A DNA stretch of 64,000 nucleotides, taken from Sipunculus nudus. Lineage: Eukaryota > Annelida > Sipuncula > Golfingiida > Sipunculidae. A program made the position numbers and the translations under genes. Shown here in pieces: positions 1-64,000 of this stretch (position 1 is the first letter of the stretch; every line of letters begins with the position of its first letter). The stretch covers positions 96,892,624 through 96,956,623 of the forward strand of contig CM049308.1 of NCBI GenBank assembly GCA_026874595.1. The letters are read 5' to 3'. The notes beneath the pieces were generated by a model. It did not search any database. It saw only the letters and a program-made list of their open reading frames with translations, and was not told the DNA's origin.

Positions 1-690
1 ATTAGCATAAATTTAAAATCAGTACCTTAATTTTTGTAGGTACTGTGGATTTAATTTTCCCAGCATGTACACATAAGGATTTAATATGTTAAAATCTGAA
101 ATTTGAAAATAAAAGATCCAAAATTAGGCTAGTTATTGAATTTTGTTTTGAGGCTGTTATTGTATTCACTTGCTTTATCAACCAGCCTACTTTTGTCACT
201 GGAGGCCATTCAATGCAGCCCTCTCTGCTTACCTGATTTGTAATGGGTCTCTTGGGGAGCATGGGTCACAGGTGAACAGTTATTCTCATATCACCCTCCC
301 CCCCCCCCCTCCCCACCCCCAATTGATATTGTTTAAAATGTATTTCCTTAATTGTATAGCCGTTTCCACTCCACTGTTCAAAACTTTGCAAATTTATAGA
401 ATATATATTTTTTGTGGTAAAAAATGAATACATGTGTATGCATAATGTGTTGTTATCTGATAAAATTAGGGATAAATGCATTTGTTAAAATTGTCCAAAA
501 TTCAGCTGAGCGACGTGACTTATGGGTTCCTTGTTACTGTCTGCCCTCGTACATCGCTAAAAGTGAACTCTGTGTATGGACATCATTAAGTGATGGTTAA
601 CAGCTTGGACAACTCCTGAGAAAACGCACCACCTTGTTCCGCTGTTATAGCAATTGCTAGAGACAATTCTTTGTGGTCACCTTGTTCAAT
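1..690. other. Gene-free AT-rich stretch with poly-C tract
   Basis: No coding signal seen on either strand; the short open frames lack any recognisable motif. A C-rich run with interspersed T lies at about 295-320. Confidence 0.5.
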
Positions 691-699
691 TTAGATCTC

Positions 700-1735
700 T
701 TTTCTTTCATCACCCATGCTGCGTTTTCAGTTTAGCTTTCGTTATCTATCAGTTATCCATGCTCCAGTTATCTTTCCGATGTTGCCAACCTACATTCTGC
801 TTCCATTCTACTCTTTATGTACCCATGTTGCGTTATCACATTGCTTTCGTCATCTTTCAGTACCCAAGCTGAGATATCAAGATAGCTCTCCCTATCTTTC
901 TGTTACCATGGTACATTTTCAAGTTTAGCACTCCCTATCTTTCTATAACCATGGTGCGTTGTCAAGTTTAGCACTCCCTATCTTTCTGTAACCATGGTGC
1001 ATTGTCAAGTTTAGCACTCCCTATCATTCTGTAACCATGGTGCGTTGTCACGTTCATCACTCCATAACTTTCTGTAACCATGGTGCGTTATCACGTTTAG
1101 CACTCTCTGTCCTTCTGTAACCATGGTGCGTTGTCGAGTTTAGCTCTCCCTATCTTTTTGTAACCATAGTACATTGTCATGTTTAGCACTCCCTGTCTTT
1201 CTGTTACCATGGTGCTTTGTCAAGTTTAGCATTCCCTGTCTTTCTGTAACCATGGTGCGTTGTCACGTTCAGCATTCCCTATCTTTCTGTAACCATGGTG
1301 TGTTGTCACGTTTAGCACTCCCTATCATTCTGTAACCATGGTGCGTTTTCACCTTCAGCACTCCCTATCTTTCTGTTCTCATGGTACGTTGTCAAGTTTA
1401 GCTCTCCCTGTCTTTCTGTGCCCATGGTGCTCATTTAAGTTTAGCACTCCATGTCTTTCAGTACCCATGGTACGTTGTCGAATGAAGCTCTTCCTATCTT
1501 TCTGTAACCATGCGTTGTCAAATTTAACACTCCCTGTTTTTCTGTTACAATGGTGCATTGTCAAGTTTAGATCTCCTTTTCTTTCTGTACCCTGGGTGCG
1601 TTGTCAATTTTAGTACTCATGGTCCGTGTCAGGTTTAGCCCTCCCTTATCTTATGTACCCATGTACGTTTTCATGTTTTGCTCTCCCTATCGTTTGGTAT
1701 CCACGTTAAGCTCTTCTTATATTTCGGTATTTATC
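700..1735. repeat. Degenerate 43-bp minisatellite
   Basis: Units recur every 43 bp: the core CCATGGTGCGTTGTCAAG is followed by TTTAGCACTCCCTATC. Starts of the ATGG core at 908, 951 and 994 fix the period. The array is clear from about 900 to 1620 and fades at both ends, giving about 20 units. Units differ at many sites, so this array is older than those at 10.9 and 36 kb. Most units carry an NcoI-like CCATGG. Confidence 0.85.
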
Positions 1736-2445
1736 CAAGTTGCGATATGAATTTTAGCCTTTTCCCATTATTTTTCATCATTTTTACAACAGTGTTGCTT
1801 ATTTCACACAATAAACGTAATAAAACATAAGATTGACTTGTCTGAATAATATGACAAGTTTTCTTTCTGAGTCGAGTTCACCATTGAGACCTACATTTCA
1901 ATCTACGTCTTGCATCTAGTGTGACATGTTGTAGTCATATGGTCTTATCCAATTATCATTTTTTTTTTGTATATCAGGATCTGACTATGACGATCGTTTT
2001 AATCTGATATGTGGATATATTAACATTATTTATGAGCCAACAATTCTCTTTAGATCGCTTTTACAACTTTGTAATATCAGCCTTTCATTTTTGTAGTGAC
2101 ACAGTCTTTTTAGGCAAAGAATGAAAAAGAAATCATTTGTGCGTGATGGATTGAAATATTCAGGCTACGTCTTTTGTATGTTGTCTTTAATAATTAATGT
2201 ATATTGTATTATAATGTTAGCGATGGATCTCCATCTTCCAATAAAAGAAAACCTATTTTTGCCTTTCGTTGTTCCTCCGGCTGAAATTACAGAATAAACA
2301 CGCACGCATGCAGGTACAAATACACACAATGGGTGCAAGCTTGTAATGGCAAAGCGTGAGCTCCACAGCCCATCATGAGATAGGTCTAAGAGAAGAAAAA
2401 TATATCATCATTATTCTGTATAATACGCAAATCCTTCAAAGGTGT
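1736..2445. other. Unique AT-rich stretch
   Basis: No gene, RNA or repeat structure recognised between the two minisatellites. Confidence 0.4.
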
Positions 2446-5165
2446 CCTGCAGAGGTTTCTGACTCTGGTTTTGGTATACATCCTGCAGATAAGGATTCTG
2501 ACTTTGGTTTAGATATTCATCCTGCAGATAAGGATAGTGACTTTGGTTTAGATATACATCCTGCAGATAAAAATTCTGACTCTGGTTTAGATATACATCC
2601 TGCAGATAACGATTCTGACTTTGGTTTAGATAAACATCCTTCAGATAAGGATTCTGACTCTGGTTTAGATATACATCCTGCCGATGATGATTCTGACTCT
2701 GGTTTAGATATACATCCTGCAGATAAGGATTCTGACTTTAGTTTAGATATACATCCTGCAGATAAGGATTCTGACTTTAGTTTAGATATACATCCTGCAG
2801 ATAAGGATTCTGACTCTGGTTTAGATATACATCCTGCAGATATGGATTCTGACTCTGGTTTAGATATACATCCTGCAGATAAGGATTCTGACTCTGGTTT
2901 AGATATACATCCTGCAGATAAGGATTCTGAATATGGTTTAGATATACATCCTGCAGATAAGGATTCTGACTCTGGTTTAGATATATGCACATCCTGCAGA
3001 TAAGGATTCTGACTCTGGTTTAGATATACATCCTGCAGATAAGGATTCTGACTCTGGTTTAGATATACATCCTGCAGATAAGGATTCTGACTCTGGTTTA
3101 GATATACATCCTGCAGATAAGGATTCTGACTCTGGTTTAGATATACATCCCGCGGATAAGATCCTGACTCTGGTTTAGATATACATCCCGCAGATAAGGA
3201 TTCTGACTCTGGTTTAGATATACATCCCGCAGATAAGGATTCTGACTCTGGTTTAGATATACATACCGCAGATAAGGATTCTGACTCTGATTTAGATATA
3301 CATCCTTCAGATAAGGATTCTGACTCTGGTTTAGATATACATCCTGCCGATGATGATTCTGACTCTGGTTTAGATATACATCCTGCAGATAAGGATTCTG
3401 ACTCTGGTTTAGATATACATCCTGCAGATAAGGATTCTGACTCTGGTTTAGATATACATCCTGCAGATAAGGATTCTGACTCTGGTTTAGATATACATCC
3501 TGCAGATAAGGATTCTGACTCTGGTTTAGATATATGTACATCCTGCAGATAAGGATTCTGACTCTGGTTTAGATATACATCCTGCAGATAAAGATTCTGA
3601 CTCTGGTTTAGATATACATCCTGCAGATAAGGATTCTGACTCTGGTTTAGATATACATCCTGCAGATAAGGATTCTGACTCTGGTTTAGATATACATCCC
3701 GCGGATAAGGATTCTGACTCTGGTTTAGATATACATCCCGCAGATAAGGATTCTGACTCTGGTTTAGATATACATTCCGCAGATAAGGATTCTGACTCTG
3801 GTTTAGATATACATACCGCAGATAAGGATTCTGACTCTGATTTAGATATACATCCTGCAGATAAGGATTCTGACTCTGGTTTAGATATACATCCTGCAGA
3901 TAAGGATTCTGGCTCTGGTTTAGATATACATCCCGCGGATAAGATCCTGACTCTGGTTTAGATATACATCCCGCAGATAAGGATTCTGACTCTGGTTTAG
4001 ATATACATCCCGCAGATAAGGATTCTGACTCTGGTTTAGATATACATACCGCAGATAAGGATTCTGACTCTGATTTAGATAAACATCCTTCAGATAAGGA
4101 TTCTGACTCTGGTTTAGATATACATCCTGCCGATGATGATTCTGACTTTGGTTTAGATATACATCCTGCAGATAAGAATCTGACTTTAGTTTAGATATAC
4201 ATCCTGCAGATAAGGATTCTGACTCTGGTTTAGATATACATCCTGCCGATGATGATTCTGACTTTGGTTTAGATATACATCCTGCAGATAAGAATCTGAC
4301 TTTAGTTTGGATATACATCCTGCAGATAAGGATTCTGACTCTGGTTTAGATATACATCCTGCAGATAAGGATTCTGACTCTGGTTTAGATATACATCCTG
4401 CAGATAAGGATTCTGACTCTGGTTTAGATATACATCCTGCAGATAAGGATTCTGACTCTGGTTTAGATATATGTACATCCTGCAGATAAGGATTCTGACT
4501 CTGGTTTAGATATACATCCTGCAGATAAGGATTCTGACTCTGGTTTAGATATACATCCTGCAGATAAGGATTCTGACTCTGGTTTAGATATACATCCTGC
4601 AGATAAGGATTCTGACTCTGGTTTAGATATACATCCCGCGGATAAGGATTCTGACTCTGGTTTAGATATATCCCGCCGATAAGGATTCTGACTCTGGTTT
4701 AGATATACATCCCGCAGATAAGGATTCTGACTCTGGTTTAGATATACATACCGCAGATAAGGATTCTGACTCTGATTTAGATATACATCCTTCAGATAAG
4801 GATTCTGACTCTGGTTTAGATATACATCCTGCCGATGATGATTCTGACTCTGGTTTAGATATACATCCTGCAGATAAGGATTCTGACTCTGGTTTAGATA
4901 TACATACCGCAGATAAGGATTCTGACTCTGATTTAGATATACATCCTGCAGATAAGGATTCTGACTCTGGTTTAGATATACATCCTGCAGATAAGGATTC
5001 TGACTCTGGTTTAGATATACATCCTGCAGATAAGGGTTCTGACTCTGGTTTAGATATACACCCTGCAGATAAGAGTTCTGACTCTGGTTTAGATATACAT
5101 CCTGCGGATAAGGATTCTGACTCTGGTTTAGATATACATCCTGCAGATAAGGATTCTGACTCTGG
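2446..5165. repeat. 39-bp minisatellite, about 70 copies
   Basis: The monomer holds GATAAGGATTCTGACTCTGG followed by TTTAGATATACATCCTGCA, and almost every unit has a PstI site. Thirty-nine is a multiple of three, so the first 0.5 kb reads as a 13-residue repeat ([13 protein letters not shown]) on the plus strand and is also open on the minus strand. Later units carry length variants that shift frame. A longer variant around GATATATGTACATCC or GATATATGCACATCC recurs near 2981, 3530 and 4467, and blocks around 3140-3540 and 3920-4320 share the same series of unit variants, which shows higher-order duplication. I do not regard it as coding. Confidence 0.93.
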
Positions 5166-5939
5166 TCAGCTCAGTTGGCTATATAAGTTTTACAAACAAA
5201 CCAATCTCAGAGACGGCAGGAGCTAGTATACCAAAGTTTTGTTTAAGTGTTCGTCACATGACTCGTATAAAAATTTAGGTTTTTGTGGTGCCACCTGCAT
5301 TGAACATTTTTTTATGGGCAGGAGAAGAAGGGGGGGGGGGGGGGGGGAGAGGACTTGTATAGTAATCTTAGCCGCATCAAGCCACTACTTCAAAAAAGAA
5401 AAATTCTTACGAGACTGTCAAGCTGAATTGTTTTATATCCTGGGGTAGGGTTCTCTCAGTTGTATAATAATAGATCGGTTTCATTAGATTTTGGTAGAGA
5501 TATAGACAGCTGATGTTTACAAGTTACCAACTGACCCTATACCAAACTGACCGCTGTAATAGCTTTCTTCTGCAAAACTGCCGTGTAAAATCTATAACAC
5601 GAAAATGATTTTAGGTGGCCTTTGTTCAAGCTAACTCAACTGATTTTTGGCTGAATTGTTGGACCTTTAACAATGAAAGGACTGTGCGATTCGTTGGTAA
5701 ACAATTATAGTCGGCTTCCATCCAGTGTAAGCGCTCTGAAGGCTTAATTGGAAGGCCGTGCCCAACGGTCGTGTTTCACTCACAAACGAGTGCGCTTTTG
5801 GGGGTTCCTCGGTTGTATGACCCAGTAATGGGGACGATTACACACCCAGGGCCCACAGGTGCAGTAGTCACAGGGCCTCGATAATATTAGAAAATAAAAT
5901 GACAGAAAGCGTATAATACTACCCTGTCAATTAGTTGGA
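5166..5939. other. Gene-free stretch with poly-G tract
   Basis: A G run of about 20 lies at 5328-5350. The segment 5705-5880 is GC-richer than its surroundings and could be part of a dispersed repeat, but no tRNA-like boxes or ends could be assigned. No coding signal. Confidence 0.4.
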
Positions 5940-6760
5940 AACCATAATGGTGTTCTGCACATAACTCAAGTGAAGTTTGATGTATCAGCCGGAAATTTTT
6001 TGCATGTTCTTGCATCTTGGATGCCAGCTTTTGCCAGCTGTGATGATTTTTTGCAGTGTATATCCCTTTTATTTCTCAGGAGGGATTCGACATAATCGCA
6101 TGAAATTTTGCATGTCAATACAACTTGGATAGTTTTCTCGCATACAAGACTGATGGCGCCACATACAATTGTTTTTGGGGTGCATGCATCTATGCACTTA
6201 ACTCAAGTATTTTGATGTATCTGTCTGAAATTTTGCATGTCGATGCATCTTCGAAGGCTTTCCGGTACATGAGAATGATGGCGCTTCCTACAATGATTTT
6301 TTTCATATGTTCCTGCTTATTTTTTCAAGAGTGATTCGACACATCAACCTGAAAATGTGCATGTTCATACATCTCGGATAGTTTTGTTGTAAACAAGACT
6401 GTTGGCGCCACCTGCAATTGTATACAGGTTGCATGCATCTATGAACATAGCTCGATTGGTTTGATGTATCTCCCTGATATTGTACATGTCCATGCATCTT
6501 CGATGGCTTTCTTGTACACAAGACTAATGGCGCCACCTACAATCAATCTTGCGTAGTGTAAGCCCAATGCTAGTATCTCAGGAGTGATGTTTCTGTAATT
6601 TGTGCTTATACTCAGGTTCAAAAGTTATAGTACTTGATTTGGGTATGTATATGTCACACATGTACTTGAGAAGTAGTCAAGTACTTGGTCAAGTACACAA
6701 TGGTCAAGTATGTTATAAGGGAAGGATTATACCTTATGCCGGCTTATCCCATTGTACAGG
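5940..6760. repeat. Dispersed repeat, about 115-bp tandem units
   Basis: Several diverged units repeat the phrases TTGATGTATCTGCCTGAAAT, GCATGTCCATGCATCTTCGA, CTTTCTTGTACACAAGACT and TGGCGCCACCTACAAT. The same family appears at 7370-7700 and 12035-12374. The 3' parts of the first and third copies also match (the phrases around 6583-6660 and 12242-12320), so the whole block moved or was copied as a unit. No coding capacity seen. The family is not recognised by name. Confidence 0.7.
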
Positions 6761-7369
6761 TTCGCATTAGGCCTGTGGGTTTTGCTGTGTCTTTCATTTA
6801 ACGGGGAAAAGACGAGGAGGACTTCGGAAATCTTCGTCTCTGAAATCATTCAGTCAAATTGTGTAATATTGAAGGGAAATGATACCAGGGACGATCTCTC
6901 TCAAATGTGTTCATTTTGTCCCTTTTGGTCAATTTTGGCCGAGTCACAGGGATTTGAACAAAGTCAATTTGGCCGCCAAGTAACCATTCTAAGATTACAT
7001 GTTTTGTAAACAGAGCTGTACAAGTAATATATAAAACTGGTGTCCATATCCAACATGTGTAATATAAATCCAGGGATAAAATATACCTGTATTCTGATTT
7101 TGCTTTTAATAGGCAACTGTTATTATTCTTAACATTTGGGTAAAAAATCGTTTGAACATGTCACTTTGAAAAAAGCATTGTAGCCAAAGTCTTTCAGTAT
7201 GTATAAACAGATTTGGCAATAGGTCAAGATTTTGTCTGTATCTATAAAATAGCTTGGTAGACTGGCTTGGTCACCTCAGCTAGGCTGTCCCCTCCACCCC
7301 CCACCCCGATTGATAGGATGCATAAACTTGTCCTTTCATTAAGCTGCTGATATAGAACTGCTGTAGGCA
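6761..7369. other. Gene-free stretch
   Basis: No gene or clear repeat seen; an 85-codon open frame at 6752-7009 shows no motif. Confidence 0.35.
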
Positions 7370-7700
7370 TTACAGTTTCATGCTTAGTTCAATAAAGTTA
7401 TGTATTTACCTGAATGTTTGCGCGTCTATACATCTTCAATAGCTTTCTTGTACACAAGACTGGGGCACCACCTACAACACTCTTGCGTAGATTACGTCCT
7501 TACATATTTCTCAGGAGTGATTTGACATATCAGCATGATCTCCAAGCATTTCGAATGTTTTTGTCATAAGCAAGACTGGTGGCGTCAGCTACAATTTTTT
7601 TTTTTTGGGGGGGGGGGGGGGGGGTTCATGCATCTATGCTCATAACTCATGAGTAGTTCGATGTATCTGCCTGAAATTGTGCATGTCCATGCATCTTTCA
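7370..7700. repeat. Second copy of the ~115-bp dispersed repeat
   Basis: It shares the GCATGTCCATGCATCTT and ACAAGACTGGTGGCG phrases with 5940-6760. A T run followed by a long G run lies at about 7593-7624. Confidence 0.65.
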
Positions 7701-8475
7701 GGATCGTGTTTAGAGGGGGCGCAACAGGCGCGCCCCCAACCCCCTTAAATCTGTCCAACAAATGTTTAGGGAGCACCCAATTTCGTTTTTTGATTGTCAG
7801 GGCTAGCCTAAACCCTTTGCAAAATAATCTCACAAATTTGCATGTGTAAGTCCCAAGCCCTAGTTAAAATTGTTTCAATATAGTAATAGAATAGGATGAC
7901 ACCCTCTGTAGTAGCTGCATGTGATGGAACAAACAAAATCCTCATTGCAAGCTGCTGCTCATGCATAGGTTATGTCGTGTTATGCATGGGACAAGACAGT
8001 CCTATATAGGACGAAAGAAATGCGCGTTCCGTTTGTCATTGGAGAAGCATGTATACAAAGTTTTTTTCGTCCAAATTGAGGGGCCTAAATTAAAGGACCC
8101 GTACCGCCCAGGAATTTTCTATAAGGCCGAATGAAATGATTGAAAATATAGAAGTCTCACTAGATTTATTTTTGCCTAGGAATGTCTAACAAGGCACAAG
8201 AAAAAGCTCGAAAATTATTAAGTCACGTGTTTTACGAAACGTATATATAGAGTTTCTAATAGTGAGTGACCCAAAGGGGCCGGGCCCGTCAGGAGTTTCC
8301 AATGTGAAGAACACCAGAAAGTACTTGAAAATGAGAAAATCTGTTTTAGGTTTTATGTTAACTTGCAACTATATAGCTGGCATCAGGACTATTTAAAGAG
8401 GACCGGCTCGGGCTTTGTCTCCTAAAGGGTCCAGTTAAATGCTTGTTAATTCGGGACTTTTTTCTCTTTAGTGTT
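7701..8475. other. Gene-free stretch with small repeats
   Basis: A short G/C-rich near-palindrome (GGGGGCGC then GCGCGCCCCC) lies at about 7715-7745. Two similar segments at about 8095-8150 and 8275-8335 share a GGCCC/GTCAGGA-type core followed by TTGAAAAT. No coding evidence. Confidence 0.35.
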
Positions 8476-10402
8476 ATATATGTATTCTAATATGGTATAC
8501 CTCGCTAATTTTGAGTAAACTTTATATTTTTTCATCTTTTATCTTAAACTACATGTGTAATAATATGATGTGAAATATTTGATAAAGAATGATGAGGATA
8601 ATCACAGTTAAACTGAAAAAAAATCAGTCAGTTTATTAAAATAAAAATTACAAATATTCAAGTAATGTTCCATTTGTTTTATATATCTCACTGTTACAAA
8701 AGAGTGATATATTGTTATATATAAAACATCATATTATATAGCGTAATGTTTCACATTCCGGTAAAAAAAATGTTCTTTTATATTGATTCCAATTCTTGCA
8801 GAAGTCTTTTATCATATGTTGTAAAATATTTAACTATTTAATTAAAAAGTAACTTTGTTGTAAATACAAAAGCTAACTAATTAACTCTAGAGAAGCCATC
8901 TCGTGTGGCTCTACTCAAAGAAAGTACATGCATATTATACATGCAATTGACATTAACAACCACATGATTATGGCACTGTCTACCAAAACATATAACCAAA
9001 AGCGTCCATTTGGTTTCTTTTTCTTGAATAAGAAAACATATGGTCATTTCATTAGTTTACACATTACCAGTTTCAGTTTTATTAGGGCATGTCAAACTTC
9101 CATAACACCTATTGTTACATTTCAGTCCAGCCTTAAAACATTTACATTTGTTTGACTTGCACTGTTTGCCACTTTGTCCACAGTTACACTTTGTATACCC
9201 TTGTCCACCACACTTGGACTCTTCTTGTACTACATGTCGGTTACATTATCACCAGGATTGCCAGCTACGTGTTCCACTCTACTGCGTTTTACCATGCGCT
9301 CTGCCTGTGACAGCTGTCCATCAGCAGCTCTCTTGCGACTCAGTTGAATGTTCTCATGTTGCATTTCAATCTGTTCAATCTGTTCAGTCTGTCCAGTTTG
9401 AGCAGACTGTTCCTCACATGTGACAGATGATGTGGCAGCTTCATGGTTTTCAGATATGTTTCACTGGCCTTTGACGAAGTAGTAGGATTGTTGTTGCTTG
9501 AAACATCTTCATGCGGATCATCGGTTGCAGATTCTGATGTTGATTCATATGCCGTTCCCACGTCGTCTTCTGTCACCGACCGTCCGAGTATTTCACTGGA
9601 TAGGGAAGTTGAACGCAATCCGATACGTGCATCACTACCAAATAAAGCATTGAAAGGTGACTGCTTTATTCCTGAGTGATAACTACTGTTCTTCTGAAAC
9701 TGCACAAAACGAAGACCAGTGGGCCAGTCTGTTGAATCATTGTCCCCTAACCAGGCAACCATTGGTCTTTACCAAGATCAAATGGATCTATGCATGGCTG
9801 ACGCTTGCTTTTAAAGTGAGTACACAACTCTAACAACATTCATCGTTTGCTTTTAATCAAAGCATGTGCAAACTGACTCATGTGCTCATTTAGTACTCAG
9901 CTCTAAGTCTAACACAAGTCACAGTTTGGCTCAATCAAAGAAGGTACATGGCCGGCCTATTAAAAGAAACTGCTCAACTCTATCAGCCTTTAATGTTTGG
10001 CTCTAATTTAATAGTGCACAGGGAAGCCTCATTTAAGGTAGCACTCACAGTAAATGAGATAAACAACCGTCCTTTGTAACTCATCCAAGTATATCTTGAT
10101 TAGGTATTTCATATTAGCATCTGTTTAAATTTGAATATCTTCATCATTCTCTATCAAATATTTCACATCAAATTATTACACACTTACCTTAAAAAGAAGA
10201 AAAAGTAGCAAGTTATGAAAATTATTATATTTATTTAAATAAACTGACTGATTTTTTTCAGTTTAACTGTGATTATCCTCATCATTCTTTATCAAATATT
10301 TCACATCATATTATAACACATGTAGTTTAAGAAAGAAGATGAAAAAATATAAAGTTTACTTAAAATTAGCAAGGTACACCATATTAGAATACATATATGT
10401 CA
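8476..10402. mobile_element. TIR element with KRBA2-like integrase tail
   Basis: Two long terminal inverted repeats of about 160 bp bound the element: left arm 8476-8635, right arm 10240-10402. Both hold ATATATGTATTCTAATATGG at the outer end and AAACTGACTGATTTTTTTCA at the inner end, with only scattered mismatches. Part of the right arm is duplicated inward at about 10140-10210. The interior carries, on the minus strand, the C-terminal part of a DDE-integrase protein like those of the KRBA2/SCAND3 group. Long TIRs with an integrase-type protein recall the Ginger class of cut-and-paste DNA transposons, known for gypsy-like integrases; this assignment is inference. At 1.9 kb with only a tail it is a non-autonomous remnant. 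No target duplication was recognised. Confidence 0.7.
9057..9762 (-). pseudogene. KRBA2/SCAND3-like integrase protein, C-terminal remnant
   Basis: Minus-strand reading begins with the end of an integrase core: the phrases WPTGLRFVQFQ and IKQSPFNALFGSDARIGL match, from memory, the typical end of KRBA2-like integrase domains before the variable acidic stretch. Further on, at about 9085-9225, a cysteine cluster reads CGGQGYTKCNC and NKCKCFKAGLKCNNRC, the C-terminal metal-binding module found in many invertebrate KRBA2/SCAND3-like proteins. The N-terminal part and the catalytic triad are absent from the window. The interval is no longer a single open frame. It lies inside the TIR element 8476-10402 and is presumably the remnant of its transposase-like gene. 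Confidence 0.7.
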
Positions 10403-10878
10403 TAATAATAATCTATATTAGATAAATGACTTGTCTTACACCAATTCAAAAGTCAATCTGTCAAATAATTGGACTGTTTTTTTAGTCAATTTGTAAAATG
10501 CCTGAAAATTTCAGTCATTTTTTAAAATGCCCGAGTCAATCAGGCAATTTGTTAAATTGACTGAAAATTTCAGGCAATTTACAAATTGACTGATTTTACA
10601 CATTGACTGTAACATATATATATGAGAATATTCGTAGCATTATACGGAGAAAAACTATACATCTCTCTGTTACAGTCGATTCTTTAGTACACCGCTTCAA
10701 TAAGTATATAGCCTTGGATTTAACCGAATGAAGAGTTTATTTTATCCGTAAAACTGAATGGTTATTATAATGAAGAAAAAGGAAGGTCCAGAAACATTTT
10801 GTCCCCCTTCGTAAATTCTCTCTCGGAGGCCCTGCTTAGATTCATTCAAAGCGTCAACATATCATCTCTAGAAAACTG
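10403..10878. other. Gene-free stretch with 31-bp hairpin
   Basis: Inverted arms at 10484-10514 and 10561-10591 pair at 29 of 31 positions around a 46-bp loop. Each arm contains AGTCAATTTGTAAA or its complement and a CTGAAAATTTCAG-like core. No gene seen. Confidence 0.6.
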
Positions 10879-11550
10879 AATAACATCACTGATTTTTAAT
10901 TCATCTTTATAAGTTGATCGAATAACATCACTGATTTTTAATTCATCTTTATAAGTTGATCGAATAACATCACTGATTTTTAATTCATCTTTATAAGTTG
11001 ATCGAATAACATCACTGATTTTTAATTCATCTTTATAAGTTGATCGAATAACATCACTGATTTTTAATTCATCTTTATAAGTTGATCGAATAACATCACT
11101 GATTTTTAATTCATCTTTATAAGTTGATCGAATAACATCACTGATTTTTAATTCATCTTTATAAGTTGATCGAATAACATCACTGATTTTTAATTCATCT
11201 TTATAAGTTGATCGAATAACATCACTGATTTTTAATTCATCTTTATAAGTTGATCGAATAACATCACTGATTTTTAATTCATCTTTATAAGTTGATCGAA
11301 TAACATCACTGATTTTTAATTCATCTTTATAAGTTGATCGAATAACATCACTGATTTTTAATTCATCTTTATAAGTTGATCGAATAACATCACTGATTTT
11401 TAATTCATCTTTATAAGTTGATCGAATAACATCACTGATTTTTAATTCATCTTTATAAATTGATCGAATAACATCACTGATTTTTAATTCATCTTTATAA
11501 GTTGATCGAATAACATCACTGATTTTTAATTCATCTTTATAAGTTGATCG
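10879..11550. repeat. 42-bp minisatellite, 16 near-perfect copies
   Basis: Sixteen exact 42-bp periods (672 bp) of a unit beginning AATAACATCACTGATTTTTA and ending ATAAGTTGATCG. I see a single substitution, in the unit ending near 11466 (AATTGATCG for AGTTGATCG). Such homogeneity implies very recent expansion or strong homogenisation. There are no spacers, so it is not a CRISPR array. Confidence 0.97.
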
Positions 11551-12034
11551 AAAGTGACTCTCACCCCTGACGCGAAGTAGGAGAGCAGAAACGTTTGTTC
11601 AAAAGTTTAAGCCACTTCTCATGCACAACACAATGCAGAACAGCACAAGAATAGCCTGGGCAAACAAATGGTCACAAGTACCTTACCTGTATATATGTAT
11701 TGATTGAGAAGAATATAATGTATAAATACAAAATAACACACTTCTTCACACAATCTCAGAGAGTGTATTTTTTTTACCTGGTTTATAGGCAAATTGATAC
11801 ATAGTAGCAGGGGCGCAATTTACTTTTACAAAATCTCTCTCACACACACACATACAATTTCTCAATATAAATAATGTCATTTGTGGTCCAGAATCCAATA
11901 ATCCAATGGGGGGAGGGGGGCACGTATATAGATTGTCCACTGTCTCGGCCGAAGGGGGGCTTTTTTTGCGGTCTTGAGTCCCCCCCCCCCCACCCCCCTT
12001 GCTAAAATCCTGCGCACGCCCTTGTCTTTCATAG
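11551..12034. other. Gene-free stretch with C/G tracts
   Basis: G-rich and C-rich runs at about 11910-11925 and 11980-12000 precede a phrase (CTAAAATCCTGCGCACGCCC) that resembles the end of a common invertebrate foldback repeat. No coding evidence. Confidence 0.4.
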
Positions 12035-12374
12035 CTCTCCCGTGCACAAGAATGTTGGTATACCACATACATTAATCTTGTGTAGTGTACTTCCATGGAA
12101 GTAATTCTGGACTGATTTGACAAATCACCCTTAAATTGTGCATGTCCCTACATCTCGGATAGTTTTATCGTATAATAAGACTGATTTCGCCACCTACAAG
12201 CATGTTTTTTGTATTGTACATCTATACCAGTATCTAAGGAGTGATGTTTGTGTATTTGGTGCTTGTACTCAGGTTTAAATATTTTAGTACTTGCTTTGTG
12301 TATGTGCGTGTCACACATGTTATCAAAAAGTATGTGATCAGGGAAGGGTCATACCTGATGCTTATTTCACTGCA
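12035..12374. repeat. Third copy of the ~115-bp dispersed repeat
   Basis: It matches 6440-6765, including the downstream part with GTCACACATGTT. The match to the 6.7-kb copy stops at the CACAGG where the TIR element starting at 12375 begins, so the 6.7-kb copy looks like the unoccupied state of this site. Confidence 0.6.
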
Positions 12375-15300
12375 CAGGGCCTATGTGATCGAAACTTTCG
12401 CAAATTTGCGATTGCGAGGGGATTTGCGGAAGGTTTGCGAAGTGTGCTGAAAACCTCTCGCACGTCTCACGCAATTTTGCGATTAATCAGCTGTTGCGAA
12501 CACTCGTAACCTGCGTTTTATTGACTTTCGGGATTCGCCTGTATCATACTCAGCAGACAGGAATATGTTCAAAAGTGGTAAATGCATTAATTGTTTGATT
12601 TTACGTCTCGACGGATCTTCATGTACAGTTTTCCCGTAAAAAGTCCGAATCTGTCTAAATATGCCATTACAAATATATATATATATTAATGTTTATAGGC
12701 CCAAGGGTTAAGGCTGCACTGTATGAAGGTAACAAAATTGATATGTAATTATTTAAGACTGGATTTCAGGGATCAAGGCAACGGGGCTATAGGAAAATCC
12801 AGAAATCATACGTGCGCGCTAAGCTGCGACTTTAGAACTAATAATTACCTGACGTTAAACTGACATATCACGATTATGTTCTTAAAGGATAGGAGAGAGG
12901 AAAGAAGGAGGGACGTTGAACCTCTTGCTGCGTTTTCCAACGCCGATCCAACGTATCCTTAATTTGCATATCTAATTACATTAATTATTTGAACGCCTGG
13001 TATCCGCAAAAGATACTTAAACTTGTTTATTTACACTTGACTAACTGTCATATTCATCATGCCTCATTCAGAGAAATTCACTTTTTATGTGGTATTTACT
13101 CTGTATGATATTAAGCAATCCTCTCAACACAATTTATATGCGCAAGTGCTTAAATAAATTGTTTGAATGTGCATCTTGTTATTGTTATAATAATAATAAT
13201 ACATGTATAAATATGCATATGTTCTAATTGTTGAGAATTCGGTAAAACCTTATATATACTTACAGTGATAATGAGAAAATAGATGTTCAAAAGCGGGAAC
13301 ATTTCCAATTTATTTATATCATATGATTATTTTAAATATGGTAAAAAACTTATTCATAAAAATGGAGTATAAGAATTAACTTTCATAATACGCATTAATG
13401 TGAACCTGTATAGATTCATGTCATACAAATTTGATAATTCACCAAGTTAAGTCATTTTCTGGTTTTACACAAATGTGAACCTATCAGAAGTTTTTTTATA
13501 GACATGTCTGCCACAGATATGCCATAGAAATGCAGCCTTTGACAAGTGCCAAAGTTAAACTTGAAACATTGATCTGTTACCTCACCATTCTTGTCTTTTG
13601 ATCGTAATGTTTTATTTTTTTAAGTTTTTTGTTAATTCCTCTGTCGAATCAAATGGTCAATGGAACATTTTAATTTTGTACTACTACTGTCAATTATATA
13701 TTCAAATTCTCCAATAAATCATGCAGAGAACCACCGATAGAACCGATAGCACCGATGAAAACATAAGAGATAATTAATCAGATATTTCAGTTCACGGAAT
13801 TCTATTATTATATAATATAATAATAATAATGTAAATGATATATAATTCATGTATTATATGTATTATTTTATAAACCTTGTTACAGATGTCTTTTTTATTG
13901 TATACAGCAGTCTTACATGTGTATGTGCAGCGCTAGCACTGTCCGTTGCCATGGGAGACACGCGAGCTGGCCCGGCCCACGCGTGGGGTCTCACTTGTAA
14001 ACAGCGGTCATGCTAGTCTGGGGCTTTCTCGCCTGGCCGAGCCGGGCCGGCCCACGTGTGAACCCTGATATGTAGTAATGCAGCGTTCTTTGTTCTAGTT
14101 TGTTCTTAGGGCTCGTGTATTATGTGTATTTTTGGGGTTCTTTAGATTGTTCGTGAACTTAACGTTTCTAGAATTTTCGGATGAAAAGTTATAAATAGGG
14201 CACTGTGTTTAGAGCATGGAGAGAGGAGAAAAAAGCGGACACAGAAGAGTGTGTGTCAGTTTGTGGACCTTTTCCGATAATTGCGGCAGTTTTAGAATTT
14301 CTTCTAAATTTGTGACGGATCTTATATAGTCTTCAGTTTGTTTTCGGGATTATAACAAGAACTTTATTTTTGGATTACAACAAATTGATTTTGTGATTGA
14401 ACTGGACTGTTATTCTCTGAGAAGATTTATGTGAACTGTTCATCTGGATTATATGCCTTAAAGGACTTGTTGTCGCTGTGACAGTGTTGGTATCCAGGTA
14501 CTGTACACTTAATTTATATACTTGTATTGATTTACTGTTGTACTGTTGTTATACTGTGTAATTGTATTGATTTAGTGTATTGTAATGTTAGGATTGTTTT
14601 AAGAATAAATAATAATTATTTGTTAAAAGAAACCCACTAACTTCTTTATTCATTCCCCTAGACATTTCACGGTGCCAAGTGTAACAGGATCTGATTTTTT
14701 ATTTATCTCCGTAACAAAATTTATGCTCGTCACGACTACGTGATCTGTTGATATTAGGTTCCGTAACAACCTATAAACATTTATTGACGTCATTGAAATG
14801 TTAACTCAGTTCTGAGACTTATGATTAATAAATTTTCTTTTAAAATTAAAAAAAATTATTTCTAAGCAGTAAATATGATATATTTCATGAAATATGCATT
14901 TTTTACTTACTATGTAATCTCTATTTAGATATTCAAAATTGTGTATCCACAAAGGATGCCGATTTTGTAAGAGAAGGACTACATACGTGATAAAAAAGTG
15001 TTTAGCCATATTGAATATATAATATATTATGTTATATATGTTATGAAAATTGTTTAATTATATTTAATAATTTTAATAAATAATCATTCAAACATGCATA
15101 TATATATGTGTGTGTGTGTGTGTGAATATTTAGTTTATATATACACATGGGATTATTTGAAAAAGAGTATACTGATAGTAACCAATTAGGCTCGTGCTGG
15201 CATTAAAACATGAAGCATTTAAATGTCTCGGCTCTATTCCGTGCATGAACAGGGCCAAAAGAGGCTGCGAGGGCCGCTGCGAGAGGTTTTTGAAATTCGC

Positions 15301-15434
15301 AAATTTACGAGAGCCTGCAGACTCATAGTGAGTTTGCGAAAGTTTTGATCACATCCAAAATCAGTCTGCGAGAGGTTTGCGAAAGGATTTTGCTCGCAAA
15401 TACCCTTGCGAGACCTTTGATCACATAAGCCCTG
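12375..15434. mobile_element. Candidate TIR element A with TTGCGA-rich ends
   Basis: The left end CAGGGCCTATGTGATCGAAA and the inverse of 15405-15434 (CAGGGCTTATGTGATCAAAG) form a terminal inverted repeat. Both subterminal regions (12390-12510 and 15240-15420) are crowded with TTTGCGA or TCGCAAA words, as expected of subterminal binding sites for a transposase. The interior, apart from a solo LTR at 13878-14768, is AT-rich with no transposase, so it would be non-autonomous. The CAGGG start would fit hAT, but no 8-bp target duplication is seen. The alternative is two separate inverted copies of one end. Confidence 0.5.
13878..14768 (+). repeat. Solo LTR, 891 bp
   Basis: The ends are TGTTACAG and CCGTAACA (TG...CA), flanked by the 4-bp target duplication ACCT at 13874-13877 and 14769-14772. 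Inside lie a TATA-like TATAAATAG at 14190 and a poly(A) signal AATAAA at 14604, in the order expected of an LTR. No internal coding region adjoins it, so it is a solo LTR, probably from a Ty3/gypsy-like family. A second copy in opposite orientation is at 37266-38128; the two differ at many sites (by eye, about 85-90% alike over the 3' third), so this is an old family. Confidence 0.82.
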
Positions 15435-17908
15435 GGGCCTGTTGCATAAAGATTCCGCAAATCGCAAAGTTGCGATGGGTTTGCGATGGAAATTGCGAAG
15501 CTCTTGCGACGGGATTAACGCAATTTATGCTTAACGTGTTGTGTGTTCTTAGATTCTGCCGGCACATACACCTGTCCGAATAAGGCGATTTCATGTGCCT
15601 CCTAGGTAGCGTCAAACTATGTGTCTCCTAGGCAGTGAAAAAGTCGTGTAACCACCTTCGATAAGAACACATATCAACTTCGATTTTAAAAGCAGATAGC
15701 TTTTTTCTGAAAACGTTAAACAAAAAACACCTTGAAGGTCCTAATATATATAATTGCAAGACTAGGTAATCATCTTTATAATTCGTTAATAACTATAAAA
15801 CACTTTGTAAAAAATATTGAACAAAATGACAAACTGGGAAAATACATAAGTCCGCCACAAGAATTTAAACATCGCCAAGGGCATTTTTAATTCACATGCA
15901 TTTTTCATGTGCGAATATATATTATATAAGGTTAGGCCTACGCATCGTTACGAATCCGCAATGATATCACCTGTGGAATATTGTTTAACATTGTTTATAT
16001 TTTACTGACATAGAATTATCAGCTATGCAAATAAGGTATCCAATTATCATATTAACATATCAATATCACATTGTCAATTGTTTCATTATTGTAAAATATA
16101 TGTTTAATATATACACTTTTATCCCCAAGAAACTTTAAGATTTCCCCATTTTCTCTTCATGTAGCCCCCGCCCTTCCTAATTAAAAGACATGAATCGATT
16201 TCCTTTCATATGCACATATACCCAAAAAAAAAAAAAAACAAGATCCAGCTTATAAACATTCATATATTCACACAACTGACATTTCGTATTCATAATTATA
16301 TTTCAGTTTAACATTTGTATACCATAATGTGTGAAACGTTATAAGGAGGTAATGGAATGTATTAACTTTTTGTCAGTTTCACTGTTTCAACTAAGCTGTG
16401 TAATTTCCAAATAATATCTACAAGAAGAAAGCCTTGTTATTTTACTATATGGCACTGGAATTTCTTTAAGTTCTTCCAAGTGCCCGATTTCGTTAGCTTT
16501 ACTTTTCATTTCGAATCAATGGCCCTGTAAGTTTAAAAAAAACTTAATTTCATACAGTTTTCCGCTAGTTGGCACCAATTTTAACTTTCCACTTTGATAT
16601 CTCTAGAAATCTCAACATCCGACTGTAATTCAGGATTTGGGCGTGGTAAAAAAAAGCATTATTCTGCTTTAAACTGTGTCGATTCACACTTCGTTGTCAT
16701 CAAACTCTCTCCGAAACTTGATTTGAGAATGTTCCCGGGGTACAGTTGTGTCGCATCTGAACGCTCTAACCGAACTCTGACAGGTTTATTTATCAAAGCT
16801 TATCGATGCCAGTTTTGGCATTATGCGCACACTTTAAAACCCGGGTTTGTCAGACCACATATGGAAGTTATGGTCGTACCGCTGCATTTTTAGCTCAGCC
16901 GACTATAAGTTATCTGAGCTATAGCGATGGTCCTTTGTCCGTCGTCCGTCCGGCGGGACGTCCTATAATTTTGAACTGGACCTTTATGAATCCATAATTC
17001 GAAATACATTCAGTCAGCTTTTAAATCTCATTTGAAAACTCATTAGTGTAGTCAATGAATTTCTGTGATACGAATTCTCTTGAAACGTTTTTGTTGTTCT
17101 TAACTTAATTGTGTTACTTTTGAGTTTTTTATTGTAATATTAACCAATATCATTCCATTTGTAACCTTTTAGTCATGTATAAAGCGTTTAGGGCACCATT
17201 TCTGGCGGATTTTACGCTTTATAGAATAACGTAATATTTATATTACTAATTTTATTATCAAATTATTATTATTATTATTATTTGGCATAAAAATATGTAC
17301 ATTACAATTTAAATCTAACAGTGGACAGATGTTCTTGGGACCATGTGCCAGTCTATAACTATATGAAAACCAAGGCTCTATATACATATTTTCATATATT
17401 ACATTATACATAAATATATTACATATTCATATATTCATATATTACATATATTGTAGGGGAAAAAAATGGCCCACATAATTTGCATATTATTATGGATGAA
17501 TATTATGTATTTAATTCTAAAGAACGTCTGTTTACATTATATTATGACAGAATATTTATATATATATGTAATGCTGGAAAGGTTTAAATAATAATTTATG
17601 AAACTAATATCGTATTGTTCTTGCAATATTAGAGCTAGAAAAAATTTTAGTCAACAGCGGCCGTACTAATATAACAAACATATTCCAAAATCTTGATTAA
17701 AACAACCAGTGAAGAAATATTATTTACATTTATTTTCGGACTAAAAGGTGCTGCGATGAGCTTGCGACCCCGATTTTGTCGTCGCAATTTTTGAGTGTTT
17801 TGCGACACATCGCAACTCTGCAACAGTTTTATGCAACCGACTTTTCTGCTTGCGACCCTGTTGCGACGACTCGCAGCCTTGCGATGCCTTTATGCAACGG
17901 GCCCCAGG
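15431..17908. mobile_element. Candidate TIR element B with TTGCGA-rich ends
   Basis: The left end CCTGGGGCCTGTTGCATAAA is repeated inverted at 17889-17908 with one mismatch. Both ends continue into dense TTGCGA/TCGCAA words (15460-15515 and 17750-17885). The left end overlaps the right end of element A by four bases. About 2.4 kb of AT-rich interior has no transposase frame. It contains a fragment of a bivalve-type AGCTCA repeat at 16891. No target duplication is apparent. Superfamily unassigned. Confidence 0.6.
16891..16965. repeat. AGCTCA / GTCCGTCCG dispersed repeat fragment
   Basis: TAGCTCAGCCGACTATAAG followed by TGAGCTATAGCGATGGTCC and GTCCGTCGTCCGTCC resembles a repeat I recall as very common in bivalve genomes. 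Only about 75 bp is recognisable. Confidence 0.45.
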
Positions 17909-19149
17909 TTCGCAATTCACCCCACTCTACATACCCCATGCCAATTTAGAGCAGAGCAGAGCAGACCCCAGTGTCCAGTGACAACTGACACAGCCCCTCA
18001 GCAGTCCATGGGACAAGACCATCAATCATAGGTAGATTTTGGAGAAATATTTAATCTAACATTGGAAACCATAACCGACTTGTATAATTTATTCTTATTA
18101 CAGCAGTTGTAAAATATGAATCTCATGTTTGTCAGCGATGTAATTTAAGATAAATGTAAAACCTGAGGGTTAACAGAACTGCGCGGACTGACTGGGACTT
18201 TGTTGCTATAGTTTCTAGATTTATATTGCAGATCTTCTTCAATGCAAACTTTATAACAGTTTTGTAGGATCAAAGATGTGCAGTATTCATTAATATATAC
18301 CAGCTGCATCCGTGGAAAATCCACGGCTCTATCTGATGCATATTTTTGTAATGAGCTGATAGGATTAAAGTTTGCGTCCCTAAGATTTTTGCAGGAACTT
18401 TTGCCATGTGTTTCACTTAACTGATATAAAGATTACTTCTGCTAGAATGTTCGAGGAACACCCTCCCCCAAAATATCAACATAGAAAGAAAAATTATTCT
18501 ATTCCAGAAATCACACCAAAAAAAAAATATTTTTTTCCTGATAAACAACATAGGTCCGACAGCTTCATTGCTTGTGAAATGTCGTAGATATAACGATTGT
18601 ATAAAGAAGCATTCTACAGTGAAATTATATGAAAGATGCTTTGTATATTTGAATCTCAGGCGACATCCTAAAACACGATGTTTATTAAATGTAGTCAGTT
18701 GAGGGTATAGTCTAAGGCATGTTAACAGGCACATGCGTTATTTGTATACACATGCATACGTCGTTGGAGTCTCTAGTATACGCGTAACGTATAGCTGCCT
18801 ATGTGAAAAAGATAGGCCCAGAAAAATATATTCAAACATTATTAAATTTTTGGTTTAAGTACTAAAAATTGTCATGGAATAAACAGGCCTGATGCAAAAT
18901 TGACAACTCTCCCAGATAAAAAGAAAGCAGTATGATATATTTCGATGTAAGCATTAAGAAACCACTTAAGCCTTGGTTTGTTGCATTGTCATTCAGTAAA
19001 AAACAACGCAAAATGTAATATACCGATTTTGCTGAAAATTTGTAGAGGGGTAGAGTTAAACTGCATCCGTAATCCATTACATTTTTGGAGGTAATCGAAA
19101 TCATTATAATATATTTTTTTTTTCTAAGTGCCATAATCACAATTCCACT
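17909..19149. other. Gene-free AT-rich stretch
   Basis: No coding or RNA gene recognised; the open frames of 78-105 codons lack motifs. Confidence 0.4.
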
Positions 19150-20790
19150 AAGGAATAATTATAAGTGGCTATTCCTTTGTCCCCCTAGTAGAAGCCGCCC
19201 ATTTGTATGCATTTGTTCTGCCACTCGCCTGGTGAACCCGTGTTTCTAAACCATGACAATGTTTTACATGAAACGTGCACGTATATATGAACGAACGACT
19301 GATTAGTGGATTCTGGCGGGGGTTTCAAAGTCCCCAAGTGATCGGGGACCCTTAGAAGTGTGTGCAATCCCCCCTCCCTCCCCCAGGACTTCCTTTTGAA
19401 AAAAAACTTTTTTTTAAACAACCAATAAATCGGCCAAACTATTAAAACCATGGTTATCATGGAAAGATACTTCTGAATGTATAAAAAATAAACATACCTG
19501 TAAACCTATAAAGCGGTGATCGTGTAAAAGGTCTCAACTCTTTTTGTCCACTCAACGGTAAAATGCTCCCTTTTAAAAGATTCATGTGGACATGTGTTTC
19601 GCGCTTGAATTTAAAATCTTAAATTCCTTTTAACAGAGCAAAATTCCTTAACAGGCGATATAATGGAAATAGGGTTCAGTGGGGATTACAGGTCGTCTCC
19701 TGAAAAAGCGTGCCAGGTGAAAATGTTTTGCTGAACATTTGTTGAGGGTTAGGGAAAGACATATCAATAGTTCATTTCATTATGGGGGTAATAAGAATCA
19801 CCACAATATATATTTTCTTTTAAACCATTATAACAAATGACCATTCCTTTGTCCACCTGTGGAAGCCACCCATTTGTATTTATTTATTCTGCTACTCGCA
19901 AGGTGATCTCGTGTTACTGAAGCATGACAGTGTTCACACATGAAACGCATACAAGTGAACACATGGCTGAAATTAAAGGAGATTCTGATGGAGGTCTGTA
20001 CGCCCTGACTTCAGATTCTAGTTTGTTATCAATTTAAAGATGTACAGGTGATATTTTTTATATGTTTTCACCGTTCCTACAGACAACGGATCTTAACAAA
20101 TATATGGGAACCCCCCCCCCCCCCCCAATCCGAATGATAATTAAGTTGTGGGGCTTCTTTTTGAAAAAAAAAATCATAAAGCACATTACTTGCATGGCCG
20201 AACTTTTGAAACCATGGTTATCATGGAATGATATTTTTGAATGTATAAAAATCAATATACCTGCACCCATTAAAAATTGTCAAACGGTAGTCACATCACT
20301 TGACTCCGTGCCCAGTGTTGACCAACATGAAAAGCCCCCGCATTGAAAGCGGAGTCAGGTGGTCTTTGGATTAAAAACCTTTACTTCCTTTTGAGAGAGA
20401 AAATTCCTTTAGAGGCGATACAATGGATATGGGGGATCATTAGTGGACCCGCGTGACCGCGTATTGCACGGAAATGCCTTTTTATGCAGGACATGCGCTC
20501 TGGCCACGGTCTTAACAGGCCAGTGAAAATCTATGAGGCCAGAAGCGGATCCAGGGGGGGGGGGGGGTCCAGGGGGTCCGGACCCCCCCTTTTTCATCAG
20601 AAACAACGTTTTTTAAGGGCTTTAGACAAAATTTTGCCACCTGGACCCCCCCCCCTTTTTCAGACCTGAGGACCTTTTTTTTAGGGTTTCCATTTGTCCT
20701 CTTGGGTTGGACACCCCCTTTTCCTAAATCCTGGATCCGCCCTGGAGGCGCCTCCTGAAAAAGCGTCACAGGCGTGAAGGACCTTGCAGC
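19150..20790. repeat. Diverged local tandem duplication
   Basis: Blocks at about 19160-19735 and 19840-20780 share a series of phrases in the same order: ATTCCTTTGTCC, GAAGCC(G/A)CCCATTTGTAT, ACCATGGTTATCATGGAA, GAATGTATAAAAA and CTCCTGAAAAAGCGT. The copies differ by many substitutions and indels. The second also contains the foldback element at 20535. No gene seen. Confidence 0.7.
20535..20745. mobile_element. G/C-tract foldback element (MITE-like)
   Basis: GCGGATCCAGG at the left end is repeated inverted as CCTGGATCCGC at the right, with long G and C runs inside both arms. It is about 210 bp, has no coding capacity, and sits in the second copy of the 19.2-20.8 kb duplication but not in the first. 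Confidence 0.65.
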
Positions 20791-21372
20791 ACAAAAGTTA
20801 TAGGGGCACCTAATGGGAAAATATTAAAACTATGAATTATTCAACTTAATAGGGCATAATCCCGCAAAATAAAACAAACATTGTCCTAGAAGAGCACACC
20901 ACCGATACGTCTGCCGAATTCGGAGAGTAAAATCAGAACGGAAGCAGGTAAACCATGGTCCAGGAAAAACCCAACTCCGTATTAATTATATAGAATATTA
21001 AAGCGTAAGGCGAGTTTTGTAATTTTGTGTATCTCCTCTGAAACCACCAAACGGATTGCCGTGATTTTCGACATTTATATGCTCCGGATTTGTCCGAAGA
21101 GATTCCGCCCATTTTTATTCGCAGTATATGCGTATTACGTGCATATTTAATCATTTTAATATTTGCATCCCCACGGGCGCCTCTTTTCTTTGCGTCTTCG
21201 AGCCCGGTAACACAATGACCATAGAGCGTGATGGCGGGACAGAGATTTACTCCGGGGGCCCTATTTGGGGATTTTGAACAATCAGCAGCTAGCAGTCACC
21301 AGCCCGAAATAATCCCCATCGGCGATCCCTTCTCAAACAGAATTGAACGAATTGTTTTGCAGACCTTCCTAT
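20791..21372. other. Left flank of the gypsy insertion
   Basis: No gene recognised. It ends with CTAT, the left copy of the target duplication. Confidence 0.4.
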
Positions 21373-21636
21373 TGTAGTAGAGAGTTTCCCCTGGACATCA
21401 TCCACCGTGACACCAGGCACATCTGGGCATGCGCACTGTAGAGAGTTTCCCTTGGACATCATCCGCCGTAACACCAGGCACATCTGGGCATGCGCACTGA
21501 GAGAGTTTCCGGTTTTCCAAGCAAGAAGGCTTCATATTGAACTATACTGCCGGGGAATCCGTGCGTAATCTGACACTTATCGGATTCATCGGCCACGTAA
21601 GTTTCATGTAAGCGTTAGGTAAGACTCCCGCTTACA
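21373..21636 (+). repeat. 5' LTR of the gypsy element
   Basis: TGTAGTAGAGAG to CCCGCTTACA, 264 bp. It contains an internal direct duplication of about 60 bp: AGAGAGTTTCCC...GCATGCGCACTG occurs twice and the motif AGAGAGTTTCC a third time. Confidence 0.95.
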
Positions 21637-21639
21637 TTT

Positions 21640-21657
21640 TGGCGACGAGTTAATCGG
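21640..21657 (+). other. Primer binding site candidate
   Basis: TGGCGACGAG begins three bases after the LTR. Its first ten bases are complementary to the 3' end (CTCGTCG plus CCA) of tRNA-Ser(GCU) as I remember that sequence. The tRNA assignment is from memory; the position is as expected for a PBS. Confidence 0.65.
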
Positions 21658-22540
21658 TTGCTAGCGTGTCTTTGCTAGTTATCGGCAGAGACTTTTTTCA
21701 CTGGGGAAGTCATTTTCCCCCGGTGATTTCTTTCCTCAGTAAATCACCACAATTTTCTCTTCCGATATTAATAGCCTTCCCTAACCACTTCGTCACTTGT
21801 TAGGTTTAACTTAGACCAGTTGAACCGCATTTATCTGTTTTACTGTCATTAATTCTCTGCTTAGGAGTAATTGACACTGTAGTGGTGCGCTCTGTTATTA
21901 TCGCCCAACCCCGCTTGACGTCCACCTGACGTGATTTTCCGTTTATCTCTCAGCTGTGTTGTCAACACATCATCGCTCAGCGCCGTTGACAGCAGTTTAT
22001 CGCTCAGTGCTGTTGTCAAACAGTCAGTCAGTAGCGGTGTTGACAGTCCTATTGGTTTGTTGGCACTTATTTGTTAGTAAAGGCTGACAGTATTCTTTCA
22101 CAATAATTTTGCTTACAACCTGCTGTTTGTCAGTATTATTTAACCAGCACTTTTTTTCAGGCCTATTTTTTTCTCATTGTGTGACCCCACTGCAAGTAGT
22201 TCATGCCATTAGCCCAATATTTTTTTTAACAGAGCCTGTCACTACCCTGATTCTTATAATATTCATATACCTCATAGTAACATATTTTATATCATATTGC
22301 TTATCTATTATACTGCTGTGCCTGCTTTTCCTTTAACTCAGCACTGTAATATGCAATAATCCTTAGCACCTTCAATTGCCTTATCTAGTTTATGTTTTTG
22401 CATGTTGCATGATTCAATGCTTTTTCTGCTTTATCTACCAGTCACTTTTATCTGATTCTGTCCATCCTGAGGCGAGGTGGTAGAGCTATTTTTCGCATTT
22501 TATGTATAAATATATCTACAGCTCCAACATAAACTAAACC
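21658..22540 (+). other. Leader of the gypsy element
   Basis: About 0.9 kb without recognised coding sequence. Three or four imperfect copies of a CGCTCAGYGCYGTTGWCA phrase lie at about 21950-22045. Confidence 0.5.
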
Positions 22541-22786
22541 ATGTCCACTCCGACTCGTATATTGAATCTCCGTTCTGCCACTCTTGAAGAGATATCTGCT
22601 CATCTGGCAGATTATCTCAATGCTGACTCTGCCGCTGCAATTCTTTTGTTGCGTGCGGAAAAACCAGATTTTTCCATTAATGATCTGCCGGGAGTGACAG
22701 GTGTTCCTGATACTGAATGGGAAAATTTAATACGCACTTCCAGGATTTCAATTACCACGGTTGGTGAGATTCAAAGTGAATCCTAG
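22541..22786 (+). CDS. HhH (ComEA-like) module at the start of gag
   Basis: This part of the element reads as an 81-residue segment whose pattern resembles a ComEA-type helix-hairpin-helix domain: LRSATLEEISAHLADYL, then AAAILLLRAEKPDFS, then DLPGVTGV. In ComEA-like domains the same spacing is NxATxEEL, an alanine-rich helix ending in R, PF and DLxxVxGIG. HhH domains generally bind DNA or RNA backbones. I read it as the N-terminal module of the element's gag region; function is inference. It is part of the LTR fossil. Confidence 0.55.
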   Translation: MSTPTRILNLRSATLEEISAHLADYLNADSAAAILLLRAEKPDFSINDLPGVTGVPDTEWENLIRTSRISITTVGEIQSES

Positions 22787-22885
22787 CTTGTAGGTACAGA
22801 TATTCCAAAGGAATGCACGAAGTTTCCTTCAGCTGGCACTGACCCTCATTCTCTAAGAATTCTATCAACAATTCCTAAAGATAAT

Positions 22886-25200
22886 GTGTATGGAAAGCCT
22901 GTTGGCCCAATAATTGATGAAACCACTTCAGACAGGAAAGTCATAATGAGGGAGGGTTTTTGGGGCTCATCACAAATGCCGGATAGACTCCCCTTACAGC
23001 AGACTGATTTTCATGACACCAATTCTCCAGGGCAGCAGTCAACTGTACCTTATTCAGAAGAAAGTTCTATCAGCTATGATATGGCCCATTGCACTCCATT
23101 ATCTACAGCAGACAATCTAGCTCGCCCTGCCCGACAACAAATAAATACAGTCCCACAGGTAATCCATTCTGTACATAAAATTGTTAACAATATTCCCCCT
23201 CAGGATATACATGGAACATATGATCTGGAAACGGATGTGATACATCAAGCACCATCAGGTCGGCCTTCCCCTAAATATAAGCAGCCTAAGGCTACCAGGC
23301 ATGGCCATACATATGGGAGGGATCAAACTGGGCCCGTTCCTATGCAGAGTACACCTGCGCCACAGTCACATAGACCACACCATACTTACCGGCCCCTTCT
23401 TTCCGGATATGTTGATCATCAGATATATGTAAACCAACAGGTAATGTCCCAAGCGCGCCCTTACTTAGGGGACCCTGGCCAAGGTCATTACCCAATGCCT
23501 TACTACCCATACCTATTCCCAGGATATCCTAATTCCCCCATGTATCCGTTGTACGCCCCTCCACCTCCACCAATGTTTGCTCACACTCCTACCCCTTTCG
23601 CTTCCCCCGTTTTACCCCTGCAGCCATATCCGCTGTTGCCTGATCAAACATATGCACCATCACCCCTTGTTGCATCTAGGACTAGGGAAGATCCCAGGCT
23701 GCTGCCAATACCAGGAATGTCTGCTGATCCAACGCAGATATTACAGGGAGATATGGATCATAGACCCCGTCATGCACATATGCAAGATGTACAGGTTGCA
23801 AACCAAAGGTCAAGGTGACAATATTCGGGAAGGTATGGTAATACAGTTTTACAGCCAGAAACTACCCATGCTCCACCCAAAATACCCAATGCTGTTTCCC
23901 CTTACTCACAAGTTAGGGAACACAAGGATTGCCGTCCTAGGAGCAGGTCAAGGCCAAAGGAGTCTAGTAACACCCACCAGTTCAGCAGAAGTCAGTCCCC
24001 GGCTGACCATGCTCCAGGCAGAGGGAGGCCTCTGCAACGGCCATCTCCGCGTGAAGACCCTTATAGACATTCTTTTGGCCGAAGTTCCAGTTCCTCATCA
24101 GATTCAGGGCCCTTGGAACCTGAATGCGTGAGATTTGATCGTCATAACAGCAGGTCGTTTGAGTCAAATCCTGGCCATGGACAAAGGGGGAGATCTCCAC
24201 CCCCGCCAAAGCTATCCAGTTTCTCTGGAGACGGGGAGTGCAGCTGGAAATCATTCATCTTCCAATTAGAGAGATATGCTTCCAGATACAACTGGTCTAT
24301 TGACAAAAAGGCAGAACGCCTGGTAGATTGCCTGACAGGGAAAGCCCTAGAGCTGGTCAGGAAACTGAATATTCAGGATGACTATCGCAGCATAAAAGAA
24401 AAGTTGCACAGTCGATTTAGGCAAAGTGATGAACCAATTACTGTCAGGAGGTCACTAGAGTTTGTGAGACAAAATGAGGATGAAACATTGGAAGCGTATG
24501 GCCAGCGAGTTTTATTTATGGTTTTAGATGGTTTACCTGAGGCTAACTGGAACATAGTGGAACAACTGGCCGTAGAACACTTCTTGAGAGGTTGTCTTGA
24601 TAAGAATGCGACAGCCTCAGCCATGGACAAGAAAATCTCAAACTGTCAATAGGGCAGTAAAACATGTCAAGAGCTTTATCAACAATAGTAGAGTTATTTT
24701 TGGGAAGACCGCTTATCTCTGACTCCAGTGACGACCTCACAGATGACATGACACCTGGAATATGACAAGCATCCTTGAGGCAGAAGCAATTTCAGCGAAC
24801 TTGACTGAAGCAAAACACACCTGTGCCTACATGGCATCATGATCCCGCAATCTTGACACCATCTTCTCCACAGCACCATTTAAGAGCTCACAGCCAAGAT
24901 GCGAAGTCAGAGAAAAACAAGTCAATTTCTGATCAGGAAGTGAAGCTGTCAGACATCCTGGCTAAGATTAATGCCATGGACGCAAAGCTGGCACAGTTGT
25001 CAAAAACTAAGCCAACAGTAACTTTCCAGGAGCGCCCACCAACACCACCTCCCATTCCAGATCCAAAGGAAGCCATATGTTTCTACTGTCACCAGAAGGG
25101 ACACTATGCAAAGTCCTGCTTGCAGAAAAAATCTGGAAGAAGCCAAACTAGCCAGGACAATACAAATTTAAACTTAAATGGTCGTATCTGGTGGCCGTGA
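22886..25200 (+). pseudogene. gag region of the gypsy element (broken)
   Basis: About 2.3 kb. The first part is Pro/Tyr/His-rich and low in complexity. A Retrotrans_gag-like core follows at about 24.2-24.65 kb, recognised by the pattern FSGDGECSWKSFIFQLERYA, KALELVRKL and RFRQSDEP typical of gypsy capsid domains. Near 25.08-25.12 kb a CCHC zinc knuckle reads CFYCHQKGHYAKSC (C-X2-C-X4-H-X4-C), the nucleocapsid RNA-binding module. The region is interrupted several times. Confidence 0.85.
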
Positions 25201-28200
25201 TGCGACCTCAAGCTTGGAAAAAGGCCGCTTTACACTTAGCCGGACAGACGTAAATGTGGATCAGGAATCCACTCTGTCAGTTGCTGAAAACAAATGTAAT
25301 CCAATGACTGAAATGACTGAAATTATAATGCATATAAGGCAGTCAAAGGGATTAAACTTGATCATACCCATAGCTATCAACGGAATAAAAACATCCGCCA
25401 TCGTCGAGAGTGCCGCTCAAGTTACTGTAGTCAGCTCTGATCTAATGGGTATTCCAGAAGACCAACTGACTAAATGCCCAAAGGTACAGTTAACAGGAAT
25501 TGCTGGTGGTCGTGGTATCCAAGCCCACCAGTTGCTACAAGTTCCAATACAAGTTGGCAACTCTGTCTTCTTGTGGGATGTATTTCTGGCCGAGATAAGA
25601 GACCCGGTCCTGTTAGGACTTGACTTTCTGGTGCGGCATAGATGTCAGATCAACTTAATGGACAACAGCATCTCTGTAGATGGTGAACGAATCTATGCAA
25701 CACTTAAGAAAAGCTACCAAGGGGAAGAATGCCACGTCTATAAAGCGATTGTGCCCAAATCATGTTGCATACCTCCTAATACACTGATGAGAATCCCTGT
25801 GGAAATAGCGAAACAGGGGTCGCCAGCAACAGAGAACTTCGTTTTGGAACCCAGTAGCGATCTGGTTAATTTGCGACCCTCCTGTGCCTTGATCCAGAAC
25901 AAAGGTTTCTTTGATGTGACGAACGAATCAAATACATCAGTCAAATTGGCCGCTCAAACCATTGTGGGCACAGCAGTTCAAGTAGAAGACATCATGGAAG
26001 GCCCAGATCCCGTGGCTTGTGGCTTTCTGTCATCTAGCATGAATGATTTTGTATCGGCAGAGCTGACAAAATCTGGTCTACAGCATGATAATTCAGATGA
26101 AGAGAAAGGGAATACAGAATCATCAAAACTGGAAACGGCTGAGGTGGTGAGAGTATCAGTATCAGAGTCACTTGAAGAGCTTACAGCCAAAATGCCATCT
26201 CATCTGACCAAGTTGTTTAAGGATTCGCAGCAGGGTCAGCCTGAGGAATCCCTAAAGTCATTAGGCCAGTTGCTGCTGGACTATGAGGACATCTTTGCCA
26301 AAGATGACTTGGATCTGGGCTGCTTATCCGCAGTTAGACATAAAATAGAGACTGGGGACTCCCCACCTGTAAGACATAGGCTGCTGCGGACTCCTATCGG
26401 GTTCCAAGAGGAGGAAAGAAAACACCTTCAAAACTTGTTTGATGCCGGCGTTATAGAACCATCAGAATCGAACTGGGCTTCAGCACCAGCATTAGTGCGA
26501 AAAGGGATGGGTCAGTCCGTTATTGCGTTGATTATCGCGCCCTTGACGAACGAACAGTTAAAGACAAGTATCCCCTACCTTTAATCGAGGATTGCCTTGA
26601 TACCCTAACTGGTACCAAATACTTCACTTGCCTTGATCTAGCTCAAGGATACTATCAGATCGAACTCGATCAGGACTCCAAGAAGAAGACCGCATTCCTG
26701 ACTAGGAGTTTTCTAGCATACAAGAATGGGTTTCGGCCTTTGTAATGCTCCAGCAACATTTATGCGTGGCATGAATTACGTGTTAAGAAGGCTTACGTGG
26801 GAATCCCTGATTGTGTACCTTGATGATATCATCATATTAGGCAAGTCACCAGTAGAACATCTGGCGAACATTGAAAGAGCATTTTCTCGGTTTCGACAAC
26901 ATAATCTGAAACTAAAACCAAAAAAGTGCTCATTTCTGAAAAAGGAAGTAGAATTTCTTGGGAGATTAGTAACTACTGATGGAATCTCCATCACACAAAG
27001 TAAACAGGACGCTATTGCTGCTTGGCCCACACCCAGCAATAAAAAAGAACTCGAGGGGTTCCTAGGCTAGGTGAATTATCACCGGTCACACGTCCAAGGA
27101 TTTGCTGAGTAACTGCTCCTTTGTACCACCTCACCAAACCAAAGGTTGTCTTTTTTTGGGAGCAGGAACATGAAAATGCCTTTGAACACCTAAAACACCT
27201 GCTCAGTGATGCCCCACGTCTTGCTTTTCCACTTCCTGGAAAACAACCCATTCTCGATTGCGATGCCTCAGATACTGCAATTGGGGCAGAATTGTCTCAA
27301 CTGCAAGAAGGCAACGAGAAAGTGGTGTCATATGCTAGTCTGGTACTGCTGCCACAGCAACGCAAGTATTGCACAACTAGAAAGGAACTGCTGGCTGTGA
27401 TTCATTTCTGCAGGCATTTCAGACACTACCTTCTCGGCAGTAGCTTTATCATCCGTACAGACCACAACAGTTTGGCATGGTTTCGTAACCCAGAAGGCCA
27501 GCTAGCCAGGTGGATAGAAGAACTGGGCCAGTACGATTTTAGGATTATGCATAGACCAGGAAATAAGCACAGTAATGCAGACGCACTTTCCAGAGTGCCT
27601 GACCGCTTAAGGCCTTGCAACTGCTATGAAGCTGGTGGAAATCTCTCGGATTTACCATGCGGCGGCTGCAACTATTGTACACGAGCTAACAAACAATGGG
27701 CAAGATTCCAGTTGGACGTGGACGACGCGGTTCCACTTGCTTTAAAACCTGGCACTGAACTGACCATGGAGTCAAGTGTCGTGCAGCCTCACTCGTCTGA
27801 CTCTGCGCTGACGGCGGGCTCGCTGGAAGAGCAGGTGGATGAGTTTCAAACAGAATTCGGGTCATCAGCAGCCAGTTTAGTACCAGAATTGGAAGAGCCC
27901 CTGGGTGATCCCGTAAAAGGTCAGGATGGACCAGAGCAAAATTCTGATATTGACACTGATCAAAATGTTTGCACTAATTGGCTTGAAGCATACTCTGTCG
28001 AACAATTGCTGAATCTGCAACAGGAGGACTCTGATCTGAAACCAATCTTCACCTGGCTTGATGCCGGGGAACCCCCGCAAGCAGAGTTGTTCTTGCATAG
28101 TTCTGCCACCAAGCGTCTGTGGACGCATAGGAAGCAGCTCGTTCTAAAGGACAAGTTGCTGTTTTACAAATGGGAGGATGTTGTCAAACCAAAAGGCTAC

Positions 28201-29620
28201 TGTTCATAGTCCCCAGATCCTTGCGTCTGGAAATACTGGAGATGTGCCATGATGCTAAAACTGCTGGACATCTCGGACGAGAAAAGACAGTCGCTCGAGC
28301 CCATCAAAGCTTTTTCTGGATCCAGATGACAACAGATGTAAATAATTATGTGATGAACTGTGGCACTTGTAGCAGAAACAAAAAATCAAGCCGGAAGTGT
28401 AGGGCATCTCTGAATCCATACAATGCAGGTTTCCCGATGGAACGTGTGCATTTGGACATCCTAGGTCCCTTCACGCCAAGTGAAAAAAACAACAGGTACG
28501 TGCTAATGGTAATAGATCAATTCTCAAAATGGACTGAATGCCTACCCCTACCAGAACAATCGACGGAATTAATAGCAGAAAATTCCATCACTCACTTTGT
28601 CTGCAAGTTTGGCTGCCCAGTCACCATCCACAATGATCAAGGGGCTAATTTCGAGTCAAACCTGTTCACAACATTTTGCTAGTTAATGGACATAGCAAAG
28701 ATTCGGACAACACCCTACCATCCGGCCTCCAATGGCCAGATTGAAAGACAAAACAGAACGGTGCTGCAAATGATAAGATGCTATATCCAGGACAACATTC
28801 GGAGCTGGGACAAGGACCTACCGGTTCTGAGCATGTCTCTCCGCTCAGTGAACAAGAGCACAGGGTTTACAGCCAACATTATGATGTTGGGTAGGGAAAT
28901 CATCCAACCGGTTGATTTGTTGCTTGGTACCATTCAGGAACGATTACAGTCCAATTCCACCAGTGAATGGGTGATCAACCTGATTAAACAAATGTCCACC
29001 GTTCATGAATTTGCCAGAGAACATCTGAAAACCAGCCAGATTTACCAAAAGCGCCACTATGACCTGAAACAACGTAATGCAGTTTTCCAGCCTGGGGACC
29101 TAGTCTATTCACTGAATAAAAGCACAAAGAAAGGAGTTAGTCCCAAATTACAGCCGATAAGGAATAGCCCATACTTAGTCGTCTCGGGAGAACATCCGAT
29201 CTATCTCATCAAAACTAAGAAACGAGAGAAATTTCTTCACCATGACAACCATAAGTCATGCACCGATAGTGCGATCCCTCTGTGGCTTAAGAGAGCGAGG
29301 AACCAATTCTTTAAGGATGAGAATATGGACAGTAAAATTGCTGGAAACGGCGACAAAACTGTCGAAGAAACTCTTGACCTGGAATCAGTTGCAGGCAACT
29401 ATCAAACGCTTACAGGTTCTGATCCAGATGCAACAGCTGGAAACGGGGATGCCTCTGGCAAGGAACTTTCTAGTGAGACATCACTTCCCAGACAGAAGAA
29501 ACCCCCAGACAAGGTCCTGAAGGATGAGTGCACAGGAAGGAAAACCTCCCGTGGACGGGACATCAGGCTTCCTAGGCACCAAGGATTTTCTTACATAGGG
29601 CCGGCTGGTTCTAGCAAATA
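25200..29620 (+). pseudogene. pol region of the gypsy element (broken)
   Basis: Domain order: aspartic-protease-like domain about 25.35-25.65 kb (followed by LLGLDFLVRHRCQINL, typical of retropepsin ends); reverse transcriptase about 26.3-27.05 kb (DLAQGYYQIELDQDS, and the catalytic YLDDIIILG); RNase H about 27.2-27.6 kb (DCDASDTAIGAELSQ, TDHNSLAWF, and HRPGNKHSNADALSR at its end); an H2C2 zinc-binding integrase N-terminus about 28.24-28.4 kb; the integrase core about 28.4-28.9 kb with DDE-type surroundings (HLDILGPF, NDQGANFES, NGQIERQN); and a GPY/F-like tail about 29.08-29.22 kb. The order and motifs assign it to Ty3/gypsy. The reading is broken several times. Confidence 0.92.
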
Positions 29621-29684
29621 GTTAAGTTATACTAACTTAGTTAAGGATGAAAGAGTAAATACAAAAAGAAATAACACGTTTTCA

Positions 29685-29702
29685 TTCGTTTTTTTTTGCA
29701 GG
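29685..29702 (+). promoter_or_regulatory. Splice-acceptor-like site before the TatD frame
   Basis: A T-rich run followed by TGCAG at 29698-29702 lies ten bases before the TatD start codon at 29713. Env genes of retroviruses and errantiviruses are expressed from spliced RNA, so a similar spliced message for this downstream gene is plausible. The donor was not identified. Confidence 0.5.
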
Positions 29703-29712
29703 AATATATAAT

Positions 29713-31209
29713 ATGAATGACCCTTTGGCAGAGGTGCATTTTGTCCCCGACTATGATGAGCCACTCCCAGGGCAATCGGTATCCGCTCTTGCAGAAGTAG
29801 TATCTCTGGAAGCAGCTCCGCAGATTTGGACGTCCTCAGCAGGGCCCAACCAGTCGGATGACGCCACTGGAACAATTCCAAGGAAGTCAAGGCGGGGTGA
29901 AACCCTTTGTGTGATCTGCCAGAAATGGGATAAGCATCAGCGTAGGCATGCCCTACGCTATCACTTACCTTGGTGGTTCCAGCCATGCTCAGCCTGTTCG
30001 CAATGCAGACGGCAAGAAGGTCCTGAGAATCTAATCCGAAAACACCATTCACAACACCAGTTCAGCGTGGACGTCCAAATGTTCTACAAATGGTGTGAAG
30101 GTCTGTTACATTCCCTGAAGAAGGAGCTTTGTCTGCAAAACCTAGATGAATTGTTGTCCTTTGCGATCAGGGATAATCTCTACACTAGCAATTCGTTCAC
30201 TGAAGCGGAACAAACCAGTTTATATCAGCTCTCTCAACAGTTTCATTGGTCCGTCACCACAGGTCAGATTCTAGCCAGCCCACCCAGCTGTATCGGAGGC
30301 TTGCTGCATTGGCACACACTGTGTAAAATCATTGCTAAAACAGACCAACCATTCCAAGTCACACTGCCTTACCTTGAACCCATCCATGTTGCAGACACAA
30401 CACAGACTCCAGACCAACATTTAGTACCATCCGTCATAGACTCTCATGCCCATCTCGACCGCCTTCTCTTTCAAAACCACTGTGACTCACTACTGCAGTA
30501 TGAAGAGCAATTGGTGCAGCCTCCTATTGAAATCAAGGGTATCGTTGCAAACTTTGTGCACCCACACCAGTGGCATAGCCAACAACACATTTGTCAAGAC
30601 AACAGGATCAAATTCAGTTTTGGAGTTCATCCCCGATTCGTATCAGGCCGACGTAACCTTGAAAGGACCCTGTCCGAACTGAAATATCGTTTACAGACTC
30701 CGGATTGCTGTGCCATGGCTGAAATCGGGTTGGAATATTTAAATACGACCAACAGGGCTCAGCAACTTCAGAGGGAATTTCTACATCACGCCCTCCAAAT
30801 GGCTAAAGACAATGACCAGACCATCATATTACACTGTAGAGATGCCGGCAGTGGGGATGCTGCTGCGGATGTTTTGTCCCAATTGAAAACCCTTGGACTC
30901 AGTCAACGCCTTCTCCATCGCCATTGTTTCTTTGAGAGTGTTGCTGAACTGAACCACTGGCTGTCAGAGCTCCCAAACTGTTTCTCTGGAATTACATCCA
31001 AGGTGTTGGAACATGCTTGTGTCCGCAAGGCTGTTGAGATGCTCCCTTCAAGCAAAATGGTCCTGGAGACTGATTCCCCATATCTCGCCGCCCCGCCCTG
31101 GGACATTCTCCCTACCGCCCGAGCAGTAGCTGAGCTCAAAGGCATTCCCCTGGCAGACCTACTATCTGCCTGCAACCAGAATGCCAATTCTCTCTATGGT
31201 CAATTTTAG
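29713..31209 (+). CDS. Zinc-finger + TatD-family nuclease inside the gypsy element
   Basis: An uninterrupted 498-codon frame between integrase and the 3' LTR. Residues 66-84 form a C2H2-like finger (C66, C69, H79, H84), followed by C92, C95 and C98. Residues about 240-498 are a TatD-type amidohydrolase-fold domain with the whole metal-site set: HxH in DSHAHLD (H245, H247), E337 in EIGLEY, H374 in LHCRDAG, H404 in HRHCFF, and D454 in LETDSPYL. Known TatD proteins are metal-dependent nucleases; animal TATDN2 is the closest kind I can name. The start at 29713 follows a splice-acceptor-like TTTTGCAG. It takes the place of an env gene. A role in processing element DNA or RNA, or against host defence, is speculation. 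It is the only long frame of the element that is whole. Confidence 0.9.
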   Translation: MNDPLAEVHFVPDYDEPLPGQSVSALAEVVSLEAAPQIWTSSAGPNQSDDATGTIPRKSRRGETLCVICQKWDKHQRRHALRYHLPWWFQPCSACSQCRRQEGPENLIRKHHSQHQFSVDVQMFYKWCEGLLHSLKKELCLQNLDELLSFAIRDNLYTSNSFTEAEQTSLYQLSQQFHWSVTTGQILASPPSCIGGLLHWHTLCKIIAKTDQPFQVTLPYLEPIHVADTTQTPDQHLVPSVIDSHAHLDRLLFQNHCDSLLQYEEQLVQPPIEIKGIVANFVHPHQWHSQQHICQDNRIKFSFGVHPRFVSGRRNLERTLSELKYRLQTPDCCAMAEIGLEYLNTTNRAQQLQREFLHHALQMAKDNDQTIILHCRDAGSGDAAADVLSQLKTLGLSQRLLHRHCFFESVAELNHWLSELPNCFSGITSKVLEHACVRKAVEMLPSSKMVLETDSPYLAAPPWDILPTARAVAELKGIPLADLLSACNQNANSLYGQF

Positions 31210-31518
31210 TGACTTCTTGTAGGGTGACTGGTTCCCTTACCTTGATGAACCGGCGGCTCGTTGTACCATCTTGGTCTGGGTGGCTGGTCTCTCCCCACCT
31301 AGCCATATTTTCTGTTTCTATAGCTAAGTTTGTCTCGCCTTATACTCTTTGGATTGGGCTGTGTAGTGCTTTACCAAGTAATTTTTCTTTAAGAGCACAT
31401 AATTTATGCATGGTATGGTCATGATCATTTATTTTATGAAATTTGCATTTCTTTTATTATTTAACTGTTTTTTTTTCTTTCTCTCCCCTCCTTCCATGCT
31501 TGGTTTACGCAGCTTTTC
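31210..31518 (+). other. 3' untranslated part of the gypsy element
   Basis: No coding sequence recognised. A pyrimidine-rich run lies at about 31465-31500, just before the polypurine tract. Confidence 0.5.
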
Positions 31519-31534
31519 GGGGAATGGGGAGGAG
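31519..31534 (+). other. Polypurine tract
   Basis: GGGGAATGGGGAGGAG, 15 purines in 16 bases, directly abuts the 3' LTR, as required for plus-strand priming in LTR elements. Confidence 0.88.
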
Positions 31535-31798
31535 TGTAGTAGAGAGTTTCCCCTGGACATCATCCACCGTGACACCAGGCACATCTGGGCATGCGCACTG
31601 TAGAGAGTTTCCCTTGGACATCATCCGCCGTAACACCAGCCACATCTGGGCATGCGCACTGAGAGAGTTTCCGGTTTTCCAAGCAAGAAGGCTTCATATT
31701 GAACTATACTGCCGGGGAATCCGTGCGTAATCTGACACTTATCGGATTCATCGGCCACGTAAGTTTCATGTAAGCGTTAGGTAAGACTCCCGCTTACA
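31535..31798 (+). repeat. 3' LTR of the gypsy element
   Basis: 264 bp, the same length as the 5' LTR and differing from it at one visible position. It is followed by the target duplication CTAT. Confidence 0.95.
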
Positions 31799-32307
31799 CT
31801 ATGACCGGGGGGTGGCACGAATAGGGCTCCTTCCTTCGACCCCACTTACATGACCTGATATGCTTGAGCGCACTTAATATTGACTTAAAATAATTTGAAA
31901 ATTTGAGATTTTTTCTCATTACTGCAGTAACTAATGTAAAGCTCCTGTAAAAATGTCAATTTAATAAGTTTTACTGGTATTTGTTTCTTTTACATGCATG
32001 TGCCATCTCATTTTCAACGTTTATGTAATACACTTTGCTTAATGGGATATTATGGTGTAGAGTTTTGTACCATTCACTGCAAGGACCAACAAAAACTAAA
32101 ACATGATAAAGTAATATTTTAACACAACAAAAATCAAACTTATTGAACACCATACAAAAAAAACAAAATCCCACACCGGTCACATCCTGAGTGTGGAACT
32201 CAATGTCAGTATGCATTACAGGAGAAAAAAGTTTACGTCCACTTTACCATTACCAGTCAAATTCTGGTCAAATTCAAATCTCATTATGGACTATTATTAG
32301 TTCTTTG
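31799..32307. other. Gene-free stretch right of the gypsy element
   Basis: No coding or RNA gene recognised. Confidence 0.4.
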
Positions 32308-33222
32308 TAAAAATGGCTGAGGTAAAAGTGGCTGAGGTAATAATATAATGGCTGAAGTGAAAATGGCTAAATTACAAGTAGCAGGATTAAATTTTAACTT
32401 TGGAATTTAATACAATTTAATATTTATATCACAAATTATCTACATTAATTGAAAGTTTGTTGAACATTAAAAAACATATCATCACATTTTAAGAAAAGTT
32501 ATCTGCATTTTATAAATTTGGCAATGATCTGTTTGGGTGAATGCACCTGGAGAGTATACACAATGCTTTATAATTAAATTGATGGACCGTCAGAGTTACT
32601 GTGTAAACTTGATTAGCTTTATGGTTAGGAAATTAGTTACCCTGTGATCAAATGGTCATACTGCATGTTAAGTGTAGGAGCAGATGCTGAGCTCTTGGCG
32701 ATTAGAGAGCGGGTTTATACTCGATACTCGGGCTGAATTTATTTTGATCATGCAACTTTCCTTTTAGCCCGTTTTAAATAATGAAACTGAATGGATATCA
32801 AAGCTTACTCAGCTTTACTGAAATGTTTGTGAGACTGTAGATTTGAAGTTGACTGCATTTATTTTATTATTGATTACTATTATTAATTATAATGTATTTT
32901 TTGTGTTACTTCTTGGTTACAGTTATAATATGGGGTTTTAATTTGTTGTATATTGATTCCTTGTCAATTTCAAGAAGTATATATTTAAAATGATTCATTT
33001 GTAAAAGTCTATTATCAATTCCATTTTTATGGATCCTATAATATTAACCTGGTCAATATATCCTAGTCCGAAGATTCCCGTCTAAAATGAGTGTCTACCA
33101 TATGCAGTTTGCAGCTCAGCTGTGATCGTTTGAATTTCAAAATTCAAAATTTAATCCTTTTACCTGTTATTTTCCCTTCAGCCATTTTAACTCATCCATT
33201 ATTACCTTAGCCATTTTTTCCT
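32308..33222. mobile_element. 0.9-kb TIR element (MITE-like)
   Basis: The left arm begins AAAAATGGCTGAGGTAA and continues through GGCTGAAGTGAAAATGG to GGATTAAATTTT. The inverse of 33130-33222 gives AAAAAATGGCTAAGGTAAT, GGCTGAAGGGAAAAT and GGATTAAATTTT in the same order. The arms are about 90-100 bp and imperfect. The interior is AT-rich and non-coding. Exact ends and target duplication are not resolved. Confidence 0.7.
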
Positions 33223-33573
33223 GGCATCAGTCTATAGTATGGTAATGAAGGTGTCTTCGTTCTCCATAAAAACACAGGCGGATTTGTAAAAAGTAAATGA
33301 ATGAATAAAATCACGCAACAGTTTATGGCTTTAAGGTAATTCACAACAGTAAAACTGGGAATATAATTGATCATACTTTCTTTCCATGCTGAATCTATGG
33401 GACACTTTTGATGAATGTTCTGAAAATGCAAATGAAAATGCATATCTTTGGATTTCACTGAATATCACTGAACTTATATGAATGGGAGGGTCTATATTTT
33501 ATCTCTTTTCTTCAATAAATATATTCTGCAGATGGTGTTTCCCTGTATTATTACAAAGACCCCAGTATAACAA
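33223..33573. other. Intron-like stretch, nothing recognised
   Basis: AT-rich, without coding signal. It would lie in the intron before the exon at 33800. Confidence 0.35.
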
Positions 33574-33578
33574 AGGAA

Positions 33579-33663
<85 letters not shown>

Positions 33664-33683
33664 GTGAGTGTGTGTGTGTGTAT
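33574..33683. repeat. Compound microsatellite (AT)n(AG)n(TG)n
   Basis: An AT run to about 33632, an AG run to about 33660, then GTGA and TG repeats to about 33683. Antisense frames through it are low-complexity and not coding. Confidence 0.95.
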
Positions 33684-33799
33684 GTGCATAATATTCTCTG
33701 CCCCGTGTTCATTGTATTTTACAAGCATCCAAGTCAAACAAAGTACAGATATACATATACAGATAGAGTGAGGAAGTGGATGTATTATACTTTTCCCAG

Positions 33800-34083
33800 T
33801 GGCTGTGATATCAACTGGTCAGGGATCGACCACTATATGGATGCACACACAGTTTGGCTAGCCGCTATCATCACAGAGTACTTAATACTCACAAGCAGTG
33901 ACACAGCCCTGCCCAGATGCACTGGTCAGCTGAAGCATCATTACAAACACAACAGTGTGCATAGTACTGGGCGAGGCAGTGCTGGACAGCAGGGGGTAGT
34001 CAGATTAGATATGAATGAGGTATCACTGATCACCCCAGCCTCTTGGGACCCATCATTTCCTCCTGGTAGAAAGCTGGTTTGAG
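33800..34083 (+). CDS. Terminal coding exon of an unrecognised host gene
   Basis: A pyrimidine-rich stretch ending in TTTTCCCAG at 33791-33799 looks like a splice acceptor. The frame opens at 33801 (first base of the exon completes a codon) and runs 93 codons plus stop at 34081-34083: GCDINWSGIDHYMDAHTVW..., a hydrophobic segment TVWLAAIITEYLIL, a polar linker, and the C-terminus WDPSFPPGRKLV. Codon choice and composition are gene-like, with no repeats. The stop is followed 88 bases later by AATAAA. I do not recognise the protein and found no upstream exon in the window, although the gypsy element and the 0.9-kb MITE would lie in upstream introns if the gene extends left. Confidence 0.6.
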
Positions 34084-34238
34084 TGTTTGCCCTTCAAAGA
34101 CTTAATTCTTTCATTTAGTATGTATGCTTATTGCATATAAGTCATTGCCATAATTGTTACTATTTTCACAAATAAAACTGGTATTTTATAAGCATTTTCA
34201 TCTAAGATCTATTCCATGGACGGTTTCTTTTGTATGTA
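34084..34238 (+). promoter_or_regulatory. Putative 3' UTR with poly(A) signal
   Basis: Canonical AATAAA at 34171-34176, 88 bases after the stop codon of the exon at 33800. Cleavage would be expected within some 30 bases. The pogo-like element starts just beyond. Confidence 0.55.
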
Positions 34239-35332
34239 CAGTCGAGCTCACTTTGTGTCAAATCTGTTAATAGAAAATCCCGTTTATGGTCATATAAATC
34301 TGGAATCCCAAACCATTTCCTATATAAACAATGGTAAATCTGACCGTTTAATATCATGGAATATTGTCATAATCCCGTTTATAGTCATGCTTGGAACCCT
34401 TGGCAGTGATAAAAGTTCGCAGTTAATGTCACATCAAACGCCGACACAGCGGTCAATGAAGCCAAGCGTCTGTAATCGGTCAGGCGTATCAAAAAATCGC
34501 ATCTCCCACCTGTGTGCAGCATGCAGGTGCAGTGATGCATGCGTCACTGAGCTAATTAACTTCTTAAGATAGCACGGTAATCCAGATCATTGCGTTTCTT
34601 CGTACCTTAACAAGGGCGATGTTTGCGATCACATATTATACATAATGACCTCCTGGCCTTTGTAAAGCCGCGGTTTACACCTCAGTGACGTTCCGCCGAG
34701 ATGATATGAAGCACGAGCTCTAAACGTTGCTCACGACTGGAAATCCCCTATAAGGGTCCATGAAATGCTGGAGGTTTTGTGAGCACTGATGGAGATACCC
34801 GGTCCAAAACCTCAATCGCGGCAAAAATTTAGAAAGTCAACAATGGCATGACGATGACCGCTCCTGGAACATTCCTATCATAAAGACGATCATGGAAGTT
34901 TGAGTCATTAATAAGATATCTGGAAAATAAGGCGCAATAGTCGGGAAAGAATTATCTAGTAAAAAAGTTTATTATAAAACGTTAAAACTATGCAGCATAT
35001 TCCAAGACATTTGACCTCATAACCCAGACGCTACGTCATTTTCAGTTGGCAAGTCGGATTTTTGTCAGTTATTGCGGCATGCGGCACAAAACTTACAGGA
35101 AATAAATTGCCAGGTGCGCATAAACGTAATTGTATATGCCATTGTGCACTAAAAATATTGATAAACCTTTCTGTTTCCTTTTTAATGATGATTTATTTAA
35201 TATCATTCGAGACATAACGCTTCTTCTATGACTCAAAAGGACATCGATAATGAAGCCCGCATAATGTCACATCCCGGTTATTATCATAATTTATGCATGC
35301 ACCACCGGCATGACAATGAGCAGGCTTGACTG
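34239..35332. mobile_element. pogo/Tc1-type non-autonomous element
   Basis: CAGTCGAGCTCAC...TGTGTCA at the left end matches the inverse of the right end, CAGTCAAGCCTGCTCATTGT, as an imperfect inverted repeat of about 22 bp. Both ends are flanked by TA (34237-34238 and 35333-35334), the target duplication of Tc1/mariner/pogo elements. The 1.09-kb interior has no transposase. The 118-codon frame that starts at 34216 straddles the left end and is not a gene. Confidence 0.75.
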
Positions 35333-35968
35333 TATATGTCATAATGTTGATCAGTTTCTCACGTCACATGGTACATGTGTAGGCGAGTATTTGTCAGAGA
35401 CCATGACCACACGTTAGGCCCTGGCTTGGTGCGACTGTACGCTGTTCCGAAGCATTTTTATCCACAGCACCATACATATAATGGATCTATATATTGTCAG
35501 AATAATTAAGTAAAACGTGTATTTGTAGATAAGATTTTTAATGATTAACTGAGGTAGAAAAAGTATAGTATTTATAGGTTGGAATGTATGTGCGGCTTAT
35601 CACACGTGTCCAGCCAGATACGGCGCGCCCTGCCTCGGGGGTAGGGTTATGACATAATAGCAGGTCGGCGCTGGGTACAGGATTGTCCTGAAGGGCTGAT
35701 TAATTGCTTAAGATCAATTACCCATGCTACGCACGGTTTTGGGCGAACACGACAATCCGTACGGTGGTATATATATATATATATATATATAATATACGTT
35801 TGAATATGTGTGGATAACATATATGTATAATTATTTCTTTAAATATCTATCAATTTGTACATAGCTTGTACATTGTACAATGGTTATAAAATATGTTAAA
35901 CACATCAGCACAGTGCTGCTTGGCTGAGGCAGTCACCCCAGTGAAGGCTGACACTGCATGACGCTGCA
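35333..35968. other. Gene-free stretch with TA microsatellite
   Basis: A short (TA)n run at about 35768-35791; otherwise nothing recognised. Confidence 0.4.
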
Positions 35969-37013
35969 AGTAGTCCCCCATTCAGCGATAACTAATGAGC
36001 TGTTGTCAAGTAGTCCCCCATTCAGGGATAACTAATGAGCTGTTGTCAAGTAGTCCCCCATTCAGGGATAACTAATGAGCTGTTGTCAAGTAGTCCCCCA
36101 TTCAAGGATAACTAATGAGCTGTTGTCAAGTAGTCCCCCATTCAGGGATAACTAATGAGCTGTTGTCAAGTAGTCCCCCATTCAAGGATTACTAATGAGC
36201 TGTTGTCAAGTAGTCCCCCATTCAGGGATAACTAATGAGCTGTTGTCAAGTAGTCCCCCATTCAGGGATAACTAATGAGCTGTTGTCAAGTAGTCCCCCA
36301 TTCAGGGATAACTAATAAGCTGTTGTCAAGTAGTCCCCCATTCAGGGATAACTAATGAGCTGTTGTCAAGTAGTCCCCCATTCAGGGATAACTAATGAGC
36401 TGTTGTCAAGTAGTCCCCCATTCAAGGATAACTAATGAGCTGTTGTCAAGTAGTCCCCCATTCAGGGATAACTAATGAGCTGCTGTCAAGTAGTCCCCCA
36501 TTCAGGGATAACTAATGAGCTGCTGTCAAGTAGTCCCCCATTCAAGGATAACTAATGAGCTGTTGTCAAGTAGTCCCCCATTCAGGGATAACTAATGAGC
36601 TGTTGTCAAGTAGTCCCCCATTCAGGGATAACTAATGAGCTGTTTTATCAAGTAGTCCCCCATTCAGGGATAACTAATGAGCTGTTGTCAAGTAGTCCCC
36701 CATTCAGGGATAACTAATGAGCTGTTGTCAAGTAGTCCCCCATTCAGGGATAACTAATGAGCTGTTGTCAAGTAGTCCCCCATTCAGGGATAACTAATGG
36801 GCTGTTGTCAAGTAGTCCCCCATTCAGGGATAACTAATGAGCTGTTGTCAAGTAGTCCCCCATTCAGGGATAACTAATGAGCTGTTGTCAAGTAGTCCCC
36901 CATTCAGGGATAACTAATGAGCTGTTGTCAAGTAGTCCCCAGTTCAGGGATAACTAATGAGCTGTTGTCAAGTAGTCCCCCATTCAGGGATAACTAATGA
37001 TCTGTTGTCAAGA
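35969..37013. repeat. 40-bp minisatellite, about 26 copies
   Basis: The unit contains TAGTCCCCCATTCAGGGATA and ACTAATGAGCTGTTGTCAAG. The period is 40 except one unit near 36640 with a two-base gain (GTTTTATCAAG). Variants AAGGATA and GGGATA are interspersed. Highly homogeneous. No spacers, so not a CRISPR array. Confidence 0.97.
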
Positions 37014-37265
37014 AGAACTGATAAGAGACTGGGGTACCGGAAGGATGCGCTAAAAATGAACGCTCAACTGTGTTTGACATGAATATATTTATTCTGGAAA
37101 TGAAGGCCCCAAGCCCATATATCCAACATATATACATACAAAATACATAATACATGGTCACGTGGATAAAAATAATAAATGATAACGATAAATAATTAAT
37201 AAATAATCAATTAAATGAATATATTTTTTAACAATACACAGTTATCAATAATAAAATATTAAAAG

Positions 37266-38128
37266 TGTTACGGAACCCAACAACAACGTAGTCGTGACGA
37301 GCATAAATTTTGTTATAGAGATAAAAATAATCAGATTCTGCACACTAGGCTGCGAGTAATGTCTAGGGGAATGAATAAAGAAGTCAGGTGTTTTTTGTTA
37401 ACAAATAATTATAATTTATTCTTAAAACAATCCTAACATACAATTACACAGTAACAACAGTATAACAGTAAATCAACACAATTACACTGTATAATAAATA
37501 AAGTGTACAGTACCTGGATACCACTTCTGTCACAGCGACAACAAGTCTTTTAAAACGTATAATCCATATGAACAGTTCACATAAATCTCCTGAGAGAATA
37601 ATAGTCCAATTAAATCACAAAATCAATCTGTTGTAATCCAAAAGTGAAGTTCTTGTAATATTCCCGAAAGCAAACTGGAGACAGGCCGCAATTTATCTGC
37701 ATAGAGTTCGTAGAATCCCTGACACTACTGCAATTATCGGATAGGTCCAAAACTGACCCACACTCTTCCGTGTCCGCTGGAATATTTCTCTCTCCTCCCC
37801 CTCCCCCCCCGGCTCTAAAACACAGCCCCTTTTTATAACTTTTCATCCGAAAATTATAGAAACATCTATTTCACGAACAAACCCAAAGAACCCAACAATA
37901 CATAATATACACGCCCAAAGAACTTTACAAGACACGCGCTCATAGATCGCGTCCAGCCCAGAAAGTTCCAGATCAGCATGAGCGCTGTGTTTCTACACGT
38001 CAGAGTTCAACCAATGCGGATTACACCGAACCTGCAACACCCCGCCAGGCGAGGTTGCTACAGCAACGAGCCACGTCCGCGCCACACGAATCAAGTGTCA
38101 ACAACACATGTAGCAGACATCTGTAACA
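37266..38128 (-). repeat. Solo LTR, second copy, minus orientation
   Basis: 863 bp homologous to 13878-14768 along its length, read on the minus strand: TGTTACAG ... CCGTAACA. Flanking tetranucleotides AAAG and ATAG match at three of four positions, consistent with an aged target duplication. No internal region adjoins it. Confidence 0.8.
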
Positions 38129-38302
38129 ATAGAAATAAACTTTTTTTATCAACTGAATAAATACACACTGTAATATTATAAAGTAACTATTTGTGTTTCA
38201 CAAAAATGATTAACGTCAATGGTAATTACATAGAATCATTTTCATAACAACATAAAATATGATACATGGAAAACTGTTACACTTACTAGTTCAAAGAATC
38301 AT

Positions 38303-38790
38303 TTAGAAATGACTCTCTTTTAACAAATGCAAAATATACAAATGAAAGCTTATAATTGTGGACATTAATGAAATGAAATACATATCTTTAAATTCAGACA
38401 GATATTTTCCTCTTAATGAAATATATAAAGGACAATTAAATACAAAATGGTACTCATCTTCAATATATGATTCTCCATGTTTAAAGCAAAATTTACAACA
38501 TCTCTCTTCCCAGGCTATTTTCTTGTGGCGACCAACTTCTACTTCTAAGCTATGTGATGATGTTCTAAGTCTTGCTAAACTAATTCTGTATCTTTTATTT
38601 GGAATTGCTGATAAATATAATTCAGTGTTTAATAAGGGTTTAAAGATAGCATATGTTTTCTTCCATTATTTTCTATGTTAGCTGTCCATTCCTGTCTTTC
38701 ATTAACATGCAACCTTTGTTTGAAACCTGACAGAAATATATTTATATTACCTACATCTTGAAATATCCATGTATACCCAGTTCCTAAAGA
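38303..38790 (-). pseudogene. LINE (non-LTR) ORF2 C-terminal fragment
   Basis: Minus-strand reading gives the end of a non-LTR retrotransposon protein: FKQRLHVNERQEW, then after a one-base frame shift near 38640 NKRYRISLARLRTSSHSL, a cysteine/histidine cluster (CCKFCFKHGES), then IEDEYHFVFNCPLY and the stop at 38303-38305. The RISLxRLRxSSHxLxxExGR...C..C....EDExHFxxxCPxY pattern is characteristic, from memory, of the tail of many invertebrate LINE ORF2 proteins. The first frame meets a stop at 38629-38631. Endonuclease and RT domains are missing, so this is a 5'-truncated copy. Clade not assigned. Confidence 0.75.
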
Positions 38791-38867
38791 AAATAATATT
38801 TTTTTTTACCCTTGTTGCCCACGTATATACTTTCCTACTTCAACTAGCCTATGTAAATCTAGACTGG

Positions 38868-39023
38868 CCCAATCCATGAAATAGTTATGACTTAATTGTT
38901 GCTTCTGACAGAGAAATCAAACGTTCCCGCGTTGTATCGCACTTAGTATCGGTACCGCCATCTTGCGGCAACTCATATAACTAATTTTTTACTATCTGGC
39001 CCTCTTATTTCATGGACTGGTAA
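38868..39023. mobile_element. Small foldback element
   Basis: CCAATCCATGAAATA at the left is repeated inverted at the right (TATTTCATGGACTGG) with one or two mismatches. It is about 155 bp long and non-coding. Confidence 0.55.
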
Positions 39024-40239
39024 TCTTGGCCGGTTCCCGGACGGTCAGCGCCACACATCACCGCCTCGCTGAACTAAGGTCTTTTCCAGTGACGTCAGCA
39101 GTGGTCTTTCTCAGAATCTTTTTCAAAACCAATATGGTTCATTCAGTCATCGCCTATTACGGGCTTCCAATTAGCTACTAATATTCCCATTTAAATTGCT
39201 TATTATTTTAGACCGTCGCTTATGTTGAGTCCGGCAAGACTTAAAACACTATAACTCTCAGCCCCAGTGTTAACGTTTATCGGACCACCACTCCTGAAAG
39301 TAGGCGTAACAAACTCTGGCGCAGCCAATCAGCGCGATATACTCAGGTGCACACGACCAGCGCAGCCAAAATGTACCGGCTGACTGAAACGATCCCGATT
39401 CGCGAGTCGCAATTTGACAGTTAATACACGGGTTCAGACAAATGCTGCCAGCTGCTCTTGTTATCTCGGCAGAGGGAATTTTACTGGACCTGTCGGTCCA
39501 AAACTGTCACGATAGTGTCTACAATATGCACTTACATTTCGCCCATGGACGGTAATATTCGTTCAGCAGAGATATATCATAGGACACGAAGGTCCATGTG
39601 TGGAATACCAGGATACATGATTTCAGTGCGAATGTTACCAAGCGGGTCGAGCTGTGGGACTGCTGTTGGCGTTCTCAAAGCAACGATGCCACTCACATGT
39701 GGCGTGATGGGCCTGATATGCAAATTTAATACGGGGGAATCGTCAGGTCAACAAAGAGCCTTGTGACGCCTTAATATGCAAATATCAGGGATTCACAATA
39801 CGGACTTTACAGGGCTTTAATGATAAGAGCTGGCACTGAGTTAAGTCTATCGGTACATGGAATCACGTTTTATTTTGAGCATTTTATTAGTAAACGCAAT
39901 TACTAAAGCCCAGGCAGGCCTAATGTAAATCTAGCCAGGAGAAAATCTTCCACACTCACTAAGTGCTGCAGCATTTGGTGAAGAATAGGTAATCCCAAGT
40001 ACATATTTACAAAATTTATTGTGGACCTGTTTATTTTATGTGTTTTAGCTGTGTTTGTACGGTGGGGTAATTAAGCCTGTATGCCTTTTTGCTTGCCGGA
40101 ACAAGAGATTTCGTCAATTATGTATTCAGTTGTGTAAGTCTATTTGTCTGTAACGATGATAGTTTGTTTGTCTTGACTCTAGACACCATAAGTTTGCAGC
40201 AATTGCTTTGGAACTTGAATATTTAGTATATAATTGACC
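39024..40239. other. Gene-free, moderately GC-richer stretch
   Basis: It contains a CCAAT-box-like AGCCAATCAG at about 39325-39340 and two octamer words ATGCAAAT near 39718 and 39776. No following coding exon is seen, so no promoter is called. A 102-codon frame at 39458-39766 has no recognisable motif. Confidence 0.35.
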
Positions 40240-40592
40240 CCGATAGAAGCCTATTGTTTTTGGTCATAATCGGAAAAAGGTCAGGATCAAGGTCACAAAG
40301 ACCTCTAAAAATGTTTTTTTTTTTCTTCATATCTTTGTCAAGAATGGCCATAGCCGCATAAACTATAGCTCATTTCATTGGTCATTAAATGGCGTTTCAT
40401 CTTGGTGCATAACTGCCTCATTCTGCGGTTACCATGGTTACGCATTTTTTGGGGAAAAAAATCATAAAATTTCAAATTTGTTTACCTAATTTGTGTAACT
40501 TAGTTATTTTTAAACCCAGAGAGTTCTAGGTTTTTGCATCATGTAAAGTTTAATTAGTATTACACGATTTAATTTCAAGTATCCAGAAATGA

Positions 40593-40606
40593 CCACCAGG
40601 GGGCGT
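40593..40606 (+). promoter_or_regulatory. CTCF-like motif 1
   Basis: CCACCAGGGGGCGT fits the vertebrate core CCASYAGRKGGCRS at 13 of 14 positions. Binding is not shown by sequence alone. Confidence 0.4.
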
Positions 40607-40732
40607 TGTACAAGATTTTTTGCGATATTTCATTAATGAAGCACTAGAGGCACCAATTTGAAATAAGCGCTTCAAAACTTTATATATTATATATTCAATA
40701 TCTCGAAACGGATTTTTCATTTTGGAATATAT

Positions 40733-40746
40733 CCCACAGGGGGCGC
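40733..40746 (+). promoter_or_regulatory. CTCF-like motif 2
   Basis: CCCACAGGGGGCGC fits the core at 12 of 14 positions. Confidence 0.3.
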
Positions 40747-41110
40747 TGCGGGTCAACCACTTTTAAATATCGTTTTTGTCCCAAAGCTTCAAAACTACAA
40801 ACAATGTTACAAATTTTGTTGCACGATCTGAAACTTTTATCACTGGGCTTATTTCTGTTTACACTTGACCTCATTCTGCGGTTACCATGGTGACCTATTT
40901 AAGCGTAAAATTCTTGGCAATTTTGCCTTTACTTTTGTAACTATTTCGATTGTAAAGCTATAGAGGTCTAGTTTTTTTTGCATCGGGTAACATTTAATTA
41001 GATAAACACGATTTCGATTTTATTACAAAGTTTTGCAATATCTCTTACAACATCTCGTCATATGAGATTTTGCGAGATTTCACTTAATGATCAGCTAGAC
41101 TCCTCAGTTT

Positions 41111-41839
41111 TTCAGTGTGGCAGGACTCTTAACATTGACAGTTGTTTATTAGTATGCAAGGTCACACACTTACAGATGTCATACATGAGATAACCTTTCA
41201 CGAAGTATACAAGGTTTACATATTTTCTTATGACGCGTAACCAAAAAGAAGAATGAAGTTTCGAGATTACGAGGTTTACTTTAGGTAGATAGAGATAGAT
41301 ATAGAGGTAGAGAGAGGTGGCTGGAGCCGACGGCCGACCTGAAATGCACAGAACGCAAAGTCTGTATTACCATACCATAACTATTTCGTTTTATCATAAA
41401 GCAATAAAGATGTGTTATGAGTGTTATATCTCCTTGCAATAAACCCATTAAAATTACTTACTTCTGCATAGCTTACATTATCATCTTCAGAAGATACAAT
41501 GCACTTTATCTCAGAAAATATGTTTCAAAATACAATATGATCACATAAAACTGTTCATACACTGAACTATACACCAGTCCTGTATCGAGTGATATTAAAC
41601 ACCTAAACTGAATTGTTTTCTGATATATATGGTCATGAGTTAATCCCTTGTTGACAATACAAGTCCCTGTGTAACAGGTCTTGTGCTCAAAATTCACTAT
41701 CACATCTCAGCAGGTTAATTATGTTGTTACTCGTGGATGAGCAATAAGACAGGCGCTCCAAACGCTTAACCGGGAACCCGATCACTCGGTGGACATATCA
41801 GGATAATAAAAATCCCCTTGGGTAAACTATGTTGCTGAC
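41111..41839. other. Gene-free stretch
   Basis: No coding sequence. A phrase at 41664-41727 (TGTGTAACAGGTCTT ... GTTAATTATGTTGTTACT) recurs at 44241-44296 and flanks the gag fossil on both sides. Confidence 0.4.
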
Positions 41840-43300
41840 TGCAACTGTTGTGTAGGGGTTGTCATGGGTCTTTGCCTTCGCTGATCATTCCTCAACTTAA
41901 AGCAATTTCTTTTGAGGTGACCAGGTCTCTTGCAATAGAAGCAAAGACCGTCGGAGTCTTTTGTTCGTTCCCTGGACTGTCTCTCTGCCATAAGATCCAT
42001 CTAAAGTTTTTGTTGCTGGGCTAACAGTTCTTGTTGTTGCTTTTGCATTTCAATTAATGCCTAAAGCTTGTCTCGGTAGAGCTTTCCTCGGAGGATCTAC
42101 GATAGGCAAACTTATGTCATCTTCCCGCGACGGATTAACGGTCACTTCAATATTATAAACCTTTCTTCTCTTTAAACCGTGTCAGTGGCGGAGGTAAGTA
42201 CGTCCTCCTCGGCCCACTGTATAGAGTGCTCCCCCACGGACATCTGTAAAGGAAGACTGGGCGGAAACGAATCTGAGTCTTTAAATGCTTACGCAGACTC
42301 TGGTCTCTAAGGTTAGTTACGCAGATTCTTGTCTCTAAGGTTAGTTACGCAGACTCTGGTCTCTAAGGTTAGTTACGCAGACTCTGGTCTCTAAGGTTAG
42401 TTACGCAGACTCTGGTCTCTAAGATTAGTTACGCAGACTCTGGTCTCTAAGGTTAGTTACGCAGACTCTGGTCTCTAAGGTTAGTTACGCAGGCTCTGGT
42501 CTCTAAGATTAGTTACGCAGACTCTGGTCCCTAAGGTTAGTTACGCAGACTCTGGTCTCTAAGGTTAGTTACGCAGACTCTGGTCTCTAAGGTTAGTTAC
42601 GCAAACCCTGGTCTCTAAGGTTAGTTACGCAGACTCTGGTCTCTAAGGTTAGTTACGCAGACTCTGGCCTCTAAGGTTAGTTACGCAGACTCTGGTCTCT
42701 AAGGTTAGTTACGCAGACCATGGTCTCTAAGGTTAGTTACGCAGACTCTGGTCTCTAAGGTTAGTTACGCAGACTCTGGTCTCTAAGGTTAGTTACGCAC
42801 ACTCTGGTCTCTAAAGTTTTAAATCGGTCACGCGTAAACTTTATCTTTGTCGGAGACACACCCGTCATCGATGGCCAACGCTCTATCTAGGATCCCCATC
42901 AGCGCACAAGAATATTCTCGCAAAGTCTCTTGATTACCTTTGCTCACCATGAGGAAACTATCTAGGGCCTCGTTAGCCGTGAGTCGCTCGCTAAATGCAC
43001 AGAAGAGTTCGCGAAATAAATCGCTAACCGTGCATGCAGTTATCCTCGTCTAGTGAACATCTCACTTCCTCTCGGGCATCGCCCTCTAAATGGGACAACA
43101 AGTAATCCCTCTAATCCTTGTTATCTAACTTGCCTCTTGGCATCAGCAACCCAGTCTTTAACATCTAATGGGTCACCTAAGAATTTTCTTAATTTCTGGG
43201 TAGTTTGTACTTCTTTAGTAACAGACGAAGTACCTTCATTTTTACTCAACTGCAATTCTAGCTCCGCAATGCGTTTACCTAGTTCTTCAACCTCAGTCAT
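41840..43300 (-). pseudogene. gag fossil of a second LTR element (broken)
   Basis: Minus-strand remnants of a gag gene: a coiled-coil-like start (MTEVEELGKRIAELELQL) near 43300, a capsid-like middle with LLSHLEGDAREEVR and ALDSFLMVSKGNQETLREY at about 42.87-43.1 kb, and a CCHC knuckle CFYCKRPGHLKRNC near 41.93 kb. These phrases are typical of invertebrate Ty3/gypsy gag proteins. A 28-bp minisatellite occupies the middle. No pol domain is found, so the element is a truncated, several-fold broken fossil, older than the one at 21.4-31.8 kb. The phrase shared by 41664 and 44241 may mark remnants of its ends. Confidence 0.75.
42293..42815. repeat. 28-bp minisatellite, about 19 copies, inside gag fossil
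   Basis: The unit combines GCAGACTCTGGTCTCTAAGG and TTAGTTAC with a regular 28-bp period and few variants. Confidence 0.95.
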
Positions 43301-43532
43301 GTTGACACTAATACTGTAACTATGTATATATATAAAGTCAGTCTAATATATGCAAAACCTCTGAGTTGCAAGTATACAAAACTAGATAATTTAAAGTATA
43401 AACAGCATCAAAGCTATACTTTATGTACAAGTATGACAGGACGGTATCCCACTTTAACAACAAAATCAAAAAGATCTCCTTAAAAGGTTAGCTCTACACA
43501 GCATGAACCATAGCTCACATGAAAAATAACAT

Positions 43533-43985
43533 GACATACTCATCAATCAAACATTACTCAATGAGTACAAACCTTATGACATGATATACTCATTAATCAA
43601 ACATTACTCAATGAGTACAAACCTTATGACATGACATACTCATCAATCAAACATTACTCAATGAGTACAAACCTTATGACATGACATACTCATTAATCAA
43701 ACATTACTCAATGAGTACAAACCTTATGACATGACATACTCATCAATCAAACATTACTCAATGAGTACAAACCTTATGACATGACATACTCATTAATCAA
43801 ACATTACTCAATGAGTACAAACCTTATGACATGACATACTCATTAATCAAACATTACTCAATGAGTACAAACCTTATGACATGACATACTCATTAATCAA
43901 ACATTACTCAATGAGTACAAACCTTATGACATGACATACTCATTAATCAAACATTACTCAATGAGTACAAACCTTATGACATGCA
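43533..43985. repeat. 50-bp minisatellite, about 9 copies
   Basis: The unit holds AATCAAACATTACTCAATGA and GTACAAACCTTATGACATGA. The first copies alternate CATCAATC and CATTAATC, which shows a 100-bp dimer; the last four are all CATTAATC. It lies just upstream of the gag fossil. Confidence 0.95.
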
Positions 43986-44989
43986 TTACCAAGGGCTGAG
44001 CCACCACAAAGGATTAATAACTGAGTAATCTTTCCCGGACAGACCTCCAATAAACTTGTCAAATGCTATACATACGAACATTCCATCATGTGTGAACCCT
44101 TGTCCACAGATATGCACATCAGTACATTAAAAGAGAACCAATAGAGTAAAGACAACCTCTATCAATACAAGGTGTAAATAAAGATTATCTGTCAAAAGGT
44201 ATCACCACAAAAATACAGTCAACATGAAAACACAAAACCCTGTGTAACAGGTCTTATCTCATCTCATCAGGTTAATTATGTTGTTACTGAGAATCCTAAC
44301 AACTATGAATATAAGACTCGTACATCTCAGCAACACATTACTTAGGTATTAAAGATTAACCTACAAACAATAATGCTTTAAAAAATCAGAACAGAGCACA
44401 ATCTTCTTGTGGCTCAATACACTAATATGTCAATTCCACAACTTAAAGTTAATCTTACCTTGGAGAACTATCCCCTAAAATACTTCAGATAACACGACAA
44501 GGCCAAGTCTGATATTTATAACACGACAAGGCCAAGTCTGATATTTAGTAAGAAACTCCTCATAACAGGACTGTCATTACCAGAGCAGTTAAATCTCTGC
44601 ATCAACCATAACTTTATTTAAGACCTAAGATGCATCTCAAAATAGTCAGTCACAAAGAGACAGGCTGTACCAAGCTAAATAAATGGTATTCACTTTCTAA
44701 CAGCTTGCACTGAAGCTCATTCCGGTCTAAATATTGATGGCACTATTACGTCATCACCAAGCCAAAATCCACTGTTGAAAGTATATACCCACGTCACCAA
44801 CTAAATGATGCCTTAATTACTTGCCCTGCAAATGACGTCTGTATGGAAACGCAACAAGATACCGTGGACTCCAGGCAAAATTCCGGAGTTTTCCTAAAAT
44901 CGATCCCGGAGAACCACTAGCACATTATATGTTAGTTAAATACAAATAACATGAAAATAATATAAATTCTGTCACATCAGTTATCACTT
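43986..44989. other. Gene-free stretch beside the gag fossil
   Basis: It contains the second copy of the TGTGTAACAGGTCTT phrase (44241) and a 28-bp direct repeat ending in CACGACAAGGCCAAGTCTGATATTTA at 44490-44545. It may include LTR or leader remnants of the fossil element; ends not resolved. Confidence 0.35.
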
Positions 44990-45540
44990 TAAAAAATATA
45001 TATTTTAGTTCTGCATTAATATCTCGAAACCATTTTTTCATTTTTGAAAAATGACCACCATGGGGCGTTTCACCTGAAACACTTCAACATATCATATTTC
45101 TGCTATATCTCTAAAATTATAACCATATCACAATTGTTCTCGGAGTATTTTAACTAGGATCCATATCCCTATCAATATGAATATGTGGTCTTATTCTGTC
45201 TTTATCATGGCTGACTAACTGAGGGTAAAAGATTTGAAACTTGAAAATGTTTGCGAGAAATAACTTAATGGTACCCTAGAGGCCTAAATGTTTCTGTACT
45301 CGCTATGAAATTGATATATTTTACGTTATGCATTAATATCTGGAATTTCTTTTTATTTTTGGAAATAGCCATCAGGGGGCGTCGCACATGAAACACTTCA
45401 TCATATCATTTTTCTGCTGTATCTCTAAATAACTAATCATATCACAAATTTACTCGCGGCATCTAAAACTAGGATCCATGGCCTAAATTTAAAAGACACG
45501 CGGCCTTGTCCTACCATTACCATGGCTACCTATTTCAGGG
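44990..45540. repeat. Dispersed repeat with CTCF-like motifs, copies 3-4
   Basis: It shares ATCTCGAAAC(C/G), TTTTTCATTTTTG, CACTTCA(A/T)CATATCAT and ACTAGGATCCAT phrases between its two halves and with 40240-41110. CTCF-like words at 45055-45068 (CCACCATGGGGCGT) and 45369-45382 (CCATCAGGGGGCGT) each fit the core at 12 of 14 positions and occupy the same place in the repeat. Confidence 0.65.
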
Positions 45541-46950
45541 TAAAAATTGAACCCACTGGCCCATTCTGATGTCTTTAATCAAATATATAAATGAAAGGTT
45601 CCCCAATGGTAGTGAATGTAGTGACAATCTGCCTAGGCAACTTAATCCGAACCGTATCTTAATCAAACACAAGCTGTATTTAATTTCATTCGACATTCCA
45701 TTGCCTTTGGCCCTGAGGTTAACTTCCATGCAATTTTGCAGTTACAATGGTTATATTTTGTTATTGTTCTATTTCTTCGAGGAATATGAGTTATTCATTT
45801 GATGATTTCTACATTATCATCTTTCTGTCTGTCTGTCTATCAATTTCAATTTAAGGCAAGCGTGTGACCTATGGTCTCTAGTTTTTCAATCAATTAGTTT
45901 CAGGCAGAGTTGACAAAACATAATATGAAACAGATATAAACGATACGTAATATGCGAATCGCCATATCGAGATACATCGGTATATCGATAATTTCGTACA
46001 GACCTATAATTCAAAAGTTGGTTTAAGATATTGGTCGTCAGCAGAGGCCGGGGGTCTCAACAAACACAAAAGAAAGATGAAATAGTTTACCAAAAGCAAA
46101 TAATGAAAACACAAGTTCAGGGACGTCTTTCAACGATTTTTCGTCCAGGAATGTGACAGATTTTGTTTGAATTATTCAATGGGTGTCATGATTATAGGGT
46201 TATATTTTTACAAATTCATAGTCGAGATCCCTTTTCATTGATTTTACCTTTGTATTTGTACATATATGCAAACTGAATATTTTATAATATATCCTCGGTT
46301 GTTTTGAAACCGTATTGAGAAACCTAATACGAAGCCCTATAAAAAATCGGCATATGGTACTTTTCATCCCAAACCTTCCATCTTTCACATCTTTCCATCT
46401 TTCACTAACCTGCCCAAAGTGGAAGAAACTGTGGACTTTGAAGTCACCAAGTCAGAGGTCAAGGTCTCTGAAAGAAATAATTCCCGTTACCGTAAATATA
46501 CCACAGGAACCATTCTTTTAAAGTAGCTAGTGGACACATTTAAAGCAGAGCGCTGTCGATTCTGAGGTCCGAAATATGATAAAATTTAAGGACCTAACAC
46601 AAGTACTCTTAGACAGGTGTTAAGGTTTATTGAGGCCTTTAGATACCTAGTCATTTTTTCTACCTACTTTAAAACACCTGGTTTTTGTTTGGTGTTTACA
46701 ATACAAGTGAAATGCATGTTTTATGCAAGCTTTATTTTATTTTAAGTTTCCTACTGTAAATTGTTATAAGGGTAATCTTATATATAAAACAATTAAATTT
46801 TCAGAGCTTGCTTTGTATCCAGTACTCAAATTTTTTAAATCCGTTCACTCTTGAATTTTTATCAGGTTTGATTTTCGAAATGATGTAACATTCCTGACAT
46901 AAAATATTCAGAAAACTCTCAAGCTGGCGTATCCTTTGTTTCATTTCATT
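45541..46950. other. Gene-free stretch before the satellite
   Basis: No coding or RNA gene recognised. It forms the unique left flank of the 27-bp array. Confidence 0.4.
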
Positions 46951-47881
46951 CATATCTGTCAGGCTTCCTTTGATAACATATCTGTCAGACCTTCCTTTGA
47001 AAACATATCTGTCAGACATTCCTCTAATAACATATCTGTCAGACCTTCCTTTGATAACATATCTGTCAGGCCTCCCTTTGATAACATATCTGTCAGACCT
47101 TCCTTTGATAACATATCTGTCAGACCTTCCTTTGATAACATATCTGTCAGGCCTTCCTTTGATAACATATCTGTCAGGCCTTCCTCTGATAACATATGTC
47201 AGACCTTCCTCTGATAACATATCTGTCAGACCTTCCTCTGATAACATATCTGTCAGACCTTCCTTTGATAACATATCTGTCAGACCTTCCTTTGATAACA
47301 CATCTGTCAGGCATTCCTTTGATAACATATCTGTCAGACCTTCCTCTGATAACATATCTGTCAGACTTTCCTCTGATAACATATCTGTCAGACCTTCCTT
47401 TGATAACATATCTGTCAGACCTTCCTTTGATAACACATCTGTCAGGCATTCCTTTGATAACATATCTGTCAGACCTTCCTCTGATAACATATCTGTCAGA
47501 CCTTCCTCTGAAAACATATCTGTCAGACCTTCCTCTGATAACATATCTGTCATGCCTTCCTTTGATAACATATCTGTCAGACCTTCCTCTGATAACATAT
47601 CTGTCAGGGTTTCTTTCATATCATATCTGTCAAACCTTACTCTGATAACATATCTGTCAGACCTTCCTCTGATAACATATCTGTCAGACCTTCCTCTGAT
47701 AACATATCTGTCAGGGCTTCCTTTGATAACATATCTGTCAGGCCTTCCTTTGATAAAATATCTGTCAGACCTTCCTGTGATAACATATCTGTCAGACCTT
47801 CCTCTGATAACATATCTGTCAGACCTTCCTTTGATAACATATCTGTCAGGCCTCCCATTGAATAACATATCTGTCAGACCT

Positions 47882-49076
47882 CCCTTTGAATAACATATCT
47901 GTCAGACCTTCCTTTGATAACATATCTGTCAGACCTTCCTCTGATAATATATCTGTCAGACCTTCCTCTGAAAACATATCTGTCAGGCCTTCCTGTGATA
48001 GCATATCTGTCAGGCCTTCCTTTGATAACATATCTGTCAGGGCTTCCTTTGATAGTATATCTGTCAGACCTTCCTCTGATAACATATCTGTCAGACCTTC
48101 CTCTGATAACATATCTGTCAGGACTTCTGGTGATAACATATCTGTCAGACCTTCCTTTGATAACATATATGTCAGACCTTCCTCTGATAACATATCTGTC
48201 AGGGTTCCTTTGATATCATATCTGTCAGACCTTCTTCTGATAACATATCTGTCAGACCTTCCTTTGATAACATATCTGTCAGATCTTCCTTTGATAACAT
48301 ATCTGTCAGGCCTTTCTTTGATAACATATCTGTCAGGCCTTCCTTTGATAACACATTTGTCAGGCCTTCCTTTGAAAACATATCTGTCAGGGCTTCCTGT
48401 GATAACATATCTGTCAGACCTTCCTTTGATAACATATCTGTCAGGCCTCCCATTGAATAACATATCTGTCAGACCTCCCTTTGAATAACATATCTGTCAG
48501 ACCTTCCTTTGATAACATATCTGTCAGACCTTCCTCTGATAATATATCTGTCAGACCTTCCTCTGAAAACATATCTGTCAGGCCTTCCTGTGATAGCATA
48601 TCTGTCAGGCCTTCCTTTGATAACATATCTGTCAGGGCGTCCTTTGATAGTATATCTGTCAGACCTTCCTCTGATAACATATCTGTCAGACCTTCCTCTG
48701 ATAACATATCTGTCAGGACTTCTGGTGATAACATATCTGTCAGACCTTCCTTTGATAACATATATGTCAGACCTTCCTCTGATAACATATCTGTCAGGGT
48801 TCCTTTGATATCATATCTGTCAGACCTTCTTCTGATAACATATCTGTCAGACCTTCCTTTGATAACATATCTGTCAGATCTTCCTTTGATAACATATCTG
48901 TCAGGCCTTTCTTTGATAACATATCTGTCAGGCCTTCCTTTGATAACACATTTGTCAGGCCTTCCTTTGAAAACATATCTGTCAGGGCTTCCTGTGATAA
49001 CATATCTGTCAGGGCTTCCTGTGATAACATATCTGTCAGACCTTCCTTTGATAACATATCTGTCATACCTTCCTCT
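47882..49076. repeat. Higher-order tandem pair, 595-bp offset, in the satellite
   Basis: The block starting at 47882 repeats from 48477 with almost no change (GGCTTC versus GGCGTC is one difference). A third copy starts near 59157, more than 10 kb away. Confidence 0.85.
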
Positions 49077-50269
49077 GATAACATATCTGTCAGACCTTCC
49101 TTTGATAGCATATCTGTCAGACCTTCATTTGATAACATATCTGTCAGGCCTATCTCTGATAACATATCTGTCAGACCTTCCTTTGATAACATATCTGTCA
49201 GGCCTTCCTCTGATAGTATATCTGTCAGGCCTTCCTCTGATAACATATCTGTCAGACCTTCCTCTGATAACATATCTGTCAGACCTTCCTTTGATAACAT
49301 ATCTGTCAGGGTTTCTTTGATATCATATCTGTCAAACCTTCCTCTGATAACATATCTGTCAGACCTTCCTCTGATAACATATCTGTCAGGGCTTCCTTTG
49401 ATATCATATCTGCCAGACCTTCCTCTGATAACATATCTGTCAGGCCTTCCTTTAAAAACATATCTGTCAGGGCTTCCTTTGATAACATATCTGTCAGACC
49501 TTCCTCTGATAACATATCTGTCAGACCTTCCTTCGATAACATATCTGTCAGTCCTCCCTTTGATAACATATCTGTCAGACCTTCCTCTGATAACATATCT
49601 GTCAGACCTTCCTTTGATAACATATCTGTCAGATCTTCCTTTGATAACATATCTGTCAGACCTTCCTCTGATAACATATCTGTCAGGCCTTCTTTGGATA
49701 ACATATCTGTCAGACCTTCCTTTGATAACATATTCGTCAGGCCTTCATTTGATAACATATCTGTCAGGCCTCCCTTTAAATAACATATCTGTCAAGGCTT
49801 CCTGTGATAACATATCTGTCAGACCTTCCTTTGATAACATATCTGTCAGACCTTCCTTTGATAACATATCTGTCAGACCTTCCTCTGATAAAATATCTGT
49901 CAGACCTTCCTCTGATAACATATCTGTCAGACCTTCCTCTGATAACATATCTGTCAGGCCTTCCTTTGATAACATATCTGTCAGACCTTCCTTTGATAAC
50001 ATATCTGTCAGACCTTCCTCTGATAACATATCTGTCAGACCTTCCTCTGATAACATATCTGTCAGACCTTCCTTTGATAACATATCTGTCAGACCTTCCT
50101 CTGATAACATATCTGTTAGGCCTTCCTTTGATAACAGATCTGTCAGGGCTTCCTGTGATAACATATCTGTCAGGCCTCCCTTTGATAACATTTCCGTCAG
50201 GCCTTCCTTTGATAACATATCTGTCAGGCCTCCCTTTGATAACATATCTGTCAGGCCTCCCTTTGAATA

Positions 50270-53200
50270 ACATATCTATCAGTGCTTCCTTTAATAACAT
50301 ATCTGTCAGGCCTTCGTTTGATAACATATCTGTCAGGGCTTCCTGTGATAACATATCTGTCAGGCCTCCCTTTGAATAACATGTCTGTCAGACCTTCCTC
50401 TGATAACATATCTGTCAGGGCTTCCTTTGATAACATATCTGTCAGGTCTTCCTTTGATAACATATCTGTCTGGCCTTCCTTTGATAACATATCTGTCAGA
50501 CCTTCCTCTGATAACATATCTGTCAGACCTTCCTCTGATAACATATCTGTCAGACCTTCCTCTGATAACATATCTGTCAGACCTTCCTCTGATAACATAT
50601 CTGTCAGACCTTCCTCTGAAAACATATCTGTCAGACCTTCCTTTGATAACATATCTGTCAGGTCTTCCTTTGATAACATATCTGTCTGGCCTTCCTTTGA
50701 TAACATATCTGTCAGGGCTTCCTGTGATAACATATCTGTCAGACCTTCCTCTGATAACATATCTGTCAGACCTTCCTCTGATAACATATCTGTCAGACCT
50801 TCCTTTGATAACATATCTGTCAGACCTCCCTTTGATAACATATCTGTCAGGCCTTCCTTTGATAACATATCTGTCAGGCCTTCCTCTGATAAAATATCTG
50901 TCAGACCTTCCTGTGATAACATATCTGTCAGACCTTCGTCTGATAACATATCTGTCAGGGTTTCTTTGATATCATATCTGTCAAACCTTCCTCTGATAAC
51001 AAATCTGTCAGACCTTCCTCTGATAACATATCTGTCAGACCTTCCTCTGATAACATATCTGTGAGGGCTTCCTTTGATAACATATCTGTCAGGTCTTCCT
51101 TTGATAACATATCTGTCAGAGCTTCCTCTGATAACATATCTGTCTGGCCTTCCTTTGATAACATATCTGTCAGACCGTCCTCTGATAACATATCTGTCAG
51201 ACCTTTCTCTGATAACATATCTGTCAGACCTTCCTCTGATAACATATCTGTCAGACCTTCCTCTGAAATCATATCTGTCAGACCTTCCTTTGATAACATA
51301 TCTGTCAGGTCTTCCTTTGATAACATATCTGTCTGGCCTTCCTTTGATAACATATCTGTCAGGGCTTCCTGTGATAACATATCTGTCAGACCTTCCTCTG
51401 ATAACATATCTGTCAGACCTTCCTCTGATAACATATCTGTCAGACCTTCCTTTGATAACATATCTGTCAGACCTTCCTTTGATAACACATCTGTCAGACC
51501 TTCCTTTGATAACATATCTGTCAGACCTTCCTCTGATAACATATCTGTCAGACCTTCCTTTGATAACATATCTGTCAGACCTTCCTCTGATAACATATCT
51601 ATCAGACCATCCTTTGATAACATATCTGTTAGCCCTTCCTTTGATAACATATCTGTCAGACCTTCCTTTGATAACATATCTGTCAGGCCTTCCTCTGATA
51701 ACATATCTATCAGGGCTTCCTGTGATAACATATCTGTCAGGCCTCCCTTTGAATAACATATCTGTCAGACCTCCCTTTGATAACATATCTGTCAGACCTT
51801 CCTCTGATAACATATCTGTCAGACCTTCCTCTGATAACATACCTGTCAGGCCTTCCTCTGATAAAATATCTGTCAGACCTTCCTGTGATAACATATCTGT
51901 CAGACCTTCCTGTGATAACATATCTGTCAGACCTTCCTCTGATAACATATCTGTCAGGGTTTCTTTGATATCATATCTGTCAAACCTTCCTCTGATAACA
52001 TATCTGTCAGGCCTCCCTTTGAATAACATATCTGTCAGACCTCCCTTTGATAACATATCTGTCAGACCTTCCTCTGATAACATATCTGTCAGACCTTCCT
52101 TTGATAACATATCTGTCAGACCTTCCTCTGATAACATATCTGTCAGACCTTCCTCTGATAACATATCTGTCAGACCTTCCTTTGATAACATATCTGTCAG
52201 GGCTTCCTGTGATAATATATCTGTGAGGCCTCCCTTTGAATAACATATCTGTCAGACTTCCCTTTGAATATCATATCTGTCAGACCTTCACTTGAAAACA
52301 TATCTGTCAGACCTTCCTTTGATAACATATCTGTCAGACCTTCCTCTGATAACATATCTGTCAGACCTTCATCTGATAACATATCTGTCAGACCTTCCTT
52401 TGATAACATATCTGTCAGACCTTCCTCTGATAACATATCTGTCAGACCTTCATCTGATAACATATCTGTCAGACCTTACTCTGATAACATATCTGTCAGG
52501 CCTTCCTGTGATAACATATCTGTCAGGCCTTTCTTTGATAACATATCTGTTAGCCCTTCCTTTGATAACATATCTGTCAGGCCTTCCTCTGATAACATAT
52601 CTGTCAGGCCTTCCTCTGATAACATATCTGTCAGACCTTCCTTTGATAACATATCTGTCAGGCCTCTCTTGATAACGTATCTGTCAGACCTTCCTCTGAT
52701 AATATATCTGTCAGACCTCCCTTTGATAACATATCTGTCAGACCTTCCTTTGATAACATATCTGTCAGATCTTCCTTTGATAACATATCTGTCAGGCCTT
52801 CCTTTGATAACATATTTGTCAGGCCTTCCTTTGATAACATATCTGTCAGGGCTTCCTTTGATAACATATCTGTCAGACCTTCCTTTGATAACATATCTGT
52901 CAGGCCTTCCTTCGATATCATATCTGTCAGACCTTCCTCTGATAACATATCTGTCAGACCTTCCTCTGATAACATATCTGTCAGACCTTCCTTCGATAAC
53001 ATATCTGTCAGTCCTCCCTTTGATAACATATCTGTCAGACCTTCCTCTGATAACATATCTGTCAGGCCTCCCTTTGATAACATATCTGTCAGGCCTCCCT
53101 TTGAATAACATAACTATCAAGCCTTCCTTTAATAACATATCTGTTAGGCCTTCGTTTGATAACATATCTGTCAGGGCTTCCTGTGATAACATATCTGTCA

Positions 53201-56200
53201 GGCCTCCCTTTGAATAACATATCTATCAGTGCTTCCTTTAATAACATATCTGTCAGGCCTTCGTTTGATAACATATCTGTCAGGGCTTCCTGTGATAACA
53301 TATCTGTCAGGCCTTCCTTCGATAACATATCTGTCAGTCCTCCCTTTGATAACATATCTGTCAGACCTTCCTCTGATAACATATCTGTCAGACCTTCCTT
53401 TGATAACATATCTGTCAGATCTTCCTTTGATAACATATCTGTCAGACCTTCCTCTGATAACATATCTGTCAGGCCTTCTTTGGATAACATATCTGTCAGA
53501 CCTTCCTTTGATAACATATTCGTCAGGCCTTCATTTGATAACATATCTGTCAGGCCTCCCTTTAAATAACATATCTGTCAGGCCTCCCTTTGATAACATA
53601 TCTGTCAGGCCTCCCTTTGAATAACATATCTATCAGTGCTTCCTTTAATAACATATCTGTCAGGCCTTCGTTTGATAACATATCTGTCAGGGCTTCCTGT
53701 GATAACATATCTGTCAGGCCTCCCTTTGAATAACATGTCTGTCAGACCTTCCTCTGATAACATATCTGTCAGGGCTTCCTTTGATAACATATCTGTCAGG
53801 TCTTCCTTTGATAACATATCTGTCTGGCCTTCCTTTGATAACATATCTGTCAGACCTTCCTCTGATAACATATCTGTCAGACCTTCCTCTGATAACATAT
53901 CTGTCAGACCTTCCTCTGATAACATATCTGTCAGACCTTCCTCTGATAACATATCTGTCAGACCTTCCTCTGAAAACATATCTGTCAGACCTTCCTTTGA
54001 TAACATATCTGTCAGGTCTTCCTTTGATAACATATCTGTCTGGCCTTCCTTTGATAACATATCTGTCAGGGCTTCCTGTGATAACATATCTGTCAGACCT
54101 TCCTCTGATAACATATCTGTCAGACCTTCCTCTGATAACATATCTGTCAGACCTTCCTTTGATAACATATCTGTCAGACCTCCCTTTCATAACATATCTG
54201 TCAGGCCTTCCTTTGATAACATATCTGTCAGGCCTTCCTCTGATAAAATATCTGTCAGACCTTCCTGTGATAACATATCTGTCAGACCTTCGTCTGATAA
54301 CATATCTGTCAGGGTTTCTTTGATATCATATCTGTCAAACCTTCCTCTGATAACAAATCTGTCAGACCTTCCTCTGATAACATATCTGTCAGACCTTCCT
54401 CTGATAACATATCTGTGAGGGCTTCCTTTGATAACATATCTGTCAGGTCTTCCTTTGATAACATATCTGTCAGAGCTTCCTCTGATAACATATCTGTCTG
54501 GCCTTCCTTTGATAACATATCTGTCAGACCGTCCTCTGATAACATATCTGTCAGACCTTTCTCTGATAACATATCTGTCAGACCTTCCTCTGATAACATA
54601 TCTGTCAGACCTTCCTCTGAAATCATATCTGTCAGACCTTCCTTTGATAACATATCTGTCAGGTCTTCCTTTGATAACATATCTGTCTGGCCTTCCTTTG
54701 ATAACATATCTGTCAGGGCTTCCTGTGATAACATATCTGTCAGACCTTCCTCTGATAACATATCTGTCAGACCTTCCTCTGATAACATATCTGTCAGACC
54801 TTCCTTTGATAACATATCTGTCAGACCTTCCTTTGATAACACATCTGTCAGACCTTCCTTTGATAACATATCTGTCAGACCTTCCTCTGATAACATATCT
54901 GTCAGACCTTCCTTTGATAACATATCTGTCAGACCTTCCTCTGATAACATATCTATCAGACCATCCTTTGATAACATATCTGTTAGCCCTTCCTTTGATA
55001 ACATATCTGTCAGACCTTCCTTTGATAACATATCTGTCAGGCCTTCCTCTGATAACATATCTATCAGGGCTTCCTGTGATAACATATCTGTCAGGCCTCC
55101 CTTTGAATAACATATCTGTCAGACCTCCCTTTGATAACATATCTGTCAGACCTTCCTCTGATAACATATCTGTCAGACCTTCCTCTGATAACATACCTGT
55201 CAGGCCTTCCTCTGATAAAATATCTGTCAGACCTTCCTGTGATAACATATCTGTCAGACCTTCCTGTGATAACATATCTGTCAGACCTTCCTCTGATAAC
55301 ATATCTGTCAGGGTTTCTTTGATATCATATCTGTCAAACCTTCCTCTGATAACATATCTGTCAGGCCTCCCTTTGAATAACATATCTGTCAGACCTCCCT
55401 TTGATAACATATCTGTCAGACCTTCCTCTGATAACATATCTGTCAGACCTTCCTTTGATAACATATCTGTCAGACCTTCCTCTGATAACATATCTGTCAG
55501 ACCTTCCTCTGATAACATATCTGTCAGACCTTCCTTTGATAACATATCTGTCAGGGCTTCCTGTGATAATATATCTGTGAGGCCTCCCTTTGAATAACAT
55601 ATCTGTCAGACTTCCCTTTGAATATCATATCTGTCAGACCTTCACTTGAAAACATATCTGTCAGACCTTCCTTTGATAACATATCTGTCAGACCTTCCTC
55701 TGATAACATATCTGTCAGACCTTCATCTGATAACATATCTGTCAGACCTTCCTTTGATAACATATCTGTCAGACCTTCCTCTGATAACATATCTGTCAGA
55801 CCTTCATCTGATAACATATCTGTCAGACCTTACTCTGATAACATATCTGTCAGGCCTTCCTGTGATAACATATCTGTCAGGCCTTTCTTTGATAACATAT
55901 CTGTTAGCCCTTCCTTTGATAACATATCTGTCAGGCCTTCCTCTGATAACATATCTGTCAGGCCTTCCTCTGATAACATATCTGTCAGACCTTCCTTTGA
56001 TAACATATCTGTCAGGCCTCTCTTGATAACGTATCTGTCAGACCTTCCTCTGATAATATATCTGTCAGACCTCCCTTTGATAACATATCTGTCAGACCTT
56101 CCTTTGATAACATATCTGTCAGATCTTCCTTTGATAACATATCTGTCAGGCCTTCCTTTGATAACATATTTGTCAGGCCTTCCTTTGATAACATATCTGT

Positions 56201-56410
56201 CAGGGCTTCCTTTGATAACATATCTGTCAGACCTTCCTTTGATAACATATCTGTCAGGCCTTCCTTCGATATCATATCTGTCAGACCTTCCTCTGATAAC
56301 ATATCTGTCAGACCTTCCTCTGATAACATATCTGTCAGACCTTCCTTCGATAACATATCTGTCAGTCCTCCCTTTGATAACATATCTGTCAGACCTTCCT
56401 CTGATAACAT
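50270..56410. repeat. Higher-order tandem pair, 3354-bp offset, in the satellite
   Basis: About 2.8 kb from 50270 is repeated from 53624 with the same series of variant units; over the first 260 codons of one frame I see one amino-acid difference. The copies diverge after about 53060 and 56410. Confidence 0.85.
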
Positions 56411-57694
56411 ATCTGTCAGACCTTCCTTTGATAACATATCTGTCAGATCTTCCTTTGATAACATATCTGTCAGACCTTCCTCTGATAACATATCTGTCAG
56501 GCCTTCTTTGGATAACATATCTGTCAGACCTTCCTTTGATAACATATTCGTCAGGCCTTCATTTGATAACATATCTGTCAGGCCTCCCTTTAATAACATA
56601 TCTGTCAAGGCTTCCTGTGATAACATATCTGTCAGACCTTCCTTTGATAACATATCTGTCAGACCTTCCTTTGATAACATATCTGTCAGACCTTCCTCTG
56701 ATAAAATATCTGTCAGACCTTCCTCTGATAACATATCTGTTAGGCCTTCCTTTGATAACAGATCTGTCAGGGCTTCCTGTGAAAACATATCTGTCAGGCC
56801 TTACTTTGATAACATTTCCGTCAGGCCTTCCTTTGATAACATATCTGTCAGGCCTCCCTTTGATAACATATCTGTCAGGCCTCCCTTTGAATAACATAAC
56901 TATCAAGCCTTCCTTTAATAACATATCTGTTAGGCCTTCGTTTGATAACATATCTGTCAGGGCTTCCTGTGATAACATATCTGTCAGGCCTCCCTTTGAA
57001 TAACATATCTGTCAGACCTCCCTTTGAATAACATATCTGTCAGAACTTCCTTTGATAACATATCTGTCAGACCTTCCTCTGATAATATATCTGTCAAACC
57101 TTACTCTGATAACATATCTGTCAGACCTTCCTTTGATAACATATCTGTCAGGCCTTCCTTTGATAACATATCTGTCAGCCCTTCCTCTGATAACATATCT
57201 GTCAGGGTTCCTTTGATATCATATCTGTCAGACCTTCTTCTGATAACATATCTGTCAGACCTTCCTTTGATAAAATATCTGTCAGGCCTTCCTTTGATAA
57301 CATATCTGTCAGACCTTCCTCTGATAACATATCTGTCAGGGTTTCTTTGATATCATATATGTCAAACCTTACTCTGATAACATATCTGTCAGACCTTCCT
57401 CTGATAACATATCTGTCAGACCTTCCTTTAATAACATATCTGTCAGGCCTTCGTTTGATAACATATCTGTCAGGGCTTCCTGTGATAACATATCTGTCAG
57501 GCCTTCCTTTGAATAACATATCTGTCAGACCTGCCTTTGAATAAACTATCTGTCAGACCTTCCTTTGATAACATACCTGTCAGACCTTCCTCTGATAATA
57601 TATCTGTCAGACCTTCCTGTGATAACATATCTGTCAGGCCTTCCTGTGATAACATATCTGTCAGGCCTCCCATTGAATAACATATCTGTCAGAC

Positions 57695-60600
57695 CTCCCT
57701 TTGAATAACATATCTGTCAGACCTTCCTTTGATAACATATCTGTCAGACCTTCCTCTGATAACATATCTGTCAGACCTTCCTTTGATAACATATCTGTCA
57801 GACCTTCCTTTGATAACATATCTGTCAGGCCTTCCTTTCATAACATATCTGTCAGACCTTCCTCTGATAACATATCTGTCAGGGTTTCTTTGATAACATA
57901 TATGTCAAACCTTACTCTGATAACATATCTGTCAGACCTTCCTCTGATAACATATCTGTCAGACCTTCCTTTAATAACATATCTGTCAGGCCTTCGTTTG
58001 ATAACATATCTGTCAGGGCTTCCTGTGATAACATATCTGTCAGGCCTTCCTTTGAATAACATATCTGTCAGACCTGCCTTTGAATAAACTATCTGTCAGA
58101 CCTTCCTTTGATAACATACCTGTCAGACCTTCCTCTGATAATATATCTGTCAGACCTTCCTGTGATAACATATCTGTCAGGCCTTCCTGTGATAACATAT
58201 CTGTCAGGCCTCCCATTGAATAACATATCTGTCAGACCTCCCTTTGAATAACATATCTGTCAGACCTTCCTTTGATAACATATCTGTCAGACCTTCCTCT
58301 GATAACATATCTGTCAGACCTTCCTTTGATAACATATCTGTCAGACCTTCCTTTGATAACATATCTGTCAGGCCTTCCTTTCATAACATATCTGTCAGGC
58401 CTTCCTGTGATAACATATCTGTCAGACCTTCCTCTGATAACATATCTGTCAGACCTTCCTCTGATAACATATCTGTCAGACCTTCCTTTGATAACATATC
58501 TGTCAGAAGTTCCTTTGATAACATATCTGTCAGGCCTTCCTTTGATATCATATCTGTCAGGCCTTCCTCTGATAAAATATCTGTCAGACCTTCCTGTGAT
58601 AACATATCTGTCAGACCTAACTCTGATAACATATCTGTCAGGGTTTCTTTGATATCATATCTGTCAAACCTTCCTCTGATAACATATCTGTCAGACCTTC
58701 CTCTGATAACATATCTGTCAGACCTTCCTCTGATAATATATCTATCAGACCTTCCTCTGAAAACATATCTGTCAGACCTTCCTTTGATAACATATCTGTC
58801 AGGCCTTCCTGTGATAACATATCTGTCAGGCTTCCTGTGATAACATATCTGTCAGGCTTCCTTTGATAACATATCTGTCAGGGCTTCCTGTGATAACATA
58901 TATGTCAGACCTTCCTCTGATAACATATCTGTCAGACCTTCCTTTGATAACATATCTCTCAGACCTTCCTCTGATAACATATCTATCAGACCATCCTTTG
59001 ATAACATATCTGTTAGCCCTTCCTTTGATTACATATCTGTCAGGCCTTACTCTGATAACATATCTGTCAGACCTTCCTCTGATAACATATCTGTCAGACC
59101 TTCCTTTGATAACATATCTGTCAGGCCTCCCATTGAATAACATATCTGTCAGACCTCCCTTTGAATAACATATCTGTCAGACCTTCCTTTGATAACATAT
59201 CTGTCAGACCTTCCTCTGATAATATATCTGTCAGACCTTCCTCTGAAAACATATCTGTCAGGCCTTCCTGTGATAGCATATCTGTCAGGCCTTCCTTTGA
59301 TAACATATCTGTCAGGGCTTCCTTTGATAGTATATCTGTCAGACCTTCCTCTGATAACATATCTGTCAGACCTTCCTCTGATAACATATCTGTCAGGACT
59401 TCTGGTGATAACATATCTGTCAGACCTTCCTTTGATAACATATATGTCAGACCTTCCTCTGATAACATATCTGTCAGGGTTCCTTTGATATCATATCTGT
59501 CAGACCTTCTTCTGATAACATATCTGTCAGACCTTCCTTTGATAACATATCTGTCGGATCTTCCTTTGATAACATATCTGTCAGGCCTTTCTTTGATAAC
59601 ATATCTGTCTGGCCTTCCTTTAATAACACATTTGTCAGGCCTTCCTTTGAAAACATCTGTCAGGGCTTCCTGTGATAACATATCTGTCAGGGCTTCCTGT
59701 GATAACATATCTGTCAGACCTTCCTTTGATAACTTATCTGTCATACCTTCCTCTGATAACATATCTGTCAGACCTTCCTTTGATAGCATATCTGTCAGAC
59801 CTTCCTCTGATAATATATCTGTCAAACCTTACTCTGATAACATATCTGTCAGACCTTCCTTTGATAACATATCTGTCAGGCCTTCCTTTTATAACATATC
59901 TGTCAGCCCTTCCTCTGATAACATATCTGTCAGGGTTCCTTTGATATCATATCTGTCAGACCTTCTTCTGATAACATATCTGTCAGACCTTCCTTTGATA
60001 AAATATCTGTCAGGCCTTCCTTTGATAACATATCTGTCAGACCTTCCTCTGATAACATATCTGTCAGGGTTTCTTTGATATCATATATGTCAAACCTTAC
60101 TCTGATCACATATCTGTCAGGCCTTCCTTTGATAACATATCTGTCAGACCTTCCTCTGATAACATATCTGTCAGGGTTTCTTTGATATCATATATGTCAA
60201 ACCTTACTCTGATAACATATCTGTCAGACCTTCCTCTGATAACATATCTGTCAGACCTTCCTTTAATAACATATCTGTCAGGCCTTCGTTTGATAACATA
60301 TCTGTCAGGGCTTCCTGTGATAACATATCTGTCAGGCCTTCCTTTGAATAACATATCTGTCAGACCTCCCTTTGAATAAACTATCTGTCAGACCTTCCTT
60401 TGATAACATACCTGTCAGACCTTCCTCTGATAATATATCTGTCAGACCTTCCTGTGATAACATATCTGTCAGGCCTTCCTGTGATAACATATCTGTCAGG
60501 CCTCCCATTGAATAACATATCTGTCAGACCTCCCTTTGAATAACATATCTGTCAGACCTTCCTTTGATAACATATCTGTCAGACCTTCCTCTGATAACAT

Positions 60601-63600
60601 ATCTGTCAGACCTTCCTTTGATAACATATCTGTCAGACCTTCCTTTGATAACATATCTGTCAGGCCTTCCTTTCATAACATATCTGTCAGGCCTTCCTGT
60701 GATAACATATCTGTCAGACCTTCCTCTGATAACATAGCTGTCAGACCTTCCTCTGATAACATATCTGTCAGACCTTCCTTTGATAACATATCTGTCAGAC
60801 CTTCCTTTGATAACATATCTGTCAGGCCTTCCTTTGATATCATATCTGTCAGGCCTTCCTCTGATAAAATATCTGTCAGACCTTCCTGTGATAACATATC
60901 TGTCAGACCTAACTCTGATAACATATCTGTCAGGGTTTCTTTGATATCATATCTGTCAAACCTTCCTCTGATAACATATCTGTCAGACCTTCCTCTGATA
61001 ACATATCTGTCAGACCTTCCTCTGATAATATATCTATCAGACCTTCCTCTGAAAACATATCTGTCAGACCTTCCTTTGATAACATATCTGTCAGGCCTTC
61101 CTGTGATAACATATCTGTCAGGCTTCCTGTGATAACATATCTGTCAGGCTTCCTTTGATAACATATCTGTCAGGGCTTCCTGTGATAACATATATGTCAG
61201 ACCTTCCTCTGATAACATATCTGTCAGACCTTCCTTTGATAACATATCTCTCAGACCTTCCTCTGATAACATATCTATCAGACCATCCTTTGATAACATA
61301 TCTGTTAGCCCTTCCTTTGATTACATATCTGTCAGGCCTTACTCTGATAACATATCTGTCAGACCTTCCTCTGATAACATATCTGTCAGGCCTTCCTTTG
61401 ATAACATATCTGTCAGACCTTCCTTTGATAACATATCTGTCCGACCTTCCTCTCATAACATATATGTCAGACCTTCCTTTGATAACATATCTGTCAGACC
61501 TTCCTCTGATAACATATCTGTCAGACCATCCTTTGATAACATATCTGTTAGCCCTTCCTTTGATTACATATCTGTCAGGCCTTACTCTGATAACATATCT
61601 GTCAGACCTTCCTCTGATAACATATCTGTCAGGGTTCCTTATGAATCATACCTGTCAGACCTTCCTCTGATAACATATCTGTCAGACCTTCCTCTGATAA
61701 CGTAACTGTCAGACCTTCCTTTGATAACATATCTGTCAGATCTTCCTTTGATAACATATCTGTCAGACCTTCCTCTGATAACATATCTGTCAGACCTTCC
61801 TCTGATAACATATCTGTCAGGCCTTCCTTTGATAACATATCTGTCAGGGCTTCCTGTGATAACATATCTGTCAGGGCTTTCTGTGATAACATATCTGTCA
61901 GACCTTCCTTTGATAACAAATACTGTCAGACCATCCTTTGATAACATATCTGTCAGGCCTTCCTCTGATAACATATCTGTCAGGGCTTCCTGTGATAATA
62001 TATCTGTGAGGCCTCCCTTTGAATAACATATCTGTCAGACTTCCCTTTGATAACATATCTGTCAGACCTTCCTCTGATAACATATCTGTCAGGCCTTTCT
62101 TTGATAACATATCTGTCAGGGCTTCCTGTGATAACATATCTGTCAGGGCTTTCTGTGATAACATATCTGTCAGACCTTCCTTTGATAACAAATACTGTCA
62201 GACCATCCTTTGATAACATATCTGTCAGGCCTTCCTCTGATAACATATCTGTCAGGGCTTCCTGTGATAATATATCTGTGAGGCCTCCCTTTGATAACAT
62301 ATCTGTCAGACTTCCCTTTGAATAACATATCTGTCAGACCTTCACTTGAAAACATATCTGTCAGACCTTCCTTTGATAACATATCTGTCAGACCTTCCTC
62401 TGATAACATAGCTGTCAGACCTTCCTCTGATAACATATCTGTCAGACCTTCCTCTGATAACATAGCTGTCAGACCTTCCTCTGATAACATATCTGTCAGG
62501 CCTTTCTTTGATAATATATCTGTCAGACCTTCCTGTGATAACATATCTGTCAGGCCTTCCTGTGATAACATATCTGTCAGGCCTCCCATTGAATAACATA
62601 TCTGTCAGACCTCCCTTTGAATAACATATCTGTCAGACCTTCCTTTGATAACATATCTGTCAGACCTTCCTCTGATAACATATCTGTCAGACCTTCCTTT
62701 GATAACATATCTGTCAGACCTTCCTTTGATAACATATCTGTCAGGCCTTCCTTTCATAACATATCTGTCAGGCCTTCCTGTGATAACATATCTGTCAGAC
62801 CTTCCTCTGATAACATAGCTGTCAGACCTTCCTCTGATAACATATCTGTCAGACCTTCCTTTGATAACATATCTGTCAGACCTTCCTTTGATAACATATC
62901 TGTCAGGGCTTCCTCTGATAAAATATCTGTCAGACCTTCCTGTGATAACATATCTGTCAGACCTAACTCTGATAACATATCTGTCAGGGTTTCTTTGATA
63001 TCATATCTGTCAAACCTTCCTCTGATAACATATCTGTCAGACCTTCCTCTGATAACATATCTGTCAGACCTTCCTCTGATTATATATCTATCAGACCTTC
63101 CTCTGAAAACATATCTGTCAGACCTTCCTTTGATAACATATCTGTCAGGCCTTCCTGTGATAACATATCTGTCAGGCTTCCTGTGATAACATATCTGTCA
63201 GGCTTCCTTTGATAACATATCTGTCAGGGCTTCCTGTGATAACATATATGTCAGACCTTCCTCTGATAACATATCTGTCAGACCTTCCTTTGATAACATA
63301 TCTCTCAGACCTTCCTCTGATAACATATCTATCAGACCATCCTTTGATAACATATCTGTTAGCCCTTCCTTTGATTACATATCTGTCAGGCCTTACTCTG
63401 ATAACATATCTGTCCGACCTTCCTCTCATAACATATATGTCAGACCTTCCTTTGATAACATATCTGTCAGACCTTCCTCTGATAACATATCTATCAGACC
63501 ATCCTTTGATAACATATCTGTTAGCCCTTCCTTTGATTACATATCTGTCAGGCCTTACTCTGATAACATATCTGTCAGACCTTCCTCTGATAACATATCT

Positions 63601-63930
63601 GTCAGACCTTCCTCTGATAACGTAACTGTCAGACCTTCCTTTGATAACATATCTGTCAGATCTTCCTTTGATAACATATCTGTCAGACCTTCCTCTGATA
63701 ACATATCTGTCAGACCTTCCTCTGATAACATATCTGTCAGGCCTTCCTTTGATAACATATCTGTCAGGGCTTCCTGTGATAACATATCTGTCAGGGCTTT
63801 CTGTGATAACATATCTGTCAGACCTTCCTTTGATAACAAATACTGTCAGACCATCCTTTGATAACATATCTGTCAGGCCTTCCTCTGATAACATATCTGT
63901 CAGGGCTTCCTGTGATAATATATCTGTGAG
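57695..63930. repeat. Interleaved higher-order repeats at the right of the satellite
   Basis: Blocks starting near 57701, 58244, 60536 and 62617 share one variant series (offsets 543, 2292 and 2081 bp). Another block pairs 61721 with 63641 (offset 1920 bp). Confidence 0.75.
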
Positions 63931-64000
63931 GCCTCCCTTTGAATAACATATCTGTCAGACTTCCCTTTGATAACATATCTGTCAGACCTTCCTCTGATAA

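Follow-up and report, generated by a model that had tools for sequence, protein, structure and literature searches.

The occurrence of a long open reading frame for a TatD-family nuclease within an LTR retrotransposon of Sipunculus nudus (Annelida, Sipuncula) raises the question of whether the nuclease gene belongs to the element or was brought into it by chance, and, if it does belong, what it would do there. The DNA analysed, referred to as the window, consists of 64,000 nucleotides of contig CM049308.1, for which an initial annotation made from the letters alone had described a TatD nuclease carried by a gypsy element in the env position.

The element occupies positions 21373-31798 (10.4 kb, including the TatD gene; its features are all on the plus strand) and is bounded by a 5' LTR (21373-21636) and a 3' LTR (31535-31798) of 264 nt each, with a target site duplication of 4 bp only, CTAT, on both flanks (21369-21372 and 31799-31802). 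The two LTRs differ by 1 mismatch in 264 positions (95% interval of the divergence 0.01-2.1%), which suggests that the TatD-bearing element inserted fairly recently. A primer-binding-site-like sequence, TGGCGACGAG (21640-21649), lies directly 3' of the 5' LTR, and a polypurine tract, GGGGAATGGGGAGGAG (31519-31534), adjoins the 3' LTR at the end of a 3' untranslated region (31210-31534). The LTR pair, the target duplication and these two sites, both recognised by eye, characterise the element as Ty3/gypsy, as does the domain order protease, reverse transcriptase, RNase H and integrase, obtained from Pfam matches on separate open pieces. Each LTR also contains 2.2 tandem copies of a 61-bp unit (21377-21510 and 31539-31672), possibly a promoter or enhancer duplication. 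Scans of the window for tRNA genes and Rfam families gave no matches.

In this copy, gag-pol is broken. The gag region (22787-24649), with 1 in-frame stop inside, gave a PNMA match and a weak Retrotrans_gag match, and starts with a long proline-rich stretch (22787-23815) in which no Pfam match was obtained over the part tested (22886-23815). It is followed by a CCHC zinc-knuckle region (24823-25197; E 0.026, under the Pfam cut-off), an aspartic protease at Pfam's cut-off together with the start of the reverse transcriptase, the latter recognised by eye (25178-26581), a short reverse transcriptase piece (26726-27067), RNase H (27121-28206), the integrase zinc-binding domain with a piece of the core (28170-28679), and the remainder of the integrase core with a C-terminal tail and a weak rve_3 match (28686-29618; E 0.0072). 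Altogether 7 breaks (2 in-frame stops and 5 frame shifts) were counted in 22787-29618, a number that is read from the open stretches with exact break points not placed and that omits one overlap, maybe the natural gag-pol frameshift. Homopolymer assembly errors are not favoured as the cause of these breaks, since no listed run (at least 7 A/T or at least 6 G/C) falls within the break intervals. The same density of breaks predicts 1.5 for the TatD frame, with a probability of 0.22 that there are none; consequently, the intactness of this frame in a single copy is by itself no evidence of selection.

The TatD frame (29713-31209) is whole, with 498 codons and a stop, and carries the metal-site motifs that had been read in it; its location between integrase and the polypurine tract, inside matched LTRs with a target duplication, was likewise borne out by the coordinates. 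The frame is longer than chance would give, as 1000 first-order Markov sequences as long as the element contained stop-free stretches of 279 codons at most. The Pfam TatD_DNase profile (PF01026), suggested in the initial annotation as a check, matched over its full length (1-253 of 253, E = 2.5e-36) at aa 242-496. The motifs DSHAHLD, GVHP, AEIGLEY, LHCRDA, HRHCF and ETDSPY start at aa 243, 304, 336, 373, 402 and 452 respectively, and HRHCF presumably resembles the corresponding motif of TATDN2. When the catalytic and metal-site residues of E. coli TatD were taken from PMC4176340, 6 of its 7 mutated active-site residues were present here, the seventh, H64, being replaced by Arg; the H64A mutant of the E. 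coli enzyme is still active (PMC4176340). The group-II HxH is also present. The whole-domain profile match, together with the metal-site and catalytic residues, places the product in the PF01026 family. Codon usage of pol, tried as a marker of the TatD frame, was uninformative (preference on the TatD region of -0.025 in frame, -0.006 at +1 and 0.076 at +2), and an antisense frame of 141 codons overlapping the 5' end of the gene (29627-30052, minus strand) is probably incidental.

The predicted structure of the product has a TIM-barrel fold, which is partly imposed by the folding alignment, composed of bacterial TatDs; the single-sequence prediction reached a pLDDT of 40, and the modelled metal-site loop (aa 451-460) a pLDDT of 62. 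The product is likely a metal-dependent TIM-barrel nuclease that would be catalytically active. Its N-terminal half contains paired Cys/His motifs, and the N-terminal 241 aa had no match in Pfam at a threshold as loose as E 5; this Cys/His-rich part may bind nucleic acid.

Expression signals of the frame were sought by scoring splice sites with general metazoan matrices, not those of the host itself. The acceptor GTTTTTTTTTGCAG (29688-29701), followed by a G at the predicted exon start (29702), has the top score among 2606 AG sites on the plus strand of window positions 1-46900, and none of the 2807 sites on the minus strand of the same interval reaches it; the TatD ATG (29713) lies 11 nt past its end. 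A branch-point-like TACTAAC heptamer, found by eye, is located 66 nt before the acceptor (29630-29636), farther than usual, so that its role is uncertain. Three donor-like GTAAGN sites were obtained by score where the 5' LTR ends (21597-21624), namely GTAAGT, GTAAGC and GTAAGA, with first intron bases at 21597, 21608 and 21619. The site at 21619 has the top donor score of the element, equalled by its 3' LTR copy and almost reached by a donor inside pol at 28496, and 3 of 2540 GT sites on the plus strand and 10 of 2643 on the minus strand of 1-46900 attain the same score; as other GT sites match it, one donor alone is weak proof. The cluster is more remarkable: such a triple within 30 nt recurs on either strand of 1-46900 solely as the 3' LTR copy, and arose in 2 of 2000 Markov sequences. 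Just upstream of the donor at 21619, the LTR also contains ATGTAA (21606-21611), an ATG followed by a stop, which is a possible one-codon upstream frame of the leader. On the 3' side, no AATAAA or ATTAAA was seen from TatD to 31900, which counts against the expression proposed for the gene.

In the expression of env genes, a donor near the 5' end is spliced to an acceptor that immediately precedes the third gene. The donor cluster of the LTR and the acceptor before TatD suggest an env-like spliced mRNA of this kind, in which a donor at the 5' LTR end would be joined to the acceptor upstream of the TatD ATG and gag-pol would be removed; with the best donor, the predicted intron would be 21619-29701. 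The TatD gene would in this way be the third gene (ORF3) of the element, expressed from a subgenomic message. An enzyme-coding frame after integrase with its own expression signals, these being assigned by score only, is the arrangement of an enzymatic ORF3. What is new here is the conjunction of the best acceptor of the scored interval, just before the TatD ATG, with the LTR donor cluster.

The initial description, of a gypsy element with a gene for a TatD nuclease in place of env, is supported, and the splice signals suggest that the gene is owned by the element. Another explanation is that the frame is a passenger, either a host gene transduced once or a nested insertion, with no role for the element. 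Such an origin would suit a copy with broken gag-pol in which the intactness of TatD is not significant, only a single copy has been examined, and the repeat search, with its threshold of 8 nt, would miss a shorter target duplication around the frame. Against it stands the finding that no direct repeat of at least 8 nt pairs the two sides of the frame in 29580-31560, judged on 20 of its 25 repeat families, and that no poly(A) was seen after the TatD stop; a nested insertion, which had been named as the outcome that would overturn the original reading, was rejected on these grounds and on the strong acceptor just before the ATG. The 3' untranslated stretch of TatD, moreover, continues into the polypurine tract and the LTR. 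The presence of both acceptor and donor cluster argues against a chance nested insertion, and a host gene copied from a mature mRNA would come without a splice acceptor of its own, from which we infer that the gene is the element's own. A passenger is therefore regarded as unlikely, and the reading that TatD is an integral gypsy ORF3, expressed from a spliced mRNA and encoding a nuclease that processes nucleic acid of the replication cycle, is considered fairly probable.

Regarding its function, the proposed nuclease would most likely process either the RNA strand in RNA:DNA hybrids or the 3' ends of cDNA. Both RNA:DNA hybrids and single-stranded ends of cDNA arise in an LTR element, so that the simplest use would be to clear away the RNA of the hybrids or to trim the ends. 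According to PMC12709183 and PMC10707325, TATDN2 degrades the RNA of R-loops, and E. coli TatD degrades ssDNA and RNA as a 3'-5' exonuclease. Processing of replication intermediates is most likely the task of TatD, with a putative substrate and a presumed benefit to the element. TatD might also be a true ORF3 that acts off the replication path, by countering host defence or sensing, for example on small-RNA precursors or cytoplasmic DNA; its position and splice signals suit an accessory gene, the sequence does not separate this role from the one in replication, and we hold it to be rather improbable. That the product keeps an env-like job in membrane fusion or exit is extremely improbable: the env position and env-like splice signals would agree with it, but the highest 19-residue Kyte-Doolittle mean, 0.92, is too low for a membrane span, the product has only two sequons, and it is modelled as a soluble TIM barrel.

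Retroviruses and errantiviruses have a spliced env after pol, and the element resembles them in its third gene past integrase, its donors near the 5' end and its acceptor before the gene. Unlike their env, the third gene here encodes a nuclease without a membrane span. The nearest parallel known comes from bdelloid LTR elements, which have an enzymatic ORF3. According to PMC5408684, the Juno and Vesta LTR retrotransposons of bdelloid rotifers carry a DEDDy-exonuclease ORF3, the ORF3 enzymes of bdelloid LTR elements comprise a DEDDy exonuclease and a GDSL esterase, and Rodriguez et al. describe spliced messages for the ORF3s of LTR elements. Juno and Vesta resemble the present element in that a nuclease is encoded 3' of pol, where env would stand; the rotifer nuclease is of the RNase D-like DEDDy family, whereas that found here is a TatD, a word absent from PMC5408684. 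The initial statement that no LTR family with this gene had been described agrees with the open-licence papers listed for TatD, TATDN2 and PF01026, among which no LTR element bearing TatD appeared, but a nuclease frame in the env position has its precedent in bdelloid rotifers.

Other comparisons are more distant. As in TATDN2, described in PMC12709183 and PMC10707325, the TatD nuclease domain is C-terminal in a longer protein. TATDN2, however, is encoded by the host and its N-terminus is disordered, whereas the present gene is located within an LTR element and its product has Cys/His pairs in the N-terminal part. The mollusc Gypsy clades of PMC6238403 belong to the Gypsy superfamily, as here, and the words env and nuclease are absent from the main text of that paper. 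Two co-mentions of TatD and LTR were unrelated, judging from the excerpts concerned: in ballan wrasse tatdn2 is a neighbour gene of ghrelin, and in wheat the name is that of a different gene, TaTDP1. The human TATDN2P2 is given as a retrocopy in the accessible part of PMC5408686.

Relatives of the element were searched for in the window and in sequence collections. Tblastn of TatD on the window returned itself and one match at E 0.20, and pieces of the element had no match in positions 1-21372 and 31799-46900. No relative was found with protein queries in IMG/VR, or with the TatD protein in GTDB (11 stretches), two collections that are not expected to hold animal genomes. The degenerate-pattern matches in IMG/VR (12 and 28 stretches) are attributed to chance, since phmmer matches none of these 40 loci to TatD at E <=1 and tblastn reaches no E better than 1.1 on them. 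A plasmid collection gave 52 records, none spanning 80% of the query, with 10 listed at 26.3-28.6% identity; the viral and prokaryote collections yielded bacterial TatDs only, as expected for an animal element, and in BFVD an uncharacterised protein of Yasminevirus was the one match at E <=0.001.

We tentatively propose, as a reading somewhat less likely than not, that the element represents an undescribed animal gypsy lineage with a TATDN2-like spliced ORF3 acting on RNA:DNA hybrids or 3' ends, and that many invertebrate genes named putative deoxyribonuclease TATDN2 are parts of such elements. An example could be the TATDN2 gene contained in the Hox cluster of the giant squid, together with ZMYM1 and POGK, according to a figure legend in the available part of PMC6962438; its mobile origin is a conjecture. 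If TatD is kept by selection, an LTR element would have, in addition to RNase H, a further metal-dependent nuclease in its equipment. It would then become testable why LTR elements gain nucleases for processing, of the DEDDy family in rotifers and of the TatD family here, and invertebrate TATDN2 gene counts may include transposon genes.

Elsewhere in the window, five minisatellites were found at 2453-5166 (39-bp unit), 10878-11552 (42-bp unit, 99% uniform), 35967-37012 (40-bp unit), 42289-42818 (28-bp unit) and 43529-43983 (50-bp unit). A 27-bp satellite of about 631 copies (TRF) extends from 46951 to 64000, continues beyond the window edge and gives rise to spurious long open frames in both orientations.
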